NCBI RefSeq assembly: GCF_000018405.1
Contig: NC_009943.1
Span: 3,289,001-3,353,000, forward strand
DNA length: 64,000 bases
Direction: 5' to 3'
From: Desulfosudis oleivorans Hxd3
GTDB taxonomy: Bacteria > Desulfobacterota > Desulfobacteria > Desulfobacterales > Desulfosudaceae
Below are positions 1-64,000 of the stretch, one piece after another. Each line of letters begins with the position of its first letter. The stretch's first letter is position 1. The notes beneath the pieces are model-generated. The model searched no databases. It had not been told where the DNA came from and was given only the letters and a program-made list of their open reading frames with translations. A program made the translations under genes and the position numbers.

Positions 1-1322
1 GCGTGCACTTTACAACCAGCCGTTTTGCCACCTCAACTGATTGCATCACCATAAGGCCCAAGCCAAATGCCAAAATCGATGCCAGCTATGTGTTCCAGTA
101 TTTCAAGGGCAACATTCAGGTGCTTGAAAGCGGCTTTAAAGGGGCCGGTCTCAAGCATATTTCCAAGACCTATCTATCTGATATCCTAATTCCGTTTCCC
201 AAAGAAATCGACGACCAAAAGCGCATTGCCCATCTGCTCGGCAAGGTGGAAGGGCTGATCGCCCAGCGCAAACAAAATCTCCAACAACTCGACGACCTGC
301 TCAAAAGCGTCTTTCTGGAAATGTTTGGCGATCCGGTGCGGAATGAGAAAGGGTGGGAGACCGAGAGACTGGTAGAAATAGCCTCGATTGAACGTGGTCG
401 TTTTTCGCCTCGCCCAAGAAACGATCCGAAGTATTATAACGGTGTGCACCCATTCATTCAAACTGGCGACATTAACCGTTCGAATGGAAGGTTGAGGGAA
501 TATACACAAACCCTTAACGAGCTTGGCATAAAAGTGAGCAAGGAGTTCAAGGTCGGCACGATTGTAATTGCAATAGTTGGAGCAACGATTGGGGAAACAG
601 CCATCCTTGAAATACCAACATATGCGCCTGATTCAGTTATCGGCATTACCCCAAAAGGTAATAATTCGGCCGCGGAATCAATTTTTATAGAGTACATATT
701 GCGGTTTTGGAAGCCTATCCTTAGAGCGAAAGCACCCGAAGCTGCGCGGGCAAATATCAACATAGAAACATTGCGCCCGTTGCCAGTCATTAGACCACAA
801 TCCGATGATCGGATTAAGTTTTCTGTAATTTCAACAAAGATCGAAGGCATCAAATCCAGCTACCAGCAAAGCCTTGCCGAGCTGGAAAACCTCTATGGCG
901 CGCTGAGTCAAAAAGCCTTTAAGGGCGAGCTGGATTTATCACAAATTCCCTTAATCAGGGAACATACGGAAGACGTTGAAGACGCAGTCCATGTAACAGA
1001 CGACCTTGAAATTCAGGTTGGCATTGAACTGCCGGTACCATCAGACTTTACTGCACTTGCCAGCACCGAAGGCCGCAAAGAAATCATCGACCAATGGTTA
1101 GATTTCTACCTTGAGCTATCTGGCACCACACCGTTTTCCGCTCAGCAATTTATGGATATCGCACAGCAACGGTTGTTAAAATTGGTTGAAGACGAAACGC
1201 CGGACTGGGGTGTAGAAGAATATGATCAGCTTAAAGACTGGGTTTTCGAGGCATTAGAAGATGGTCGCCTGGCGCAAACCTATGACAATGACGAAAACAA
1301 AGTCCGGGTCAGCAAAAAATAA
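1..1322 (+). CDS. hsdS: Type I restriction-modification specificity subunit HsdS (5' truncated by window)
   Basis: This is the DNA-recognition subunit of a type I restriction-modification enzyme. The reading frame is open to the window edge, so the first target-recognition domain is incomplete; the GTG at position 3 is not a credible start. Counting from that codon, residues ~70-105 form the first conserved helical spacer (KRIAHLLGKVEGLIAQR), ~115-280 the second recognition domain, and ~283-312 the second spacer ending in LSQKAFKGEL. An acidic tail of ~120 residues follows, longer than in a minimal HsdS. hsdM and perhaps hsdR should lie upstream. The next gene starts 12 bp downstream, suggesting an operon. 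Confidence 0.9.
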   Translation, partial: VHFTTSRFATSTDCITIRPKPNAKIDASYVFQYFKGNIQVLESGFKGAGLKHISKTYLSDILIPFPKEIDDQKRIAHLLGKVEGLIAQRKQNLQQLDDLLKSVFLEMFGDPVRNEKGWETERLVEIASIERGRFSPRPRNDPKYYNGVHPFIQTGDINRSNGRLREYTQTLNELGIKVSKEFKVGTIVIAIVGATIGETAILEIPTYAPDSVIGITPKGNNSAAESIFIEYILRFWKPILRAKAPEAARANINIETLRPLPVIRPQSDDRIKFSVISTKIEGIKSSYQQSLAELENLYGALSQKAFKGELDLSQIPLIREHTEDVEDAVHVTDDLEIQVGIELPVPSDFTALASTEGRKEIIDQWLDFYLELSGTTPFSAQQFMDIAQQRLLKLVEDETPDWGVEEYDQLKDWVFEALEDGRLAQTYDNDENKVRVSKK

Positions 1323-1334
1323 GATTGATGTTTC

Positions 1335-3140
1335 ATGAAACTGGTACGCCTGAAAATAACGGATACTAAAGGCTTTCGTAGCCTGCAACCGGGCTTTGAG
1401 CACCACTTCCGCACGGCGTGGGAATTGGAGACCGAGTCACAGGAAGCGCAGGGCTTTGCCCCGTTTGTCTGTGCCGGCCCCAACGGCAGCGGCAAGTCGA
1501 ACCTGCTGGAAGCCCTGGTCGCAATCTTTTTTCAACTCGAAGTTTTGCGGGGTCGGCGCATTCTGCCGGAGACGTTTCTTTTCGATGAAGCGACCAATCC
1601 CAAAGGCTTTCAAGACGGTGATGGTATTCCCAATGGTTTTGAGCTGGAATATCTGATCCAGGTGCCGGACGAGTTTTGCTCTTCAGCATCCCCTGATTTT
1701 GCCCACGTTAAGATCGTCAAAAAACTCGACCAGTCCCCTAATATCAGTTGGATCAATCAGGAGTATTTTGAATTTGACGAGCTAGGAGAAATATCGGAGA
1801 GGGAGCGGGATTTTTTGCTGCCGCAGTATGTGCTGGGCTACTCCTCCGGTGAAAACGAAATTCTCAGCCTGCCCTTTTTCAAAATGCGCTTTGTCCAGTT
1901 TGACGAATACTGGCATGCGCTGAGCAATCAGCTGCCCTATTCCGGCCGGCCGGAAACCCGACTGGCGTTTCTGGACAGCGGTTTCAGCCAGGCGATCCTG
2001 CTTTGCAATCTGCTGTTTCAGGATACGGATGCATTAAAACCATTCCGCGATGATGTGGGTATAGATGCGTTAAAGGAGTTCCGCATCATTATCCGTCGCA
2101 ACATCGAGATCAAAGAAAGTCAGATCCCTGCTTTTGGCAGTCAGGATGAAAGCAAGGGCGAAACAATAGAGGAAATTGTTAAGAACCATCCAGCGCTGTC
2201 GATTAAAGAGGCCGAGACCGAGACTGAGGCAAAACGTTATCAGGTAAATCTGCTGGAGTTACTTGAAGGAGATGAACGTTCTGTCGGAATTATCCCTCGC
2301 CTGAAGCGGTGCGCAACCTGTTTCTATGTGGATGAAACCGCTGACACGCTTTATCTTGATTATTATGTCAACGAGGCGACCAAGCAGGCATTTAACGAAA
2401 ACTTTGATTTTGAGGTCAATCAATCCCCCATCGCCCTGTTTCAGGCGCTTCAGGTGCTGCTGACGCTTAACCTTTTTCCCGTCAGCGAGACGCTGAAAGC
2501 CGATCTGTACCAGTCCGACAGCCTTTATGTCGGCGAGACAGTACCGATCCTGGCTTCAGATGAGCGGATGATGCGGTTTAAAAACTTCTGGCTCAAGAAA
2601 ACCGGCGTTAAAGAGCCGGTGCTGCTCAAATCCCTTTCCGATGGTGAACATCAACTGCTACACAGCCTTGGACTCTGCCTGTTGTTCAAAAATACCAATA
2701 GCCTGTTTCTACTGGACGAACCGGAAACGCATTTTAATCCCGACTGGCGCTCAAGCTTTATAACCCGATTGCACCAGTGTTTTAAAGACGCGGACGATTC
2801 CCATGAAATGTTCATCACCACCCATACCCCGTTTTTGATCTCCGATAGCAAACCGGAAAAGGTGCTGGTTTTTAAAAAGATGGATGGTGTCGTGGAAGTT
2901 AAAAATCCGGAATATAATACGCTTGGGGCGTCCATCAATAAGATCACCATGACCACCTTTGGCAAACGCGAAACCATAAGCGGCCACGCCCAGGCGATTC
3001 TTGAGGAACTACGCAGCCGCTTTGAAGGCGGTGAGGACAAAGAGAAGCTCATTACCGAAATCAACCGGCAACTGGGTGATTCGGTGGAAAAGGTGCTGCT
3101 CATCAAGACGATTCTCGACAGCATGGAGGCACATGGCTGA
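1335..3140 (+). CDS. Restriction-system-associated AAA/ABC-type ATPase (PtuA-like)
   Basis: This is a predicted P-loop ATPase of the overcoming-lysogenization-defect/RecF-like kind found beside restriction loci. Walker A is GPNGSGKS at residues 48-55. A signature-like SLSDGEHQLL precedes the Walker B segment LFLLDEPETHFNP, and the H-loop is FITTHTPFLIS, so all nucleotide-binding elements appear intact in the 601 residues. The middle, about residues 90-420, is unlike anything I can name. The gene lies 12 bp after hsdS and its stop overlaps the start of the HNH gene by one base, so the two products are probably made together. ATPase plus HNH nuclease is the composition of Septu (PtuA/PtuB) defence. 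The assignment to defence is inference from composition and context. Confidence 0.8.
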   Translation: MKLVRLKITDTKGFRSLQPGFEHHFRTAWELETESQEAQGFAPFVCAGPNGSGKSNLLEALVAIFFQLEVLRGRRILPETFLFDEATNPKGFQDGDGIPNGFELEYLIQVPDEFCSSASPDFAHVKIVKKLDQSPNISWINQEYFEFDELGEISERERDFLLPQYVLGYSSGENEILSLPFFKMRFVQFDEYWHALSNQLPYSGRPETRLAFLDSGFSQAILLCNLLFQDTDALKPFRDDVGIDALKEFRIIIRRNIEIKESQIPAFGSQDESKGETIEEIVKNHPALSIKEAETETEAKRYQVNLLELLEGDERSVGIIPRLKRCATCFYVDETADTLYLDYYVNEATKQAFNENFDFEVNQSPIALFQALQVLLTLNLFPVSETLKADLYQSDSLYVGETVPILASDERMMRFKNFWLKKTGVKEPVLLKSLSDGEHQLLHSLGLCLLFKNTNSLFLLDEPETHFNPDWRSSFITRLHQCFKDADDSHEMFITTHTPFLISDSKPEKVLVFKKMDGVVEVKNPEYNTLGASINKITMTTFGKRETISGHAQAILEELRSRFEGGEDKEKLITEINRQLGDSVEKVLLIKTILDSMEAHG

Positions 3141-4225
3141 TGCTGTTCCCCTACACATACGTCTCCCACCAAATGGAGAAGATGCAGGAGTTCATCGACT
3201 TCATCTTTTTTGAGGTGTGGTGCCAGGCTCCGAGCGGCACGCCATTCAGTCTTGATCTGTTTGATGGCGACGCCGATCTTAAAGAGGTGATGTCTGCTTT
3301 TTGCTACGGAGACACCCACGGCGGCGACTTCTTTTATGGCCACGTCGAGCGCATTTATGGCTATTTTGCGACATTGACCCCGGAGCAGGTCGAACAGTTC
3401 AGGCAGTGGTATCAGGCCAATAACAATATCGAAAGGGTTTGCGCCAATGACCCGGCGGTGCATATTGCCCACTATGTCGATATCCGAGCCGTGCATCAGG
3501 GACTTTGTGAGCAGCTTGCTGCTTTCTTTAAAGGTCTCTATTCACAGCAATTGCTCGATCTTGCAGCTCTCCGGGAGAAGATTGGCGACATCGATGATCA
3601 TTATTATAATTTCATGCAGTCCAATATCGTGGGCAAATGTCCCTTTTGTGGTATCGGAGATATCAAAGGCATTCACCACACCAAACGGGATGCCTATGAT
3701 CATTATCTTCCCAAAGCACTCTATCCCTTCAACTCGATCAACTTTCGCAATCTTGTCCCGGCCTGCCACGAGTGCAACAGCACCTATAAACTCAGCAAAG
3801 ACCCTACATTTACACCCAAAGACCCGGCAGGGACAATACATAGGCGGAAGGCCTTTTACCCCTATGCCAACCTTGACCACAACATCGAAGTGACGATTGA
3901 TCTTGGCATGCCGGATGTCGACCATCTTACACCCGGAGACATTCAACTTACCTTCGGGCCGGCTGAGTTAAACGAGGAAATCGAAACATGGAAGGATGTG
4001 TACGGTATCGAGGAACGCTACAAAGCCAAATGTTGCAGTGAGAGTGACGGAAAATATTGGCTGACCCAGGTGCTCGATGAATGGCAGGAGGAGGGTCGCT
4101 CGCCGGATGATTTTATGAATACACTTACCAGACTGACGGCAAAAAAACCTTTTGCTGATGCCAATTTTCTTAAAAAGGCGTTTCTTGAGGGATGCGACCG
4201 TGTCGGTCTCTTCAAGGCATTATAA
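3140..4225 (+). CDS. HNH endonuclease domain protein (PtuB-like partner of the ATPase)
   Basis: A 361-residue protein with a zinc-type HNH nuclease core near residues 170-220. Visible elements are CPFC, then the DHYLPK segment, then NLVPACHECN and a following lysine, i.e. two CxxC-type zinc pairs around the HNH residues. The ~165-residue N-terminal half and the C-terminal ~140 residues are not recognisable. The ATG overlaps the ATPase stop (TGATG), implying translational coupling. Together with the ATPase it resembles a Septu-type effector pair that cuts nucleic acid. A structural role within the restriction complex is an alternative. It is the last plus-strand gene before the convergent RNase HI gene. 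Confidence 0.75.
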   Translation: MLFPYTYVSHQMEKMQEFIDFIFFEVWCQAPSGTPFSLDLFDGDADLKEVMSAFCYGDTHGGDFFYGHVERIYGYFATLTPEQVEQFRQWYQANNNIERVCANDPAVHIAHYVDIRAVHQGLCEQLAAFFKGLYSQQLLDLAALREKIGDIDDHYYNFMQSNIVGKCPFCGIGDIKGIHHTKRDAYDHYLPKALYPFNSINFRNLVPACHECNSTYKLSKDPTFTPKDPAGTIHRRKAFYPYANLDHNIEVTIDLGMPDVDHLTPGDIQLTFGPAELNEEIETWKDVYGIEERYKAKCCSESDGKYWLTQVLDEWQEEGRSPDDFMNTLTRLTAKKPFADANFLKKAFLEGCDRVGLFKAL

Positions 4226-4266
4226 ATTAATGATGTGGGGGGCACAGAATTTTTTTGACGACGTTA

Positions 4267-4316
4267 CACCGTATCAAACTCAATACATTATTGTACATAT
4301 CTATTGAGTTTCAGCC
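4267..4316. repeat. Hairpin repeat, copy A (related copy at 8491-8537)
   Basis: The sequence contains a perfect 10-bp inverted repeat, AAACTCAATA at 4276-4285 and TATTGAGTTT at 4302-4311, with a 16-nt loop. It lies in the convergent gap between the HNH gene and rnhA, where a bidirectional terminator would be expected, but it has no T-run. By hand alignment it shares accgt, aaactcaa, acatt, tctattgagtt and cagcct blocks, in the same order and orientation, with a second copy 4.2 kb away. Confidence 0.6.
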
Positions 4317-4338
4317 TAATATATGGCCGGCTTTCGTC

Positions 4339-5010
4339 TTATTCTCGTTCATCATACCCCTTGTCGTGCGATAATCTTTTTTGTCTTGCTGCGGAATTGG
4401 CAAGCTGATCTGCTTTTATGTTCAAAGGGTCTGTGGCATGACCCTTCACCCAACGAAATTCCACGTCAACTTTTGACCGTAACCTTAAAAACTTTTTCCA
4501 TAAATCAGAATTCACTCTCGTTCCATTTGTTACAGCCCATTTATTTTCTTTCCAACCTAGAACCCATCCTTTATTAATACTGTCAACTACGTATTTAGAA
4601 TCGGAATATATCACGATTGGTCTTTCATCATCGTCTTGAAGTTCTCGAAGGGCAACAATTACAGCCATAAGCTCCATTCTATTGTTGGTGGTTAACTTAT
4701 ACCCACCACTTATTTCCTTCCCGCCTTTTATAACAACACCATACCCACCTGGGCCAGGATTCCCTATAGCGGAACCATCCGTGTATACAATGATGGCATT
4801 TTTAGGAACAGGAGGTTCGCTTGTTTGGATAGCTTTTTTTATTTTTGACGCGGTTTTGTACGTTGGATTTCTTATGAACTCTTCAGCCTCTTGCCGGCTT
4901 TGAAATTTTTTATACATTGCGCCGGCAAAACCCTTTACCTGTTTCTCTGCATCCGACCAGTTTTTGTAAATGCCTGGGTTACGGCCTCTCGCTACCGCAT
5001 AATAGTCCAC
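4339..5010 (-). CDS. rnhA: Ribonuclease HI with N-terminal hybrid-binding (viroplasmin-like) domain
   Basis: It cleaves RNA in RNA-DNA hybrids. Residues 1-50 form the eukaryotic-RNase-H1/caulimovirus-type hybrid-binding domain (YYAVARGRNPGIY, then MYKKFQSRQEAEEFI). The RNase H fold follows with all catalytic positions visible: D in YTDGSAIG, E in NNRMELMA, D in YSDSKYV, and H and D in WVKGHATDP and IKADQLA. The start is GTG at 5010, preceded by GGGGA about nine bases upstream; no in-frame ATG fits the domain. It is the last gene of the minus-strand cassette-like block. A second housekeeping RNase H probably exists elsewhere. Confidence 0.9.
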   Translation of the reverse strand: MDYYAVARGRNPGIYKNWSDAEKQVKGFAGAMYKKFQSRQEAEEFIRNPTYKTASKIKKAIQTSEPPVPKNAIIVYTDGSAIGNPGPGGYGVVIKGGKEISGGYKLTTNNRMELMAVIVALRELQDDDERPIVIYSDSKYVVDSINKGWVLGWKENKWAVTNGTRVNSDLWKKFLRLRSKVDVEFRWVKGHATDPLNIKADQLANSAARQKRLSHDKGYDERE

Positions 5011-5062
5011 TTTTATTTCCCCTTATTCTATTACCGGACAACTGACACTGCCCTTGAAACAA

Positions 5063-5638
5063 TCAGACCCTGTTGCAGTCAGAATTAAACGATTCGCTAC
5101 TCATGAGTTCACGTGCATAATTTCGTATATGCGAATCGTGGTGCTGACAAAGAAGACAGAGAATAGTCCGTGAGGCGTCGGAAAACTTTGCAAAGAGAGA
5201 GACAAGTCGGGTTGCATAAAGTATTAGGTTCGTATTTGGCTGAGCATAAAGATAGGGCCAAACAAGAATTTCTGAAGAACTCGCTGCTTCATTATAATTA
5301 AAAAGAGCTCCAAGGCATATCCTTATCCACGGCTCAACACCGTCTGTTATCTCCATTGTACAGCCAACCTCTAAAACTGCTTCCAGCAAAGGAATAGCAT
5401 CAGATGGATATGATTGAGTTGTGGAAAGCGCTTCTGCAGCGAGTATACGTATAGAACCATCATCATCATAAATTAAGTCTCGAAGTTTTGCCCGGGCCAA
5501 ATCAGACCGTTGGCTTTCTTCTCTTAAACAAACCATGCCCTTTGCCCTTATGTCATAATCGGACTTGTTTAAGGAACTCATGGCTTGGAAAAGCAACTGC
5601 CGGTGAATTACTTTTTGATTTTCCCTGGAAGTGTCCAT
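5063..5638 (-). CDS. HEAT-like repeat protein of unknown function
   Basis: A 191-residue soluble protein with alternating helix-pair patterns typical of HEAT or PBS-lyase-like repeats, for example AKLRDLIYDDDGSIRILAAEAL (read as two helices) and a later HIRNYARELM stretch. No catalytic motif is seen. It may be a scaffold or protein-interaction module. A GCGGGGA precedes the ATG closely. It sits in a run of minus-strand orphan genes separated by attC-like sequence, so it is most simply read as an integron-type cassette gene. Only ~50 bp separates it from rnhA. Confidence 0.6.
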   Translation of the reverse strand: MDTSRENQKVIHRQLLFQAMSSLNKSDYDIRAKGMVCLREESQRSDLARAKLRDLIYDDDGSIRILAAEALSTTQSYPSDAIPLLEAVLEVGCTMEITDGVEPWIRICLGALFNYNEAASSSEILVWPYLYAQPNTNLILYATRLVSLFAKFSDASRTILCLLCQHHDSHIRNYARELMSSESFNSDCNRV

Positions 5639-5784
5639 TTCCCCGCAAACATGCTAGTGGCTGGTGCAGCCGCCTCCCTGCCCCATAATTTTGAATTTTC
5701 GCCGTGGATGATACCTTCTTTCTAAGCTCCCGAGTTCCAGGTAGCCCAGCCACACCCCTGCCTGAAAAAAGATATTTACATATA

Positions 5785-5865
5785 GCGCTTAACCCGGCGT
5801 ATCGGGCTTGTTCAACCACCGGATAAGATCGTGGCTACGCACGATCTAGCCTTGTTCGTTAGCGC
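5785..5865 (-). repeat. attC-like recombination site (weaker)
   Basis: Read on the minus strand, GCGCTAAC immediately follows the stop of the gene at 5871 and is matched 80 bp away by GTTAAGCGC, which contains a perfect GTTRRRY core (GTTAAGC). Inner complementary blocks (GGC..ATCG against CGATA.GCC) could form the L-type arms. A separate 8-bp hairpin (AGATCGTG/CACGATCT) sits in the middle. Arm pairing is poorer than in the site at 6895-7020. Confidence 0.45.
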
Positions 5866-5870
5866 TTTTT

Positions 5871-6128
5871 TCATTTCATTTTGACGTATCCGGGAATTCT
5901 CCAGATACCATGTCTGACATTTAATCTATTGCCAAGTTCAAGGTATGATGAATTTTCGTATTCTTCTTTTGTTTTAAATAGAACATACCCATTTGGATCG
6001 CAAAGGGCGGCTGGAAACTTATCTACTGGCATGAAAAATGTTCCGTCTTTATGATAACGAACCTGAGTAGCAGGGATATTCCATACTCGTTTTAAATTAT
6101 CGCCACTGTTGGTTTTATATCCGCCCAT
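5871..6128 (-). CDS. Small orphan protein (cassette-like)
   Basis: About 85 residues, not recognised. It is rich in aromatic and charged residues (segments FFMPVDKFPAAL, DPNGYVLFKTKEEYE, HGIWRIPGYVK) and has no signal peptide or membrane segment, so a small cytosolic globular fold is likely. I start it at the second of two close ATGs (6128) because GGAG lies eight bases before that one and only two before the first. It begins ~25 bp after a GTTAGCG core-like heptamer and ends just before an attC-like site, which is the geometry of a cassette gene. Confidence 0.55.
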   Translation of the reverse strand: MGGYKTNSGDNLKRVWNIPATQVRYHKDGTFFMPVDKFPAALCDPNGYVLFKTKEEYENSSYLELGNRLNVRHGIWRIPGYVKMK

Positions 6129-6142
6129 AAGCATTTCTCCAT

Positions 6143-6883
6143 TTATATTTTACCGCTAACGTGGAGTTGAGTGGCGCGAATTAACTCCCAATGCTTGATT
6201 TGCCCCGACCAGTTTTTTTGTACGGACTCAACAATAGCACCATGTAAGGGCTGATGCTTTGGTTGAAGAGCCAGAAGAAAAACAACATGAGGCGTTGAAA
6301 ACGCTTCAACAAAAGAACCATTGGTTGCTTCTTTTAGGGTTTCGAGCATACGCTGAATAAAGTTGACTCTTTTTTCTCTAATGAAATGTTGATATGTCAG
6401 CAACGATTTTTCAGATTGCCAAAGAGACTCAACCTCACGCCAGAATAAAAATTTAGATGAGTTTTTGCGGCCATACGGCTTTGATTTAATTTCAAGCCCG
6501 TTGTCTGGATCAAGGAACACAAAATCACAGTCTTTCGAGTTTTGAAGAAGTTCAACAAACCAGGTGTCACGATCTAATGCTAGATCAGGTACGAGCTTTG
6601 AATAGTATTCCGTATTTTTGAGGAGGTTTGTCTCCTCGATATACTTTACCTTTCTTTCGCTATGGGTGCTCAATATTTGACTTAGGTGAGAATAAAGCTC
6701 TGGGTCATATTTTGACCATTGTTGCGGCTCGGAAAGATACTTCGTGAATTTACCATTGGTACTACCATCGTCAAGCGTTAGCATCCAAGCTACCAAAGTT
6801 CGAAGGTTGGAAACAGAAGATATAGCCCGGAGTAGGCCATATTTTCTGTAATCGTTTATGTCTCCGAAGTATTGGTTTTTCAT
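6143..6883 (-). CDS. Conserved hypothetical protein with DPDNGL motif (cassette gene)
   Basis: A 246-residue protein of a family I know only as hypothetical. It begins with the distinctive YFGDINDYRKYGLLR, and has a central strand-like FVFLDPDNGLEI followed by KFLFWREVESLW. A hydrophobic strand ending in an acidic DPDNG loop recalls Rossmann-type methyltransferases or nucleases, but no SAM-binding glycine motif is evident. The ATG lies only 11 bp after the GTTGGGC core of the attC site at 6895-7020, with no canonical ribosome site, as is common for integron cassette genes. Confidence 0.65.
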   Translation of the reverse strand: MKNQYFGDINDYRKYGLLRAISSVSNLRTLVAWMLTLDDGSTNGKFTKYLSEPQQWSKYDPELYSHLSQILSTHSERKVKYIEETNLLKNTEYYSKLVPDLALDRDTWFVELLQNSKDCDFVFLDPDNGLEIKSKPYGRKNSSKFLFWREVESLWQSEKSLLTYQHFIREKRVNFIQRMLETLKEATNGSFVEAFSTPHVVFLLALQPKHQPLHGAIVESVQKNWSGQIKHWELIRATQLHVSGKI

Positions 6884-6894
6884 AATTTTATGAC

Positions 6895-7020
6895 GCCCAA
6901 CGCAAAGTTCACTGGTTGCAGGGGTTTCCCAGAAACTTTGTTTGTATTCATAATTTTGTTAAGCCAAAGATTTTCAAAGCGACTCACCCCCCTGCAATCC
7001 AGTGAAACACCATGTTATAC
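6895..7020 (-). repeat. attC site of an integron cassette
   Basis: A 126-bp imperfect palindrome with all the hallmarks. The outer core on the minus strand is GTTGGGC (6901-6895), a perfect GTTRRRY, and the opposite core is GTATAAC (7020-7014). The arms TTCACTGG and TTGCAGGGG at 6908-6924 pair with CCCCTGCAA and CCAGTGAA at 6989-7006. That gives a 17-bp stem interrupted by one unpaired base (T6998, an A on the minus strand), the extrahelical base used for strand choice by IntI. The stop codon of the upstream cassette gene overlaps the inner core. Confidence 0.85.
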
Positions 7021-7989
7021 TTTTTTCGTGTATTCTTCATCTACTTCCTTAGCAACCTCAACAAAATGCACGTGCTTTTCACGGATGTAAAAAAGGTATA
7101 TTCTCGCATCTCTCTCGGTCATATTTTCATTCTCTTCGGTTAGAAATGATTTTAGAATTGTGATTGCATGTTTATACTGTTCTAAATCATGTTCTATATA
7201 ATCATTTAACTCATTTCTTTCTTTAAGAGCATTTTCAAACTCCAAATAAGTCTTTTCTACTGATTCCAACATTTTTAAACCGAAAGAACGATGGTGAGGG
7301 GTAGAAGTAGAATAAATTCCCTCAGCAATTTTGGAAAACTGATACCCTATAGAAGAATGAAATATGTCTACGATAAGTTTGTTTTTATACTTTTCTCGAT
7401 GCATTTTATCGGCCTCAATCAATTTGGTAGATATAAGTTTGTAGCTTTTTTCAATTTCATTAACTTGGGCAGTGAAAATGGAAAGTAAATCAACATCTAT
7501 GAATTCATCTCTATCGCCTTTTGAAGACCTTAAAAGAGTGAAACCAAATTTTGACAATGTAATTCTTGAGATATAATTGTAAAAAACTGTTCCACGAACT
7601 CTATTTTTTGTTGGATGGCCTATTGAAGCATTTCTTATCGCGCGAACCTTTTTGAGTTGGTCATTGATTTTAAAATCAACTTCAAATGCCTCTGAAAGAT
7701 GTTTTACAGCCTCTTGCTGGATAAAAAGGGATTGTAATAGCCCATATGTGTAAATATATTTCAAGCCATCGTTTTCAGGGTAGTCCGACACCAAATATTC
7801 CTCTATTGAAAGAGTAGTGTCTCCGGTGGTGTCCAAAGAGCTGCATATTTGATTCCAAATATCCAGATTCTGCAATAAATCGGTTTGATATCTCGTGGTA
7901 TTAATATATTTCCGAACAGATTCTTCTTCGGCCGATATCCGATGCAAAGTTGAAATTATGGATTCAATTTTTTGATTTTGGTCTTTCAA
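7015..7989 (-). CDS. Orphan protein with HEPN-type Rx5H motif (cassette gene)
   Basis: A 324-residue, strongly helical, AT-rich gene product that I do not recognise as a named family. Around residue 140 it has RAIRNASIGHP, which fits the HEPN ribonuclease signature R-N-x4-H (polar residue right after the Arg), inside a long helix, as in HEPN folds. The remaining sequence is mostly coiled-coil-like helices. HEPN proteins often act as RNases in toxin or defence systems, but one motif is not proof. It is the first gene behind a good promoter (8053-8081) and its stop lies inside the attC core. Confidence 0.6.
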   Translation of the reverse strand: MKDQNQKIESIISTLHRISAEEESVRKYINTTRYQTDLLQNLDIWNQICSSLDTTGDTTLSIEEYLVSDYPENDGLKYIYTYGLLQSLFIQQEAVKHLSEAFEVDFKINDQLKKVRAIRNASIGHPTKNRVRGTVFYNYISRITLSKFGFTLLRSSKGDRDEFIDVDLLSIFTAQVNEIEKSYKLISTKLIEADKMHREKYKNKLIVDIFHSSIGYQFSKIAEGIYSTSTPHHRSFGLKMLESVEKTYLEFENALKERNELNDYIEHDLEQYKHAITILKSFLTEENENMTERDARIYLFYIREKHVHFVEVAKEVDEEYTKKV

Positions 7990-8052
7990 TTGGATATTTC
8001 CAATTCAAAGTATAATATTAATTGGCTGCTGTATTTCCCCCAGTCTCAGCCC

Positions 8053-8081
8053 ATTATTGAGATATGGTCACCCGCTGTCAA
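8053..8081 (-). promoter_or_regulatory. Sigma-70-type promoter for the cassette block
   Basis: On the minus strand there is TTGACA (8081-8076), a 17-base spacer and AATAAT (8058-8053), a near-consensus pair 64 bp upstream of the HEPN-motif gene. It can drive all five minus-strand genes down to rnhA, a role like that of the Pc promoter of integrons. Confidence 0.65.
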
Positions 8082-8490
8082 CAATAAATTATTCTTTTAT
8101 CATAATTCGTTATAAAAAATTGGCTTGAGGCTGCTGCTGCATTTTGTTGTGTATTTAAACATTATCCCAATTAAAGAGAAAAAATTATCAACAGCCTTAT
8201 GACCCTTATTTTTTCGACCCCGCCTGCTCAAACGCAACAACTTTCAACTGAATTTCTCCGATGATGCCACCTTTATCCTGTCTGACCATCGGCCGATATG
8301 GATGCAGTTGAAAATGTGGTGACTTGGGTTAAAAGATTTGGGACACACAATCACGAATGCCCGGCATGGGCATATTGTACATATTCTGCATTTTGTTCCG
8401 ATTTTTCCTTCCCCTTAACGCTCAATTTAATACAACATAATTTAATTGTAAAGAAGATGCAAAGGATGCAGGGCCTTTGTGCTATTGGAA

Positions 8491-8537
8491 ATACCGTCCA
8501 AACTCAAAACATTTCTATTGAGTTGCATCTAACAGCC
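8491..8537. repeat. Hairpin repeat, copy B
   Basis: Related to the element at 4267-4316: accgt, aaactcaa, acatt, tctattgagtt and cagcct blocks occur in the same order, with a shorter loop. ACTCAA and TTGAGT form a 6-bp stem. It contains ATCTAAC, which fits the RYYYAAC core of attC sites, but no matching partner core was found. The two copies bracket the cassette-like block as direct repeats. Confidence 0.5.
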
Positions 8538-8596
8538 TGTCAAATATGTGACCAACTCCACTGATATTATTTTTGATAATATTTTATTAAAACAAC

Positions 8597-8612
8597 ATAC
8601 CTTCTGTGGTAT
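8597..8612. promoter_or_regulatory. Possible operator of the MerR-like gene
   Basis: A short inverted repeat ATACC-6-GGTAT lies about 40 bp before the ATG of the MerR-like regulator. The position suits autoregulation. There is no independent support. Confidence 0.25.
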
Positions 8613-8651
8613 CCTTACCAATTAGGTAGCAGGCAAAAAAAAGGGGGGTTC

Positions 8652-9158
8652 ATGACACGAACGGCTTACACTACAACAGACTTGTGGAAGGTCTTGGGTA
8701 TTAATATTGATAAATGTAAAGACTGGCTGAAGAAGGGGTATATCAAGCCCAACCTCGGTGCGGCAGACGGGCGAGGGACAAAAAATTTATTTTCCCTCTA
8801 TGACCTTTACGCCATCGGTCTTTTCCAAGAATTAGTAGCCAAGGGGTTTCCAAGGAAGCAGGCATCAAGTCAAACCCAAAAAATAGCTCGCCGCTTAGGT
8901 AGCAGCGGTATGCAGGATCGCTGGCTTCGAGCAGAGTACGTTGCTTTTTATCTCAAGGGTAAAACGGATATAGATGCCAGCAGTTCTGGCGAGGTAGGCA
9001 TGATGACTATTGATGTGGATGAGAATATCAATGGAGAAGATTATAACGGCAAGGTTAATTTTAATGAACTGAATATCCTGGAAGACAACGAGAACGCGAC
9101 TGTACTGTTGATTAACTTTCGGGGGCTTCGGGAAAAAATTGACAATAAGTTGAGGTAA
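8652..9158 (+). CDS. MerR-like helix-turn-helix protein
   Basis: A 168-residue protein. The first ~70 residues look like a MerR-type winged helix: YTTTDLWKVLGINIDKCKDWLKKG, then a wing with GRGTKNLFSLYDLYAIGLFQELVAKG. A basic segment follows and then an acidic, aspartate-rich C-terminal half (VDENINGEDYNGK) with no recognisable ligand domain. A GGGGGG run precedes the ATG by ~4 bases. It probably regulates island genes, perhaps the repeat array and the basic-tail gene immediately downstream. Classical metal or drug sensors of the MerR family carry a dimerising coiled coil, which is not obvious here. Confidence 0.6.
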   Translation: MTRTAYTTTDLWKVLGINIDKCKDWLKKGYIKPNLGAADGRGTKNLFSLYDLYAIGLFQELVAKGFPRKQASSQTQKIARRLGSSGMQDRWLRAEYVAFYLKGKTDIDASSSGEVGMMTIDVDENINGEDYNGKVNFNELNILEDNENATVLLINFRGLREKIDNKLR

Positions 9159-9238
9159 AATTTTTGATCTATTTTGTCGATTATCACCAAATCAATAAAT
9201 GTTAGAGCCGCTCCTGAATCTTTTCCACTTTATTATTT

Positions 9239-9880
9239 TTCCGCAACGACACTTAAGTCGCAAAAAACGTTTATGAATCTGGATGTCAAGAACTCGTTAA
9301 CAGTTCTGATGATGTCCAGATTTTTTTTGGGTAGCATTTCCATGCTATTTTACTACGGCATTTCAACTGCTGAAGCTGTTTTATCTTAGGTGGTGGGTGG
9401 CACCCCTCCGACTGCCAAGAATAAACAATCAATCTTCAGGTCGATTATCCAAAAAAATTACTCCAGAATATTTTTTCTGCAAAAAAAAACGTTTATGAAT
9501 CTGGAAGCCAGAATTCGATAACAGTTTTTCTGCAAATTTCGACTGCTGGAGCGGTCTTGCCATAGATAATGGGGAGCGCCCCCCCACTGTCAAAGACAAT
9601 AGATTTTTATACCGTTTATCTCCCCCCAAAAAAAAATTTTTCCGCAACGACACTTAATGTCGCAAAAAAACGTTTATGAATCTGGAAGGTCAAAAATTCG
9701 AAAACAGCTTTTACGCTACTTCGAGTGCCGAATCAGTTGCATCGTAATTGGTGGGGGACACCCCTCCATCGACCAAACACGACAATAACTTTCAAACCGA
9801 CTATCCCCCAAAAAATTTTTTCCTTCCACGACAACTGTGTCGCAAAAAAACGTTTATGAATCTGGAAGGTCAAAAATTCG
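9239..9880 (+). repeat. Array of four ~180-bp structured tandem repeats
   Basis: The block AAAAACGTTTATGAATCTGG recurs at 9268, 9490, 9671 and 9851 (start of CGTTTATG), i.e. spacings of 222, 181 and 180 bp. Three copies are preceded by a variable hairpin of the type GACA-loop-TGTC (gacacttaagtc, gacacttaatgtc, gacaactgtgtc). Three are followed by a GC-rich hairpin whose stem varies but still pairs (ggtgggtggcacccc, ggggagcgcccc, gtgggggacacccc), then a run of A and T. Each copy offers a short frame that begins MNL. The fourth copy runs into a strong ribosome site. The conserved pairing suggests function at RNA or DNA level; I cannot assign it to a known class. Confidence 0.75.
9278..9328 (+). 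terminator. Terminator-like hairpin in repeat copy 1
   Basis: TCTGGA (9278-9283) pairs with TCCAGA (9315-9320), with an inner perfect AGAACT/AGTTCT pair, and eight T residues follow. It would stop transcription leaving the MerR-like gene. Copy 2 keeps a smaller version (TCTGG-aag-CCAGA). Confidence 0.5.
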
Positions 9881-9921
9881 CAGCAAAAAAGAATTATCCA
9901 GTTTGTGAAAGGAGGTTTCTA

Positions 9922-10005
9922 ATGAAATTGAAAAACAAACAAACATCAGGGATCTGTAAGTGCCTCTCTATCAAGTCACAGAGCTTAGGAACAATTTATC
10001 AATAA
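9922..10005 (+). CDS. Possible 27-residue peptide
   Basis: ATG preceded by AGGAGG at ideal distance inside the tail of repeat copy 4. The peptide is basic with a CKC motif and no hydrophobic segment. It ends 22 bp before the next gene, which has its own AAGGAG. It could be a leader peptide or a small island protein. Only the ribosome site supports it. Confidence 0.35.
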   Translation: MKLKNKQTSGICKCLSIKSQSLGTIYQ

Positions 10006-10027
10006 TCATTTTTAAGGAGAAAAAATC

Positions 10028-10780
10028 ATGACACACAGAACAGAGGAAAATCATATAAATCAAATTCTAGAAATCGAAAAAGTAATTATTTCGCTTGAAG
10101 GGGATTTGGTCGAGCAGCGATTTAATCAGGGCTTGCATCTACTTAGACTAAAAGAGGGACATAAAAACTTTAAAGCCTATGCCGAGGAACATCTCCCGGG
10201 AATTCACCCCCGGACACTTCAAAGAGCCGAGCAAATTGCTCGGTATGCCAATATTGAGGATTATCCTGCCTTTCGGCATCTGGGATTTTCTATTCTTCTG
10301 GAGTTGATGTGTAACGAAAAAAACAAGCATGTGGCGATAATTCTGGATCGGGAAGATATTGATATTCCGGAAGACGAGGAAGACATGGCTGAGCTGAATC
10401 AATTCCGATTTGAAGTTAATAAATATCTCGATGCTAAAAAGGAGAAGCTCACGAAGAAAGCTAAAAAATCGCCACCGAAGAAACCGTCTGCGGAAAAAAC
10501 ATCAAAGAAAAAAAAGGCTCCTGGCAAGCCACCCCATAAGAAAACGTCTGCAAAAAAACCATCACCGGGGAAAAAGCCGTCGGGTAGGACGTCCATTAAA
10601 GAGAAAGCTGAAGCGATGGATAAGGACGAGTTGGTGAAAACATATAGCGTTAAGGTTAACGCTCTTGCCAAGTGGTCAAAAGCAATTAAAGACAGGGAAT
10701 TTTTTGACGGTGTTAACCCCAACGCATTGGAAAAATTAATAAAGAGGCTGAAGTTTATCCGAAAAAAAATAGACGAGTAA
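10028..10780 (+). CDS. DUF3102-like protein with lysine/proline-rich histone-like segment
   Basis: A 250-residue protein in three parts. Residues 1-125 resemble the DUF3102 type common in phages and plasmids (QGLHLLRLKEGHKNFKAYAEEHL, read as two helices, then HPRTLQRAEQIARY, an HTH-like element). Residues ~138-195 are a low-complexity basic region of KK, PK and SK repeats like a histone H1 tail. Residues ~196-250 form a helical C-terminus (KEKAEAMDKDEL ... IKRLKFIRKK). Start is supported by AAGGAG. It probably binds DNA; a role in partition, chromatin or excision of the island is inference. It is the only large gene directly behind the repeat array. Confidence 0.6.
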   Translation: MTHRTEENHINQILEIEKVIISLEGDLVEQRFNQGLHLLRLKEGHKNFKAYAEEHLPGIHPRTLQRAEQIARYANIEDYPAFRHLGFSILLELMCNEKNKHVAIILDREDIDIPEDEEDMAELNQFRFEVNKYLDAKKEKLTKKAKKSPPKKPSAEKTSKKKKAPGKPPHKKTSAKKPSPGKKPSGRTSIKEKAEAMDKDELVKTYSVKVNALAKWSKAIKDREFFDGVNPNALEKLIKRLKFIRKKIDE

Positions 10781-11228
10781 TTCGGGATAATTCTAATGAT
10801 GAGATGATAATTTTTGAGCCGGTCATGTGTGTTCAAAGCCCTAAAGCATAAGTTATGGTGCCTCGAGAATGGCGCTGGATGGCCATGAAAACTATCGCGG
10901 CAACATCACTCATCGTCGGCTAAGTGTTTATTGGCCCACTTGCCGAAAGCATCTTATATCGTAGCGGCTATATCCAGCTACAACAGCTTGGCACCTGGGA
11001 TTTGCCAGGGCCGGAGTTCGGGATGGATGAAATCCATATCGGATCTTGCCCGGTATGTTCATCATAACCGCCTTGCTGGTCAGCGTGGCATATGTTTAAT
11101 GGTCTGTAATAATTTTGTTTTTTTCTAAAGAAGGACAAAGGCAAGCAATAAGATGCTTGTGCAATAGGACTTTACAAAGAAAAATATTAAATTTACATCT
11201 AATTTCAAATAGTTATTGATATAATGCC
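10781..11228. other. Intergenic region before the excisionase-like gene
   Basis: About 450 bp without a credible gene. An open frame at 10931-11128 lacks a ribosome site and family resemblance. TATAAT at 11220-11225 lies only a few bases before the next ATG and has no good -35, so its meaning is unclear. Confidence 0.5.
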
Positions 11229-11534
11229 ATGGAAAATGCTATATTAACAGTTGAGCAAGTCGCACAGGAGCTTTCTCTCAGAGAAGAGACGGTAAGGGCT
11301 CTGATGCGCAAAAATGAGTTACCTGCCACAAAAGTTGGGGGCTCATGGCGGACAACCAGGAGGGCACTGTATGAGCATCTGGAAAACAAAATGGGGGTAC
11401 CGGGCCGAGTTCATGCATCGGGGAAAAAGGATTCTGGCAAAAGGGTTCTTCAAGTACAAGGACGAAGCCAGGCAGTGGATAAAAAAAGAGAAAGAAATAG
11501 CGAAGAACCGCCAGAGATATTCTTCCCCAGATAA
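11229..11534 (+). CDS. Excisionase-like HTH protein overlapping the integrase gene
   Basis: Residues 1-55 are a clear helix-turn-helix of the excisionase/DNA-binding-domain type (LTVEQVAQELSLREETVRALMRK, then LPATKVGGSWRTTRRAL). This family directs excision and often lies immediately before an integrase. The last ~50 residues are read in the frame overlapping the integrase start by 164 bp and look like low-complexity sequence. The functional domain therefore ends about where the integrase begins. Either the overlap is genuine coupling, or the tail is a by-product of a lost stop codon. Confidence 0.6.
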   Translation: MENAILTVEQVAQELSLREETVRALMRKNELPATKVGGSWRTTRRALYEHLENKMGVPGRVHASGKKDSGKRVLQVQGRSQAVDKKRERNSEEPPEIFFPR

Positions 11535-12465
11535 CCTGTCCCTGTGGTATCTGGCCCAAAAATATTTGGCTGACTGCAAACTGAATTATTCTCAAAAAAC
11601 CTTTGACGAGAAGGAATTCTGTCTAACCCGCTTTTACAATGCTGTGGGTGATATTGATGTTACCGAAATTCAACCGTACACCATTTTAGACTTTATTAAT
11701 GACCGGGCCATACAACAGAGCAATAATGCAGCGAATAAGGACAGAAAGAATCTAAAGGCATTCTATTCCTGGCTTCGTGACTACTATAATATTTTGTATG
11801 ACCCTGTTGCTGTCGTTAGAAAGAAAAGCCATACCACTAAAACTCGACGAATTATACCTATTCAGGACATATTAAAAATCATTGAAGCCGCTGAAGGGCA
11901 GGACAGAGTAATGATTGAAGCATATTGGCACACAGGGGCGAGAAAAAGCGAGATATTCCGCTGGAAATGGGCTGAAGATATAAACTTTGAAGAAAGATGG
12001 GTGCGCCTTGGCACACGAAAAAGCAGAGACCGGGCTATGAGCTATGAAAAGCTGTGGATGAACGATGACCTCTACCAGCAGTTATCATGGCAGTGGGACA
12101 ACAGGTTCCCAGACAGCCCTTACGTGTTCTGCAATCTGGATGAGCGAAGCGAACATTACGGCAAGCCCTATGTTTCCAGACAAAGATTTATTAAAGGCTT
12201 ATGTAAAACAGCGGAGGTGCTTACCTTCAATTATCATGATCTGCGGCATACCGTAGCAAAGTATCTGAACGACCTTCAGAATGTGCCGTTAAAGAAAGTG
12301 CAACAGGTGCTTCGGCACCAGAAACAAACCACGACTGAAATATATGTGGCTGGAAATTACACGAACACCAGAGAGGTGATGAGTTTGCTGGAGATCAAGG
12401 AACTCAAAAAACATGAAAAAAATTCACTCAGTTTTTCACTCAGCGGCAAGCCAAAAGCAGCGTAA
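11371..12465 (+). CDS. int: Tyrosine recombinase / phage-type integrase
   Basis: A 364-residue site-specific recombinase. The catalytic set is visible: Arg in HTGARKSEI, the HxxR box in YHDLRHT, a second His/Arg region in VLRHQKQTT, and the tyrosine in TTTEIYV. An SAM-like core-binding domain covers residues ~50-140. I choose ATG 11371 because AGGAGGG lies nine bases upstream and the N-terminal arm-binding-like sequence (SIWKTKWGYRAEFMHRGKR) starts there; the longer frame from 11314 would be read through the excisionase frame. The stop is 5 bp from the tRNA-Glu 3' end, the predicted attachment site. It lacks any sign of being an integron IntI. Confidence 0.9.
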   Translation: MSIWKTKWGYRAEFMHRGKRILAKGFFKYKDEARQWIKKEKEIAKNRQRYSSPDNLSLWYLAQKYLADCKLNYSQKTFDEKEFCLTRFYNAVGDIDVTEIQPYTILDFINDRAIQQSNNAANKDRKNLKAFYSWLRDYYNILYDPVAVVRKKSHTTKTRRIIPIQDILKIIEAAEGQDRVMIEAYWHTGARKSEIFRWKWAEDINFEERWVRLGTRKSRDRAMSYEKLWMNDDLYQQLSWQWDNRFPDSPYVFCNLDERSEHYGKPYVSRQRFIKGLCKTAEVLTFNYHDLRHTVAKYLNDLQNVPLKKVQQVLRHQKQTTTEIYVAGNYTNTREVMSLLEIKELKKHEKNSLSFSLSGKPKAA

Positions 12466-12469
12466 GTAG

Positions 12470-12544
<75 letters not shown>

Positions 12545-12658
12545 ACATCTCATTCAGACCTTACATGAGTACCGGAATCACTGCTTTTTGTCAAACAGAA
12601 AATGGACGGGTTTGATGAAAAATGACTGATTTTTTCATGGCATTCCGGAAAACGCCGG

Positions 12659-14191
12659 TCACGCCGCAGCCGTCCGGTCCAGGTGCCGGCTTTGAATGGC
12701 CTCGGCCACATGTGCCTCGGAAATGTTTCCGCTCCCCTCAAGATCGGCAATGGTGCGCGCCACCTTCAAGATACGGCTATAGGCCCGGGCCGAGAATCCC
12801 AGCCGGTCGATGGCGGTCTCCAGCAGGCGGGCGGCGCCCGGCCCGGGAACGCAGTACTTTCGAATATGGCGGTTGGTCATCTGAGCGTTGCAGTAAATCC
12901 GGGTTTTTGCAAACCGCTGCCGCTGTACCCGGCGGGCCGTTGTCACCCGTTGCTGGATCACCGCTGAGGATTCAGCGGTGCCGGTTCCGGCAAAATCACG
13001 AAAGGCCACGGCCGGCACCTCCACGTGAATGTCGATGCGGTCCAGCAGGGGGCCGGATATGCGGGACCGGTACCGCTGCACCTGGGTGGCCGAGCAACGG
13101 CACTCGTGCCGGGGATCGCCCAGGTGACCGCAGGGGCAGGGATTCATGGCGGCCAGCAGCATGAAGGCCGACGGGTAAGTGATGGCGGCCGCGGCCCGGG
13201 AGATGGTGACCTGCTTGTCTTCCAGGGGCTGGCGCAGCATCTCCAGCACCGACTTTTTAAACTCCGGCAGTTCATCTAAAAACAGGACCCCGTTGTGGGC
13301 CAGGCTCACCTCGCCGGGTTTGGGATGGGAACCGCCGCCGATAAGACCGGCATCGGAAATGGTGTGATGAGGGGCGCGAAAAGGCCGGGCCGTCACCAGG
13401 GCCTGGTCTTTTTCCAGCCGGCCGGCCACGGAGAATATCTTGGTGGTCTCCAGAGACTCTTCTAAAGTCATGTCCGGCAGAATGGTGGGAAGGCGCCGGG
13501 CCAGCATGGTTTTTCCCGACCCCGGAGGGCCGGTCATGATCAGGTTGTGGCCCCCGGCCGCTGCAATCTCCAGTGCCCGCTTGGCCTGCTCCTGGCCCGC
13601 CACCTCGGAAAAATCATCGCTGGAGTGCCCGGCGGAGGTGAAAATTTTCGCCATGTCCACCTGTATCGGTGAAATAACCGAGGTGCCGCACAGAAAATTG
13701 GCGGCCTGGGACAGGTGCGCCACCGGGTAGACCGATATGCCGGAAACAACGGCGGCTTCCCGGCTGTTTTCCCCGGGCACGATGACGCCTTTATATCCCG
13801 CGTCCCTGGCGGCCATGGCCATGGGCAGCACCCCGGGCACCGGCTTTACCGCACCGCCCAGAGAGAGCTCTCCGGTAATCAGGTAATCGGCAAAAATCGC
13901 TTCCGGAACGATGCCGCCGGCCCCAAGGATTCCCAGGGCAATGGGAAGGTCAAAACCGGTTCCGGTTTTCTTAATGCCCGCCGGCGCCAGGTTCACCGTG
14001 ATGTGATCGTAGGGAAACGAAAACCCGGAATTGACCATGGCCGCCTTGACCCGGTCCCGGCTCTCCTTCACCGACACCTCGGCAAGCCCCACGGTGGTAA
14101 AGTAAGGAAGTCCCCTGGCAATATTGACCTCCACCTCCACAATGCCCGCGTCAATGCCGGTAACGGCGCTGGAAAAAACCCTTGTTAACAT
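12659..14191 (-). CDS. comM: YifB/ComM family Mg-chelatase-like AAA+ ATPase
   Basis: A 510-residue AAA+ helicase-like protein of the ComM family, which promotes branch migration when incoming DNA recombines. The N-terminal Lon-protease-like domain starts [15 protein letters not shown]. Walker A is [13 protein letters not shown], Walker [10 protein letters not shown], and the characteristic [10 protein letters not shown] with HECRCS zinc-like insert and [10 protein letters not shown] follow. I start at 14191 because the family always begins near MLxR; upstream residues of the longer frame are unlike it. The size matches the family. It is divergent from lpxC across a 260-bp gap. Confidence 0.93.
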
Positions 14192-14370
14192 GTCTGTGCA
14201 GTCTCTACCGCGTCGAGATCCTGTGGCATGGGAAACAACCCCAAGTAATAAAAACAATAAGCACTCTATTGATCGGCGTTCTTGTTTAAATACCAGAGAG
14301 ATCGTGCATGAGCAATATTTTTTCACAATCGTTTGTCTCAACAAAACCCGGTTACCTCCCTGGGAATAGA

Positions 14371-14399
14371 TTGACAAACCGGGTATGTTTGGGTATCGT
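14371..14399 (+). promoter_or_regulatory. Candidate promoter for lpxC
   Basis: TTGACA (14371-14376), 17-base spacer, TATCGT (14394-14399), 52 bp before the lpxC ATG. An 8-bp inverted repeat ACCCGGTT/AACCGGGT overlaps the -35 side and could be an operator. Confidence 0.45.
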
Positions 14400-14451
14400 G
14401 GCAGAAGCTGTATAAAATATTTTTCACTTAAAATGTAAAGGTTTATATATA

Positions 14452-15345
14452 ATGTATCTTTTTCAGCGGACCGTGGCCAGCCCGGTTACCTGTACCGGGG
14501 TGGGGGTCCATTCGGGCAAGCCGGTTACGCTGGTGGTAAAACCGGCGCCCCCCAACCACGGCATCAAGTTTGTTCGCACCGATCTTCGAGATGCTCCCCG
14601 TATTCCCGCGCTCTTCAGAATGGTCACGGATACCAGCCTGGCCACCGTGCTGGGCAGCAACGGCGCCATCGTATCCACCGTGGAGCACCTGATGGCCTGC
14701 TTTTCGGGCATGGCCGTGGACAACGCCCTGGTGGAGGTGGACGCTTATGAACTGCCCATCATGGACGGCAGCGCCTTCCCCTTTGCAGATGCCGTGTCCC
14801 GGGTGGGATGCGTGGAACAGGAGGCCCGGCGCTGTTTTTTTATCATCAAAAAGCCCCTGGAAATAGAGGAAGACGACCGGTCCGTGAGCATATATCCGGC
14901 ATCCGGCTATACCATCTCGGCCACTATCGAATATGACCACCCCCTGATCGGCACCCAGTCCCGCACCGTTGAGGTGAACACCGAAACCTTTATGAACGAC
15001 ATCAGCAAAGCCCGCACCTTCGGGTTTTATCATGAATACGAATACCTGAAGCAGCATGGCCTGGCCAGGGGGGGCTCTCTGGACAATACCGTAGTGCTGG
15101 ATGGTTCGAGTATCCTGAACGAGGGGGGGCTGCGCTTTGATGATGAGTTTGTCCGGCACAAGATCCTGGACTGCATCGGCGATTTTTCTCTACTGGGCAT
15201 GCCCCTGCTGGGCCGCATCGTTGCCTGTAAATCGGGGCACCTGTTTAATCACCGGCTCCTGGAGGCCCTGTTCGCGAACAAGGAGTGCTGGGAAACCGGC
15301 TTTCCGGAACTTCCGCAACCCGCGGCAAAAGCCCTTGCCTTTTAG
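14452..15345 (+). CDS. lpxC: UDP-3-O-acyl-N-acetylglucosamine deacetylase
   Basis: The first committed step of lipid A synthesis, a cytosolic zinc hydrolase. Zinc ligands are seen at H79 (VEHLMA), H236 and D240 (RHKILD), with the catalytic H263 in SGHLFNH, close to E. coli numbering. At 297 residues it matches the family. Presence of the enzyme shows the host is a Gram-negative LPS maker. It stands alone, divergent from comM, and a repeat-bearing gap separates it from the DUF4390 gene. Confidence 0.96.
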
Positions 15346-15479
15346 AAAACCTTCATTATAGGATAGGCCAGTGTCCATCCATCGGTTATGAGGACACGAA
15401 AAAGGTTTCCAATCCAGAAATGAGAATTTTTTCACAAGATCAAGGAAAACAAGGGCTGACGCGGAGGCGTACTGTTGTA

Positions 15480-15548
15480 CGCCGCACAAGGAAGCCCGCG
15501 GTTTGACGCAGAGATTGCGGAAAAAGGCCATTTATGGATGGAAACTAG
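15480..15548 (+). repeat. Dispersed ~70-bp repeat, copy 1
   Basis: Runs from cgccgcacaaggaagcccgc to ggccatttatggatggaaac. A near-identical copy is at 27473-27542, and an agatcaagg block precedes both. It lies between lpxC and the DUF4390 gene. Probably a family of small intergenic repeats. Confidence 0.75.
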
Positions 15549-15602
15549 GCAAGTCCGAATACTTCATGAGCCGTTCGGTAAACCCTAATCCTGGTAAATG
15601 AT

Positions 15603-16175
15603 ATGCATTCCATGTTTCGATTTTCCGGCCTGATGCTTTCGTGCATGCTTTTTGTGATGATCTGCCATACGCCCGCTCCGGCAGATGGCGCCCGCCTGTC
15701 CGAAATGTCCGTCACGCCCTCGGGAGACGTCCTTGTTTTTCAAACTACCGTGGCCGGCGCATTCAACGAAAAAATGGAGGCCGCCATCAAAAGCGGTGTG
15801 CCGGTCACTTTCACTTTCCTGATCCGGGCCGCCAGGGTCCGGCGCATGTGGTTCGACAAGGACGTGACCGAATTCCGTGTTACCCACACGATCAAATACG
15901 ACAACCTGAAAGAGGAGTTTACCGTAAAGCGTTCCTGGGAAGGGGAAAAAACCCTGGTCACCAAATCGCTGGATCAGGCCCGGAACGCCATGGTCCGGAT
16001 CGAGGGGCTGCCCCTTTGCAGCCTGAACGATCTTGAACGGGACACGGTTTACCGGGTCAGCGCCAAGGCAGAACTGGACAAGCTCACCCTGCCGCTTTAC
16101 CTGCATTACGTGCTCTTCTTTGTCTCCTTCTGGGACGTGGAAACCGACTGGCATCATGTCGACTTTACTTATTAG
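15603..16175 (+). CDS. DUF4390 family exported protein
   Basis: A 190-residue protein with an N-terminal hydrophobic signal (FSGLMLSCMLFVMICHTPAPADG), predicted to be exported or anchored. The body fits DUF4390: a beta-rich domain with VTFTFLIRAARVRRMWF and a C-terminal aromatic, partly hydrophobic end (LHYVLFFVSFW). Function unknown. In related bacteria this family precedes the NtrY-like kinase, as here with a 61-bp gap, so it may modulate the sensor's periplasmic signal. Confidence 0.75.
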   Translation: MHSMFRFSGLMLSCMLFVMICHTPAPADGARLSEMSVTPSGDVLVFQTTVAGAFNEKMEAAIKSGVPVTFTFLIRAARVRRMWFDKDVTEFRVTHTIKYDNLKEEFTVKRSWEGEKTLVTKSLDQARNAMVRIEGLPLCSLNDLERDTVYRVSAKAELDKLTLPLYLHYVLFFVSFWDVETDWHHVDFTY

Positions 16176-16236
16176 CCTGAATACCTCATGAAATATCCGG
16201 GTTAAACCCCTGTTCATCCATGCGACATCCGCCGAT

Positions 16237-18486
16237 ATGATTAAAAAATTTTTCAAAGCGTTCCGGACCTTCATGTCCGGACTGGATGAGGAAGAACGCC
16301 GGCGCAGAAAGCGGGAAGGCATTCTGGCTGTTGTGCTGCTGGTGACAGTGGCCGTGCTTACCTACCTGGAAAGCCGCATCATCCAGTTCGGCGCCGACAT
16401 TCCGATTTCCAACACGGTGTTGATGTTCGTCTTCATCAACATCAACCTGCTGCTGCTGATCCTGCTGATTTTTCTTGTTTTCAGGAACCTGGTCAAACTT
16501 TTCTACGACCGCAAGCAGAATGTCATGGGCGCCCGGCTGCGGACCCGGCTGGTGGTGGCGTTCATCTCCCTGACCCTGGTCCCCGCCATTGTGCTGTTCT
16601 TTTTTTCCATGAGCTTTATCACCACCAGTATCAAGTTCTGGTTCAACGTGCCCGTGGACCATGCCCTGGAGAACTCCCTGGCCGTGGGCAAGAACATGTA
16701 TGCCCACATTGAGGACAGCAACCGATTTTTTCTGAAACGGGCCGCCTACCAGATCACCACCAACAATCTGCTGCGGCCCTATCGCACCGACGATCTCTCC
16801 CGGTATATCCAGATCGTTCAGCGGGAGTTTCACCTGAACACGGTGGAGGTCTACAATCCCGACGGGGAACGGATCACCTATGCCGTCTCTCCGGAAATTG
16901 AGACGGCCCCTTTCGGAACCTTATCAATAAACGATCTGCAAAAAACCGGCATGGAAACAGACACGGTTTTTTCCATCAGCCGGGATCTGCCCGCCGGTGA
17001 GCTGGTCAGCTCCATCTGCTCGATACCCTTTGGCCAGCCGAGGGAAAAGGCCGAAGCCTTTCTGGTGATCTCCATCCTGCTGCCCCCGGACCTGTCCGAC
17101 AGCCTGACCGCCATTTCCAGGGGCATTGAAGAGTACCAGCAGATCAAGCTTCTCAAGGAGCCCATTCAGAGCACCTATTACATCGTTCTCTCCATCGTGG
17201 CGCTGCTGGTGGTCTTCTGTGCCGTGTGGTTCGGCTTTTACATCGCCAAGTCCCTCACCAATCCCATCATGGAGCTGGCCAAGGGCCTGGAGCGGGTCTC
17301 CGCCGGAGACCTGGCCTATACCATCGAACGCCTGGCCGATGATGAAATCGGCATGCTGGTCAGCTCGTTTAACAAAATGACCGGGGACCTGCGGGCCGGG
17401 CGGCAGCAGATCGAAGCGGCCACCCAGGCGCTGGAACGGCAGAAGGACGCGCTGGAAGAGAGCCGCCTCTATATGGAGATCGTTCTCAACAACATCTCCA
17501 CCGGCGTCATCTCCATTGATGCCCACGGCACCATTACAACGATCAACAAGTCGGCCCGGAAAATGCTGTCCCTTTCCCACGAAAACGTGCTCAACCGTTA
17601 CTATGCCAACGTATTGAAGGACCGGTACCTGAAACTTGCCGATGAGCGAATCGCCACCATTCGGGACGGCGGCCAGGACATGGTGGAACTGCCGCTGCGA
17701 CTCACCATCAGCGGTACGCCCCGCAGCTTTATTATCTACTTAAACGCCCTGCGGCACGACAAGACCGGCCAGTACATGGGCATCGTGATGGTAATCGACG
17801 ACCTCACCGAACTGGAAAAGGCACAGCGCATGGCGGCCTGGCGGGAGGTGGCCCGTCGCATCGCCCATGAGGTAAAAAACCCGCTGACCCCCATCTCCCT
17901 TTCGGCCCAGCGCCTGAAAAGAAAGTTCGGGCCCGACGCCGATGACCCGATCTTTGAAGAATGTATTCGCACCATTCTTGATTACGTGGATATCATTCGC
18001 AACCTGGTCAACGAGTTTGCCGCCTTTGCCAAGTTTCCATCGGCCAAGCTGGGGCCCTGCGACCTGGTGCAGACCATTCGGGAAACCGCCGACCTCTATA
18101 CCGAGGAAGACAGCCCCGTCACATTCACCATTGACGCGCCCCCGGACCTGCCCCGGCTGAACCTGGACCGGCAGCAGATCAAACAGGCCCTGATCAACCT
18201 GATTGAAAACGCGATCACCGCCATGGAGGGGGCCGGGCGGATCACGATCACGGTGCGCCACGATCCCGCGGCCATGAAGGTGGTGCTGACCTTTGCCGAT
18301 ACCGGCAGAGGGCTTTCCGAGGCGGCGAAAAACAACCTTTTTGAACCCTATTTTTCAACCAAAAAATCGGGAATGGGGCTGGGCCTTGCCATTGTCAGCT
18401 CCATTATCGCGGACCACAACGGCACCATCAGCGCCCATGACAATAAGCCCAGAGGCGCTCGGTTTATCATCGAGCTGCCGGCATGA
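16237..18486 (+). CDS. NtrY-like membrane sensor histidine kinase
   Basis: A 749-residue kinase. Three membrane segments lie near residues 29-45, 58-82 and 105-130, then an extracytoplasmic region, a fourth segment at ~310-335, HAMP (to ~390), PAS (~415-520), and a HisKA box RRIAHEVKNPLTPI with phosphorylatable His544. The HATPase domain shows N box NLIENAITAM, DTGRGLS and GMGLGLAIV. Architecture and length match NtrY. It is followed 31 bp later by its response regulator, forming a two-component pair. The sensed signal (nitrogen, redox or envelope) cannot be told from sequence. Confidence 0.9.
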   Translation: MIKKFFKAFRTFMSGLDEEERRRRKREGILAVVLLVTVAVLTYLESRIIQFGADIPISNTVLMFVFININLLLLILLIFLVFRNLVKLFYDRKQNVMGARLRTRLVVAFISLTLVPAIVLFFFSMSFITTSIKFWFNVPVDHALENSLAVGKNMYAHIEDSNRFFLKRAAYQITTNNLLRPYRTDDLSRYIQIVQREFHLNTVEVYNPDGERITYAVSPEIETAPFGTLSINDLQKTGMETDTVFSISRDLPAGELVSSICSIPFGQPREKAEAFLVISILLPPDLSDSLTAISRGIEEYQQIKLLKEPIQSTYYIVLSIVALLVVFCAVWFGFYIAKSLTNPIMELAKGLERVSAGDLAYTIERLADDEIGMLVSSFNKMTGDLRAGRQQIEAATQALERQKDALEESRLYMEIVLNNISTGVISIDAHGTITTINKSARKMLSLSHENVLNRYYANVLKDRYLKLADERIATIRDGGQDMVELPLRLTISGTPRSFIIYLNALRHDKTGQYMGIVMVIDDLTELEKAQRMAAWREVARRIAHEVKNPLTPISLSAQRLKRKFGPDADDPIFEECIRTILDYVDIIRNLVNEFAAFAKFPSAKLGPCDLVQTIRETADLYTEEDSPVTFTIDAPPDLPRLNLDRQQIKQALINLIENAITAMEGAGRITITVRHDPAAMKVVLTFADTGRGLSEAAKNNLFEPYFSTKKSGMGLGLAIVSSIIADHNGTISAHDNKPRGARFIIELPA

Positions 18487-18517
18487 GACAGCCGGCCGGC
18501 CAAATGGAGAAAAGCGG

Positions 18518-19873
18518 ATGTTTCCATCGGTTTTAATTGTAGATGACGAGCCTTCCATCCTTCAGTCCCTGGGCGGACTGCTGTCGGATGAAGGCTTTGA
18601 GATTCTCACCGCGTCAAACGGGTATGAGGCACTAAAGCTTATCGAAACCGCATCCCCGGACATTGTGCTGCTGGACATCTGGATGCCCGGCATCGACGGT
18701 ATTGAGACCTTAAAGGAGATCAAGGCCGCCAGCCCCCATATTCCGGTGGTCATCATTACCGGCCACGGCACCATTGAGACCGCGGTCAATGCCACCAAGA
18801 TCGGGGCCTTTGATTTTATTGAAAAACCCCTGTCCATTGACAAGGTCATCGTGGCCATTCACAACGCTTTGAACTTTCGCCGGCTGGAGGAGGAAAACCG
18901 GTACCTCAAGAAAAAGACGCTGAAAAAAAGTTCCATCGACGGCGCCAGCCCGGCGGTGGTTGCATTGAAACAGCAGATCGCTTCGGCCGCGCCTACGGAT
19001 GCATGGATTCTGATCTCCGGGGAAAACGGCACCGGAAAGGAGATGGTGGCCCGCACCATTCACACCCTGAGCCCCCGGGGAGAACACCCCTTTGTGGACA
19101 TCAACTGCGCGGCCATTCCGGAGACGTACCTGGAAAGCGAGCTGTTCGGCCATGAAAAGGGCGCGTTTGAGGCCGCAACCACAAAGTCGGTCGGCAAAAT
19201 CGAACTGGCCAACAAGGGCACCCTGTTTTTAGACGAGATATCCAACATGGCGCCGGCCACCCAGGCAAAACTGGTGCGGGTGCTGCAGGAACAGAAATTC
19301 CAGCGCCTGGGCAGTTCCCGAACGGTATCGGTGAATGTGCGAGTGATTGCGGCAACGCATAAGGACCTGGAACTGGAAATCAGGGAGGGCCGCTTCCGGC
19401 AGGACCTTTTTTTTCTGCTCAACGTGATTCCCATCGAAGTGCCGCCCCTGCGGGACCGCAAGGAAGACATTCCCGTTCTTGCGGCCATCTTCCTGGAACA
19501 ACATGCCCGGCAGAACAACACGGAGCCCAAACAACTTTCTGAAGATGCCCTGAACCTGCTGTGCGATTACGCGTGGCCCGGCAATGTACGGGAGCTTAAA
19601 AACCTGCTGGAGCGGCTGACCATCATGCTTCACAAGAAGACCATCGAAGCCGGCGACCTGCCCCGGCCTTACAACCCGGAAAAAACGCCGCCGGCCCTTC
19701 CCGTGGCCGAACTGTTCTCCCCCATTGATCTGAAGCAGGCCCGCACCCGTTTTGAAGAGGCCTATATCCGGTTTATCCTGCAGCAGAACGACGCGGACAT
19801 CACCAGGACCGCCCTGGCCATTGGCGTGGACAAGGGGTACCTGCGCAAAAAAATCAAAAAGATGAAGTTGTAA
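18518..19873 (+). CDS. NtrX-like response regulator with degenerate sigma-54 contact loop
   Basis: A 451-residue regulator with receiver domain (D9, D10, phospho-acceptor D53 in LLDIWMPG), AAA+ domain with Walker A GENGTGKE and Walker B LFLDEI, and a C-terminal Fis-type HTH. I start at ATG 18518, since a longer frame overlaps the kinase and lacks receiver sequence. The loop that contacts sigma-54, normally GAFTGA, reads GAFEAA at residues 215-220. Loss of the Thr and Gly suggests the protein no longer activates sigma-54 and may act as an ordinary repressor or activator. Confidence 0.88.
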   Translation: MFPSVLIVDDEPSILQSLGGLLSDEGFEILTASNGYEALKLIETASPDIVLLDIWMPGIDGIETLKEIKAASPHIPVVIITGHGTIETAVNATKIGAFDFIEKPLSIDKVIVAIHNALNFRRLEEENRYLKKKTLKKSSIDGASPAVVALKQQIASAAPTDAWILISGENGTGKEMVARTIHTLSPRGEHPFVDINCAAIPETYLESELFGHEKGAFEAATTKSVGKIELANKGTLFLDEISNMAPATQAKLVRVLQEQKFQRLGSSRTVSVNVRVIAATHKDLELEIREGRFRQDLFFLLNVIPIEVPPLRDRKEDIPVLAAIFLEQHARQNNTEPKQLSEDALNLLCDYAWPGNVRELKNLLERLTIMLHKKTIEAGDLPRPYNPEKTPPALPVAELFSPIDLKQARTRFEEAYIRFILQQNDADITRTALAIGVDKGYLRKKIKKMKL

Positions 19874-19878
19874 CAGCC

Positions 19879-20502
19879 ATGGCGCTTACTGTTATCGGCG
19901 GCACATTAAAGGGCAGGCGGCTTTTTTCACCAACGGGCATGGCGATCCGGCCCACGTCAGGCCGGGTGCGGGAAGCCCTGTTCAATATTTTCATGCATGA
20001 AACTCCGGGTGCCACGGTGCTGGACCTGTTTGCCGGCACCGGGGCGCTGGCCATCGAGGCCCTGAGCCGGGGGGCCGCCCGGGCCGTGCTGATCGACAAC
20101 ACCCCCGCTGCTCTGGCGGTGATTCAAAAAAACATCCACGCGTGCGAACTTCAGTCCTCGGCCAGAGCCATTCGCCACGATGCCGCACAAAACCTTGCCT
20201 GCCTGCCATCCCTGGGCATGACCTTTGACCTGGTGTTCATGGACCCTCCCTATAAATCCGGCGCCATCGGTCAGGTCCTTGAAAACCTTCGCGTCAGCCA
20301 AACGCTGTTGCCCGGAGCATGGGTGGTGGCCGAGCACTCACGAAAAACAACAGCCGAGGCAGCCGCCTGTGACGGACGCGATTTTAGCCTGACAGACCAG
20401 CGCAAATACGGAAAAACGGTTGTCTCTTTTTTCCAATATATGGTAGAAACTCCCATGAACAGCGACACACCGCCCTTTCACCACACCCATGACGCCGGTT
20501 GA
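19879..20502 (+). CDS. rsmD: 16S rRNA (guanine966-N2)-methyltransferase RsmD
   Basis: SAM-dependent base methyltransferase acting on the small subunit rRNA. Visible: the N-terminal GGTLKGRRL, the SAM loop DLFAGTGALAIEAL, the DNTPAA strand, and the catalytic FMDPPY. At 207 residues it is slightly longer than usual, with a histidine-containing tail. It starts six bases after the NtrX-like stop and lies just before coaD; rsmD-coaD pairs are common across bacteria. Confidence 0.93.
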   Translation: MALTVIGGTLKGRRLFSPTGMAIRPTSGRVREALFNIFMHETPGATVLDLFAGTGALAIEALSRGAARAVLIDNTPAALAVIQKNIHACELQSSARAIRHDAAQNLACLPSLGMTFDLVFMDPPYKSGAIGQVLENLRVSQTLLPGAWVVAEHSRKTTAEAAACDGRDFSLTDQRKYGKTVVSFFQYMVETPMNSDTPPFHHTHDAG

Positions 20503-20535
20503 CGCGGACAACCGGTTTGCACAAGGAGAGGCCCG

Positions 20536-21042
20536 ATGAAAATCGCCATCTACCCGGGTTCCTTTGATCCGGTCACCAACGGTCACATCGACATCATTCA
20601 GCGGGGACGTCACCTGTTTGACAAAATCATCGTGTCGATTCTTCTCAATCCCGGGAAAAAAGCACTCTTCTCCCTTGATGAACGGCTGGACATGCTGACC
20701 GAAAGTCTGAAGGATATTGACGGTGTGGAGGTGGACTCTTTTGCCGGCCTGCTCATCGACTATGCCGAGCGGAAAAACGCGAAGGCCATTCTCCGGGGCA
20801 TGCGGGCCGTATCCGACTTTGAGTACGAATTTCAGATGGCCCTGATGAACCGGCGGCTCAACCGGGATATTCAGACGGTGTTTTTGATGACCGGCATGCG
20901 GTGGATTTATACCAGCTCTTCCATTATCAAGGAGGCGGCCACCTTTGGCGGCGACATCAGCGGCATGGTGCCGGCGATCGTGGAAAAAAAGCTGGAAGAA
21001 AAGATCGGATACGTCGTCAACCACAAAAAGGCCGAGGACTAA
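20536..21042 (+). CDS. coaD: Phosphopantetheine adenylyltransferase
   Basis: It makes dephospho-CoA from 4'-phosphopantetheine and ATP. The nucleotidyltransferase signature YPGSFDPVTNGHIDI is at the N-terminus and YTSSSIIKE near the C-terminus. The 168 residues match the family. A ribosome site AAGGAGAGG precedes the ATG. The stop overlaps by four bases the end of the convergent pcm gene. Confidence 0.96.
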   Translation: MKIAIYPGSFDPVTNGHIDIIQRGRHLFDKIIVSILLNPGKKALFSLDERLDMLTESLKDIDGVEVDSFAGLLIDYAERKNAKAILRGMRAVSDFEYEFQMALMNRRLNRDIQTVFLMTGMRWIYTSSSIIKEAATFGGDISGMVPAIVEKKLEEKIGYVVNHKKAED

Positions 21043-21704
21043 TTTTCTTTCCACCCATGTTCGCCGATTAGCTTGACAAACCGGCACCCGCCCAGATCGG
21101 TGGACCGAACCCCGGTTTTTTCCTTGACCAGCTTGATCAGGCTCTGCACGGACTCGGTTCCCACCGGCGCTACCAGCCGCCCGCCCACAGCCAGTTGATC
21201 CACCAGCACCGAAGGAATGTCCGGGGCACCGGCGGTGATGATAATCCGGTCAAAAGGGCTTTCCGCCTTCCACCCGGTGGTGCCGTCGGAGTACCGGGTG
21301 GCGATGTTGTAGTAACCCAGCCTGTCAAACAGGGCCCTTGCCCGAATGTAAAGGGAGTGTATCCGCTCAACGGTATAAACGCGGGACACGATGCGGGAGA
21401 GTATGGCCGCCTGATATCCCGATCCCGTGCCGATCTCCAGAACCCGATCGTTACCGGTGGGTTCCAGTGCCTGGGTCATTTCCGCCACGATATAGGGCTG
21501 GGAGATGGTCTGCTGCTCACCGATGGGAAGGGGAAAATCGCCGTAGGCCTGGTCCATCAGGGCCTCGCTGACAAACAGGTGCCTGGGCACCGTGCCCATG
21601 GCGCCCAGCACAAAAGGGTCGTTGATGCCGCGCCGCGCGATCTGGTTTTCCACCATCTGTTTGCGCCGGCGCACATATCTTATTTCTTCGTTTTCCATAA
21701 CCAT
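21039..21704 (-). CDS. pcm: Protein-L-isoaspartate O-methyltransferase
   Basis: It repairs isoaspartyl residues in aged proteins using SAM. Visible: the family opening around RKQMVENQIARRGI, PRHLFV, QTISQPYIVA, and the SAM loop EIGTGSGYQAAIL. About 220 residues, as expected. The start is uncertain: TTG 21719, ATG 21704 and ATG 21698 are in frame; I list 21704. It is convergent with coaD and divergent from the K+ channel gene. Confidence 0.92.
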   Translation of the reverse strand: MVMENEEIRYVRRRKQMVENQIARRGINDPFVLGAMGTVPRHLFVSEALMDQAYGDFPLPIGEQQTISQPYIVAEMTQALEPTGNDRVLEIGTGSGYQAAILSRIVSRVYTVERIHSLYIRARALFDRLGYYNIATRYSDGTTGWKAESPFDRIIITAGAPDIPSVLVDQLAVGGRLVAPVGTESVQSLIKLVKEKTGVRSTDLGGCRFVKLIGEHGWKEN

Positions 21705-21927
21705 GCGGTTTAATAGCAAGGCCCCCTGAAGCCGTCAAGACAAAAAAGCGGTTGCGCGAGCCCCACAGCCGGAATATGATAGATATCACAACAGAACCGG
21801 TTGTGGGCCATCAAAAGGGGCGTGCCGGGGCCTGAACCGTTACGGCAACACTATTCCACGGTTCCCGGCATTTCAAAACTATCCATGGCAACCGGGCCAT
21901 GAGCCATGAGGGGTAACGGACAGGGCA

Positions 21928-22929
21928 TTGGGCAATACAAAAAACCTTTTTTCACTGATTCTGCTGTTTATCGTGGTGCTGATCGCCGGCACTTTCGGCT
22001 ATGCCATCATAGAAGGATGGGATCTGCTTGATGCCTTTTACATGACCATGATCACGGTCACCACCGTGGGATACGGGGAGGTTCATGGCATGAGCCGGGC
22101 CGGCCGGGTCTTCACCATGGTGGTGATTTTCCTGGGTTACGGTCTATGCCTCTATGTGGCGGGGTCCGTGGTCCAGTTCATGGTGGATGGAAAGATTCGC
22201 GCAATTCTCGGGAGGCGGAAATTGGATTCAAAAATCAGACGGCTGAGAAACCACTATATTGTCTGCGGGTACGGCCGCATCGGCCGCGTACTGGCCGCTC
22301 ACCTTCGGGAGAAGCCGATTGACATGGTGGCCATCGACGGGAATCCCGACCTGGTGCCGGCCATGGAGGCCGATAACGTGCTTTACATCTGTGCCAGCGC
22401 CATAGAGGAAGAGACCCTGATACAGGCCGGCATTAAACATGCGAAGGTGCTGATCGCGGCCCTGGCCACGGACACGGACAACGTGTTTCTCGTACTCACG
22501 GCCCGCCAGCTGAACCCCGACCTTTTTATTATGGCCCGGGCCAGCCATGAAGGGTCAAAATCCAAGCTAAGGGCCGCCGGCGCCGATAAGGTGGAATCCC
22601 CCTACGACATCGGGGCACACAACATGGCCATGCGGGTGCTGCGGCCAACGGTAACCAATTTCCTGGAGCTGGCACTGGCAAGGAAGAACAAGCATATTCA
22701 GATGGAAGAGATTCCGATTCGGCCCGGCTCCCGGTTCTGCGGCCTGGCCCTGAGCGAGTCAGGTATTCGGCAGGAGTTTGACCTGATTGTCATTGCCATT
22801 AAAAAATCAGATGCTTCCATGATTTTCAACCCCTCCTTTGACGCGAAAATTCACGCCAACGATACTGTTATCGTGGTGGGCAGCACGGAAAACCTGGAAA
22901 AATTCGGAAAAGCCGCCATGGCCGCATGA
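21928..22929 (+). CDS. Two-TM potassium channel with RCK (TrkA-N/TrkA-C) domains
   Basis: A 333-residue channel subunit of the MthK type. A hydrophobic segment at ~7-26, a pore helix and the K+ selectivity filter TTVGYGE near residue 48, and a second segment at ~60-84 form the pore. The cytosolic RCK Rossmann fold follows (YIVCGYGRIGRVLA), with a TrkA-C domain at ~245-325. The start is TTG, with GAGGGG upstream; no in-frame ATG precedes the first membrane helix. Probably gated by a nucleotide or ion bound to RCK. Confidence 0.9.
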   Translation: MGNTKNLFSLILLFIVVLIAGTFGYAIIEGWDLLDAFYMTMITVTTVGYGEVHGMSRAGRVFTMVVIFLGYGLCLYVAGSVVQFMVDGKIRAILGRRKLDSKIRRLRNHYIVCGYGRIGRVLAAHLREKPIDMVAIDGNPDLVPAMEADNVLYICASAIEEETLIQAGIKHAKVLIAALATDTDNVFLVLTARQLNPDLFIMARASHEGSKSKLRAAGADKVESPYDIGAHNMAMRVLRPTVTNFLELALARKNKHIQMEEIPIRPGSRFCGLALSESGIRQEFDLIVIAIKKSDASMIFNPSFDAKIHANDTVIVVGSTENLEKFGKAAMAA

Positions 22930-23036
22930 CAAAAAAAAGCCTGCCGGTTTCAGTAGTGCCGATACCGACATTCAGACTCACTTGCGGGGAGGAACGCTGA
23001 CCGGCGTCACCGATAGACAGAAAAGGAAGAAGGCCG

Positions 23037-23624
23037 CTATATCTTGTAAATCACACGGTCCTCTGTGATGATGATATCAACATGCCGGTCAATGGACCCC
23101 TTGGGCACCTGGGCGATGATCTGGTCTTCAAAGGCCAGGGAGACCTTGCGGGTGGTGGCGGGCAGCTTGGGAATCAGTTTGTCGTAATAACCGGTGCCCA
23201 GGCCGATGCGGGCCCCTTTTTCATCAAACACCAGGCCGGGTATGATGGCGATTTCCACGCTGTCGATGGGCACCACTCTGCAACGGTTGGGATCGGCCAC
23301 GGTTTCACCCCTGGGGCCGGTGATAAAATCAGCGGAAGGATCATTGAGCTTGAGCAGCCGAAGATCCTTTCGGTTGGTGTCGTCATAAGGCACCACGGCG
23401 ACCTTGTTGCACGAAAAACAGTGCTTTATGATGCTGCGGGTGTCCACCTCGCCGGGTTTGTTAAGGTAAATAAACACCACCCGTGCTTCCATGAAGTTGG
23501 CAAAACCAAACAGCCGGGTCAATATCTGCCGGCTTTTCTGAGAGAGCTCATCTTTTGTGAACGCACCGATTTTTTTTACCACACCGGCGCTGAGCCCCTG
23601 TTTTATTTCCTTGACATCATCCAT
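23037..23624 (-). CDS. 5-formyltetrahydrofolate cyclo-ligase
   Basis: It converts 5-formyl-THF to 5,10-methenyl-THF using ATP. The diagnostic GLGTGYYDKLIP is present, with an N-terminal VVFIYLNKPGEVDT and a C-terminal DRHVDIIITED. 195 residues fits the family. Relevant to the C1-folate traffic of acetyl-CoA-pathway organisms, though universal. The gene stands alone in reverse orientation between the K+ channel and serS. Confidence 0.92.
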   Translation of the reverse strand: MDDVKEIKQGLSAGVVKKIGAFTKDELSQKSRQILTRLFGFANFMEARVVFIYLNKPGEVDTRSIIKHCFSCNKVAVVPYDDTNRKDLRLLKLNDPSADFITGPRGETVADPNRCRVVPIDSVEIAIIPGLVFDEKGARIGLGTGYYDKLIPKLPATTRKVSLAFEDQIIAQVPKGSIDRHVDIIITEDRVIYKI

Positions 23625-23835
23625 GACCTACCTCTATATGCTTTTATTCATTTTTCTATACAATGATTGAGAGGTTATCTATCATGATTCTGGTATTATG
23701 TCAACCATTAATAATCATTGACTAAAACATTCAGCCATGATACCAACAGAATACTTGAAAACCCTTGCCGGACGGCCCACCAGGGCCGGTTTCGACAAAA
23801 CTCGCTTGAATGACTCATAAACAGATTGAACGCCC

Positions 23836-25113
23836 ATGCTTGACAGCCGATTTGTAAGAGAACAGGCCGACAGGGCCAGGCAGGCCCTTGCGCATCGCAA
23901 TGAAGACCCGGTCATGATTGACGCGTTTCTTGGATATGACACGGCCCGCAAGGATATTCTGGCCGAGATCGAAGCGTTACGGCACAAACGCAACGTGGCC
24001 TCCGACACCATCGCGCAAATGAAAAAGGCGGGGCAGACCGCGGATGAACCTATTGCCGCCATGCGCGAAGTGTCCGCAAAAATAAAGGAATTGGAGGTCC
24101 TGCTCGCCGAAAACCAGGAAAAAAGCGATGCCCTGCTGATGCGCATTCCCAATATCCCCCACGCGTCGGTTCCCATCGGTCCGGACGAAAGCGCCAACGT
24201 GACGGAAAGGGAGGTGGGCACCCCTCCGGCATTTGATTTTGCCCCCCGGCCCCACGAAGAGATCGGTGAGGCCCTGGGCATTTTCGATTTTGCAAGGGCC
24301 GCCAAGATCGCCGGCGCCCGGTTTCCCCTGTACAAGGGGGCCGGCGCTCTGATGGAGCGGGCCCTGATCAACTTCATGCTGGACATTCACACCACGGAGC
24401 ACGGCTACACCGAGTGCCTGCCGCCCCTGATGGTAAATGCCAAAACCATGACCGGCACGGGCCAGCTGCCCAAGTTTGAAGAGGACCTGTTCAAGCTGGA
24501 ACGGTGGGGGTTTTACCTGATTCCCACAGCCGAAGTGCCGGTGACCAACATCTTTGCCGACGAAATTCTCAACGAGGCAGACCTGCCCATCAAATACACG
24601 GCCTATACTCCCTGTTTCCGATCCGAAGCCGGTTCCTACGGCAAGGACACCAAGGGGCTGATCCGCCAGCACCAGTTCAACAAGGTGGAACTGGTCAAAT
24701 TTGCCCATCCGGAACACTCCTACGACGAGCTGGAAAAACTGCTGGCCGATGCGGAAACTATTTTACAGCGATTGGGCCTGGCCTACCGGGTGATCACCCT
24801 CTGTTCCGGTGATATGGGATTTTCCGCGGCCAAAACCTATGACATAGAGGTGTGGTTTCCCGCCCAGAACCGGTACAGGGAGATCTCCTCATGCAGTAAC
24901 TTCGAGGACTTCCAGGCCCGGCGGGCCAACATCCGGTTCAAGCGGCCCGGCCAGAAAGGCACCGGGTTTGTTCATACATTAAACGGTTCAGGGCTGGCCG
25001 TGGGCAGGACCCTGGCCGCCATACTGGAAAATTTTCAGACAAAAGAGGGCGCCGTTGAGATTCCCGATACCCTGCGGCCTTACATGAGAAACATGGCGGT
25101 CCTGTCATTATGA
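23836..25113 (+). CDS. serS: Seryl-tRNA synthetase
   Basis: Class II synthetase that charges tRNA-Ser (and tRNA-Sec). N-terminal coiled-coil arm at ~1-105 ([17 protein letters not shown] and following heptads), then class II motifs: LPPLMVNA region, motif 2 in [19 protein letters not shown], and motif 3 [14 protein letters not shown]. 425 residues, normal. The stop overlaps the thrC start by four bases, and thrC overlaps the TPR gene, so the three form a coupled operon. Confidence 0.96.
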
Positions 25114-26615
25114 ACCCTTCCGACTTTCCATGCGATGTACAGCCCCACCTGGTGCCCCGGCCCGGGGGCGACATGGTGTATAAATGCCTTGGGTGCGACG
25201 CCACCCACGACATCAACACCCTTCTATACACCTGCCCTTCCTGCAACAGCGTGCTGCTGATCGAGGACCGGGACTTTGACCGGCACAGGGCCATCCCCGG
25301 CCCCCTGTGGCGAAAGATTTTCGATTTTCGAAAAAGCCTCAACATCCCCGCTTTAAAAGGGGTCTACCGGTTTCACGAGTTTATCGGCCCGGACCTGCCC
25401 CTGGAAGCGGTGGTATGGCTGGGTGAAGGCGGTACCCCGGTGGTTGAAGCCAGCCCGCTCCTTCAGCAGAAGGTGGGAATCCGCCTCTTTTTCAAAAACG
25501 ACGGCCAGAATCCCAGCGCCTCTTTCAAGGACCGGGGCATGGCCAGCGCCTTTTCCCGTATTAATTTTCTTTTGCAAAGCGGCATCCTCTCCAACGTGCT
25601 GGCTGTGTGCGCCTCCACAGGGGACACGTCGGCATCGGCGGCCCTCTATGCCGCCTATCTCAAGCCCCGGGTCACATCCGCCGTTCTTCTTCCTCACGGC
25701 AAGGTCACACCCCAGCAGCTTTCCCAGCCCCTGGGCAACGGGGCCGCCGTGTTTGAAATTGCCGGCGTGTTTGACGACTGCATGAAGGTGGTCGAAGAAT
25801 TGTCCGAAAACTACAACGTGGCCCTGCTCAACTCCAAAAATGCCTGGCGCATTCTGGGTCAGGAGTCCTACTCTTATGAAATCGCCCAGGATTTTTCCTA
25901 CGACACCCGGAATCTGACCGTTGTGGTGCCCATCGGCAATGCCGGCAACATCACGGCGGTGATGAACGGCTTCTTAAAATTTTTCCGAATCGGCATTATC
26001 AATGCCCTGCCCAAAATCATCGGGGTCCAGTCCGACCACGCCAGCCCGGTGTTCCAGTACTACAGAGAGCCCGACCCGGCCCGGCGCCGGTTTGCCCCGG
26101 TGACGGTCAAACCCAGCGTGGCACAGGCCGCCATGATCGGCAACCCGGTCTCCATGCCGCGGGTGATCCGTCTGGCCGACCGGTATGACCAGGCCGCCGG
26201 CCAACGGCGGGTGTTCGTGGTGGAAGTATCTGAGCAGCAGATCATGGACTGGCAGCTGACGGCCAACCGGCACGGCAACATCGTCTGCACCCATGGCGGC
26301 GAAAGCCTGGCCGGCCTGGTAACGGCACGGCAGCAGGGCCTGGTAACCGACGACGACATGGCGGTCCTGGACTCCACGGCCCACATGCTCAAGTTCTCCA
26401 ATTTTCAACAGATGTACTTTGAAAACGCTTTTCCGGCCCATTACGGGGTGACGCCGGACCCGGCCCTTGTCAATGCCCCGCAGCTGGTTGAGGTTCCCGG
26501 CATTGCCACGCCGGCGGACCGGGAGACACTGAGCGGGCCGGAGATGACAACATTTGTCAGAAAAACCGCTGATGAGATTGCAAACCGGCTTGGCTTGAAA
26601 AGGACAAAACAATGA
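25110..26615 (+). CDS. thrC: Threonine synthase
   Basis: PLP enzyme that makes threonine from O-phosphohomoserine. The PLP lysine is in [11 protein letters not shown], with [17 protein letters not shown] and the phosphate-binding [10 protein letters not shown] loop. Residues ~18-50 carry an N-terminal zinc-ribbon-like CxxC...CxxC (YKCLGC, TCPSC), typical of the long archaeal/plant-like threonine synthases. 501 residues. It is translationally coupled on both sides (four-base overlaps with serS and the TPR lipoprotein gene). Confidence 0.93.
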
Positions 26616-27358
26616 AACGACTTGTCTGTCTTCTGTTGCTGTTGATAATGGTGGTTTCCGGCTGCGCCTCGGCCAAAACAAAAAAAGAGCAGGCCGACAA
26701 AACCCGAAGCCTGGGAGAGGCCTTTCTGGTGGAGGAGAAATACCCGCTGGCCTTTAAGGAATTTGAAAAGGCAAAGGCCTTAAACCCCAAGGATCCCCTG
26801 CTCTATTATGACTACGGCCTTTTATACCACAATCGCAAAGAGTTTGACATGGCCATCGAGTCTTACAAAAAGGCCATTGCCCTCAAACCGGACTTTGCCA
26901 CGGCCATCAACAACCTGGGGGTGCTGTACATGGAAAAGGAGGAGTGGGACAAGGCCATTATCACCCTTACCCCCATTTCTGAAAGCTTTATCTATGCCAC
27001 GCCCCACTTTCCCAACTTCCTGCTGGGACAGGCCTACTACCATAAAAAAGAGTATGCAAAAGCGGTGGAAAAATTTCAAAAGGCCCTTGAGCTTCAGCCG
27101 GATTACGTGTTTGCCGGCCACTGGCTGGGCAAAACCTACATGGCCATGGGCCAGGCGCCCCGGGCGGTCAAAATTCTTGAGAACACCGTTGAAAAGGGAC
27201 CGGCTGTAGCGGTGTTCCATCTGGACCTGGGCCGGGCCTATAGAATGACCGGCAACATGAAAAAGGCGGAGGCCGCCTTTTCCCAGGCCGCATCCCTTGC
27301 CACGGACGAAGACCTGAAAAAAGAGGCATTACAAGAACGGGCGTCGGTGCGGGGGTAA
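26612..27358 (+). CDS. TPR-repeat lipoprotein (PilF/PilW-like)
   Basis: Signal peptide with lipobox VVSGC (lipidated Cys near residue 18), then about five TPR units (for example DPLLYYDYGLLYHNRKEFDMAI and DFATAINNLGVLYMEKEEW, broken here by domain boundary). 248 residues, similar to the type IV pilus assembly lipoprotein PilF/PilW, which helps secretin assembly in the outer membrane. No other pilus genes are near, so the pilus role is tentative. It ends the serS-thrC operon. Confidence 0.75.
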   Translation: MKRLVCLLLLLIMVVSGCASAKTKKEQADKTRSLGEAFLVEEKYPLAFKEFEKAKALNPKDPLLYYDYGLLYHNRKEFDMAIESYKKAIALKPDFATAINNLGVLYMEKEEWDKAIITLTPISESFIYATPHFPNFLLGQAYYHKKEYAKAVEKFQKALELQPDYVFAGHWLGKTYMAMGQAPRAVKILENTVEKGPAVAVFHLDLGRAYRMTGNMKKAEAAFSQAASLATDEDLKKEALQERASVRG

Positions 27359-27472
27359 AAACGCGAAATATGTATTTTTAAAAATGGTCTTTATCGTTAT
27401 CTCCTGAGGCCGAAGCCTTCCAAAAAAAAATATCCGGGCTTGGATGGCTTTGTAAAAAGTTCAAGATCAAGG

Positions 27473-27542
27473 CGCCGCACAAGGAAGCCCGCAATTTGAC
27501 GAGAGAGATTGCGGAAAAAGGCCATTTATGGGTGGAAACTAG
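27473..27542 (+). repeat. Dispersed ~70-bp repeat, copy 2 (overlaps a stop codon)
   Basis: Matches 15480-15548. Its last bases gaaactag supply, on the opposite strand, the TAG stop of the CPBP protease gene. Confidence 0.75.
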
Positions 27543-28201
27543 TTGAACCAGACGTAGTCCGTAAAAATATGCCCGAAAACCAGGGGCCACAGGTTCCGCA
27601 TGACCAGAAAGGCCGCGCCGTTGAACAGGCCGAAAACATAGGTGGCCAGAAGGTTGGAAGGCCCTCCCTCCCAGTGCACCATGGCAAAGACCAGCGGTGA
27701 GAAAATCATGTAGATCACGGCCGGCCGCGCGAAAAACCGCGACACCCGGTGAATGAACCCCCGAAAGTACAACTCTTCCACGATACCCGCGCTCAGGCTG
27801 AAATAGAGGGAGACCACCACCTTCATAACGCCTTTGGTGGGCACAATGGTCTCATACTGAAAGTAGGGGGCCGATGGCAGCAGGGCTTCGAAAAACTTGT
27901 AGGTGTACTTGTACACCCACAGGTTGAGCGGGCAGAAGACCAGGCATATGACGGCCACCAGCAGCAAATTCTTTCTTCCGAAAATCCGCGCGTCCAGCCC
28001 CAGGTCGGAAAGGCTCAGCCCGTTTCGTCCGGCCACGGAAAACACCAGTACCGGAATCAGCACCCAGGAGACCAGCTCAAAGCTCCAGTAGGCAACAGCG
28101 CTTGCGTGAATCAGGGAGTTGACCCAGCCATTGATCAGAAACGGCACAATGCCCAGGCAGAGCAGCAGCAGGTAGAGGTGTTTTTGACGGTTCTGGTCCA
28201 A
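27539..28201 (-). CDS. CPBP family intramembrane glutamic endopeptidase
   Basis: A 220-residue membrane protein with about six hydrophobic segments. The CAAX/CPBP protease motifs are visible: EE-xxx-R in GIVEELYFRGF, then FAMVHWEGG, and a late GHIFTDY. This family cleaves prenylated or other membrane substrates, or works in bacteriocin immunity. The last codons and stop lie in the dispersed repeat, so the C-terminus may have been altered by repeat insertion. It is encoded alone between two minus- and plus-strand units. Confidence 0.85.
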   Translation of the reverse strand: MDQNRQKHLYLLLLCLGIVPFLINGWVNSLIHASAVAYWSFELVSWVLIPVLVFSVAGRNGLSLSDLGLDARIFGRKNLLLVAVICLVFCPLNLWVYKYTYKFFEALLPSAPYFQYETIVPTKGVMKVVVSLYFSLSAGIVEELYFRGFIHRVSRFFARPAVIYMIFSPLVFAMVHWEGGPSNLLATYVFGLFNGAAFLVMRNLWPLVFGHIFTDYVWFN

Positions 28202-28280
28202 TTCCGGCTCCGGAAATGAGTTGTCAGATTGCTCACACTATCTTTTATTCCATTGAAATGTCAACGGGAAAGACGAAACC

Positions 28281-29297
28281 TTATCTTGCGCTCAGCCGGT
28301 CCATGGCAGTCTCAATAAGCCTTTTGAGCAGGCCCTGGTAGTCGATGCCCGCGGCCCGGGCCGACATGGGAAAATAGGAGGTCATGGAGCCTTCCGGCGG
28401 AATCATGCCCGGCGGCGAGTTGACATCAATGACATAGGGAGTGCCCGCCATGTCGCACCGCAGGTCGATACGGCACCAGTCGCAAATGCCCAGGGCTTTC
28501 CACGCGGCCCGCACGGTCTGCTCCAGCCGCTCTTGTAAGCCCGGTGCCACAGGCGCCGGGCAGATCAGGTGGTGGGACTCGGCCTGCTCCTCAAATATCC
28601 ACTTGACCTCAAGAGAATCAATGCGGGCATAGCCTTCGGGCAGGCGGGAAAAATCCGGTTCGATGATCGGGAATATCTCAGGAGGATTTCCCATCATGGG
28701 AATAGAAAACTCCCGGCCGTCTAAAAAAGGCTGAACCAGGGCCGGCTCGCCAAAGGTGGCCATCACCCGGCCCACCTGTCGGTAAAGAGCCGCCTCGTCC
28801 CGCACCACGCTGTCGGATGTGATGCCGGCCGACGAGCCCTGGGCCACGGGCTTGACGATCAGGGGAAAGGCCAGCCCGCTTTGCAGCGGTTCGTCGCCGG
28901 TTTCAAACACCTGGGAGCAAAGCACCGGCACGTTGCAGGCCGACAGCACCTGCTGCATGCGGGCCTTGTCCAGGATCAGGGCCTGGGTCAGGGGACCGGA
29001 GCCGGTGTAGGGAAGCCGAAGCATCTCCAGCATGGCCGGCACCTGGGCATACCGGGCCTGGCCGTAAATACCGATTGAGTAGTTAAAAACCAGGTCGATA
29101 CTGTCACGGTTTTCATAGAGTTTGATATACGCATCCGGATCGGCTTCAATGGGAATGACGTCAAACCCGCATTCGCGCAGGTGAGCCGTCATGGCCGCAA
29201 TGGTTTCCGGATCATCAAAATCGGCCTCGACCTGGGTTTCCGGTCGGTCAGGATCGGGGTACTGGTGACGGACATTGTAAAGGAAGGCTAATTTCAT
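28281..29297 (-). CDS. D-alanine--D-alanine ligase-like ATP-grasp protein
   Basis: A 338-residue ATP-grasp enzyme. The N-terminal domain ends in FNYSIGIYGQARYAQVP, the ATP-binding region has LIVKPVAQGSSAGI, and the metal/phosphate site is DLRCD...VIDVNSPPGM. The family joins D-Ala or other amino acids. The QARYAQVPAMLE motif replaces the usual EDG-x-hQ of Ddl, so it may be a Ddl relative with another substrate. The upstream gap carries a degenerate hexanucleotide array. Confidence 0.75.
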   Translation of the reverse strand: MKLAFLYNVRHQYPDPDRPETQVEADFDDPETIAAMTAHLRECGFDVIPIEADPDAYIKLYENRDSIDLVFNYSIGIYGQARYAQVPAMLEMLRLPYTGSGPLTQALILDKARMQQVLSACNVPVLCSQVFETGDEPLQSGLAFPLIVKPVAQGSSAGITSDSVVRDEAALYRQVGRVMATFGEPALVQPFLDGREFSIPMMGNPPEIFPIIEPDFSRLPEGYARIDSLEVKWIFEEQAESHHLICPAPVAPGLQERLEQTVRAAWKALGICDWCRIDLRCDMAGTPYVIDVNSPPGMIPPEGSMTSYFPMSARAAGIDYQGLLKRLIETAMDRLSAR

Positions 29298-29339
29298 ATC
29301 TATTTACCTGACTCCTTACTCTTATTCTTACTCTTACTC

Positions 29340-29384
29340 CCCACCATCGAAATCGCTATCGCTATCGGGATCGGGATCGGTCCG
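29340..29384 (-). repeat. Degenerate hexanucleotide array, copy 1
   Basis: About seven units of the type CGATAG / CGATCC, read on the minus strand towards the ATP-grasp gene. It lies roughly 45-90 bp before its start. Similar arrays precede the genes at 56538 and 60139. Confidence 0.6.
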
Positions 29385-29513
29385 ATTACAGGCACCCACA
29401 AAGGATCGGGTTTCATCGGACCGGAATGGACCGCAGGGGCGCAACGTCTGGCATCAGCGCCACGGTGTTTTTTGTGTTCTGCTGGATGCCCTGGTTGTGT
29501 GGCGATTGTAATT

Positions 29514-29843
29514 TTATTGGCTTAACTTAGAACTGGCGATTCGATTAAGGCTAACGCCTGATTCGGCGGCCTGAATGGCAAGCTTCCGATGGACTTCGGG
29601 CGGAATCCTGACCATAAATTTACCACTGTAATTTTTGCCTGCAATTGGTTCAGGAACAGGTTCATGATTCCCGCTCATATCCGACACAACTTCGGCAACC
29701 AATCGTCGAATTCCTTTCAGCGCCTTTTCAGGTGTATTGTCCAGCCAACTTAAACTTGGAAATTCAGCACAAATACCAACATACTCATTATCGTCTTCAG
29801 ACCATGTAACTCGGTATGTATATTTATCATTTTTTTGTGCCAT
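29514..29843 (-). CDS. hicB: HicB family antitoxin
   Basis: A 109-residue antitoxin. The N-terminal degenerate RNase H-like HicB fold (YRVTWSEDDNEYVGICAEFPSLSW) is followed by a C-terminal ribbon-helix-helix (FMVRIPPEVHRKLAIQAAESGVSLN). GGAGGTGA precedes the ATG. The gene overlaps the upstream toxin gene by 17 bp, the usual hicAB order. It neutralises the toxin and represses the operon. Confidence 0.88.
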   Translation of the reverse strand: MAQKNDKYTYRVTWSEDDNEYVGICAEFPSLSWLDNTPEKALKGIRRLVAEVVSDMSGNHEPVPEPIAGKNYSGKFMVRIPPEVHRKLAIQAAESGVSLNRIASSKLSQ

Positions 29844-30087
29844 AATTCACCTCCAATTTTTCAAGAGCCAGTAATACCTGTTTAACTTGGTATGCTTTGG
29901 CTTTACCCCGGTCACTTTGAATGTTTATTCTTGGATCACCCTGCCAGGGTGTTTTGTATATCCGGTGACTGGTTTTCTTCTGGCGAGCCTCGCCGAAATA
30001 AAAATCACAGACTTTACATAAATCCGAAAATCGTACATCCTTCGGATTTTGGTTCATTTGCCTAAGTATGCCATCGAATTTAGCCAT
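29827..30087 (-). CDS. hicA: HicA-like mRNA interferase toxin
   Basis: An 86-residue protein whose second half carries the HicA double-stranded-RNA-binding-like fold with the catalytic histidine in KKTSHRIYK. QVKQVLLALEKL ends the domain. The first ~30 residues are a helical extension longer than in a minimal HicA. Paired with the downstream hicB. No clear ribosome site; ATG 30087 is the only sensible start. Confidence 0.82.
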   Translation of the reverse strand: MAKFDGILRQMNQNPKDVRFSDLCKVCDFYFGEARQKKTSHRIYKTPWQGDPRINIQSDRGKAKAYQVKQVLLALEKLEVNYGTKK

Positions 30088-30574
30088 CGGCTACAATAGT
30101 ATCATTATTGATATCATTGTCAAGAAAATTTTATATTTAAGGCGAATGATTTATCCACATGAACGTTTGTAGAATCGTGGTCTGCCGTTTGAGTTGCCGC
30201 ACTGGGGTGCGGCGCTCCCGGGTGTGCACGGCCGGCTTTTCTTTGTAGGAGTACTGCATCCCGGTGCCGCTTATTCTTTAACGGGTGGCACGGGCACCCA
30301 TCAGAGGCCGGCCGCTGATACCGTCCTGCCGAATGCCCTTACGGGCACACTACAAACCTGGATGTTTTAAGCCCGGCCCGTCTCCACAATGACGCCCCCG
30401 CCCATTGCGGCGCAGTCACGCATCGGCGTGATTTTTCCGAAGAGAGCGGGCAGGTAATGTAGGGGCGGCCGGCGGCCGCCCGACTGATGGGCAACCACAG
30501 GTTGCCCCTACAAAAACGCCGCAGGCGTGACTTCCCTCGCGCGAACCCCCAAATTCCAATTTTTGGAAATGGCC
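30088..30574. other. Intergenic region between the two toxin-antitoxin pairs
   Basis: No gene seen. It holds a GC-rich stretch and copy 1 of a ~120-bp dispersed repeat (30296-30415), with a further inverted-looking ggttgcccctac segment. The hicAB promoter should lie near 30100. Confidence 0.6.
30296..30415 (+). repeat. Dispersed ~120-bp repeat, copy 1
   Basis: From cacccatcagaggccgg to cccattgcggcgcag, nearly identical to 31263-31383; the first half also matches 49525-49588. The two close copies flank the second toxin-antitoxin pair in direct orientation. Confidence 0.8.
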
Positions 30575-30871
30575 TTATGCCTTCGGGGTCAGGGAGCCGT
30601 TTAAATACTTGTGAATGATGCTGGAGATAAAAGTCTGGTAGGGAATCCCCTCTTCAATGGCCTTAAGCTGGATTTGCTGATAGTCCTTCTGGCTCAGCCG
30701 CAGATTAATCCGCTTGTCTTTTTTAAGAGTGTTCCGGGCCGCGGCCAGGGCTTTTTCCTTTTCCCGGTTCAGGTTTTTAACAGGCCGCCACGCCTCCTGC
30801 TCAATCGACTCCATCAGATCTTTTTCTTCTTTATCAACCGGATCAAATATTTTTTTGTCTTTTTTTGTCAT
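30575..30871 (-). CDS. CopG/BrnA-like antitoxin
   Basis: A 98-residue basic/acidic protein. The C-terminal half is a ribbon-helix-helix of CopG type (INLRLSQKDYQQIQLKAIEEG, then PYQTFISSIIHKYLNG); the N-terminal half is charged and probably disordered, the toxin-binding part. GAAGGAGG precedes the ATG, which overlaps the toxin stop by four bases. Order toxin-antitoxin is that of brnTA systems. Confidence 0.78.
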   Translation of the reverse strand: MTKKDKKIFDPVDKEEKDLMESIEQEAWRPVKNLNREKEKALAAARNTLKKDKRINLRLSQKDYQQIQLKAIEEGIPYQTFISSIIHKYLNGSLTPKA

Positions 30872-31140
30872 TCATCCTCCTTCAGACCGTATCGCCTTGC
30901 GTATTTCCGGCTTGGAAAGGCGGTTTTAAGAAATATCTCATCGCCCTTTTCCACATAAGGCACAACCACGGCATAGCCGTCTATCTCCACAATATAAATT
31001 TTCTGGCCGGCCCGTTTCGGGTGTTCTTCAATGCCAAGAAGATGGCCGGATTCAATCATAAAGACAATCTGTTCAAACGACAGGCCCCGGCTGGCCTTCA
31101 GTTGTTCGTTTTTTTCAAGGCTCCAGTTGAAATATTGCAT
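30868..31140 (-). CDS. BrnT-like toxin
   Basis: A 90-residue protein starting at ATG 31140, supported by GGTGGAG. The opening FNWSLEKNEQLKASRGLSFEQ and the later IEEHP...KIYIVEIDGYAVVVPYVE, FLKTAFPSRK match the small RelE-fold BrnT-like/uncharacterised toxin family. Paired with the CopG-like antitoxin. The longer open frame upstream (to 31269) passes through the dispersed repeat and is unlikely. Confidence 0.7.
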   Translation of the reverse strand: MQYFNWSLEKNEQLKASRGLSFEQIVFMIESGHLLGIEEHPKRAGQKIYIVEIDGYAVVVPYVEKGDEIFLKTAFPSRKYARRYGLKEDE

Positions 31141-31210
31141 GGCTCCACCATAGCCTTTTGTCTGCCTTTTGTCAACACGTCCGGGCCACGGACAGAGCGC
31201 AAACTTACTC

Positions 31211-31383
31211 GTGAACATCAGTCCGGGAATGCGGCACGGGCAAGCTGTCGCCTGGCCCGTGCCACCCATCAGAGGCCGGCAGCTGGTACCGTTCTGCCGA
31301 ATGCCCTTACGGGCACACTACAAACCTGAATGTTTTAAGCCCGGCCCGTCTCCACAATGACGCCCCCGCCCATTGCGGCGCAG
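31211..31383 (+). repeat. Dispersed repeat, copy 2 (extended)
   Basis: 31263-31383 matches 30296-30415. The preceding part from gtgaacatcagtccgg to tggcccgtg also matches 49472-49524. The downstream gap to 31521 is REP-associated sequence (see the palindrome at 31522). There is no gene between 31141 and 31555. Confidence 0.8.
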
Positions 31384-31521
31384 CCGAGTGAGAAGAGTTT
31401 TTCGGGAAAAGCGAAAATGCTGTCTGAGCCACGCTGAAAGCGGGGCGAGTTCATTTTCGCGCCGAAAAATTCTTCGAGCGAGGGAAGCCGAAGGCCAAGC
31501 CGCAGGGCGCGGTTCTTTTGG

Positions 31522-31547
31522 TACTTTTCTTGCCGCCAAGAAAAGTA
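31522..31547 (-). repeat. REP-like palindrome (minus orientation)
   Basis: TACTTTTCTTG-ccgc-CAAGAAAAGTA, a perfect 11-bp stem, 9 bp after the SDR gene stop. It is the inverse of the copies at 35303, 56220 and 62136, and the neighbouring ggttcttttgg also matches them. Confidence 0.85.
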
Positions 31548-31555
31548 CACAACGT

Positions 31556-32383
31556 CTACAGTGACAGCTTTGCCCCAATGCGCAGGATCAGGTTGTAGAG
31601 GCCCGGGGAGAGGCGCTTTAAATACCACTGGGCCCATGCTTCCGGCCCCACCGGCACCAGGGCCTTGTTCTTTCGAACACCTTTAAGCACCGCCTTTGCC
31701 ACCCGTTCCGGGGGCCAGCCGAACCGTTTGTAAAAAGCGGCCATCTTTTCCTGGTCGGCCTTGGCGCCGGGCAGCAGGGTGGATTTGCCGTCTTTCACGA
31801 TGTTGGTGTTGATAAAACCGGGGCAGATGGTGGTGACGCCGATGTTGTGGCGGCGCAGCTCAGCCCGCAGCAGTTCCAGGTAGCCGGCCACGGCGAACTT
31901 GGAGGCGGTGTAGGCCCCCAGGCCGGGCAGGCCGAAATAGCTGGCCGCGCTGGCCGTGACCACGATATGGCCGAAATGCTGTTTGATCATGTGGGGCAGG
32001 AAAAAGCCGACACTGTAAACCACGTGCCAGAAGTTGACGGCCATCACCTTTTCAAAGTCCGCCATGGGGAAAACTTCCAGGGGACCGCCGTAGCCGATGC
32101 CCGCGTTGGCGTGCAGCACATCCACCCGGCCATGGGTATCGATGACAAACCGGCACAGATCTTCCAGTTGAGCCTTGTCGGCCACGTCCACCACTCTGGA
32201 AGAGGCCCGTGCCCCCATTCGCACAAGTTCGTCTTCAACCGCTGCCAGCCTTTCAGCGTGAATATCGGTGATCACCACGCAGGCCCCCTCTTTTGCAAAG
32301 GCATGGGCTGCAGCCCGGCCGATGCCGGACCCCGCGCCGGTAATCACCACGACCTTGTCTTTCAGTTCACGAATACCGGGCAT
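31556..32383 (-). CDS. SDR family NAD(P)-dependent oxidoreductase
   Basis: A 275-residue classical short-chain dehydrogenase. Cofactor loop TGAGSGIGR, NAG motif in HANAGIGYGG, and catalytic Ser-Tyr-Lys in VTASAASYFG and AYTASK. The DIHAER acidic residue after the second strand favours NAD over NADP. The C-terminal ~50 residues are hydrophobic/amphipathic, perhaps for membrane contact. AGGAGGA precedes the ATG. Substrate unknown; acyl or lipid alcohols are plausible. A REP palindrome follows its stop. Confidence 0.88.
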   Translation of the reverse strand: MPGIRELKDKVVVITGAGSGIGRAAAHAFAKEGACVVITDIHAERLAAVEDELVRMGARASSRVVDVADKAQLEDLCRFVIDTHGRVDVLHANAGIGYGGPLEVFPMADFEKVMAVNFWHVVYSVGFFLPHMIKQHFGHIVVTASAASYFGLPGLGAYTASKFAVAGYLELLRAELRRHNIGVTTICPGFINTNIVKDGKSTLLPGAKADQEKMAAFYKRFGWPPERVAKAVLKGVRKNKALVPVGPEAWAQWYLKRLSPGLYNLILRIGAKLSL

Positions 32384-32609
32384 GGCAAAATCCTCCTTCC
32401 GACTGGTTTTATTGTTGAATCAACCATGCACCGGTTGTAAAAAACAAGTCAAGAAGAAAATGGTTCCGGCCCTTTTTCACCATCCGTTGCTTGATAAAAA
32501 AGACGATATGCCCTATTGTCAGCCTGATATTCAAATATCGACCGGCCCTGGGGGCGATCATGTCGACAATGATTGAGAACACCCGCGCAGGTGACAAGGA
32601 CCATTCCTG

Positions 32610-35300
32610 GTGAACCAGACAGCAGACAAAGACGGCCTCACGGTCGTCTCCACCCACATCAACGCCGACTTTGACGCCATCGCCTCGGTGCTGGCGGCCC
32701 AGAAGCTCTACCCCGGCTCCATCGTGGTGCTGCCCGGCTCCAGCGAAAAGAACCTGCGCAACTTCTTCATCAATTCCATGGCCTACCTGTTCAACATGAG
32801 CGACATCGGCCAGATCGACGGGCCAAAGGTCTCCCGGCTGGTGCTGGTGGACACCAGCCAGAAGGACCGCATCGGGAAAGCGGCCGACCTGCTGGCCAAC
32901 CCGGGCCTGGAGGTCCATGTGTACGACCACCACCCGGCCGCCGACGGTGACGTGACCGCCGACCTTCGGGTCTACGAGGCCACCGGGGCAACGGTGTCGA
33001 TTCTGGCAAAAATGCTTCAGGAGCAAAACATCCCCATCTCACCGGACGAAGCCACGGTGATGTGCCTGGGCATCTATGAGGACACCGGCAGCTTCACCTT
33101 TACCTCCACCACGCCCAAGGATTTTAGCGCCGCCGCCTTTTTTCTTGAAAAAGGGGCCAGCATCAACACCATCGCCAACATCGTCTCCCGGGAGATGACC
33201 CCGGAGCAGGTGGGCATTCTGAACAACATGATCAACAACTCCCGGACCCACAAGATCAACGGCATGGACGTGACCCTTGCCTCCATCTACACCGAGGAGT
33301 ATGTGCCGGACTTTGCCTTCCTGGTTCACAAGATGCAGAAGATGAAGGGCATCAACGTTTTGTTCGCCCTGGCCCAGATGGGCAACAAGGTCTATATCGT
33401 GGGCCGCTCCAAGGCGGACGAGGTGGATGCCGGCCAGATTCTCAACCCCTTTGGCGGCGGGGGCCACCCCTTTGCCGCTTCGGCCAGCATCAAGCACATG
33501 GCCCTGCCCCAGGTGGAGCAGGAGCTGCTGGCCATCCTGCGCATGCAGGTCCGCAAAACCACCCTGGCCAGGGAAATCATGTCCACGCCGGTGGTCGCGG
33601 CCACCCCGGACATCTCCTGCCGGGCCGCCGGGGAGCTTTTGACCCGCTACAACATAAACGCCCTGCTGGTCACCGAAAAACCGGAGGCCAAAGGAAGGCT
33701 CCTGGGGTTTATCACGCGCCAGGTGATAGAAAAGATCCTCTATCACAAGCTGGAGGAAGCGCCGGTAAGTGAATACATGAACACCGACCTCTCTCTGGCC
33801 GGGCCCGACGACGAGCTGGCCGATATTCAGCGCAAGATCATTGAAAACAGCCAGCGCCTGCTGCCCGTGGTGGAAAACGGGGCCGTCATCGGTGTGATCA
33901 CCCGCACCGACCTGCTCAACACCCTGGTCTACCAGCGGGAGGCGGGCAACCAGCGACAGCCGGCCCCCACCCAGATTCAGGCCCATCCCAAGACCCGGGA
34001 CATCAAACGGATGATGAACGAGCGGCTGACGCCCCCTGTTCTGGACATTCTCAAAAACGCGGGCAACACCGCCGCGGAGCTGGAATACAGCGCCTACGTG
34101 GTGGGCGGATTCGTGCGGGACCTGTTTCTTTCCCGGTCCACCGAGGATGTGGACATCGTGATCGAAGGCGACGGCATCGCCTTTGCCAGGGAGTTTGCCG
34201 GCCGAATGAAGGCCCGGGTCCACTACTACAAAAAGTTCGGCACCGCGGTGATCACCTTTGCCGACGGTTCCAAGATCGACGTGGCCTCGGCCCGGCTGGA
34301 GTATTACCAGTTTCCCGCGGCCCTGCCCACCGTGGAGATGAGCTCCATCAAGCTGGATCTGTTCCGCCGGGATTTTACCATCAACACCCTGGCCGTTTGC
34401 CTGAACCCGGACAAGTTCGGCCTGCTGGTGGACTTTTTCTCGGCCCAGCGGGACATCAAGGAAAAGACCATCCGCGTGCTGCACAGCTTAAGCTTTGTGG
34501 AAGACCCCACCCGCATCTTCCGGGCCGTGCGGTTTGAGCAGCGGTTCGGGTTTACCATCGGCAAGATGACTGAAGGGCTGATCAAAAACGCGGTAAAAAT
34601 GGAGTTCTTCCGGCGCTTAAGCGGCCACCGGGTCTTTGGCGAGCTGCGGCAGATCCTGGAAGAGGATGATCCGGTGCCGGCCATTGAGCGGCTGGCCGAG
34701 TTCAATCTGCTGGTCTCCCTGCACGAGGCCCTGAAAATCGACAAGAAGACCGTGGCCGCGCTGCACGCCACCCGGGAGGTGGTATCGTGGTACGACCTGC
34801 TGTTCGTGGACAAGCCCTACATGAAGTGGATGGTCTACCTGATGGTCCTGATGCGGGGCATGGCCCAGCAGACCACCGAGGATCTGTGCGACCGGCTGGA
34901 GCTGCCGCCCCGCCACCGGGAGATGGCCGACGCCGGCCGGCGCGAGGCAGACACCTTTCTCCACTGGATTCAGCGCAATCCGGGGATCAAAAACAGCGAG
35001 CTCTACCAGCGGCTGTTCGGCTTCAGGGTGGAGCAGATGCTGTATGTCATGTCCGTGACCGACAGCGACACCGTGAAAAAACACATCTCCCGCTACATCC
35101 TGACCCTGCAGCACGTTGCGCCCCTGATCAAGGGCAAGGACTTAAACGAGATCGGCATCGCCCCGGGCCCGCTCTACAGCGAAATTTTAAGAAAGATCCT
35201 CTACGCCCGGCTGGATGAAAAGGTCCGCACCCGGGAGGACGAGCTGGAATTTGCCATGCGCTACGCAAATGACCCCGACGGCTGGTGGAAACGCAGGTAG
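32610..35300 (+). CDS. DHH phosphoesterase - CBS - tRNA nucleotidyltransferase/poly(A) polymerase fusion
   Basis: An 896-residue fusion. Residues ~8-310: DHH/DHHA1 phosphoesterase (THINADFDAIAS, VYDHHPAADG, and the glycine-rich FGGGGHPFAAS). Residues ~315-440: two CBS domains (EIMSTPVVAATP and VSEYMNTDL). Residues ~470-896: class II CCA-adding/poly(A)-polymerase module (GGFVRDLFL, STEDVDIVIEGD, RDFTINTLAV). It probably adds A or CCA to RNA ends, with DHH as nuclease and CBS as adenylate sensor. Start is GTG 32610 with AAGGA upstream. The fusion is known in deltaproteobacteria-type genomes. Confidence 0.9.
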   Translation: MNQTADKDGLTVVSTHINADFDAIASVLAAQKLYPGSIVVLPGSSEKNLRNFFINSMAYLFNMSDIGQIDGPKVSRLVLVDTSQKDRIGKAADLLANPGLEVHVYDHHPAADGDVTADLRVYEATGATVSILAKMLQEQNIPISPDEATVMCLGIYEDTGSFTFTSTTPKDFSAAAFFLEKGASINTIANIVSREMTPEQVGILNNMINNSRTHKINGMDVTLASIYTEEYVPDFAFLVHKMQKMKGINVLFALAQMGNKVYIVGRSKADEVDAGQILNPFGGGGHPFAASASIKHMALPQVEQELLAILRMQVRKTTLAREIMSTPVVAATPDISCRAAGELLTRYNINALLVTEKPEAKGRLLGFITRQVIEKILYHKLEEAPVSEYMNTDLSLAGPDDELADIQRKIIENSQRLLPVVENGAVIGVITRTDLLNTLVYQREAGNQRQPAPTQIQAHPKTRDIKRMMNERLTPPVLDILKNAGNTAAELEYSAYVVGGFVRDLFLSRSTEDVDIVIEGDGIAFAREFAGRMKARVHYYKKFGTAVITFADGSKIDVASARLEYYQFPAALPTVEMSSIKLDLFRRDFTINTLAVCLNPDKFGLLVDFFSAQRDIKEKTIRVLHSLSFVEDPTRIFRAVRFEQRFGFTIGKMTEGLIKNAVKMEFFRRLSGHRVFGELRQILEEDDPVPAIERLAEFNLLVSLHEALKIDKKTVAALHATREVVSWYDLLFVDKPYMKWMVYLMVLMRGMAQQTTEDLCDRLELPPRHREMADAGRREADTFLHWIQRNPGIKNSELYQRLFGFRVEQMLYVMSVTDSDTVKKHISRYILTLQHVAPLIKGKDLNEIGIAPGPLYSEILRKILYARLDEKVRTREDELEFAMRYANDPDGWWKRR

Positions 35301-35302
35301 TG

Positions 35303-35328
35303 TACTTTTCTTGGCGGCAAGAAAAGTA
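35303..35328 (+). repeat. REP-like palindrome (plus orientation)
   Basis: TACTTTTCTTG-gcgg-CAAGAAAAGTA begins two bases after the stop of the DHH-CBS-PAP gene, followed by the shared ccaaaagaaccg and a GC-rich tail. It may act as a 3' mRNA stabiliser or transcription stop. Confidence 0.85.
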
Positions 35329-35499
35329 CCAAAAGAACCGGCCCTGCAGCTTGGCCTGCGGCTGCCCTCGCGCAAACGCTTTTTCCGGCGCGGGCAGGAA
35401 CTCGTTCGCCTGCGGCGAACTCAAACAGCCTGCCCGCTGTTTTCCGGAAAAATCATTCGCGCTCGGCGGCGCTGCAATGGGCAGGGAAAAATGTTTTCC

Positions 35500-35593
35500 G
35501 TCATTGCGGGGCGTGAAACGACGAAGCAATCTTGATCATACGAGGCACGGCTGAAAGAGATTGCTTCGCTCCCTGCGGTCGCTCGCAATGACG
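35500..35593. repeat. Inverted cattgcgag...gaagcaatc repeat, copy 1
   Basis: cgtcattgcgggg and gacgaagcaatct on the left mirror gattgcttcgc and gctcgcaatgacg on the right, giving a long imperfect palindrome. Related copies: 56369-56475, 59945-60015 and 61977-62090. The gap 35301-35678 holds only this and the REP copy; no gene. Confidence 0.8.
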
Positions 35594-35678
35594 AATAGGA
35601 CGGTCGGATATTGCTTTGCGTCCTTTGCGGTGAATTTAAATTTTAATATTTTTCTAAGATTAAGGGTGTTAAACTAAT

Positions 35679-36377
35679 ATGTTTGAAACGATCAACCGGA
35701 TTGTGATCATGGCCCTGCCTGTTCTGTTTGCCGTGGGCATTCACGAGGCGGCCCACGGGTTTGCCGCTTGGAAAATGGGCGACGACACCGCTGCCCGGGC
35801 CGGCCGTATCACCTTAAATCCCCTTCGCCACATCGACATTGTGGGGTCCATCATTCTGCCGCTGCTGCTGGTGCTTGCCAGGGCCCCTTTTGTGTTCGGC
35901 TATGCCAAGCCGGTACCCATCAACCCGGGCCTGTTCCGGGAATACAAAAAAGGGGTGATCGTGGTCTCCCTGGCCGGCATCTGCGCCAACCTGGTCTGCC
36001 TGGCCGCCTCGGGCATCCTGTTCCGCCTGGTGCTGGCCGGTGCCCGGGCCTGGGCCACGGCCGGCTCCCCGGCCGCCATGGTGGCCTCGCAACTCCTGCT
36101 GCTGCTCTGGTTTTCCGTGCTGATCAACGCGGTGCTGGCCGTGTTCAACATGATTCCCCTTCCACCCCTGGACGGCAGCCGGGTGATCACCGTGTTCCTG
36201 CCGGTTGGCCTTCAAAAACGGGTTGCATCCATGGAACGCTTCGGTATAATGATCCTTCTGTTTTTATTTATTATTAAGGCGGACGTGGTGTTCAGCGTCA
36301 TCAACGCCCTGATAACCCCGCTGGTCGTCCTGGCCCTGGGCCAGGACGGGGTTGCCCTGATGGCCACGGGATTCTGA
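35679..36377 (+). CDS. Site-2 protease family (M50) membrane metalloprotease
   Basis: A 232-residue protein with about six membrane segments. Zinc motif HEAAH near residue 22 sits in the first helix, and the later NMIPLPPLDGSR supplies the third ligand (Asp) typical of S2P-type proteases with rhomboid-like YUP/FPG features. Such short M50 proteins often act on membrane regulators. It starts a run with trpS-scpA-scpB (25-bp gap), a common order in Desulfobacterota and Firmicutes. Confidence 0.88.
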   Translation: MFETINRIVIMALPVLFAVGIHEAAHGFAAWKMGDDTAARAGRITLNPLRHIDIVGSIILPLLLVLARAPFVFGYAKPVPINPGLFREYKKGVIVVSLAGICANLVCLAASGILFRLVLAGARAWATAGSPAAMVASQLLLLLWFSVLINAVLAVFNMIPLPPLDGSRVITVFLPVGLQKRVASMERFGIMILLFLFIIKADVVFSVINALITPLVVLALGQDGVALMATGF

Positions 36378-36402
36378 CGCAGCAACAGTATACGGAGCGG
36401 TA

Positions 36403-37392
36403 ATGAGCGGAAAAAAACGAATATTAAGCGGCATGCGGCCCACGGGCCCGCTGCATCTGGGCAACCTGCACGGCGCCTTGAACCAGTGGGTGGCCCTGCA
36501 GGACGAGTACGAATGTTTCTATTTTGTGGCCGACTGGCACGCGTTGACCAGCAACTACGAAGACCCGGTGGGGCTTGACGAATTTACCCTGGAGATGGCC
36601 GCGGACTGGCTTTCCGCCGGCCTGTCGCCGGAAAAGAGCACCCTGTTTGTCCAGTCCCATGTCAAGGAGCATGCCGAGCTGTTTCTGATTCTTTCCATGA
36701 TCACGCCCCTGTCCTGGCTGGAGCGCAACCCCACTTATAAGGATCAGATGGCCCAGTTGGTGGGAAAAGATGTCTCCACTTTCGGATTTCTGGGCTATCC
36801 GGTGTTGCAGGCCGCGGACATCATCATGTACCTGGCCGACGCGGTGCCGGTGGGGGAAGACCAAATTCCCCACGTGGAGATCACCCGGGAGATCGCCCGG
36901 CGGTTCAACCACCTGTACGGCCCGGTGTTCCGGGAGCCCCAGGTCCTGCTGACAAAGGCCACGGCCCGCATCCTGGGCATTGACCGCCGCAAGATGAGCA
37001 AGAGCTACGACAACGCCATCTACCTGGGCGACCCGCCGGAAACCATTGCCGAGCGCACCAGTCGCATGATCACCGACCCCCAGCGGGCCAGAAAAAGCGA
37101 CCCCGGCGACCCCGGCGTGTGCAACGTGTTCGAGTTTCACAAGCTTTACACCGACCCCGAAAAGGTCAAAGAGATTGATGCCGGGTGCCGGTCAGCGGCC
37201 CTGGGATGCGTGGAATGCAAAAAGAACCTGGCCGTTTCCCTGGCCGAGGGGCTTGCCCCCATCCGCGAAAAGCGGGCCCATTACATGGAGCGGCCCGACC
37301 AGGTGAAACAGATTCTGGCCGACGGCACCCAAAAAGCCCGGGCCGTGGCCCGGCAGACCATGGAAGCGGTGCGGGCCGGGGTACGGCTGTGA
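36403..37392 (+). CDS. trpS: Tryptophanyl-tRNA synthetase
   Basis: Class I synthetase. HIGH-type motif PTGPLHLGNL at the N-terminus and KMSKS in RRKMSKSYDN. 329 residues, normal size. GGAG precedes the ATG. It overlaps or abuts scpA, forming a trpS-scpA-scpB operon. Confidence 0.96.
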   Translation: MSGKKRILSGMRPTGPLHLGNLHGALNQWVALQDEYECFYFVADWHALTSNYEDPVGLDEFTLEMAADWLSAGLSPEKSTLFVQSHVKEHAELFLILSMITPLSWLERNPTYKDQMAQLVGKDVSTFGFLGYPVLQAADIIMYLADAVPVGEDQIPHVEITREIARRFNHLYGPVFREPQVLLTKATARILGIDRRKMSKSYDNAIYLGDPPETIAERTSRMITDPQRARKSDPGDPGVCNVFEFHKLYTDPEKVKEIDAGCRSAALGCVECKKNLAVSLAEGLAPIREKRAHYMERPDQVKQILADGTQKARAVARQTMEAVRAGVRL

Positions 37393-37421
37393 TCGAAACG
37401 GTTTCGGAAAAAAGGCGGGCC

Positions 37422-38135
37422 ATGCGGCAGGACGATACCTACAAGGTCAAGACCGACATCTTTGAAGGCCCCATGGACCTGCTGGTGCACCTCATCAAGA
37501 AAAACGAGGTGAGCATCTACGACATTCCCATTGCCGACATCACCCGCCAGTTTCTGGAATACATCGAGTGGCTGAAGCTGATGAACATCGACGTGGCCGG
37601 CGATTTTCTCTACATGGCGGCCATTCTCACCAACATCAAGTCCCGCACCCTGCTCCCCTCCCACAACGGGCCGGACGATGACGAAGACCCGCGCATGGAG
37701 ATCACCCGTGCCCTTGAAGAGTACATGCAGATCAAGAACGCGGCCGAAACCTTGAGCAGCCGGGACATTCTCAATGAAGACACATTTGTGCGGGCCTCGG
37801 ACCGAAAGGCCCTGACCGCCGAGGCCGACGACGGCATGATCGTGGTGGGGCTGTTTGAACTGATCGACGCGTTTCAGAACATCCTGGACCGGCTGCCGTC
37901 CTCCACCACCCTCTCCCTGTCCGCCGAAGTCATCTCCATCAAGGAGCGCATCTCCCAGATCGTGGACATTCTCGAAAAGAACCGGTCGGTCACCTTTGAC
38001 CAGCTGTTTGAGGAAAACTATACCAAAAGCGATATCGTGGTCACCTTTCTGGCCCTGCTGGAAATGGTGAAACTGAGCATTGTCGCTGTGCGGCAGCATA
38101 CGCACAACGGCGTGATAAGGCTGTTTTACCAATGA
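37422..38135 (+). CDS. scpA: Segregation and condensation protein A
   Basis: Kleisin subunit of the bacterial Smc-ScpAB condensin. N-terminal Smc-neck-binding part with IFEGPMDLLVHLIKKNEVSI and a C-terminal winged helix (VTFLALLEMVKLS). I use ATG 37422 with AAGGCGG upstream; an in-frame GTG at 37389 that overlaps the trpS stop would add 11 residues and is possible. 237 residues. The stop overlaps the scpB start (ATGA). Confidence 0.92.
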   Translation: MRQDDTYKVKTDIFEGPMDLLVHLIKKNEVSIYDIPIADITRQFLEYIEWLKLMNIDVAGDFLYMAAILTNIKSRTLLPSHNGPDDDEDPRMEITRALEEYMQIKNAAETLSSRDILNEDTFVRASDRKALTAEADDGMIVVGLFELIDAFQNILDRLPSSTTLSLSAEVISIKERISQIVDILEKNRSVTFDQLFEENYTKSDIVVTFLALLEMVKLSIVAVRQHTHNGVIRLFYQ

Positions 38136-39031
38136 ACCCAACGGAACTGAAAAACATCATTGAAAGTCTGCTGTTCGTCACCGACACGCCGCTGAGCCCA
38201 TCGGCCGTCAAGAAGGTGGTCACGGACAGCGACATTGGTGAAATTCGCCAGGCCCTGGCCGAGTTGAAGGCGGAGTATGAGGCCCGGCAGGGCGGCTTTG
38301 TCCTGAGCGAGGTGGCCGATGGCTACCAGTTTCGCACCCGGAGCGCCTACAAAGAGTGGATCAAACGCATGTTCAAACCGCCGCCCACCCGGCTGGGCAA
38401 GGCGGCCCTGGAAACCCTGGCCATCATTGCCTATCACCAGCCGGTGATCCGGGCCGACGTGGAAAAAATCCGGGGCGTGGACTCCGGCGCCATCCTGCGC
38501 ACCCTGCTGGAGCGCAAGCTGATCCGCATCCTGGGAAAAAAGGAGATCCCCGGCCGGCCCCTGATATATGCCACCACCCAGCGGTTTTTAGAGGTGTTCA
38601 ACCTGCGCAGCCTGCGGGACATGCCCACCCTCAAGGAGATTCAGGACTTTGCCCGAAGCGACGATGACGAAATGGATCCCCCCCTGGTGGAGACCGACGT
38701 TGCCGAATTCGAGGAACCGACGCCGGACAGCACAAACAATGAAATGACGGAAAGCGATACACCGACCGACGAGGCCCCGGCTGACGAGACTTCGGCGGAC
38801 GAGGCCCCATCACCGGACGATACCCTGTCAGACGCCCCAACGGAGGAAGACACACCCGCGGATTACGGGTCAGCGGCCCCGGACCGGGAAGCCGGCACCC
38901 CGGAATCGGCGGACGAGGCGGAGGAAGCGGCCCAAATGCCGGCAGCAGCCCCTGAAGACGGTAAAAACGAACCGCCGGATTCGACGCCTACCGGGGAAAA
39001 AGAAAACAGCGATTTTGAAAATGATGCTTGA
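38132..39031 (+). CDS. scpB: Segregation and condensation protein B with long acidic tail
   Basis: Residues 1-175 are the normal ScpB double winged helix (IIESLLFVTDTPLS, RLGKAALETLAIIAYHQP, GRPLIYATTQRFLEVF). Residues ~180-299 are a low-complexity tail of Asp, Glu, Ala, Pro, Ser and Thr, probably disordered; a typical ScpB is under 200 residues. It binds ScpA as a dimer in the condensin complex. The tail's role is unknown; it is highly acidic and might modulate DNA access. Confidence 0.92.
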   Translation: MNPTELKNIIESLLFVTDTPLSPSAVKKVVTDSDIGEIRQALAELKAEYEARQGGFVLSEVADGYQFRTRSAYKEWIKRMFKPPPTRLGKAALETLAIIAYHQPVIRADVEKIRGVDSGAILRTLLERKLIRILGKKEIPGRPLIYATTQRFLEVFNLRSLRDMPTLKEIQDFARSDDDEMDPPLVETDVAEFEEPTPDSTNNEMTESDTPTDEAPADETSADEAPSPDDTLSDAPTEEDTPADYGSAAPDREAGTPESADEAEEAAQMPAAAPEDGKNEPPDSTPTGEKENSDFENDA

Positions 39032-39137
39032 CCTTGGATCAACTATTATTTATTTATAGGGGTACGCCGGGCGGCGGTAAACATTCAGCTCCCGGCCAAA
39101 GGACCCGGACCGGGAAAAGGCCGGGGCCTTGACAGAT

Positions 39138-39212
39138 GGGCGGTTAACTCAGCGGGAGAGTGCCACCTTCACACGGTGGAAGCCACTGGTTCAAATCCAG
39201 TACCGCCCACCA
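39138..39212 (+). tRNA. tRNA-Val (anticodon CAC)
   Basis: Acceptor GGGCGGT pairs with ACCGCCC, D-arm AACTCAGCGGGAGAG, anticodon stem CCACC/GGTGG with loop TTCACAC (CAC at 39170-39172), T-arm CTGG-TTCAAAT-CCAG, encoded CCA. The cyclic-nucleotide-binding gene starts 56 bp downstream. Confidence 0.97.
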
Positions 39213-39267
39213 TCACCTTCCCCGGGCCAGCTGGAAACCATCGGCCTCCTGGACAGGAGAAACGCAC

Positions 39268-39792
39268 ATGCTGGAATCCAAATACCTGAAAGACAACATT
39301 CAGAACATTCAGAAGTTGATGAGCATCCCTGCGTTGAAACACTTTGAAACACGCAACCTGGCCAAAATCCTGCGGCTGAGCAAAATTCGGGAGTATGACG
39401 ACGGCGAGGTAATCATCAAGGAAGGGGACGTGGATCCCTGGCTCTACTTCCTGCTGACCGGCAGGGTGATCATCAAAAAACGGGGTATCGAAATCACCCA
39501 GATCAATTCTATCGGCGAGATCTTCGGCGAGATGCGAATCATCGACGATGAGGGCCGGTCCGCCGATGTCTATGCCGACGGCCACACGATCTGCCTGGCG
39601 GTAAACACCTCGGCCCACAAGCATTACCCGTCCGGCACCAGCACCGACAAGGAAGAGACCTTAGACTTTATCCTGCTGCTTTACCGGATCTTCGCCGAGT
39701 ACATGAGCGCCCGGCTGCGGCTCACCAACACTGAACTGATCAAGGCCAAGATGGAGGCGGGCAAGCTTCGAAAGAAGCTTCAGGGAAAATAG
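39268..39792 (+). CDS. Cyclic-nucleotide-binding-domain protein
   Basis: A 174-residue protein, essentially one cNMP-binding beta roll: EYDDGEVIIKEGDVDPWLYF, LLTGRVII and a GEIFGEMRIIDDEGRSADV segment in the phosphate-cassette position. No DNA-binding domain is attached; the C-terminus is a helix (LRLTNTELIKAKMEAGKLRKK). I start at ATG 39268 with GACAGGAGA upstream, since the longer frame overlaps tRNA-Val. The lack of an HTH suggests a protein-interaction sensor. It may be co-transcribed with the radical SAM gene 29 bp later. Confidence 0.85.
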   Translation: MLESKYLKDNIQNIQKLMSIPALKHFETRNLAKILRLSKIREYDDGEVIIKEGDVDPWLYFLLTGRVIIKKRGIEITQINSIGEIFGEMRIIDDEGRSADVYADGHTICLAVNTSAHKHYPSGTSTDKEETLDFILLLYRIFAEYMSARLRLTNTELIKAKMEAGKLRKKLQGK

Positions 39793-39821
39793 CCGATGGT
39801 TTCCTGCCGCCACAATCCCTT

Positions 39822-40868
39822 ATGACGCCCCGATTGCCGCACGAAAAAAAGACCGTCTCCTTTTCCAGGGAGGCGGTCAATGTCTTTTTTCACATTCTCA
39901 CCCGGTGCAACCTCCGCTGCGCCCACTGTTACATCAACCCGGATCAGCACGGCGCCGACACCCTGCCCCTGGAGACCATTTGCCGCTGGCTGGAGGCGTT
40001 TTCCCCGGCCACCCGCAAGGCCAATCTCATTTTCCTGGGCGGAGAGCCCACCCTGCACCCGGACCTGGCCCTCGCCGCGGCCCATGCCCGGAAAATCGGC
40101 TATGATTCGGTCACCATCGACACCAACGGCTACCTGTTTAACGATATACTTGATAAAACCACCCCCGACACCATCGACTACATCAGCTTTTCCTTAGACG
40201 GGGCCACGCCGGAAACCAACGACGCCATTCGGGGAAAAGGCAGCTACGAAGCCTGCCTGGCCGGTATTCAAAAGGCCAATGCCAGGGGGTTTGCCACCAG
40301 CCTGATCTACACGGTCAGCACGGCCAACCTGCACGAGCTTGCCGCCATGCCCGATCTGGCGGGCCGGCTGGGCATTTCCAGAATGTTTATCCAGGTGCTG
40401 GGCATTCGCGGCAAATCAGCCGGAGACAAGGCCGCTCAGGACATGGGCCAGGTATCACGGGAACAATGGCGGGAAAATGTACCGGCGGCGGCCATGGCCG
40501 GTGCCGATCACGGCATCATTGTCACCTACCCGAAAGTGTTTTTAGGCGAGGATGAAGTGTTTGAATGCGCGGGCCGGGTGGCGGACAACTATTTTATTTT
40601 CCCCAACGGCCGGGTCTACCGGTGCCCCCTGTGCGAGGACTTTCCCCTGCACAGCCTGGCCTTTGAAAACAACCGGCTGGTGGCCACCCCGCGCGTCAAC
40701 GAGGCCGACCTGTTTGAGCTGGACATTGCCGAGGGGTGCGTGATGAACCGGCTGGTGCAGCCGGGCAACCTTTCCTGGCGGCCCGACGGCCGGCCCAAAT
40801 ACCGCATCGCCTGCTGCATGTTAAAAGAAGAGGTGCGGCCCGGCAAGCCGGACCGCACCTCTATCTGA
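39822..40868 (+). CDS. Radical SAM protein with SPASM-like C-terminus
   Basis: A 348-residue enzyme. The [4Fe-4S] motif CNLRCAHC is at residues ~28-35, GGEPTLHPD is the SAM glycine motif, and further Cys in ECAGRV, CPLCEDF, GCVMN and CCML form a SPASM/twitch-like auxiliary cluster region. This type modifies peptides or makes cofactors. No precursor peptide gene is next to it. The start at 39822 is weakly supported. Its 3' end encodes a strong hairpin. Confidence 0.82.
   Translation: MTPRLPHEKKTVSFSREAVNVFFHILTRCNLRCAHCYINPDQHGADTLPLETICRWLEAFSPATRKANLIFLGGEPTLHPDLALAAAHARKIGYDSVTIDTNGYLFNDILDKTTPDTIDYISFSLDGATPETNDAIRGKGSYEACLAGIQKANARGFATSLIYTVSTANLHELAAMPDLAGRLGISRMFIQVLGIRGKSAGDKAAQDMGQVSREQWRENVPAAAMAGADHGIIVTYPKVFLGEDEVFECAGRVADNYFIFPNGRVYRCPLCEDFPLHSLAFENNRLVATPRVNEADLFELDIAEGCVMNRLVQPGNLSWRPDGRPKYRIACCMLKEEVRPGKPDRTSI
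40829..40862 (+). other. Strong hairpin in the 3' end of the radical SAM gene
   Basis: AGAGGTGCGG and CCGCACCTCT form a perfect 10-bp stem inside the last codons. No T-run follows, so it is not a standard intrinsic terminator; it may still slow transcription or guard the mRNA end. Confidence 0.5.
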
Positions 40869-41000
40869 GACACCGGGCAAACCCCTGTGATGGCCCGTCA
40901 AAGGGCGAACACAAGGTTCGCCCCTACCGTATTTGCGAGTGTCGAAGCAACACAGCAGCTGCGGCCAAGGTGACCCGGTGCGAAGGGTGAAATATTCGGG

Positions 41001-42224
41001 TTAGAAGTAATAGCCAAAGTTGATGTTGCCCCGGTATTCCCACGCATTGGTGGTGTTGGCGCCGAACCGGTTGCTGGCCCAGGCCGGACCCGGGCTGGTG
41101 CCGTATCCCACCTCGTTGCCCACAAAGTCGTTGCCATTGGAAAAGGCCAGGTCGGTGTAGATATACCATCCGCCGTTGGCCCAGGCCGCCCCGACCACCG
41201 CCATCTCGCTGTCGTTGAAATCGCTCTCCGTCTTCATGATGGCGCTGTATTCCACGTAGGGCAGCACGTAGTCCAGCCACTCCACCCCCGGCGTATCAAT
41301 TTTATAGCTCAGGGAGACCGCGGGAATAAAGGCCTCGGCCGCAATCAGGGTGGGAAAATCAAAGGCCCCCATCTGCACCAGCTTGTCCGTACCCAGGGGC
41401 TGGGCCGCGTCCACATCATAATTGTAATAGGTGAGCTGGGGCGCCAGCTTGAAATTCCCCATGGTGGCCACGGCGTGGACCGATGCCGCCATGTGGTCCC
41501 CGTCGTCCTGGATGCCGTTGCTCTCCAGCAGCCCGTACTGCAGGGAGGCGCCGAGATCGGTGGAGACACTGTCCCCCGCAACGGTATAAATTGCCCGGAC
41601 GTTGAACTGGTGACGCTCCTCGTACCCCTGGCCGGTCTCGTCCACCACGTCATAGGAGTAGCGCACGCTGTCTTTTGAAAAATTGGCGCCGTTGTGGGTT
41701 CCTTCGTCGGAAACATAGTAACCGAAATCAAGGGTCAGATTGTCCATGGGCTTGGTGTACTTGACGCCCAGGTCCATGTCATCGGCCAGGCCCACATAGT
41801 AGTGCTGGTCAAACATCCAGCTCTGGGAGACGCCGTAGGCGGTGGGGCCGAAAGGCACCCGGTTGAGGCCCACCTGGACCTGGCTGTCATTGTCAAAGTT
41901 GTACCCGATCCACCCGGTGTGGGGAAAGTGGTAGCCGTCGTGGTTGTTGTTGCCGTAACCGGGATAAAACCGGTACTCGGCCTTGGCCACCCACTGCGCG
42001 TGGGCGTAGTCCAGGTTGATGCGAAAGGTGTCCAGGGCCACGGTGCCGCCGTCCTCCTGGGCACGTGAAGAGCGGTCCAGTATGGGATCATAATCGCCGA
42101 TCGTGTAGTTGGCCCGAATCGCACCGCCGATCTTCAGGTCCCCCACCTGAAAGGCGGAAGCCGCAACCGGCAGGCAGAGCATCACCGCTGCCGTCACCAT
42201 CAGCCATTTGCTTGTCTTAAACAT
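41001..42224 (-). CDS. Outer-membrane porin-like beta-barrel
   Basis: A 407-residue protein with signal peptide (ending VAASAF around residue 25) and many alternating amphipathic strands with aromatic girdles (for example WVAKAEYRFYPGY and LTLDFGYYVSD). It ends in Phe (FGYYF), the signal for BAM-dependent insertion. I cannot name a specific porin family. It follows proX by 56 bp in the same direction, so it may be the outer-membrane route for the betaine-type transporter. Confidence 0.8.
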   Translation of the reverse strand: MFKTSKWLMVTAAVMLCLPVAASAFQVGDLKIGGAIRANYTIGDYDPILDRSSRAQEDGGTVALDTFRINLDYAHAQWVAKAEYRFYPGYGNNNHDGYHFPHTGWIGYNFDNDSQVQVGLNRVPFGPTAYGVSQSWMFDQHYYVGLADDMDLGVKYTKPMDNLTLDFGYYVSDEGTHNGANFSKDSVRYSYDVVDETGQGYEERHQFNVRAIYTVAGDSVSTDLGASLQYGLLESNGIQDDGDHMAASVHAVATMGNFKLAPQLTYYNYDVDAAQPLGTDKLVQMGAFDFPTLIAAEAFIPAVSLSYKIDTPGVEWLDYVLPYVEYSAIMKTESDFNDSEMAVVGAAWANGGWYIYTDLAFSNGNDFVGNEVGYGTSPGPAWASNRFGANTTNAWEYRGNINFGYYF

Positions 42225-42279
42225 TTTTCCTCCTTGATATCATATTTTTGAGTTTATCTTTTTTATACGAAGATGCCGT

Positions 42280-43134
42280 CTATTTGGGCAGCCAGGCCGC
42301 CACCTTGTCCGGGTTCTGCTTCACCCACTTGACGGCGTTTTCTTCCGGGGTGGTTCCCTTTTCCTGGTTCCAGGCCATCACGGTCTGAATATCCTCGGGG
42401 GTCCACTCAAACCGGTCGAGAAACGCGTACAGGTCCGGCTTGTCTTTCTTCAGCCCCTTGCGTACGATGGTGTCGATATACTCGTCCCCGCCATAAATCC
42501 CAAGCGGATCCTCCAGGTACTTCAGGTCCCACCTGCCGAACTTCCAGTGAGGGGTCCAGCCGGTAACCACCACCCACTCCTTGTTTTTGATCTTGTCGCT
42601 CAGCACCATGGTCATCATGGCGCCGCTGCCCTCCATCAGTTCCATCTTCTTCATCTTATAGGCCTTGATGGCGGCTTCGGTCTTGGACATGATGCCGGCG
42701 CCGGGGTCGATGCCCGTGATCTGGCCGTCAAATTTGTCGGCATTGGCGTCCAGCTCCTCGATGGAGTCGATGGTCACATAGGCCGGCACCACCAGGCCGA
42801 TGCGGGTGCCCACCAGGTTATGACCCAGGTTTTCCACCTTGTTCTTGACCTTGTCATAGTAATGACCATGGGTGGTGGGCAGCCAGGCCGTGGTGCAGGC
42901 ATCCACGTCACCGGTGGCCAGGGCCTGCCACATGGCGGCGGCACTGACCGGAGTGAGTTCCACATCGTAGCCCATTTTTGTCTCCAGCACGGCCTTGACC
43001 ACATTGGCCGACGCCGTGGCGCAGGACCACTCCACGTAAACAATCTCAGCGGTCTTGTCCTTGGCCGTTGCCGGCCCCAGGCCCAGGGCCATGCCGAGTG
43101 CCAGAACAATTAGAATCGATAACATCCGTTTCAT
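42280..43134 (-). CDS. proX: Glycine betaine/proline ABC transporter substrate-binding protein
   Basis: A 284-residue periplasmic protein of the OpuAC/ProX type. Signal peptide to ~residue 25 (VLALGMALGLGPATA), then VYVEWSCATASANVVKAVLE, the WLPTTHGHYYDK loop and VTGWTPHWKFGRWDL, whose aromatic residues form the quaternary-amine cage in the family. I start at ATG 43134 because GGAGGAT lies seven bases upstream; the longer frame is not needed. Third gene of the proVWX operon. It probably binds glycine betaine or a related amine. Confidence 0.9.
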   Translation of the reverse strand: MKRMLSILIVLALGMALGLGPATAKDKTAEIVYVEWSCATASANVVKAVLETKMGYDVELTPVSAAAMWQALATGDVDACTTAWLPTTHGHYYDKVKNKVENLGHNLVGTRIGLVVPAYVTIDSIEELDANADKFDGQITGIDPGAGIMSKTEAAIKAYKMKKMELMEGSGAMMTMVLSDKIKNKEWVVVTGWTPHWKFGRWDLKYLEDPLGIYGGDEYIDTIVRKGLKKDKPDLYAFLDRFEWTPEDIQTVMAWNQEKGTTPEENAVKWVKQNPDKVAAWLPK

Positions 43135-43246
43135 AACATCCTCCTTCTGATTTACAGTTAAATGGAACAACCATGCGGCGCAAAAACAGAACGCCGCACA
43201 CTCTCAACTTTTTCAGACAGACCGGATGATCTGTCGGATCTACATA

Positions 43247-44089
43247 TCAGTGGCCTTCCTTTTGGTCCGTTCCCACCCGTTGCATGACCCGGTCCAGAAT
43301 GATGGCCAGGATCACGATGCCGATGCCGGCTTCAAACCCCCGGCCCGGCTCCAGCCGCTGAATCGCCTTCCAGACCTCGCCACCCAGACCCTTGGCGCCG
43401 ATCATGGCGGCAATCACCACCATGGACAGTGCCAGCATGATGGTCTGGTTGATACCGGCCATCATGGTGGTCTTGGCAATGGGCAGCTGGACCTTGAACA
43501 GCTTCTGTCCCCTGGAGCTGCCAAAGGCGTCGGCCGCCTCCACCAGTTCCCTGGGCACCTGCTTGATGCCCAGACAGGTAAGCCGGATACAGGGCGGCAC
43601 CGAGAAAATCACGGTTGAAAAGATGGCGCCCACGGCCCCCAGGCCGAAAAAGGGAATGGCCGGAATCAGGTAGACAAAGGCCGGCATGGTCTGCATCACG
43701 TCCAGGATGGGCGTGATGATCCGGTAGGCGGTCTGGCTCAGGGCCGACAGGATGCCCAGGGGAACACCGATGGCAATGGCAAACAGCACCGCGATGACGA
43801 TCAGGGCCATGGTGCTCACAGTGGGAGCCCACAGCTCCATGTTCCAGATCAGCAGCAGCCCCACAAGGGTAAACAGGGCAATGCCCCGGCGCCGGCTTAA
43901 AAACCAGGCCAGGCCGGTGAGCGCCAGGATCAGCACCAGGGGGTGAAAAAACATCATGACGCTTACCATGATATCCACACCGTTTTCCGTGACCTTGGAA
44001 AAGGCCTTGGTGGCAAAGGAAAAATGGTCCACGAAAAAATCGATGGCCGACTCGATGACCTCACCGATGGGTATTCTATACATTTCCAA
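43247..44089 (-). CDS. proW: Glycine betaine/proline ABC transporter permease
   Basis: A 280-residue inner-membrane permease with six to seven hydrophobic segments and the cytoplasmic EAA loop (ELVEAADAFGSSRGQKLFKVQLPIA, read around the Gly). The family opening MYRIPIGEVIESAIDFF is present. It overlaps the ATPase gene by 14 bp, implying coupling. It forms the membrane channel of the ProVWX importer. Confidence 0.93.
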   Translation of the reverse strand: MEMYRIPIGEVIESAIDFFVDHFSFATKAFSKVTENGVDIMVSVMMFFHPLVLILALTGLAWFLSRRRGIALFTLVGLLLIWNMELWAPTVSTMALIVIAVLFAIAIGVPLGILSALSQTAYRIITPILDVMQTMPAFVYLIPAIPFFGLGAVGAIFSTVIFSVPPCIRLTCLGIKQVPRELVEAADAFGSSRGQKLFKVQLPIAKTTMMAGINQTIMLALSMVVIAAMIGAKGLGGEVWKAIQRLEPGRGFEAGIGIVILAIILDRVMQRVGTDQKEGH

Positions 44090-45275
44090 TGGTCCCCCTT
44101 TCTGAAAGTCCGGCCAGCAACGACCCTTTTATGATCACGCCCTTTAACCGGCCGGCCTCATCCACCACCGGCACCGGGTAGGGCAGCCGGGCCAGCAGCG
44201 GAATGATCTCCACCGCCGGGGTGTCCAGGGCCACTGTCTCAATATCGGTGTTCACGATCTTTTCAAGGGTGGGATCCCCCCTCCCGGCCGCCTCGGCGGC
44301 GGTGTCAGCCGTAACATAGCCGTAGAGCTTTTTGTCTTTTCTCACGAAAATCTGGGAAATCTGGGAGTGTTGCATCTTTCGCAGGGCCGCCTTGGGGCCG
44401 TCGGTGTGAAAATAGGCCAGCTCCTTGGGTTTGATCATCACCCGTTCGGCGGTGATCACCTTGGTCATGTCCACGTCTTCCACGAACTTGGCCACATAAT
44501 CATTGGCCGGGTGGGAGAGAATCTCCTCGGCTGTTCCGGCCTGTACGATACGGGCGTCCTTCATCAGCACGATCCGGTCCCCCAGCTTGAGGGCCTCGTC
44601 CAGGTCATGGCTGATAAACACGATGGTCTTCTGCATCCTGTCCTGAAGGGTGAGCAGTTCGTCCTGCATGTCGCCGCGGATCAACGGGTCCAGGGCGCTG
44701 AACGCCTCGTCCATCAGCATGACATCCGCGTCCAGGGCCAGGGCCCGGGCCAGGCCCACCCGCTGCTGCATGCCGCCGCTGAGCTGACCGGGATAGGAGT
44801 CGGCCCACCCCTCCAGCCCCACCTGGGCCAGGGCCTCCAGGGACCGTTTTTTGCGGGCCACCGGCTCCAGCTTCTGAATTTCAAGGCCGTAGGCCACGTT
44901 GTCCAAGACCGTGCGGTGGGGAAACAGGGCAAAATTCTGGAACACCATGCCGAAATGCTGCAACCGGAAACGCCGCAGCTGCTCCTTGTCCAGCTTTGTC
45001 ACATCCTGGCCGTCGACGATCACCTTTCCGGCAGTGGGATCGATCAGCCGGTTGATGCACCGCACCAGGGTGGACTTGCCGCTGCCGGACAACCCCATGA
45101 CCACCAGGATCTCCCCCTCTTTCACGGTAAAAGAAGCATCGGCCACCCCCACCCCGTGCCGGGTCTTTTCCATGATCTCGTCCTTGCCCATGCCCTGGGC
45201 AAGCAGCTTCATTGCCGCCTCCGGGTTGGGCCCGAAAATCTTGTAAAGATTTTCAATTACAATTTTTTCCGTCAT
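44076..45275 (-). CDS. proV: Glycine betaine/proline ABC transporter ATPase with CBS domains
   Basis: 399 residues. Walker A GLSGSGKSTL, Q-loop, signature LSGGMQQRVGLARAL, Walker B VMLMDEAFSALD, H-loop FISHDLDEA. The C-terminal ~120 residues form a CBS pair (ending VPVVDEAGRLKGVIIKGSL), which in OpuA-type systems senses ionic strength or nucleotides. First gene of the operon proV-proW-proX-porin. Suits osmoprotectant uptake in a marine or saline host. Confidence 0.94.
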   Translation of the reverse strand: MTEKIVIENLYKIFGPNPEAAMKLLAQGMGKDEIMEKTRHGVGVADASFTVKEGEILVVMGLSGSGKSTLVRCINRLIDPTAGKVIVDGQDVTKLDKEQLRRFRLQHFGMVFQNFALFPHRTVLDNVAYGLEIQKLEPVARKKRSLEALAQVGLEGWADSYPGQLSGGMQQRVGLARALALDADVMLMDEAFSALDPLIRGDMQDELLTLQDRMQKTIVFISHDLDEALKLGDRIVLMKDARIVQAGTAEEILSHPANDYVAKFVEDVDMTKVITAERVMIKPKELAYFHTDGPKAALRKMQHSQISQIFVRKDKKLYGYVTADTAAEAAGRGDPTLEKIVNTDIETVALDTPAVEIIPLLARLPYPVPVVDEAGRLKGVIIKGSLLAGLSERGTIGNV

Positions 45276-45857
45276 TGGCGTCCCTTTTCTCTTTAACCAG
45301 AATGTTTTTTATATACAGATGAGTATGCAGCAAGCAGGATCGTCCCTGCCCTGGCGCCGCCCCCGTACCAGAAGGCCGGAAGTTGCAAAAAAAACAAGCC
45401 TTAAGGCAACTACTTGAAATATTTTAATAAAAACGAACAGGGTGCAAAAAAACAACCAGCCCTGTTTCTGTTTTAAATAGTTTTTACCGCGGGCACACCA
45501 TTGAAAAAACACAGGGGCTTTTACAAATGAGCCATAACTAATTTAAACTATGATATATTTTTGATATGCCCCAGTGGTATCAAAATTTCGGCCCCTTGTC
45601 AAATCAGGGGCCGGGGGGAGGGGGGCCGGCGTGAGGAACCATGGGTAAACTTCAAGGAGCGGCCTGTCCGCCATAGCCTTTGGCGACGGCGGGAAGCGAC
45701 GAAGCAATCTCATGGCATGGGAAAAAATCCGGTGGCGTGAAACCCGAAGGAGGGTGGAGACGCAACCGGGGTTTGTCGGGAATCAAAAAAAACCCCCGGC
45801 ATGCGGCAACCCGCATACCGGGGGCAATGTTATCCAGACAAATCAGGCGGCGAAAGC
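45276..45857. other. Intergenic region between proV and the beta-helix gene
   Basis: About 580 bp with no credible gene (frames at 45680-46252 are shadows of the beta-helix gene end). It contains the beta-helix gene terminator and must hold the proV promoter near 45300, where I see a TATATA but no convincing -35. Confidence 0.6.
45785..45824 (-). terminator. Intrinsic terminator of the beta-helix gene
   Basis: On the minus strand a 14-position stem CCCCCGGTATGCGG / CCGCATGCCGGGGG with loop GTTG and one mismatch is followed by eight T. It lies 33 bp after the stop codon. Confidence 0.92.
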
Positions 45858-48800
45858 CTACTCCTCCAGCAAAGTGGACACAAAACAGGACATATCCACG
45901 GAAGAGTCACCTGAAGTATAGTTCAGGCTGGCCATGGGCGGGGGCGGCTCGTCATCCCCGGCAATGGCCGAAGCCGGGGCAAAAAGCGTTTCTGCCGCCT
46001 GTTTCACGTAATCCAGGCTGCGGGCCAGCCATGTTTTTACGCCAACTCCCGCATCCGCATGAATCAGCAGATCACCGCCGCCATGATAGGACCCATAGAA
46101 CCGCAGGTTTATATGGGGCTGTTTGGCCCGTACCCAGTAACCACAGCCCGCCTCCATCGTGGTGGTGGCGGCATTATAAGCCCCGTTCCACGACCAGAGG
46201 CGGGTGTCAATATATTCGTTGCCGGCCGGCAGATTGCCGATCAGGTCGGTAAAGACCGGCTCCCCGGTTTCCGGGTCATACACCACCACGCCGACCTCGC
46301 TCCAGGCATAGTTCCGGTCGTTGGGCGGGCCCACCATGTTCCAACCGTTGCCGTTGGCATCGTTATACCGCAGGGCGACCTCCACATCCACCTCCGTGGT
46401 CATGGGCACGCCGGAGATGTCGGTCGTCAGCCCCTCCCGGGCCAGGACCCATGCGGCCTCGCCCGGATAAACCATGAAGTTGGGATACTCCCGGTACCCC
46501 CCGGCTCCCATCTCGCAGTCATACACGCCGATGCGGTAATGGGTGGTGTTGTATCCGCCGGACAGGTCGTCCCCGAAAACCGCCGTGGCCGAAGGGTTGC
46601 TTGGAATATGGGTAAAGGAAACCATCCGGTAGTCCTCAATCTCGGTGCCCGGCTCCATGGGCGGCAGGGACGTGGTTTCTTCAGTGCCCACAACAAAAAT
46701 ATTGGTCGGCACACCCTCTTCTCCCGGTTTTTGGGACCAGGCGTATTTCAGGCTGCCGCTGTCCTGGTATCCCACAATCCACTGGTAGGCCATGCCTTCC
46801 AAAAAATTATACGCGTCAAGGGTATAACGGGTCAGGTCCGTGCCCCCTTCCGCCACATAGTTGAACGGCGAGGGAAAACTGCTGAAATAGTCGATATCGG
46901 CCCGGCCCACCTTCCAGTGGGTGGTCAAATGGCTGTCTTTTTCCGGGTCGGAAAAGGCACTGGCCCGAAGGGTGACCGGCTGCCCCGGCGCAAACACCTG
47001 AAACGGCGACGGGCTCACATAGGTAGGCACTGCAGGCGGCAGGTTGCCCGTGGGCGGCATCACCAGATGCTCGTAACACCCCATGTCCGGATGGGCACCC
47101 TGAGTGGACCGGATGGTGCCGTCCAGATCGACTGAAATGGTGGAGGTCACAGCCGCGTCCACGCAGGGCGAACCGGACATCAGGTGGTAGTCGGCAATGC
47201 CGGTGTTATTATAAAGGGGATCTCCGGTGATGTTGTTGGCCCCCGCAGTGACGCCGTCATAGTTGAGGGTGTTGCCGAACAGGCAGTTATAGTCAATGGT
47301 TGGCGTGCTTGCAGTAGCGCTATCGGCAATACCTGTGCCGCAATTGGTAATGATATTGTACCGGATATCCGGGGACACCGTAGTGCCAGTGAGATAAGAC
47401 ATGTCGATGCCCGCCATGTAAGCGCCATCAATGGTATTATGGTAGATTATGGGGGTCACGGGATCGGACTCTCCCGCATCCAGAAAAATTCCCCTGTCCA
47501 GGTCCGTGACCATGCTGTCGCCGTTGTAGATCAGGTTGTTGACAATGATCGGAGAGCATGTAAGCGCATCACTGATAAGATGAATGCCAAACGGGGTGTC
47601 ATAAATCTTGTTGCCGGCAATCGTGTTGGTGCTGTCGCAATCGTACAGGATAATGCCGGCGCTGAGATTTTCATGAATATCGCAGCCCGTGACGGTGATG
47701 TTGGTGCTGTTGTAGATATAAACGCCGTACAGGTCTGCGTTGCGGATCTCGAAATCTTTGACCGTGATGTTGTCGCAATACCAGAAGTGCAGGCCATAGG
47801 TCCAGGAGGTGCCGGTGGCGTCGATAGTGGTGCCGCCGGCCGGGTCACCCAGAATCTCCGAATCAAACATGTAAAACTCCAGGTCCGACTCTGTTTCACC
47901 ATTGGCCACACTGTATACCCCCGGCGCCACATAAATGGTTATGCCAGTGGTGTCCCACAACTCCGTTGCCGCGTGGTGCAGGGTCTTCCAGGCTGTTCCA
48001 GGGGTCAGGCCGTCATTGGTGTCACTGCCGGTGTTGACGTTGACATAATAGACACTGGCCGCCGAATACTCATAACACCCGATATCCGCGTAAGTTCCCT
48101 GGGGACGGGTCTTGCCGTCCAGATCAACCGGCGTAGTGGAAGGAATGGCTGCCTCCACGCATGCAGACGCCCCTACCAGGTGATAATCGGCGGCAGTGCC
48201 CGGATCGGCATACTGGGGATCGGCACTGATATCGTTGGTGCCGGCAATGACGCCGGTACCGCTGTAATCGGCGGTGGTGTTGCCGAACAGATTATTATAG
48301 TCGATGTTGGGCGTAATCGTGCCCGAACCAAAGATGCCTACATCAAAGGTGGTGATATTGTTGTACTGGATATCCGGTTCTATAGTCCCGCCGCCGCCGA
48401 GGTCGTAAATAAAAATGCCATAGGTGGCACCGCCGTCAATGGTATTGTGATAAATTGTGGGAGAAGCTGTGACTGTCGAGCCTGTCACATTAATAAAGAT
48501 GCCCGTGTCCATGCCCGACGTCGGGCCGTCGTAAATCAGGTTGTTGACAATGACGGGAGACCCCACAAGCCCTGCGGCCGAAATTTCAATACCGGTGGGA
48601 TTGTCGTAGATCTTGTTGGCGGCAACCGTGTTGCTGGCATCGCATTCACTCAGATAAATACCGGCCCCGAAGTTATCATGAATACTGCATCGAGTAATTG
48701 TATGGCCGCTGCCGCCGTTGATATAGACCCCGTAACCCGATGCCCCCCTGATTTCGAGGTCGCTGATCGTTATGTTGGAAACCGTATAGAGCTGGCTCAC

Positions 48801-49178
48801 ACTGATACCATTGCTCCAGTAGGCGGCACCGGAACAGTCGATGATGGTGCCACCGGCCGGGTCTCCAAGAATGGAGGAGTCCGTCATATAAATATCCAGA
48901 AAATCGTCCAGCTCACCATTGGCAGGACTATAGATACCGGGGGCCACATGGATGATGTTGAAGCTGGATTCGACCAGCATGCTGGCGGTATAGTGCAGCG
49001 TCTTCCAGGCTGTTCCCGGGGTCAGGCCGTCATTGGTGTCACTGCCGGTGTTGATATCCACGTAATAGTCAGCCCCCGTTGCCGCGCCGGGCAGGGCCAG
49101 CAAAAGGGCCAGGGCCAGAAACAGGCCGAAAATGGCCGCCATGGTACCGTTCTTTTTTATGTCTGCCTGAAGCCGCAT
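45858..49178 (-). CDS. Large secreted parallel beta-helix repeat protein (tandem duplicated)
   Basis: A 1106-residue exported protein. The signal peptide runs to ~residue 36 (FLALALLLALPGAATGA). Two homologous modules, ~37-370 and ~375-720, each open with YYV(D/N)(I/V)NTGSDTNDGL then TPGTAWKTLH, run through right-handed beta-helix rungs (NNLIYDG, YHNTIDGG), and end in DLDGK.RP...DIGCYEY, as in choice-of-anchor Q proteins. After ~740 an Ig-like part and a beta-rich C-terminal domain follow. A cell-surface or extracellular polysaccharide-binding or adhesin role is likely; no catalytic residues were identified. Confidence 0.82.
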   Translation of the reverse strand: MRLQADIKKNGTMAAIFGLFLALALLLALPGAATGADYYVDINTGSDTNDGLTPGTAWKTLHYTASMLVESSFNIIHVAPGIYSPANGELDDFLDIYMTDSSILGDPAGGTIIDCSGAAYWSNGISVSQLYTVSNITISDLEIRGASGYGVYINGGSGHTITRCSIHDNFGAGIYLSECDASNTVAANKIYDNPTGIEISAAGLVGSPVIVNNLIYDGPTSGMDTGIFINVTGSTVTASPTIYHNTIDGGATYGIFIYDLGGGGTIEPDIQYNNITTFDVGIFGSGTITPNIDYNNLFGNTTADYSGTGVIAGTNDISADPQYADPGTAADYHLVGASACVEAAIPSTTPVDLDGKTRPQGTYADIGCYEYSAASVYYVNVNTGSDTNDGLTPGTAWKTLHHAATELWDTTGITIYVAPGVYSVANGETESDLEFYMFDSEILGDPAGGTTIDATGTSWTYGLHFWYCDNITVKDFEIRNADLYGVYIYNSTNITVTGCDIHENLSAGIILYDCDSTNTIAGNKIYDTPFGIHLISDALTCSPIIVNNLIYNGDSMVTDLDRGIFLDAGESDPVTPIIYHNTIDGAYMAGIDMSYLTGTTVSPDIRYNIITNCGTGIADSATASTPTIDYNCLFGNTLNYDGVTAGANNITGDPLYNNTGIADYHLMSGSPCVDAAVTSTISVDLDGTIRSTQGAHPDMGCYEHLVMPPTGNLPPAVPTYVSPSPFQVFAPGQPVTLRASAFSDPEKDSHLTTHWKVGRADIDYFSSFPSPFNYVAEGGTDLTRYTLDAYNFLEGMAYQWIVGYQDSGSLKYAWSQKPGEEGVPTNIFVVGTEETTSLPPMEPGTEIEDYRMVSFTHIPSNPSATAVFGDDLSGGYNTTHYRIGVYDCEMGAGGYREYPNFMVYPGEAAWVLAREGLTTDISGVPMTTEVDVEVALRYNDANGNGWNMVGPPNDRNYAWSEVGVVVYDPETGEPVFTDLIGNLPAGNEYIDTRLWSWNGAYNAATTTMEAGCGYWVRAKQPHINLRFYGSYHGGGDLLIHADAGVGVKTWLARSLDYVKQAAETLFAPASAIAGDDEPPPPMASLNYTSGDSSVDMSCFVSTLLEE

Positions 49179-49471
49179 GGTCTTTTCTCCTTGCTGTTTA
49201 TTTCCCCTGGCCGCACCGCAACAGGAATCCCTTGGTGGCCGCCATATCTGTGTGGAAAAAAATTAATGATAAGAAGTTGCTATCACAGTCATTGTCTATA
49301 CCAATCCCCCTGCTGAGTGTCAATATTTTTCCCTTCTGCCTCTTAGCTGGTGCGGCAGGTTGACCGACACGAAGGGTTCTTCTTCGTTCCCTTCGTGATC
49401 TTCGTGATCTTCGTGTTACAAAGCGGCCGGCTTTCCCTTTCCCGGGTGGCACGGGCAAACCGCAGGTTGCC

Positions 49472-49588
49472 CGTGAACATCAGTCCGGAAATGAAGCACG
49501 GGCAAGCTGTCGCTTGGCCCGTGGCACCCGTCAGAGACCGGTCGTTTGATACCGTCCTGCCGATGCCCTTACGGGCACACTACAAACA
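49472..49588 (+). repeat. Dispersed repeat, copy 3 (partial)
   Basis: Matches 31211-31330 from gtgaacatcagtccgg to cttacgggcacactacaaac but lacks the ttttaagcccggcccg second half seen in copies 1 and 2. Confidence 0.75.
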
Positions 49589-49655
49589 GGGCATCTCTCT
49601 CCGCGCTTATTTATTGATAAGAAAAAAGGAAAGCGGCTGGTATCGATTTTTTCTG

Positions 49656-49684
49656 TTGACACTCCCCGACCAAAACGGCATATT
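49656..49684 (+). promoter_or_regulatory. Candidate promoter for the gntR operon
   Basis: TTGACA (49656-49661), 17-base spacer, CATATT (49679-49684), about 50 bp before the GntR ATG. The -10 is weak, as expected for a regulated promoter. Confidence 0.4.
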
Positions 49685-49732
49685 GCCGACAATCGACTTT
49701 ATAACAGCGATTCTTTATAAGAACGAGGTGCC

Positions 49733-50518
49733 ATGACATTTATCGCCCCCCAGAGCCTCCCAGAACAGATTGCTGAAATTATTAGAGAAAAAATCGTTCG
49801 GCTGGAACTCAGGCCCGGCGAGAACATTCGCGAGGCCCAGCTTGCCGCAGAATTGAATGTCAGCCGCAGCCCCATACGGGAGGCCCTGCGCCTGCTGGAA
49901 AAACAGCGCCTGGTGGAACAGGTGCCGCGCAAGGGCACCCGGGTAACCGACCTGTCCGAACAGGGAATAGCGGACCTCTACGACGTTGCCGGGGCACTGA
50001 TTGTGCTGGCCGCCAAACAGTGCGCGGCCAAAAGCACGGCCGACGAGCTTTCCGCCATCAACGACGCCGTGGTCCGGGCCGGCCGGGCCGTTGCAAAAAA
50101 AGATGTGGCCGGCTATCACACCGCTTTTTTCGAGTTTGCCCTGCACTGCATGCAAAGCGCGAAAAACCCACTGCTGGAGGACATGATCATGGACCTTCTG
50201 CACGGGGTGCGCCGCATGCAGTTCCTCACCCTCTCCCTGCGCAGCGAAAACCTGGAGGAGAACCTGGAAATCCTTGAAAGGGGCAACGCCTATCTTCAGA
50301 ACAATGACGGCGAAATGGCGGTCAACACGGTCATCGAATATGTTGCAAAGGAAAAAAGCGTGGCCGTCAAAACCCTCAACCAGGGGCTTCACCTCATGGC
50401 CGGCAGGGACGGGGCAACACGGCACCTGCCCGGCAACCCCGGAGCCGGTGGCATCCCTATATACAATGAACGGCCCGTACGGCCGGCCATCGCATCAAAC
50501 AGGAGAAAAAGCATATGA
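49733..50518 (+). CDS. GntR/FadR-type transcriptional regulator (FCD domain)
   Basis: A 261-residue regulator. N-terminal winged helix (IAEIIREKIVRLELRPGENI, then LAAELNVSRSPIREALRLLEKQRLVEQVPRKG broken at the turn) and an FCD ligand domain at ~80-235 with helix DVAGYHTAFFEFALHC. FCD regulators often bind metal and small organic acids. Its stop overlaps the next ATG (ATGA), so it is co-translated with the enzymes it likely controls. The last ~35 residues, rich in Gly, Pro and Arg, are unusual. Confidence 0.88.
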   Translation: MTFIAPQSLPEQIAEIIREKIVRLELRPGENIREAQLAAELNVSRSPIREALRLLEKQRLVEQVPRKGTRVTDLSEQGIADLYDVAGALIVLAAKQCAAKSTADELSAINDAVVRAGRAVAKKDVAGYHTAFFEFALHCMQSAKNPLLEDMIMDLLHGVRRMQFLTLSLRSENLEENLEILERGNAYLQNNDGEMAVNTVIEYVAKEKSVAVKTLNQGLHLMAGRDGATRHLPGNPGAGGIPIYNERPVRPAIASNRRKSI

Positions 50519-51978
50519 CCGAAAACGCACACCCCGTTCCACCGGCTGCCGACGACCCGATGCGCCGCATCGCCGGCACACGGGAAATAAGAACCCTGGT
50601 GGCGGCCCTGATGCCTGAGATGCTGGACATCTGGGCACAGAGCGGCACCGGCCCGATCCGGACCACCGCCAGAAAAACGGTTTCGAAAATCGCCGGGGGC
50701 GATATTCGAAACGCCATGCTGGACAAAACCGCCATGGACCGGGCCCCGGCCCTGCACACCCTGGCCGGAGATCCCGAATTCGTGGGACAGGTGTCCGCAC
50801 AGACCGGGGAGTTGGTGAACGGCCTGTATACCGTGCTGCTGAACGCGGCCGGGGAGATCAACGCGCTTGATGTGGCCGTTAAAAAAGACCTGATCCAAAC
50901 GATTACCAGCGACCTGTCTTCCGGAAAAAGTGCCGCGCTGGTAACGATTTGCTGTCGCGTCATCAATGATATTCATAAGGATGAGCCGGAATTCCTGGCC
51001 CGAGTCCTGGCGCCTGCCTTTGAAAAATGGATCACCTCCATGGATTTCGGGGAGCTCAAGGAGCTTCTGGAAACCAGCACACCGGGCATTTCGGCCCTGG
51101 TCCATATGATCAACGAGACCTTGTGGAAGTACCCGGCCAAGGTCATCTCTCTCGTGTCCCTGGCGCCGTCGATCATTAATATAACCATCGATGCCCTGGC
51201 CCAGACCCTGGGCACTTTCAATAATGAAGGCACACCGGATATGGTGGCCGATGTGCTGCTGTCGGTGCTGCGGGAAATCGATGCCCAGGCCGCCGGCCGC
51301 CTGGTGAACCAGATGGCGGAACAGGCGCGGCAACTCCATGTGGGCAGCGCCCTGATCGGCGAGCCGGGCGCTCCGCAGCTGCCCAACGATTTATCCTCCC
51401 TGTTTGATGCCATTGTCAAAGAGATAAACGGTGAGGTGTTGTGGAAAGCCAGGGCTGCCATGGCTGAGATCAAAAGCCAGGCCCACTCCGCCATGACGGA
51501 TGTTCTGGCGGACAACCCGGACCTGCTGACCGGCGGCATGGCTACCAAAAGCGCGGTACACAACGCCCGTATACGCGCTGTCAGCCACCGGGTCTCCACC
51601 CTGGAGTCCATGGACCCGGACGCGATCAACACCGCCCTGGGAACCTCCCTGGAAAACCTCGATCTTCAGGAGGGCGCCAATGCCGTCAACGCCGTGATCC
51701 TGGTGGCCGGCCGGCTGCTGGAAGCCCGGTCGGAGGCGATCCGCGACAAGGCCGGCTCCCTGGTCGACGCCCTGGACCTGTACGGCGCGTCGGAGACGAT
51801 CGAAAGGGCGGGCGAGGTCGTGGGAGAAGCGCTGCTGCCGCTGGCCCGGGCCGTGGTGCCCCCCCTGGCCCGGGGAATCCTCAAATCCCTGGCCGCGGAC
51901 GATGACGAATTTGAAGACGGCGCACAGGCCGCAAGGCGCCTGCTGGCCGCTTTATTAAAAAACGGGGAGGCGGATTAA
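50515..51978 (+). CDS. Orphan 487-residue helical protein in the dehydratase operon
   Basis: Not recognised. Predicted all-helical, rich in Ala, Leu, Glu and Asp, with no transmembrane segment, signal or CxxC motif and few Cys (ICCRV only). Segments such as NAVILVAGRLLEARSEAIRDKAGSLVD suggest HEAT/ARM-like or four-helix packing. It is coupled to the GntR gene by ATGA and ends two bases before the first HgdB-like gene, so it is very likely part of the same pathway, perhaps a scaffold or chaperone. Its family could not be placed. Confidence 0.6.
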   Translation: MTENAHPVPPAADDPMRRIAGTREIRTLVAALMPEMLDIWAQSGTGPIRTTARKTVSKIAGGDIRNAMLDKTAMDRAPALHTLAGDPEFVGQVSAQTGELVNGLYTVLLNAAGEINALDVAVKKDLIQTITSDLSSGKSAALVTICCRVINDIHKDEPEFLARVLAPAFEKWITSMDFGELKELLETSTPGISALVHMINETLWKYPAKVISLVSLAPSIINITIDALAQTLGTFNNEGTPDMVADVLLSVLREIDAQAAGRLVNQMAEQARQLHVGSALIGEPGAPQLPNDLSSLFDAIVKEINGEVLWKARAAMAEIKSQAHSAMTDVLADNPDLLTGGMATKSAVHNARIRAVSHRVSTLESMDPDAINTALGTSLENLDLQEGANAVNAVILVAGRLLEARSEAIRDKAGSLVDALDLYGASETIERAGEVVGEALLPLARAVVPPLARGILKSLAADDDEFEDGAQAARRLLAALLKNGEAD

Positions 51979-51979
51979 A

Positions 51980-53119
51980 ATGACGAATTCTTTCTACGAG
52001 GCCACCACCACGGTTTGCAACCAGTCGATTCAGGAATGGCAGTCGTCCGGAAAAAAAATCGTCGGCTATACCTGCTCCTATGTTCCCCCGGAAATATTTC
52101 ACGCCGCCGGGATTCTGCCGGTTCGCATCCGGGGCATTGAAACCGAAGGAACGGATATCGGCGACGCCTATTTCGGACCTTTTATCTGTTCGTTTCCCAA
52201 GTGCATCCTGCAACTGGCCGGCAAGGGCAAATACAACTTTTTAAGCGGCGTCATCATCACGCCCGGATGCGACGCCATGCGCCGCCTGGACGAGTGCTGG
52301 CGCAAAGCCGGAGAAGACTACCCGGGAATCGTGCCGCCCTTTTTCTACTATTTCGATGTCCCCCACAAGACACTGCCCCACGGCATGAAATGGTTCAAGG
52401 AAGAGCTTCTGACCCTTATCGCCGGGGTGGAGCAGCACTTTTCCGTCACCGTCGACACCGACGGGCTGCACCAGGCCATCGCCCTTTACAACCGGGGCCG
52501 GATGCTGCTCAAGGAGCTGGAGGAGATACGCACCCGGCCGGAAGTCCCCATCACCGGAACCGAGGCCTTTGCCGTGGCCGTGGCCGGAACGGTTCTGCCC
52601 CGGGACCTGTATACGGAGCAGCTGCAACAGCTCCTGGAAGACCTGAAAACCCGGCCTTCGGTATCGACCGGCAAAAAACGGATTCTGGTCATCGGCAGCA
52701 TCAGCGACGACATTCAGATCGTGGAACTGATCGAAAAAAACCCCACCGCCATCGTGGTGGCGGAAAACCTCTGCTTCGGCGTACGTTACGAGGGCAACCT
52801 GGTGGCCGAGACCGGAGACCCGGTGGAGGCCATGGCCGAGGGCTACCTGGGAGAGTGCACCTGCCCCCGCATGTTCGGCAAATACCAGGAGCGATTGGCG
52901 ATCCTGAAGGCGAAAATCGACGCGGCCGCCATTGACGGCGTGATCATGCAGAACATCCGGTTCTGCGACCTGCACGGTTCGGAACACGGTCTTCTGGAGC
53001 GCGACCTTGAAAAGGCGGGCATCCCCTGCCTGAAGATCGAGCGGGAATACGGACCGCTCACGGACACCGGCCGCATGCAGATGCGCATCCAGGCGTTTTT
53101 GGAAAGAATCTCAACCTAA
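51980..53119 (+). CDS. 2-hydroxyacyl-CoA dehydratase / benzoyl-CoA reductase subunit, HgdB/BcrC-like (set 1)
   Basis: 379 residues of the HGD-D superfamily. The iron-sulfur ligand cysteines are in YTCSYVPPE, FICSFPKC, TPGCDAMRR, ENLCFG, GECTCPR and RFCDLHGSEH. The family uses a [4Fe-4S] or double-cubane cluster for ATP-driven two-electron chemistry on CoA thioesters. The CSFPKC pair and extra cysteines recall double-cubane types. GGGGAGG precedes ATG 51980. With the next gene it forms a BcrC/BcrB-like pair. Substrate unknown. Confidence 0.85.
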   Translation: MTNSFYEATTTVCNQSIQEWQSSGKKIVGYTCSYVPPEIFHAAGILPVRIRGIETEGTDIGDAYFGPFICSFPKCILQLAGKGKYNFLSGVIITPGCDAMRRLDECWRKAGEDYPGIVPPFFYYFDVPHKTLPHGMKWFKEELLTLIAGVEQHFSVTVDTDGLHQAIALYNRGRMLLKELEEIRTRPEVPITGTEAFAVAVAGTVLPRDLYTEQLQQLLEDLKTRPSVSTGKKRILVIGSISDDIQIVELIEKNPTAIVVAENLCFGVRYEGNLVAETGDPVEAMAEGYLGECTCPRMFGKYQERLAILKAKIDAAAIDGVIMQNIRFCDLHGSEHGLLERDLEKAGIPCLKIEREYGPLTDTGRMQMRIQAFLERIST

Positions 53120-53146
53120 CACCCTTTCTGGGTTCAGGAGGCAGTT

Positions 53147-54547
53147 ATGAGAGCGGAACTCAAAGAATACAATTTTGACGCATTGCTACATCGCGGTGTG
53201 ACGGCCGCCGCAAAGGCGGCCGACGGCACGCCCAAGGAAAGAGATCTTCTGATGCGCTATGCGCCCTACTTCAGAGGGTCGCTGGAAAAAATTCTGAATG
53301 AAGGCGAGCCCGGTGCTGTGTTTCTGAAAATGATGGCCAAGTTTTTCGACAACCTCCTGACGGCCCATAAAAAGGGCAAGAAGATCGCGGCCACCACCTT
53401 TTGCTTTTCTCCGGCCATTCTGTACGCCGTGGGCGCCGTGCCCGTGACCTTTGAGATTCTGTCGGCCCTGGCCGGCATGCTGTGGAAACGGGGCGCCTTT
53501 GACTACCTCGACTTCGGCTGCGAAGTGGGCCTTACCGAGACCTCCTGCTCGTCCCAGCGGGGTTCCCTGGGCGCCTATCTGGCGGGACTGGCCGAAGAAC
53601 TGGATTTTCTGGTCTGCGACACGCCGGGCGTGTGCGACACCAACGCCAATGCCTTTGCCTTTGCCTCCAGCTACCTGGACAAACCGTGCTATCAGCTCAA
53701 TTATCCGCAAAGACTCAATGACAACCGCACCAGTCACTACCACCTGGATGACTACCGGGAAATGATAAAGTTTCTCGAAGGGCAGACCGGTAACAAAATG
53801 GACTACGACCGGCTGAAGACCGTTCTGCTGGAAGTAGAAAAGCAGGACACCATCATCGCGGACATGGAGGACATGCAGATGCTGGTCCCCTGCCCGGTGC
53901 CGCCCCTTTACAACATGTTCATCTACGCGGGCCGGTTCATTTGCTCCGGCCTGCCGGAGTTCACACGCGCCCTGGAGGCAATGCGGGACACGGTCCGGCA
54001 GAACGCTGAAAACGGCATTGCCGGCCTCAAATCCGGCATTGAAAAAAGACGGCTCTACCTGTGCTACATCGACCACTACACCGTGGACATGAACTTCTGG
54101 CAATGGCTGGACGACCAGGGTATCTCCCACCTGGGGTCCATTCTTTCCAAGACCTTCATGGAAGGAACGGCCTATTCGGCGGACCTGGAAGGATCGGCCT
54201 ATAAAATGGACACCAGCTCCGAGGAGGCCATGCTCAATTCCATCGCCCAGCTCAACGCCCGGCTCCCCATGGTCCGCTCCATCCGCGGCCCCTACGACCA
54301 GCCCAACATGTGGCTGGACGAAACCATCGCCGTGGCCCGGGCATACAAAGCGGACTGCATTGTCTACAACGGTACGCCGGGATGCCGCAACACCTGGGGC
54401 ATGGTCAAGCCCTTTGCCAGGGACCTGGAGAAACTGGGCTATCCCACGTTTATCATGTATGACGACGCTTTTGACGACCGGGTGGAATCATGGGAAAGCA
54501 CCCGTGCCCGGCTGGAAGAATTCTTTACCGTAAGGGGGTTGTTATGA
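53147..54547 (+). CDS. 2-hydroxyacyl-CoA dehydratase / benzoyl-CoA reductase subunit, BcrB-like (set 1)
   Basis: 466 residues, HGD-D superfamily. Conserved positions: AATTFCFSPAILYAVGAVP, ETSCSSQRG, VCDTPGVCD, DTSSEEAML and the C-terminal NGTPGCRNTWG...KPFARDLEKLG. AGGAGG precedes the ATG. It is longer than BcrC and would carry the second cluster of a heterodimer. The stop overlaps the ATPase gene start by four bases. Confidence 0.85.
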   Translation: MRAELKEYNFDALLHRGVTAAAKAADGTPKERDLLMRYAPYFRGSLEKILNEGEPGAVFLKMMAKFFDNLLTAHKKGKKIAATTFCFSPAILYAVGAVPVTFEILSALAGMLWKRGAFDYLDFGCEVGLTETSCSSQRGSLGAYLAGLAEELDFLVCDTPGVCDTNANAFAFASSYLDKPCYQLNYPQRLNDNRTSHYHLDDYREMIKFLEGQTGNKMDYDRLKTVLLEVEKQDTIIADMEDMQMLVPCPVPPLYNMFIYAGRFICSGLPEFTRALEAMRDTVRQNAENGIAGLKSGIEKRRLYLCYIDHYTVDMNFWQWLDDQGISHLGSILSKTFMEGTAYSADLEGSAYKMDTSSEEAMLNSIAQLNARLPMVRSIRGPYDQPNMWLDETIAVARAYKADCIVYNGTPGCRNTWGMVKPFARDLEKLGYPTFIMYDDAFDDRVESWESTRARLEEFFTVRGLL

Positions 54548-55347
54548 CCATTGTCGCCGGCTGTGATGTGGGCTCCCTCACATCCAAGGCCGTTATCATG
54601 AGACAGAACAAGATTCTCGGTTCAAGCATCGTCCGGTCCAAGGCCCGGCCCGAGGTCTCGGCCCAGGCCGCCATGGACCAGGCCCTGGCCGATGCCGGAA
54701 TCGCCATGGACCAGGTGGCCTGGTGCGTGGGCACCGGTTACGGACGGGATAAAATTCCCTTTGTCAATGCCGCCCGATCAGAGATCGCCTGTCACGGCAA
54801 GGGGGCCCACTGGATGGCGCCTTCGGTTCGGACCGTCATCGACATCGGGGGCCAGGACTGCAAGGCCATGAGGCTGGACGATACCGGAACGGTGGAAAAC
54901 TTTATCACCAATGACAAGTGCGCCTCCGGCACCGGCCGGTTCCTGGAAGTGATGGCCGACGTGCTGCAGATCGATGTCAATGAACTGGGAAATCTGTCCG
55001 CCAGGGCCCGCTCGCCGATCATGCTGGCCTCCACCTGCACGGTCTGGGCCCAGGCCGATGTGATCAAATATTTAAATTCAGGAGTTTCTGTGGAAGATAT
55101 CGGCGCCGGCATCAACAGTGCCATGGCAAAGCGGGTGGCCATCCTGGCCAACTCGGTGAAAATCGAAAAAGAGGTGGTCATGACCGGCGGGGTGGCCAAA
55201 AACGCCGGCGTGGTGGCCACCCTGGAAAAAATTATCGGCCAGCGCCTTCGCAGGATCCGCAAGGCCGATCCGCAACTGGCCGGGGCCATCGGCGCGGCGG
55301 TATTCGCCCTTGAGAAAACCAACGGCAATAAAAAGGAGGCCTCATGA
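54544..55347 (+). CDS. BadF/BadG/BcrA/BcrD-type ATPase, component 1 (set 1)
   Basis: A 267-residue activator ATPase of the acetate-kinase/actin fold, which uses ATP to push an electron to the dehydratase or reductase. Phosphate loop GCDVGSLTSKAV, GTGYGRD, IDIGGQD, and a first cluster cysteine C126 in NDKCASGTGRF; a second, C165, in STCTVWAQADV. In relatives, including the next gene, the latter stretch reads C-x-FAETEV, so this subunit is altered there. GGVAKN near the end. ATG 54544 overlaps the previous stop. Confidence 0.88.
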   Translation: MTIVAGCDVGSLTSKAVIMRQNKILGSSIVRSKARPEVSAQAAMDQALADAGIAMDQVAWCVGTGYGRDKIPFVNAARSEIACHGKGAHWMAPSVRTVIDIGGQDCKAMRLDDTGTVENFITNDKCASGTGRFLEVMADVLQIDVNELGNLSARARSPIMLASTCTVWAQADVIKYLNSGVSVEDIGAGINSAMAKRVAILANSVKIEKEVVMTGGVAKNAGVVATLEKIIGQRLRRIRKADPQLAGAIGAAVFALEKTNGNKKEAS

Positions 55348-56126
55348 TTACAGCAGGCTGCGACATCGGCTCCCTCACCGCCAAGGCAGTCGTTCTAAAG
55401 GACGGAAAAATTGTGGGCCACCAGGTGATCCGTGTGAAAACCAACCCTGCCGAATCCGCCAACGAAGTGATCCGGCTGGCCGCTGAAAAGGCCGGTATTC
55501 CCATTTCCGACATCACGGCCACGGTGGGCACCGGCTATGGAAAAGAGCATATCAACTTTGCCAGTTCCACCTGCTCCGAAATATCGTGTCATGCCAAGGG
55601 GGCCTGGTGGAACCTGCCCTCGGTCCGCACCATCATCGACATCGGGGGCCAGGACGCCAAGGCCATCCGTATCGACGAGCAGGGCAATGTGGCCCGCTAT
55701 ATCTACAACGACAAGTGCGCCGCCGGCACCGGTCGCTTCCTGGAGGTGATGGCCAAGGCCCTGGAAGTGGACCTGGCCGACATGGGGGCGCTTTCGGCGC
55801 GCTCCACGGAAAGAATCCGCATCTCCAACCAGTGCGTGATATTTGCCGAAACCGAAGTGGTTTCCCTGATCAACGAAGGACGGGAAACCTGCGATATCAT
55901 CTGCGGCCTTCACCATGCCATGGCCAACCGCGTGGCCTCCCTGGCCAAAAGCATCGAGGTGCATGAGGAGGTGGTGATGACCGGCGGGGTTGCCAAAAAC
56001 AGCGGCATGTTCAACGCCCTTTCCGAAGGGCTGGGGGTTACCGTCAAGGCCCTGCCCGTGGATCCCCAGATCAACGGGGCCCTGGGCGCGGCCCTGTTCG
56101 CGGCCGAATTGGCAGCCGGCAAATAG
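55344..56126 (+). CDS. BadF/BadG/BcrA/BcrD-type ATPase, component 2 (set 1)
   Basis: 260 residues, close paralogue of the preceding gene. GCDIGSLTAKAV, IDIGGQDAKAI, C125 in NDKCAAGTGRF and a second Cys in NQCVIFAETEVV give the intact intersubunit [4Fe-4S] and ATPase motifs. AAGGAGG precedes the ATG, which overlaps the previous stop. Two unlike ATPases in one operon resemble the BcrA/BcrD heterodimer of class I benzoyl-CoA reductases rather than the HgdC homodimer. Both are shorter than BcrA of Thauera. Confidence 0.88.
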   Translation: MITAGCDIGSLTAKAVVLKDGKIVGHQVIRVKTNPAESANEVIRLAAEKAGIPISDITATVGTGYGKEHINFASSTCSEISCHAKGAWWNLPSVRTIIDIGGQDAKAIRIDEQGNVARYIYNDKCAAGTGRFLEVMAKALEVDLADMGALSARSTERIRISNQCVIFAETEVVSLINEGRETCDIICGLHHAMANRVASLAKSIEVHEEVVMTGGVAKNSGMFNALSEGLGVTVKALPVDPQINGALGAALFAAELAAGK

Positions 56127-56150
56127 GGCCGGCTCTTATTGGCCGGCCCT
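56125..56150 (+). terminator. GC-rich hairpin after set 1
   Basis: AGGGCCGGC-8-GCCGGCCCT starts within the stop codon. No T-run follows; a weak terminator or mRNA cap is possible. Confidence 0.4.
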
Positions 56151-56219
56151 GTTGGAGACATTGTTCAGGAAATAAAGGAACTCTCCATATCGTCATGCTT
56201 TCAAATTCTTTTTTCAGCG

Positions 56220-56245
56220 TACTTTTCTTGGCGGCAAGAAAAGTA
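56220..56245 (+). repeat. REP-like palindrome (plus orientation)
   Basis: TACTTTTCTTG-gcgg-CAAGAAAAGTA followed by ccaaaagaaccgcgccccgc, the same as at 62136-62161. Confidence 0.85.
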
Positions 56246-56368
56246 CCAAAAGAACCGCGCCCCGCAGCTTGGCGCTCGGCTGCGCTGCAACGGGCGGAGG
56301 CAAACATTTTCGATTTTGCTTCGGACAATCAAAGCACGAGCAGTGAGGAACAAAATGGCACACTCCCG

Positions 56369-56514
56369 TCATTGCGAGGAGCTTCGTCCCATTCGTCTTT
56401 GCGAGGAGCAAAGCGACGAAGCAATCTTGCGGCATACGCATTCGGCAAAAATCACTTCGCCTGCGGCTTGCAATGACCGTCGGTTTCGATACCGATAGCG
56501 ATACCGATTTTGAT
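56369..56514. repeat. cattgcgag repeat with adjoining hexanucleotide array
   Basis: cgtcattgcgaggagc ... gcgacgaagcaatct ... cttgcaatgac, then cggtttcgataccgatagcg and further CGATAC-type units. The array ends 23 bp before the ATG of the AcsB-like gene. Confidence 0.7.
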
Positions 56515-56537
56515 TAGATAGGGAAAGAGGTAGAACC

Positions 56538-57281
56538 ATGGGCCTGTTTGACGACCATATCGCGCAAATCCGCAAATTCATTGACTCGCGGGCGCAACGG
56601 CCCGACGTGTCGGTCGTTGCCGCCGATGACGTGCCCTCCTGGCCCATGGGCGACAGCCGCAGCCTGGTGCTCTCATCGGACACGGCCGTGGAGCTGGGCA
56701 GCCCCAAAACCGCGTCCACCGCCTTTCTGGTCTGGACCGACGACACAGAGGCGGTCAGCCACGGCCGCGTCACCCGAATCGGCCCCGACATTCCAAAAGA
56801 GACCCGGGACCTTGTTCCTTTCGGCAAAATTGTTCTGGTGAATGTTTCCGGGTTTGACGAGGCCAACACCTACGACCGGTTCCGGGAAATGGAAATGGCA
56901 AAGTACGACATTCACCCGGCCGGATACATGATGCGGGCCGTGTCCCAGTACCAGCGGGAGTGGAGCCGCATCAGCAAAAAAGCAAAAACCGACGGATTTT
57001 CCCTTTCATTCCTGGGAAAAGCGCTGATCGAAAAACTTTCGGCCCTGCCCTATGTGCATGGCGCGGAGGTGATATTTGTCACCTCGTCCGCGGATGACGT
57101 GACCGCGTTAAAAGCCGTGGGCGAGAGCGTGGGCAAAATCACCGGCGCCATGAACAAGATGGGCGAGGAGATGGACCTGGACTGCGACGCCTGCGAGTAC
57201 AGCCCCGTGTGCGACAGCGTGTCTGAATTAAGAAAGATGCGAAGCGCCATGCAGCAGAAAAAAACGGAGAACACACCCTGA
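56538..57281 (+). CDS. Free-standing acetyl-CoA synthase (AcsB/CdhC) middle-domain-like protein
   Basis: 247 residues. From memory of AcsB, residues ~60-205 resemble its central domain: TAFLVWTDDTEAVSHGRV then IGPDIPKE, LVPFGKIVLV, a central helix region, and FLGKALIEKLSALPYV with VIFVTSSADDVTAL, matching the order ELVR...G..EVIGPDI...PLGILV...VTIFTD in AcsB. The A-cluster domain is absent; instead the C-terminus has a CxxCx5C motif (DCDACEYSPVC). GAAAGAGG precedes the ATG. Its stop overlaps the following ATG. Function unknown; it may bind a corrinoid, CO-dehydrogenase or metal partner. Confidence 0.65.
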   Translation: MGLFDDHIAQIRKFIDSRAQRPDVSVVAADDVPSWPMGDSRSLVLSSDTAVELGSPKTASTAFLVWTDDTEAVSHGRVTRIGPDIPKETRDLVPFGKIVLVNVSGFDEANTYDRFREMEMAKYDIHPAGYMMRAVSQYQREWSRISKKAKTDGFSLSFLGKALIEKLSALPYVHGAEVIFVTSSADDVTALKAVGESVGKITGAMNKMGEEMDLDCDACEYSPVCDSVSELRKMRSAMQQKKTENTP

Positions 57282-58411
57282 TGCCGAGAAAGACCCCCAC
57301 CCCCTTTGATGCCCTGCTGGAGGAGCCGGTCAACAGCCTGGCCGAGCAGGCCATGGACGAAGGCCGCATTGCCATCGGCTACACATGCAGTTACGTGCCG
57401 TCGGTTCTGCTGTCGGTGCCACCCCTGTTTCCCTTGCGCCTGCGGGCCCCCGGCGCCGCCGGCACCGAGCTGGCTGACATCTACATGTCCAACCTCACCT
57501 GCTCCTACACCCGCAGCCTGCTTGAGTTTGCCATGGACTACCGCTACCAGGCCCTGGGGGGTTTTGTTCATACCGCCGGGTGTGACCACATGCGGCGGCT
57601 TCACGACAACCTGACCTACCTGATGCCGCCGTCCTTTAGCCATATTCTGGACATTCCCCACCGGACCGGCGAAGAGGGCCTGGCCTGGTACAGGCAGGAC
57701 ATAAAGGCCCTGGCTGAAAAACTGGAAAGCCATTTCGGCGTCTCCATGTCTTCAGACGCCCTGAAGGCCGCCATTGCCGACCACAACCTTCTGATAAAAA
57801 AGATACAGGCCGTCTCCGACCTGCGCAAGGCCGAGCAGCCGGTGATTTCCGGTGCCGAATTTCACTGCCTGCTGATGGCGGCCGTCACCTCGCCGGCCCA
57901 CCTGATCGGTCCCCGGATCGACACCTTTTTTGATCACCTGGCCCAGAGGCCGCCCATTGAGGATGCGCGGGCCCGGCTGATGATCGTGGGGGGCCAGATG
58001 GACAACCCCCGGTTTATCGAGACCATCGAATCCGCCGGCGCCCTGGTGGTGGCGGACCGCACCTGCACCGGGTCCCTTTTCGGCGCCGCCCCCATTGATG
58101 AGACGGAAGCCGATCCCCTGGACGCCATTGCCCGTCACGGGCTTTTTTCTCCGGGTTGCCCCCGCATGATGGAAGATTTTGACCGGCGGCTTTCCCGCAT
58201 TCTTGAAGCGGCAAAAGCATTCCGCGTTGACGGGATCATCGTTGAGTTTATCAAATTTTGCGACACCTGGGGCGTGGAAGCCGCCTCCCTGGTGCCGGCC
58301 CTGCGAGATGCCGGCTTTCGGGTCCTCTCCCTGGAAAGAGAGTATGCCGCCACCGGCATGGGCCAGCTTCAGACACGCATTCAGGCCTTTCTGGAAAGCA
58401 TGGGAAAATAA
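57281..58411 (+). CDS. 2-hydroxyacyl-CoA dehydratase-like subunit, BcrC-like (set 2)
   Basis: 376 residues, paralogue of the gene at 51980. Cysteines are in YTCSYVPS, LTCSYTR, TAGCDHMRR, RTCTGS, SPGCPRM and IKFCDTWG, i.e. the main cluster ligands are kept but the CxxxxC pair seen in set 1 (CSFPKC) is a single Cys. The ATG overlaps the AcsB-like stop by one base. It would pair with the next gene. Confidence 0.82.
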   Translation: MPRKTPTPFDALLEEPVNSLAEQAMDEGRIAIGYTCSYVPSVLLSVPPLFPLRLRAPGAAGTELADIYMSNLTCSYTRSLLEFAMDYRYQALGGFVHTAGCDHMRRLHDNLTYLMPPSFSHILDIPHRTGEEGLAWYRQDIKALAEKLESHFGVSMSSDALKAAIADHNLLIKKIQAVSDLRKAEQPVISGAEFHCLLMAAVTSPAHLIGPRIDTFFDHLAQRPPIEDARARLMIVGGQMDNPRFIETIESAGALVVADRTCTGSLFGAAPIDETEADPLDAIARHGLFSPGCPRMMEDFDRRLSRILEAAKAFRVDGIIVEFIKFCDTWGVEAASLVPALRDAGFRVLSLEREYAATGMGQLQTRIQAFLESMGK

Positions 58412-58413
58412 TC

Positions 58414-59823
58414 ATGAACCGACTCCGCCGAAACTATCTTCACGCCTCTTTTGTGGCCGGCAACTGGACCGCCATCGCCGGCATGGCCCTTCGCAACGGC
58501 CTTTTCAAGACCCTGTTAAAAGACATGCCCCGCTACCCCTGGATGAAAACCCTGCTGCGGGCCAACCTGCTGTTAGATAAATTCGGCAAGGATCGCGACG
58601 ACGCCTACTTTGAGGCCACGCGCCTGGTGACCCGGTATATTATCCGGGGTTTTGTAGAGCTGCTGGACGACATGTTCCAGCGCGGGGACCGGCTGATCAT
58701 CCATGAAGACATGGTGCCCCCGGAAATCTTCCGGGCCATGAACCTTACCCCGTTCATGGCCGAACTGCTGGGCATCTCCCTGCCCATCATCGACCCTTAT
58801 GCAGTGGAGGAATACATCGACCTGTCGGAAAACGCCGGCGTGCCCCCGGACATCTGCAGCCTGCCCAAAAGCACCATGGGGTTCGCCCTGGCCGACCAGT
58901 TTCCCCCGGCCCTGGCCCTGGTGGCCTCCAACCTGCCCTGTGACGGCGGCATGGCCTCCTACACCGTAATGGAACGGAAGCTAAACCTGCCCACCGTCCG
59001 CATCGACATTCCCCACCATTTTTACAACGACCGGGCACGGACCTACTTTGTGAGCGAACTCCGGCGCATGATCACCTGGCTGGAAGCCAACACTCCCGGA
59101 AAAATGGACTGGGACAAGCTGGCCGCCATCTGCGAAGAGCGCAACAGGATGGTGGAACATGAACTGGAACTTTGGGAGATGCTTCAGACCCGGCCGGCCC
59201 CGCTGGCCGCCGAACCGGTCTACCTGAGCCACCTGTGGGGTTCCAACGTCCAGCCCGGCCACCCGGCCAGCACCCGCATCTTTAAACAGCTGAGCGATCT
59301 TGCCCGCAAAAACATCGACGCCGGTAAAGGGGCCCTGAAAGATGAGAAGTACCGGATCCTGCTGTGGAACCCGCCCCTGCTGCATGCCAGCGACCTGTTC
59401 AACTGGGCCGAAACCGCCTACGGGGCCTCGCTGATCATCGACAGCATGTCCTACAACAGCCGGGAACCTTACATCGACACCTCCTCCGAAGAGGCCATGC
59501 TTTACGGCCTGGGCCTGAACATCATGGAAGGCCCCATGGCCCGCCACACCCGGGGCCCGGCCGCCAACTACACGGAAGACATATTCGACATGGCCAAGCG
59601 GTTTGACATCGACATGCTCTGGGTGGCCGGCCACGTGGGGTGCAAAAACACCGCGGCCTTAAACGGCATGCTGCGGGAAAAATGCCGGGAACACGGCCTT
59701 CCCATGCTCATAATCAATTACGACCTGAGCGACCCGCGCGTCGTCTCCAATGCCGGCATACTGGAGCAGATCAACCATTTTATGGAAAATATCATGGGCG
59801 CCAAACGCCGGGATGCGGCATGA
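58414..59823 (+). CDS. 2-hydroxyacyl-CoA dehydratase-like subunit, BcrB-like (set 2)
   Basis: 469 residues. DTSSEEAMLYGL and AGHVGCKNTAAL match the set 1 partner. At the usual first cysteine segment it reads RLIIHEDMVPPEIF, with no Cys, where set 1 has AATTFCFSPAIL. Other cysteines are in DICSLPKST and SNLPCDGG. The start is ATG 58414, two bases after the previous stop; the longer frame is in the overlap. The altered ligand set suggests a different cluster or substrate from set 1. Confidence 0.82.
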   Translation: MNRLRRNYLHASFVAGNWTAIAGMALRNGLFKTLLKDMPRYPWMKTLLRANLLLDKFGKDRDDAYFEATRLVTRYIIRGFVELLDDMFQRGDRLIIHEDMVPPEIFRAMNLTPFMAELLGISLPIIDPYAVEEYIDLSENAGVPPDICSLPKSTMGFALADQFPPALALVASNLPCDGGMASYTVMERKLNLPTVRIDIPHHFYNDRARTYFVSELRRMITWLEANTPGKMDWDKLAAICEERNRMVEHELELWEMLQTRPAPLAAEPVYLSHLWGSNVQPGHPASTRIFKQLSDLARKNIDAGKGALKDEKYRILLWNPPLLHASDLFNWAETAYGASLIIDSMSYNSREPYIDTSSEEAMLYGLGLNIMEGPMARHTRGPAANYTEDIFDMAKRFDIDMLWVAGHVGCKNTAALNGMLREKCREHGLPMLIINYDLSDPRVVSNAGILEQINHFMENIMGAKRRDAA

Positions 59824-60138
59824 ATTTTTTCGACACTGTTTGCCATCAGATACCAGATGGCAGAAATACGTTTGGGCTTTGGGTAAAAGGCAAGTCGTCA
59901 TGAGCGAGTTGTTGATTGCCATTGCGGAGAGCGTTCTCCCTTCCGTCATTGCGAGGAGCGTCCTCCCAGTCCGTCATTGCGAGGAGCGAAGCGACGAAGC
60001 AATCTTGCGGCACACATGATGCTGAAGCGATTGCGATTTCGATACCGATACCGATAGCGATAGCGATCCCGATTTTGATAAAAAATTTTTAACAATATGT
60101 TGAAGCCCTTCTTCGGGCAATAAAGGCAGGACAGATAC
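59824..60138. other. Intergenic region inside set 2
   Basis: About 315 bp without a gene. It contains two cattgcgag/gaagcaatc elements (59945-60015) and a hexanucleotide array (60029-60078). The next gene probably has its own promoter here or is read through. Confidence 0.55.
59945..60078. repeat. cattgcgag elements and hexanucleotide array
   Basis: Two tandem starts cgtcattgcgaggagcg, one with gaagcgacgaagcaatcttg. Then seven or eight CGATAC/CGATAG units from cgatttcgatacc to cccgattttgat, as upstream of 56538. Confidence 0.7.
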
Positions 60139-60957
60139 ATGGACAAAGAACTTTTTTGCGCCGGCTGCGACGTGGGCTCCACCACGGGAAAGGCCGTTAT
60201 TCTTAAAGGAAACACCCTTGTGGGCTCGGCCATCGTTCAGAGCGAAATCGACCCGGAACAGACCGCCACCAGCGTACTGGAAGCGGCGTGCCGCCAGGTG
60301 CCGGAACTTTCCGGCATCGACCGGATCGACTGGCTGGTGGGCACCGGCTACGGCCGCAACGAAGTGCCCTTTGCCAATGAAAACCTGTCGGAAATCACCT
60401 GCCACGCCTCGGGCGTATTCTTCTGCAACCCGGCGGTGCGCACGGTGATCGACATCGGGGGCCAGGACGTAAAGGCCATTGCCACGGACGAAACCGGCCG
60501 GGTAAGAGAGTTTGTGATGAACGACAAGTGCGCCGCCGGCACCGGCCGCTTTCTGGAGATGATGAGCCGGATCTTTAAAATGGACCTGGACGGGTTTTCC
60601 GAGCTTTCCCTTCAGGCCAAAAGCGTGATTCCCATCACCTCCCAGTGCAGCGTGTTTGCCGAAACCGAGGTGATCAGCCTGTTGAGCAAAAAACGGCCGG
60701 CCCCGGACATTGCCGCCGGCATTTTCGCCTCCATTGCCAAGCGGGGGTTTACCCTGCTCAAGCGGGTGGGCATCACGCCGGAGGTGACCCTTACCGGCGG
60801 CTGCGCCAAAAGCCGGGGCCTGATTATTCACCTGGAGCGGCTGCTGCGCACAAAGCTGGCGCCCCTTTCCATAGACCCTCAGTTGATGGGGGCCCTGGGA
60901 GCGGCGGCCGAGGCGTCCAAAAGCGTGGCCCGGACCAGGGCGACGGCGCGCGCATAA
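60139..60957 (+). CDS. BadF/BadG/BcrA/BcrD-type ATPase (set 2)
   Basis: 272 residues. GCDVGSTTGKAV, GTGYGRN, IDIGGQDVKAI, NDKCAAGTGRF and a second Cys in SQCSVFAETEV. Motifs are complete. Only one ATPase accompanies set 2, so it would work as a homodimer, as HgdC does. AGGACAG precedes the ATG. The C-terminus is basic (VARTRATARA). Confidence 0.87.
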   Translation: MDKELFCAGCDVGSTTGKAVILKGNTLVGSAIVQSEIDPEQTATSVLEAACRQVPELSGIDRIDWLVGTGYGRNEVPFANENLSEITCHASGVFFCNPAVRTVIDIGGQDVKAIATDETGRVREFVMNDKCAAGTGRFLEMMSRIFKMDLDGFSELSLQAKSVIPITSQCSVFAETEVISLLSKKRPAPDIAAGIFASIAKRGFTLLKRVGITPEVTLTGGCAKSRGLIIHLERLLRTKLAPLSIDPQLMGALGAAAEASKSVARTRATARA

Positions 60958-61103
60958 ACCGCTGCTCCCGTTGCAGCGCAGCCGAACGCGAACGGTTTTT
61001 TCGGAAGAAGCGGGAAATCGCGTAGGGGCGAACCTTGTGTTCGCCCCACTGATGGGCACCCGCCGGTTGCTCTTACATAATCTGCATGGGCATGTTTCTT
61101 TTG

Positions 61104-61130
61104 GTGCTTTTCTTTGCGCCAAAGAAAAGT
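61104..61130 (+). repeat. Degenerate REP-like palindrome
   Basis: TGCTTTTCTTTG-cgc-CAAAGAAAAGTA, a variant of the other four copies, 45 bp before the cooC-like gene. Confidence 0.6.
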
Positions 61131-61175
61131 ACATAGAAAAAATGAATAGAAAATTTAAGGAATAGAAATATTGTC

Positions 61176-61958
61176 ATGACCACAAACGCATCCAAACCAT
61201 CGAATACGACCATCCTCTTTGCCGTGTGCGGCAAGGGGGGCGTGGGAAAAACATCGATCAGCGCCGCCCTTGTCAAGCTGCTGTGCGACCGGCCCGGCGC
61301 AAAGGTGCTGGCCATTGACGCGGACCCGGCCGTGGGCCTGGCCTCGGCCCTGGGCATGGCCCCCGGCCGTACCATCGACGACATCCGCACGGCCCTGATA
61401 AAAGATGTCCGCGACGGATCGGGGGTGGACAAGCAGGAGCTGCTCTCCCGCATTGATTACGACGTGTTTGAGGCCATCGAGGAAAAGGGCAACCTGGGAT
61501 TTCTGGCCATCGGCCGGCCCGAAACAGAGGGGTGCTACTGCCGGGTCAACAGCTTTTTAAAAGAGATCATCAACACCACGGCCCACCATTTTGATTTTGT
61601 GGTCATTGACGGCGAGGCCGGTATTGAGCAGGTCAACCGCCGGGTCATGGACGCGGTGGACTATCTGCTCCTGGTGTCCGACGCCTCTGCCAAGGGGCTC
61701 AACGTGGTTTCCGAAATTCAAAAGACCGCGGCCCGCACCGTGAAGTTCAAAAAAGCGGCCCTGGTCTTGAATCGCATTCGCACTCCCGAAGAGGCCGAAG
61801 CCGCCATCTCCCGCACCGACCTTGAAACCGCCGGCTGGATTCCGGAAGACGACACCATCCGCGACTTTGACATTCAGGGAAAATCGATCCTGGATCTTCC
61901 CCCCTGCCCTGCCCTGACGGCCATCGATAAAATCCTGGACCGGATTTTGAAGGGTTAA
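61176..61958 (+). CDS. cooC: CooC/AcsF-like nickel-insertion ATPase
   Basis: 260 residues of the MinD/SIMIBI class. Deviant Walker A CGKGGVGKT near residues 18-26, IDADPAVGL, a switch region VVIDGEAGIEQV, and a CxC metal site (C120, C122) in TEGCYCRVN. CooC proteins insert nickel into CO dehydrogenase or acetyl-CoA synthase. Its position after an AcsB-like protein supports a link to metal-site maturation. Which protein it serves is unknown; CODH genes may be elsewhere. Confidence 0.83.
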   Translation: MTTNASKPSNTTILFAVCGKGGVGKTSISAALVKLLCDRPGAKVLAIDADPAVGLASALGMAPGRTIDDIRTALIKDVRDGSGVDKQELLSRIDYDVFEAIEEKGNLGFLAIGRPETEGCYCRVNSFLKEIINTTAHHFDFVVIDGEAGIEQVNRRVMDAVDYLLLVSDASAKGLNVVSEIQKTAARTVKFKKAALVLNRIRTPEEAEAAISRTDLETAGWIPEDDTIRDFDIQGKSILDLPPCPALTAIDKILDRILKG

Positions 61959-61976
61959 AACCCTTCACCCGCATAA

Positions 61977-62090
61977 AAGTCATTGTGAGGAGCGACAGCG
62001 ACGAAGCAATCCTGGTCATCCTTGTGTCATTGCGAGCCGCAGGCAAAGCAATCTTGACCGCACTGTGCGTCATTGCCGGACTTGATCCGG
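61977..62090. repeat. cattgcgag-type elements
   Basis: gtcattgtgaggagcg ... cgacgaagcaatcctgg, then gtcattgcgagccgcagg ... aagcaatcttg, then gtcattgccggacttg. Two and a half degraded copies. Confidence 0.65.
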
Positions 62091-62135
62091 CAATCCAGTG
62101 TAAAATTGATTAAAATACCTTCCCGCTTTTCAGTG

Positions 62136-62161
62136 TACTTTTCTTGGCGGCAAGAAAAGTA
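62136..62161 (+). repeat. REP-like palindrome (plus orientation)
   Basis: TACTTTTCTTG-gcgg-CAAGAAAAGTA, followed by ccaaaagaaccgcgccccgc as at 56220. Confidence 0.85.
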
Positions 62162-62496
62162 CCAAAAGAACCGCGCCCCGCAGCTTGGCCTCTGGCTTGC
62201 CACGCCACAGGCGTGGCTGCCCTCGCGCGAACGCTTTTTTCGGCGCGAAAATGAACTCGCCCGCCTTCGGCGGTGCTCAAACAGCATTTTCGCTTTCTCC
62301 GAAAAAAGCGCCCCCGCTCGGCTGCGCTGCAACGGGCGAAAACAATCGCCGGCACTGTCCTATCCTTGCATGCGCCATCCCCTCATTGTTTTTCTGTTGA
62401 CACTTCAGTGGGATAACTTTTAGTATCCGAAAGGCTTGGGGAAAACTAGCATTTTACATCACGCCGTATAATCACTGTTAGGCTTATAAAAAGAGC

Positions 62497-63012
62497 ATGC
62501 AAGGACTACTTCCATTTTTTATATTTATGTATGCGGTCATATTTACTTCCATCTTAATTCATGAGATTGGACATGTCATAGGTGCGCTGGCCGTGAATCT
62601 TCACATTGATGAAGTTAAAGTGGGTTTTATTGGCTTTCGAAAGAGAAGAGGAAAATTCCGATTACATTTTTATAAGAATGCTTTCTCTGGTCATGTTAAA
62701 CGAATTGAACCAGACAATACGATTCCTCTTAAAAAAGAGTTTATCTTTTCAGTTTCAGGAATATCTGCCAATTTAATATTTGGCGCTTTATTGCTTTCTG
62801 CATACCATTATCGTAATAACAATGACTTGCGTGAACTACTGATGATCTTTGGTGCTGTCTCTATCTTTATAGGGGTTATTAACTTGATCCCATTTAAATT
62901 AAAACGCTTGAATTTAATTTCAGATGGCTTACGTTTGATTGTCGTTTTAGCTCGTTGGTTGACCGGAGTGGACCAGCCTAACAAGGCAGCTCAAAAAGAC
63001 AACCAGGGCTAG
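62497..63012 (+). CDS. Small M50/site-2-protease-like membrane protein, AT-rich
   Basis: 171 residues. HEIGH at ~residue 23 sits in a membrane helix as in M50 peptidases, with further hydrophobic segments at ~85-105 and ~120-135. A late NLIPFKLKRLNLISDG is reminiscent of the NPDG third-ligand motif. Codon use is much more AT-rich than the cooC-like gene, suggesting acquisition. It lies between cooC and a duplicated scrap of the cooC 3' end, so it may have been inserted at that site. Confidence 0.7.
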   Translation: MQGLLPFFIFMYAVIFTSILIHEIGHVIGALAVNLHIDEVKVGFIGFRKRRGKFRLHFYKNAFSGHVKRIEPDNTIPLKKEFIFSVSGISANLIFGALLLSAYHYRNNNDLRELLMIFGAVSIFIGVINLIPFKLKRLNLISDGLRLIVVLARWLTGVDQPNKAAQKDNQG

Positions 63013-63021
63013 GGGGGTTTT

Positions 63022-63111
63022 GAACATTCGGGGAAAATTGATCCTGGAGCTTCCCCCCTGCCCGGCCTGACTGCCATCGACAAAATCCTGGATCGGATTT
63101 TGAAGAGTTGA
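63022..63111 (+). pseudogene. Duplicated 3' remnant of the cooC-like gene
   Basis: Aligns with 61869-61958 at about 80 of 91 positions (hand alignment) with two single-base gaps, so the frame is broken. The blocks gatcctgga.cttcccccctgccc and aaaatcctgga.cggattttgaag are shared; the last codon became TGA. It corresponds to the final ~30 codons of cooC. Confidence 0.85.
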
Positions 63112-63171
63112 CGTTCCTCCAAAAATGTCATTGAGACGCTTTCCTTCCTGCAGGAAGTGTCCAGAAAGATT

Positions 63172-63675
63172 CTAACTTTTAGATATAAAATGAAAGGTTA
63201 TCTGTTTTTCCTCTTGACCGAGGTCTAATAAAAGGTCAAATTTTTGCCTGGGCTGATAGTTTAATATTTTTGCTTTTGAGGTCTTGTCTTTTTGAGATCG
63301 CTCTTTTTCAATATTTTTCTTTAATATATTAATGAGCTCTATGTCTCCATTGTAATTGAAATAATTTTTATCGATTGTTTCTTCAATAAGATAAACGCCA
63401 TCAATTCTCCACCGTGATGTATCTTCAAAATCAACCGTCGCTTTTCGGTCTCCCACTTTAAAAACTTCCTGGCCACTATAAACAACCGCTCCATCCTTTT
63501 TATAGTGGGCCCGAAGACTGATCTGAACAGACACCTCCGAGTCGCCAAAAACAGGGCTGGAGTCCCAAATCCCCAGAAAGTCTTCTGTGGTGTAAGCTGC
63601 CTGTTTACAAGAAAGTAACACCACCGTGATGAGAAACAGGCTACCCCAAAAAACAGTGTGTTTGTTTTTTTGCAT
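63172..63675 (-). CDS. Small lipoprotein of unknown function
   Basis: 167 residues. Signal peptide with lipobox LLSC (Cys at ~23), then a lipocalin-like or beta-rich small domain starting with TTEDFLGIWDSSP and containing VDFEDTSRWRIDGVYLIEETI. Such DFLGIWxS starts occur in proteins annotated as hypothetical lipoproteins. AT-rich. It stands alone in the AT-rich tail region. Confidence 0.6.
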   Translation of the reverse strand: MQKNKHTVFWGSLFLITVVLLSCKQAAYTTEDFLGIWDSSPVFGDSEVSVQISLRAHYKKDGAVVYSGQEVFKVGDRKATVDFEDTSRWRIDGVYLIEETIDKNYFNYNGDIELINILKKNIEKERSQKDKTSKAKILNYQPRQKFDLLLDLGQEEKQITFHFISKS

Positions 63676-63765
63676 AATAGTTCTTTAACTTTGATCAAGT
63701 ATACCGGCGGGGCTTTTCGGCGAGTGAAACGAGTCGGTCAACAGCCCCATGTTATAAAATTTTTA

Positions 63766-64000
63766 TTATTGCAGCTGGTTTTTCAGAAACCACTGGGCCT
63801 TTCCATTCCGCAAAAAATATTCTAAAGCTTCCAAGTAAATAAAAAACAAAACTAAATCCAATGTCATAAAGAGATAATTAATTTTCAAGACTTCAGATGG
63901 ATTTATTAGAGATAAAAATAACCTTATGAATAGTGACCCCAAAATAATCGCAAGGAACCCCAAAATAAATTTAAAGGGATTAAGAGGCCTTTTTTTCAAT
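63766..64000 (-). CDS. Small membrane protein, 5' end at or beyond window edge
   Basis: Two hydrophobic segments (FILGFLAIILGSLFIRLFL and NYLFMTLDLVLFFIYLEAL). The frame runs to the window edge; a TTG at 63999 gives 77 residues, but the real start may lie outside. Unknown function. Confidence 0.5.
   Translation of the reverse strand, partial: LKKRPLNPFKFILGFLAIILGSLFIRLFLSLINPSEVLKINYLFMTLDLVLFFIYLEALEYFLRNGKAQWFLKNQLQ

Follow-up and report, generated by a model that had tools for sequence, protein, structure and literature searches.

Gene organization of the locus

We analyzed a 64,000-nucleotide stretch of the Desulfosudis oleivorans Hxd3 genome (the window). Within it lies a ten-gene conserved system of anaerobic bacteria, which combines two ATP-powered iron-sulfur reductases with a piece of acetyl-CoA synthase (ACS) and an ATPase of the metal-loading type (Table 1). 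The genes were confirmed at the positions (49733-61958) given in a preliminary description, which had divided them into two sets. Pfam analysis detected GntR and FCD domains in the regulator, HGD-D in four proteins, and BcrAD_BadFG in three. Inside each set, neighboring genes lie very close together or overlap: the regulator and Orphan487 genes overlap by 4 bp, Orphan487 and HgdC1 are 1 bp apart, HgdC1 and HgdB1 are 27 bp apart, HgdB1/Act1a and Act1a/Act1b overlap, and AcsD2 and HgdC2 overlap by 1 bp. Wider intergenic gaps (56126-56538, 59823-60139, and 60957-61176) contain repeats, and three genes separate CooC from AcsD2. The start of Act1a is ATG 54544; family searches used 54538.

Table 1. 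Genes of the locus, in window coordinates
Product	Position	Strand	Evidence or remark
GntR/FCD-family regulator	49733..50518	+	Pfam GntR 66.9 bits, FCD 43.2 bits
Orphan487	50515..51978	+	Mostly helical, no conserved cysteines, conserved partner
HgdC1, small reductase subunit, double-cubane type	51980..53119	+	HGD-D 300 bits
HgdB1, large reductase subunit, presumed catalytic	53147..54547	+	HGD-D 169 bits
Act1a, ATP-dependent activator (archerase) subunit	54544..55347	+	BcrAD_BadFG 204 bits
Act1b, second, unlike activator subunit	55344..56126	+	BcrAD_BadFG 196 bits
AcsD2, 247 aa, stand-alone ACS middle domain	56538..57281	+	CdhC 43.3 bits
HgdC2, small reductase subunit, double-cubane type	57281..58411	+	HGD-D 273 bits
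HgdB2, large reductase subunit, presumed catalytic	58414..59823	+	HGD-D 204 bits
Act2, sole activator ATPase of module 2	60139..60957	+	BcrAD_BadFG 186 bits
CooC-like ATPase, CxC motif	61176..61958	+	Pfam CbiA/ParA; best PDB relative CooC1

Against Pfam and NCBIfam, Orphan487 reached no cut-off; a single sub-threshold match was to DUF1269 (E 0.044). Its AlphaFold2 model is almost all-alpha (pLDDT 84.3, pTM 0.64), and none of the 332 PDB chains aligned with it scored above Z 5.5. Because these chains barely tested most of the model, Orphan487 may still have a known fold.

Cluster ligands and phylogeny of the reductase subunits

In both small subunits, the six ligands of a double-cubane [8Fe-9S] cluster are invariant among aligned sequences: C32, C70, C97, C265, C295, and C329 in HgdC1 (46/46), at the positions found in BzdN, and C36, C74, C101, C262, C293, and C327 in HgdC2 (31/31). 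The identities of these ligands follow PMC11971306. All six were likewise present in every one of 37 HgdC proteins sampled from AcsD2 loci, in BzdN, and in nine DCCPs. HadC has four (PCCACC, versus CCCCCC in HgdC1 and HgdC2; one HAD reference), and MbdN and two BcrC-like sequences have three; thus, the six-ligand set is not universal in benzoyl-CoA reductases (BCRs). Double-cubane reductases carry out reactions that are among the lowest-potential in biology, and the ligand inventory of the two small subunits supports the earlier suggestion that the locus encodes a putative low-potential reductase of this type.

In HgdB1, the [4Fe-4S] ligands C134, C163, and C413 are invariant (65/65 aligned), E103 is near-invariant, and an extra cysteine, C86, is conserved in 60/65. 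Three cysteines of HgdB2 (C150, C178, and C412; numbered from 58408, two codons upstream of the likely ATG) and an extra C426 are all invariant in 30/30. Both triads were matched to C95/C128/C380 of BzdO by order and weak alignment, and HgdB1 and HgdB2 matched known large subunits only weakly (28 and 34 bits). Each activator has an invariant cysteine pair: C128 and C167 in Act1a (50/50; counted from 54538), C125 and C164 in Act1b (53/53), and C131 and C170 in Act2 (24/24). The best PDB match of Act1a was MbdQ, followed by the 2-hydroxyisocaproyl-CoA dehydratase activator. Act1a and Act1b probably form a heterodimer, and Act2 probably a homodimer. The two sets had been said to differ in cysteine ligands and ATPase composition; this holds for the extra cysteines of the large subunits and for the ATPases, but not for the double-cubane ligands.

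In the HgdC tree, HgdC1 and HgdC2 each group separately, in clades that include none of the sampled HAD, BcrC/MbdN, or DCCP sequences. The nearest characterized neighbor is the single BzdN, which branches as sister to all HgdC sequences together (94/80, long branch), and the DCCPs form a separate clade (100/100). The references comprised one HAD and four BCR sequences, one of which (L145) falls below the BcrC cut-off (362 versus 421 bits), and several branches are long. Placement inside a characterized dehydratase or BCR clade had been raised, together with a lack of co-occurrence elsewhere, as an argument for accidental linkage; with this small reference set, neither small subunit was placed in one. 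DCCP NF040772 scored highest of the NCBIfam models for each small subunit, at 180.7 and 163.6 bits (cut-off 350), no class I BCR equivalog model reached cut-off (best 133 versus 453.8 bits), and HgdC1 and HgdB1 fell short of the HadC and HadB cut-offs (158 versus 700 and 38.5 versus 750 bits, respectively). The top PDB match of HgdC1 was HadC (138 bits).

AcsD2 and the CooC-like ATPase

AcsD2 matches Pfam CdhC (PF03598; cut-off 24 bits), and its model superimposes on 3git with Z 19.0 and rmsd 2.3 over 172 residues, which identifies the fold as that of the ACS middle domain. Its three cysteines, C216, C219, and C225, are present in all 80 aligned sequences and align with C514, C517, and C526 of the full ACS of the same genome. 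AcsD2 is thus an ACS middle domain that runs into the first three A-cluster cysteines. The protein stops before the fourth cubane cysteine and the nickel-site CxC of ACS, and it has no ACS N-terminal domain. With these parts of the A-cluster missing, AcsD2 need not hold an Fe-S cluster; in the interior of the model, confidence is lowest at the cysteine loop (pLDDT 67, residues 211-220). A 100/100 branch separates AcsD2 from full ACS. No match to AcsD2 was found in the plasmid collection at E 1e-8. The ACS middle domain has been proposed to interact with CoA (PMC12289521).

The last gene product is a CooC relative: its best PDB match is CooC1 (3kje, E 3.9e-19), with the CYCRxNSFL motif aligned. 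Both cysteines of its CxC (C120 and C122) are invariant (72/72 aligned), and the Walker A motif GKGGVGKT is at least 97% conserved. A role in metal insertion is putative.

Conservation of the system across genomes

To describe the neighborhood of AcsD2, we used 30 named loci with full flanks, picked by AcsD2 alone. Module 1, CooC, the orphan, and Act1a plus Act1b were each present in 29/30. Module 2 was present in 17/30, always together with module 1, and none lay nearby in the other 13. One locus (L094) had neither CooC nor HGD-D genes. Among 29 fetched stand-alone AcsD2 loci from the sampled phylum, an HGD-D gene lay within 6 kb in 24, an activator gene in 22, and a CooC gene in 19; ten had no nearby CooC and five no HGD-D genes, some of them at contig ends. 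The synteny spans loci titled Desulfobacteraceae, Smithella, Syntrophaceae, Spirochaetes, and others. In two genomes (G036 and G275), the halves are split between loci, orphan-C1-B1-Act1a-Act1b and AcsD2-CooC-C2-B2-Act2, with a GMC gene beside the former in G036. In a set of 297 genomes, AcsD2 and the orphan co-occur (p 7.7e-18, Fisher, uncorrected for kinship), 15 of the 16 genomes with Orphan487 also having AcsD2, and a GMC flavoprotein tracks AcsD2 (15/24 genomes).

These results revise the preliminary description in two respects. The genes constitute one conserved system, whose layout recurs in dozens of genomes, rather than two separate modules, and the ACS-like and CooC-like genes are not tied to the second module, the first being the more regular companion. 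Accidental linkage had been considered in case the AcsB-like and CooC-like genes did not co-occur elsewhere; they do, as a conserved partnership.

A census of 86 AcsD2 loci (duplicates dropped; many contigs short) found a GMC flavoprotein in 25, a Fer4 protein in 24, an acyl-CoA dehydrogenase in 20, GntR-type genes in 18 (window included), aldehyde:ferredoxin oxidoreductase in 10, flavodoxin-ferredoxin in 5, and an acyl-ACP-type thioesterase in 3. Each neighbor family thus occurs in fewer than one-third of the loci, and the set varies with lineage. Smithella-type loci have two acyl-CoA dehydrogenases beside the system. Three AcsD2 loci of one genus group (g23), without HGD or CooC genes, have an acyl-CoA dehydrogenase about 0.2 kb away. 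The best match of one acyl-CoA dehydrogenase neighbor is cyclohexane-1-carbonyl-CoA dehydrogenase, a weak one at 98 bits against a cut-off of 650.

A full CODH/ACS is encoded in the window's genome, and CODH was present in 5/6 further host genomes tested. In a search covering 22 genomes, CODH matches in eleven system-bearing genomes (94-100% complete) stayed at background, not exceeding 30.8 bits against a cut-off of 478, and full-length ACS was not seen in any of the eleven. Therefore, the system is not an accessory of CODH/ACS. The Ni or corrinoid chemistry suggested earlier stays hypothetical, given the missing nickel-binding half of AcsD2 and these CODH-less hosts.

Comparison with known systems

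The system resembles BzdNOPQ in the six [8Fe-9S] ligands of the small subunit, the three [4Fe-4S] ligands of the large subunit, and, for module 1, two unlike activators, but it differs in having two modules, an ACS-derived subunit, CooC, and a helical orphan, and it scores far under the equivalog cut-offs. It shares six double-cubane ligands with the DCCPs, which form their own clade and are homodimeric (PMC11971306), whereas the proteins here are heteromeric. The 2-hydroxyacyl-CoA dehydratases (HadBC, HgdAB) belong to the same superfamily and use the same activators, but cysteines are missing from HadC at two of the six positions (ligands 32 and 265). AcsD2 shares the middle-domain fold and first three A-cluster cysteines with AcsB/CdhC, but needs no CODH partner and lacks a complete A-cluster. 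Similarly, the ATPase has the Walker A and CYCRxNSFL motifs of CooC/AcsF nickel-insertion ATPases, but occurs where CODH is absent and is linked to AcsD2 and reductase genes. In PlsA, a fused multidomain activator-HGD-D protein, the parts are joined; here, the subunits are separate genes.

In the open PMC literature, as far as its accessible text goes, we recognized no description of this gene combination. Judged from listed annotations, the benzene-activation 'Magic' cluster (PMC13101534) consists of different genes. Accessible descriptions of acetone-induced BCR/HGD genes in ketone-degrading sulfate reducers (PMC7888143, PMC8084838, PMC4103992) name no ACS-domain or CooC partner. The benzene degrader BzS1 has a cluster (BzS1_02010-60) with ~26% identity to 2-hydroxyglutaryl-CoA dehydratase subunits, which was undetected in its proteome (PMC13416013). 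HGD and BCR terms are absent from the available text of a CODH context study (PMC13056359), and PMC10936416 was discarded as a CooC source, the match in its accessible text being 'cooccurrence'. Alkane activation in Hxd3 is described as hydroxylation followed by carboxylation, and as still unresolved, in PMC3653055; this analysis found no link between it and the cluster.

Proposed function and alternatives

Our best reading, which we consider about an even call, is that the genes encode one undescribed ATP-dependent low-potential reductase system acting on a CoA thioester or related acyl compound. Reduced ferredoxin or flavodoxin would supply the activators, Act1a/Act1b for module 1 and Act2 for module 2, and ATP hydrolysis would drive electrons into the double cubane of HgdC1 or HgdC2. 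From there, electrons would reach HgdB1 or HgdB2, whose site-differentiated [4Fe-4S] cluster is the presumed site of substrate reduction, as in a BzdNO-type benzoyl-CoA reductase. AcsD2, with three of four A-cluster cubane ligands, may be a subunit common to both modules, housing a cluster of the Fe-S (or heterometal) type and either binding CoA or relaying electrons. The CooC-like ATPase might load or repair its metal, a task that CooC-type ATPases perform for CODH/ACS, and Orphan487 could be a helical scaffold or substrate carrier. The lineage-variable neighbor genes are what suggest an acyl-CoA substrate.

A bolder version, which we find doubtful, is that CooC supplies the truncated three-cysteine A-cluster of AcsD2 with nickel or a different metal. 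The resulting Ni/Fe-S centre inside an ATP-driven double-cubane reductase would carry out demanding reactions of acyl-CoA (reducing the carbonyl, or forming or cleaving a C-C bond adjacent to the thioester) without CODH or the Wood-Ljungdahl pathway. If so, it would be a new use of the acetyl-CoA-synthase fold, and hydrocarbon-degrading hosts could use it in a step of their anaerobic hydrocarbon or fatty-acid metabolism. A widespread natural system, with two double-cubane modules, an ACS fragment, and CooC, also in CODH-less genomes, offers a route to the stand-alone roles of the ACS middle domain and CooC. It marks a reaction that depends on ATP and probably acts on acyl-CoA; its hosts are sulfate reducers, syntrophs, and spirochaetes, some from alkane-degrading genera such as Smithella.

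Instead of reducing a metabolite, the reductases and CooC might serve to assemble a special metal cluster, or to activate it by reduction, with AcsD2 or some other protein as its carrier. ATP-driven activation complexes are known elsewhere, as in methyl-CoM reductase activation, and the invariant CxC of a metallochaperone relative, the adjacency of AcsD2 and CooC as the core of most loci, and an 8.3-kb contig (L047) on which these two are the only core genes found all fit such an assembly role. We nevertheless judge it unlikely: four to nine reductase and activator genes are much machinery for one cluster, and no fixed target enzyme was found to recur beside the system, the neighbors being mostly acyl-CoA and redox enzymes. 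Lipid modification, in which acyl esters, acyl-ACP, or fatty aldehydes would be turned into ether lipids, alcohols, or hydrocarbons, recalls PlsA, the anaerobic plasmalogen synthase linked to the HGD superfamily, for which an ester-to-vinyl-ether reduction is proposed. The GMC flavoprotein and aldehyde:ferredoxin oxidoreductase beside the Desulfobacteraceae form, the thioesterases of three loci of that form (L078, L082, and L095), and a helical orphan that could carry hydrophobic chains are compatible with it; but the oxidoreductase and thioesterase are confined to a minority of loci, and Smithella-type loci have acyl-CoA dehydrogenases instead, making this reading rather improbable. A diverged class I BCR pair that dearomatizes the acyl-CoA form of an unusual aromatic acid would account for the BzdN-like ligand sets, the identical activator type, the sister position of BzdN, and the weakly matching dehydrogenase. 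We think this a long shot, given the separate HgdC1 and HgdC2 clades and the class I BCR models, none of which reached cut-off; moreover, we know of no BCR cluster with an ACS domain or CooC.

Two further explanations are less probable than the reductase reading by far. CooC and ACS domains normally belong to CODH/ACS, and the window's own genome and most of the further hosts tested have CODH, as would be expected if AcsD2 and CooC matured or reductively activated acetyl-CoA synthase; the eleven near-complete hosts lacking it and the branch that parts AcsD2 from full ACS make this very improbable. Scarcely credible is a chance meeting of two unrelated dehydratase-type operons with CODH/ACS remnants. 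Repeats do interrupt the cluster in the window's genome, but the gene order is conserved and the orphan accompanies AcsD2 strongly across the 297 genomes; because the layout recurs so widely, the cluster is not a product of chance.

One conserved gene system around a stand-alone ACS domain

All eleven genes of the cluster were found where the preliminary description had placed them. They encode, in order, a GntR regulator, a 487-aa orphan, HgdC1, HgdB1, the activators Act1a and Act1b, AcsD2 (a 247-aa stand-alone middle domain of acetyl-CoA synthase, ACS), HgdC2, HgdB2, the activator Act2, and a CooC-like protein; HgdC and HgdB are the small and large reductase subunits. Pfam assigned HGD-D to four proteins, BcrAD_BadFG ATPase to three, GntR/FCD to the regulator and CdhC to AcsD2, and found no family above cut-off in the orphan. 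The CooC-like protein is a CbiA/ParA-type ATPase. The host genome, a single contig of 3,944,167 bp, has ten HGD-D matches; an excerpt of PMC4103992 credits D. oleovorans with ten COG1775 candidates.

We sampled 297 genomes of the phylum, calling an AcsD2 relative stand-alone if its open frame was below 600 aa, and obtained at least 32 such relatives in at least 25 genomes. Within 6 kb of 29 of these loci (the window's own excluded), HGD-D genes were present in 24, activators in 22 and CooC in 19. Genome contigs were then scanned using AcsD2 alone, giving 67 named loci. Mapping the co-occurrence of the AcsB-like, HgdB-like and CooC-like genes, as suggested earlier, we found CooC within 1.5 kb of AcsD2 in 62, and 58 had HGD-D genes no more than 6 kb away. 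Six of the nine loci without HGD-D genes have less than 1.2 kb of upstream sequence and L141 has 2.9 kb; L126 retains both module-1 activators and its sequence stops 0.1 kb downstream. L094, with 10 kb on either side, is a real exception.

Full flanks were available for 30 named loci, and each of the following was present in 29 of them: module 1 (HgdC1/HgdB1), CooC, the orphan and the two activators of module 1. Module 2 (HgdC2/HgdB2) was present in 17, every time alongside module 1. The preliminary description had read the cluster as two separate modules and assigned the ACS-like and CooC genes to the second; the loci instead show one conserved unit. Its usual order is orphan-C1-B1-(B1)-Act1a-Act1b-AcsD2-CooC-C2-B2-Act2, whereas CooC sits behind Act2 in the window. 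In L077, the closest named relative (65% identity), AcsD2 directly precedes HgdC2, as in the window; the L077 copy of HgdC2 is cut off. Two genomes, G036 and G275, carry the system split: orphan-C1-B1-Act1a-Act1b forms one locus and AcsD2-CooC-C2-B2-Act2 a second.

Sixteen of 297 genomes carry the orphan, and 15 of those also have stand-alone AcsD2 (Fisher p 7.7e-18, a value that ignores kinship); in the sixteenth, G230, the contig stops at Act1b, just short of the usual place of AcsD2. Ten genomes had AcsD2 without the orphan, among the matches listed. A GMC-type flavoprotein, encoded ahead of the orphan in many Desulfobacteraceae loci, was found in 24 of 297 genomes (E 1e-50), 15 with AcsD2 and nine without (p 4.8e-13, likewise ignoring kinship). 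Its ortholog in the window's genome (61% identical) lies at 2894.7 kb, about 445 kb from the cluster. Stand-alone AcsD2 forms, as judged by frame length, were also present in 11 of the 149 genomes from the phylum of one Spirochaetes host.

Both small subunits carry a double-cubane ligand set

According to excerpts of PMC11971306, the [8Fe-9S] cluster of BzdN is bound by Cys36/73/100/263/293/327 and the [4Fe-4S] cluster of BzdO by Cys95/128/380. Counting among aligned relatives above a score threshold, we observed that C32, C70, C97, C265, C295 and C329 of HgdC1 (46/46) and C36, C74, C101, C262, C293 and C327 of HgdC2 (31/31) are invariant. All 37 sampled HgdC proteins of AcsD2 loci, including the window's two, have a cysteine at each of the six aligned positions, and so do BzdN and nine DCCPs. 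By contrast, HadC has four there, and MbdN and two BcrC-like sequences have three; L058 and L059, relatives from the window's genome, also have three each. HgdB1 has three invariant cysteines (65/65) and HgdB2 four (30/30), and the activators retain their cluster cysteines in the alignment of relatives. Because of this ligand set, both modules are assigned to the double-cubane reductases of the BzdN/DCCP kind, in line with the earlier proposal, the cofactor itself being predicted from sequence.

None of the four reductase subunits reached the cut-off of a curated equivalog model. In a small-subunit tree of 54 rows with few references (nine DCCP, three BcrC/MbdN, one HadC and one BzdN), HgdC1 (15 rows, 100/100) and HgdC2 (13 rows, 100/99) formed two separate groups. 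Asked whether the two sets belong to a characterised clade, this small reference set placed both groups outside DCCP, BcrC/MbdN and HadC. The single BzdN sequence, which has a long branch, was sister with 94/80 support to the entire group containing HgdC1 and HgdC2 (39 further rows) and is therefore the nearest characterised relative within these references.

The window's genome has a further HgdC-HgdB-activator-activator cluster (L057) with six cysteines at the double-cubane positions and neither AcsD2 nor CooC alongside. In the tree its HgdC falls together with the L073 protein, from a locus where AcsD2 and CooC are both present. Near an AcsD2 locus, a 1400-aa protein with similarity to activator-type ATPases (L049) may be one of the large fused activases.

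AcsD2 and CooC occur in genomes without a CODH match

An AlphaFold2 model of AcsD2 (pLDDT 88.8) matched the ACS middle domain (3git; Z 19.0, rmsd 2.3, 172 residues; unrelated chains, Z about 4). According to PMC12289521, this domain interacts with CoA, and a predicted model also has it interacting with the corrinoid protein. W142 and R144 are near-invariant in AcsD2 and also present in the host's own ACS. The C-terminal C216-x2-C219-x5-C225 is invariant (80/80) and aligns with C514, C517 and C526 of that ACS. The ACS continues with a fourth cysteine and, further on, a Cys-Gly-Cys, whereas AcsD2 stops before the fourth cysteine; we take the four cysteines to be the A-cluster cubane ligands and Cys-Gly-Cys to be the nickel site of ACS. 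In a tree, AcsD2 (35 rows) was split from full ACS (six rows) with 100/100 support.

CooC1 was the best PDB relative of the CooC-like ATPase (E 3.9e-19), the alignment covering the CYCRxNSFL stretch; C120-x-C122 of the CooC-like ATPase is invariant (72/72). CODH is present in the window's genome and in five of six further host genomes tested, two Spirochaetes among them. As to INDEPENDENCE from CODH/ACS, eleven system-bearing genomes of two families, f40 and f42 (94-100% complete), yielded no match to CODH that exceeded 30.8 bits against a cut-off of 478, and therefore the AcsD2-CooC pair does not need CODH. A CODH requirement is contradicted by these near-complete genomes. Full-length ACS was likewise absent from them among the matches listed, using AcsD2 as a query that could miss distant ACS.

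Genomic context and proposed function

Two context flavours recurred. Smithella-type loci have two acyl-CoA dehydrogenases, small proteins of no known family and a TetR regulator, and some a flavodoxin-ferredoxin and Fer4 protein. Desulfobacteraceae-type loci have the GMC flavoprotein, GntR and often a Fer4 protein, and some aldehyde:ferredoxin oxidoreductase. Across 86 AcsD2 loci (duplicates removed; many contigs too short to show neighbours), we counted GMC 25, Fer4 24, acyl-CoA dehydrogenase 20, GntR 18, aldehyde oxidoreductase 10, enoyl-CoA hydratase 8, flavodoxin-ferredoxin 5 and thioesterase 3. In one genus group, three AcsD2 relatives (L053, L055 and L056) have a gene resembling acyl-CoA dehydrogenases at a distance of about 0.2 kb (assignment checked by Pfam for L053), and neither HGD nor CooC genes were found at these loci.

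The system is most economically read as a reductase driven by ATP that acts on CoA thioesters or related acyl compounds, a substrate class that we infer; the main rival readings are a machine for cofactor activation and a system that modifies lipids. In such a reductase, ferredoxin or flavodoxin would donate electrons, the activators would act as ATP-dependent electron gates, the double cubanes would store electrons and the HgdB clusters would be the active sites. Both modules may share AcsD2 as a subunit that binds CoA, an Fe-S cluster or both, its putative metal being serviced by CooC. Apart from the orphan, all components are members of known superfamilies, and we recognised no description of their combination among the open-access papers that our searches listed. 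Should AcsD2 hold a nickel centre loaded by CooC, the novelty would be greater.

In Smithella-type loci (L063, L066), three small proteins encoded upstream of the orphan have no Pfam family; they form one similarity cluster, and one is faintly similar to the orphan (26 bits).

Repeats and neighbouring features

The three wide intergenic gaps of the window cluster contain repeats. In or near the gaps separating AcsD2, Act2 and CooC there are near-identical copies (63 nt, 98%; 44 nt, 93%) along with a 6-nt tandem array and an inverted pair, which may be left over from rearrangement within the locus. Part of the CooC gene 3' end recurs downstream and may be what is left of a second copy.

Coordinates of repeats and other features in the window and at related loci
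Feature	Location	Strand	Observation
Repeat element	window 56211-56273 and 62127-62189		
Repeat element	window 56394-56437 and 59972-60015		
Repeat element	window 60026-60080		
Repeat element	window 60967-61012 and 62291-62336		
44-nt stretch of CooC gene 3' end	window 61870-61913; again at 63024-63067		1.15 kb downstream, 91% identity
1106-aa protein	window 45858-49178	minus	just upstream of cluster; repeated beta-helix-like segments (repeats judged by eye)
Further four-gene cluster	L057:9211-13359 (own genome, about 1043.2-1047.4 kb)		
1400-aa protein	L049:9862-14064		
AcsD2 relatives with dehydrogenase-like gene	L053:8208-10614; L055:585-2827; L056:1944-4218		
Small proteins upstream of orphan	L063:3167-4307; L066:10046-10483
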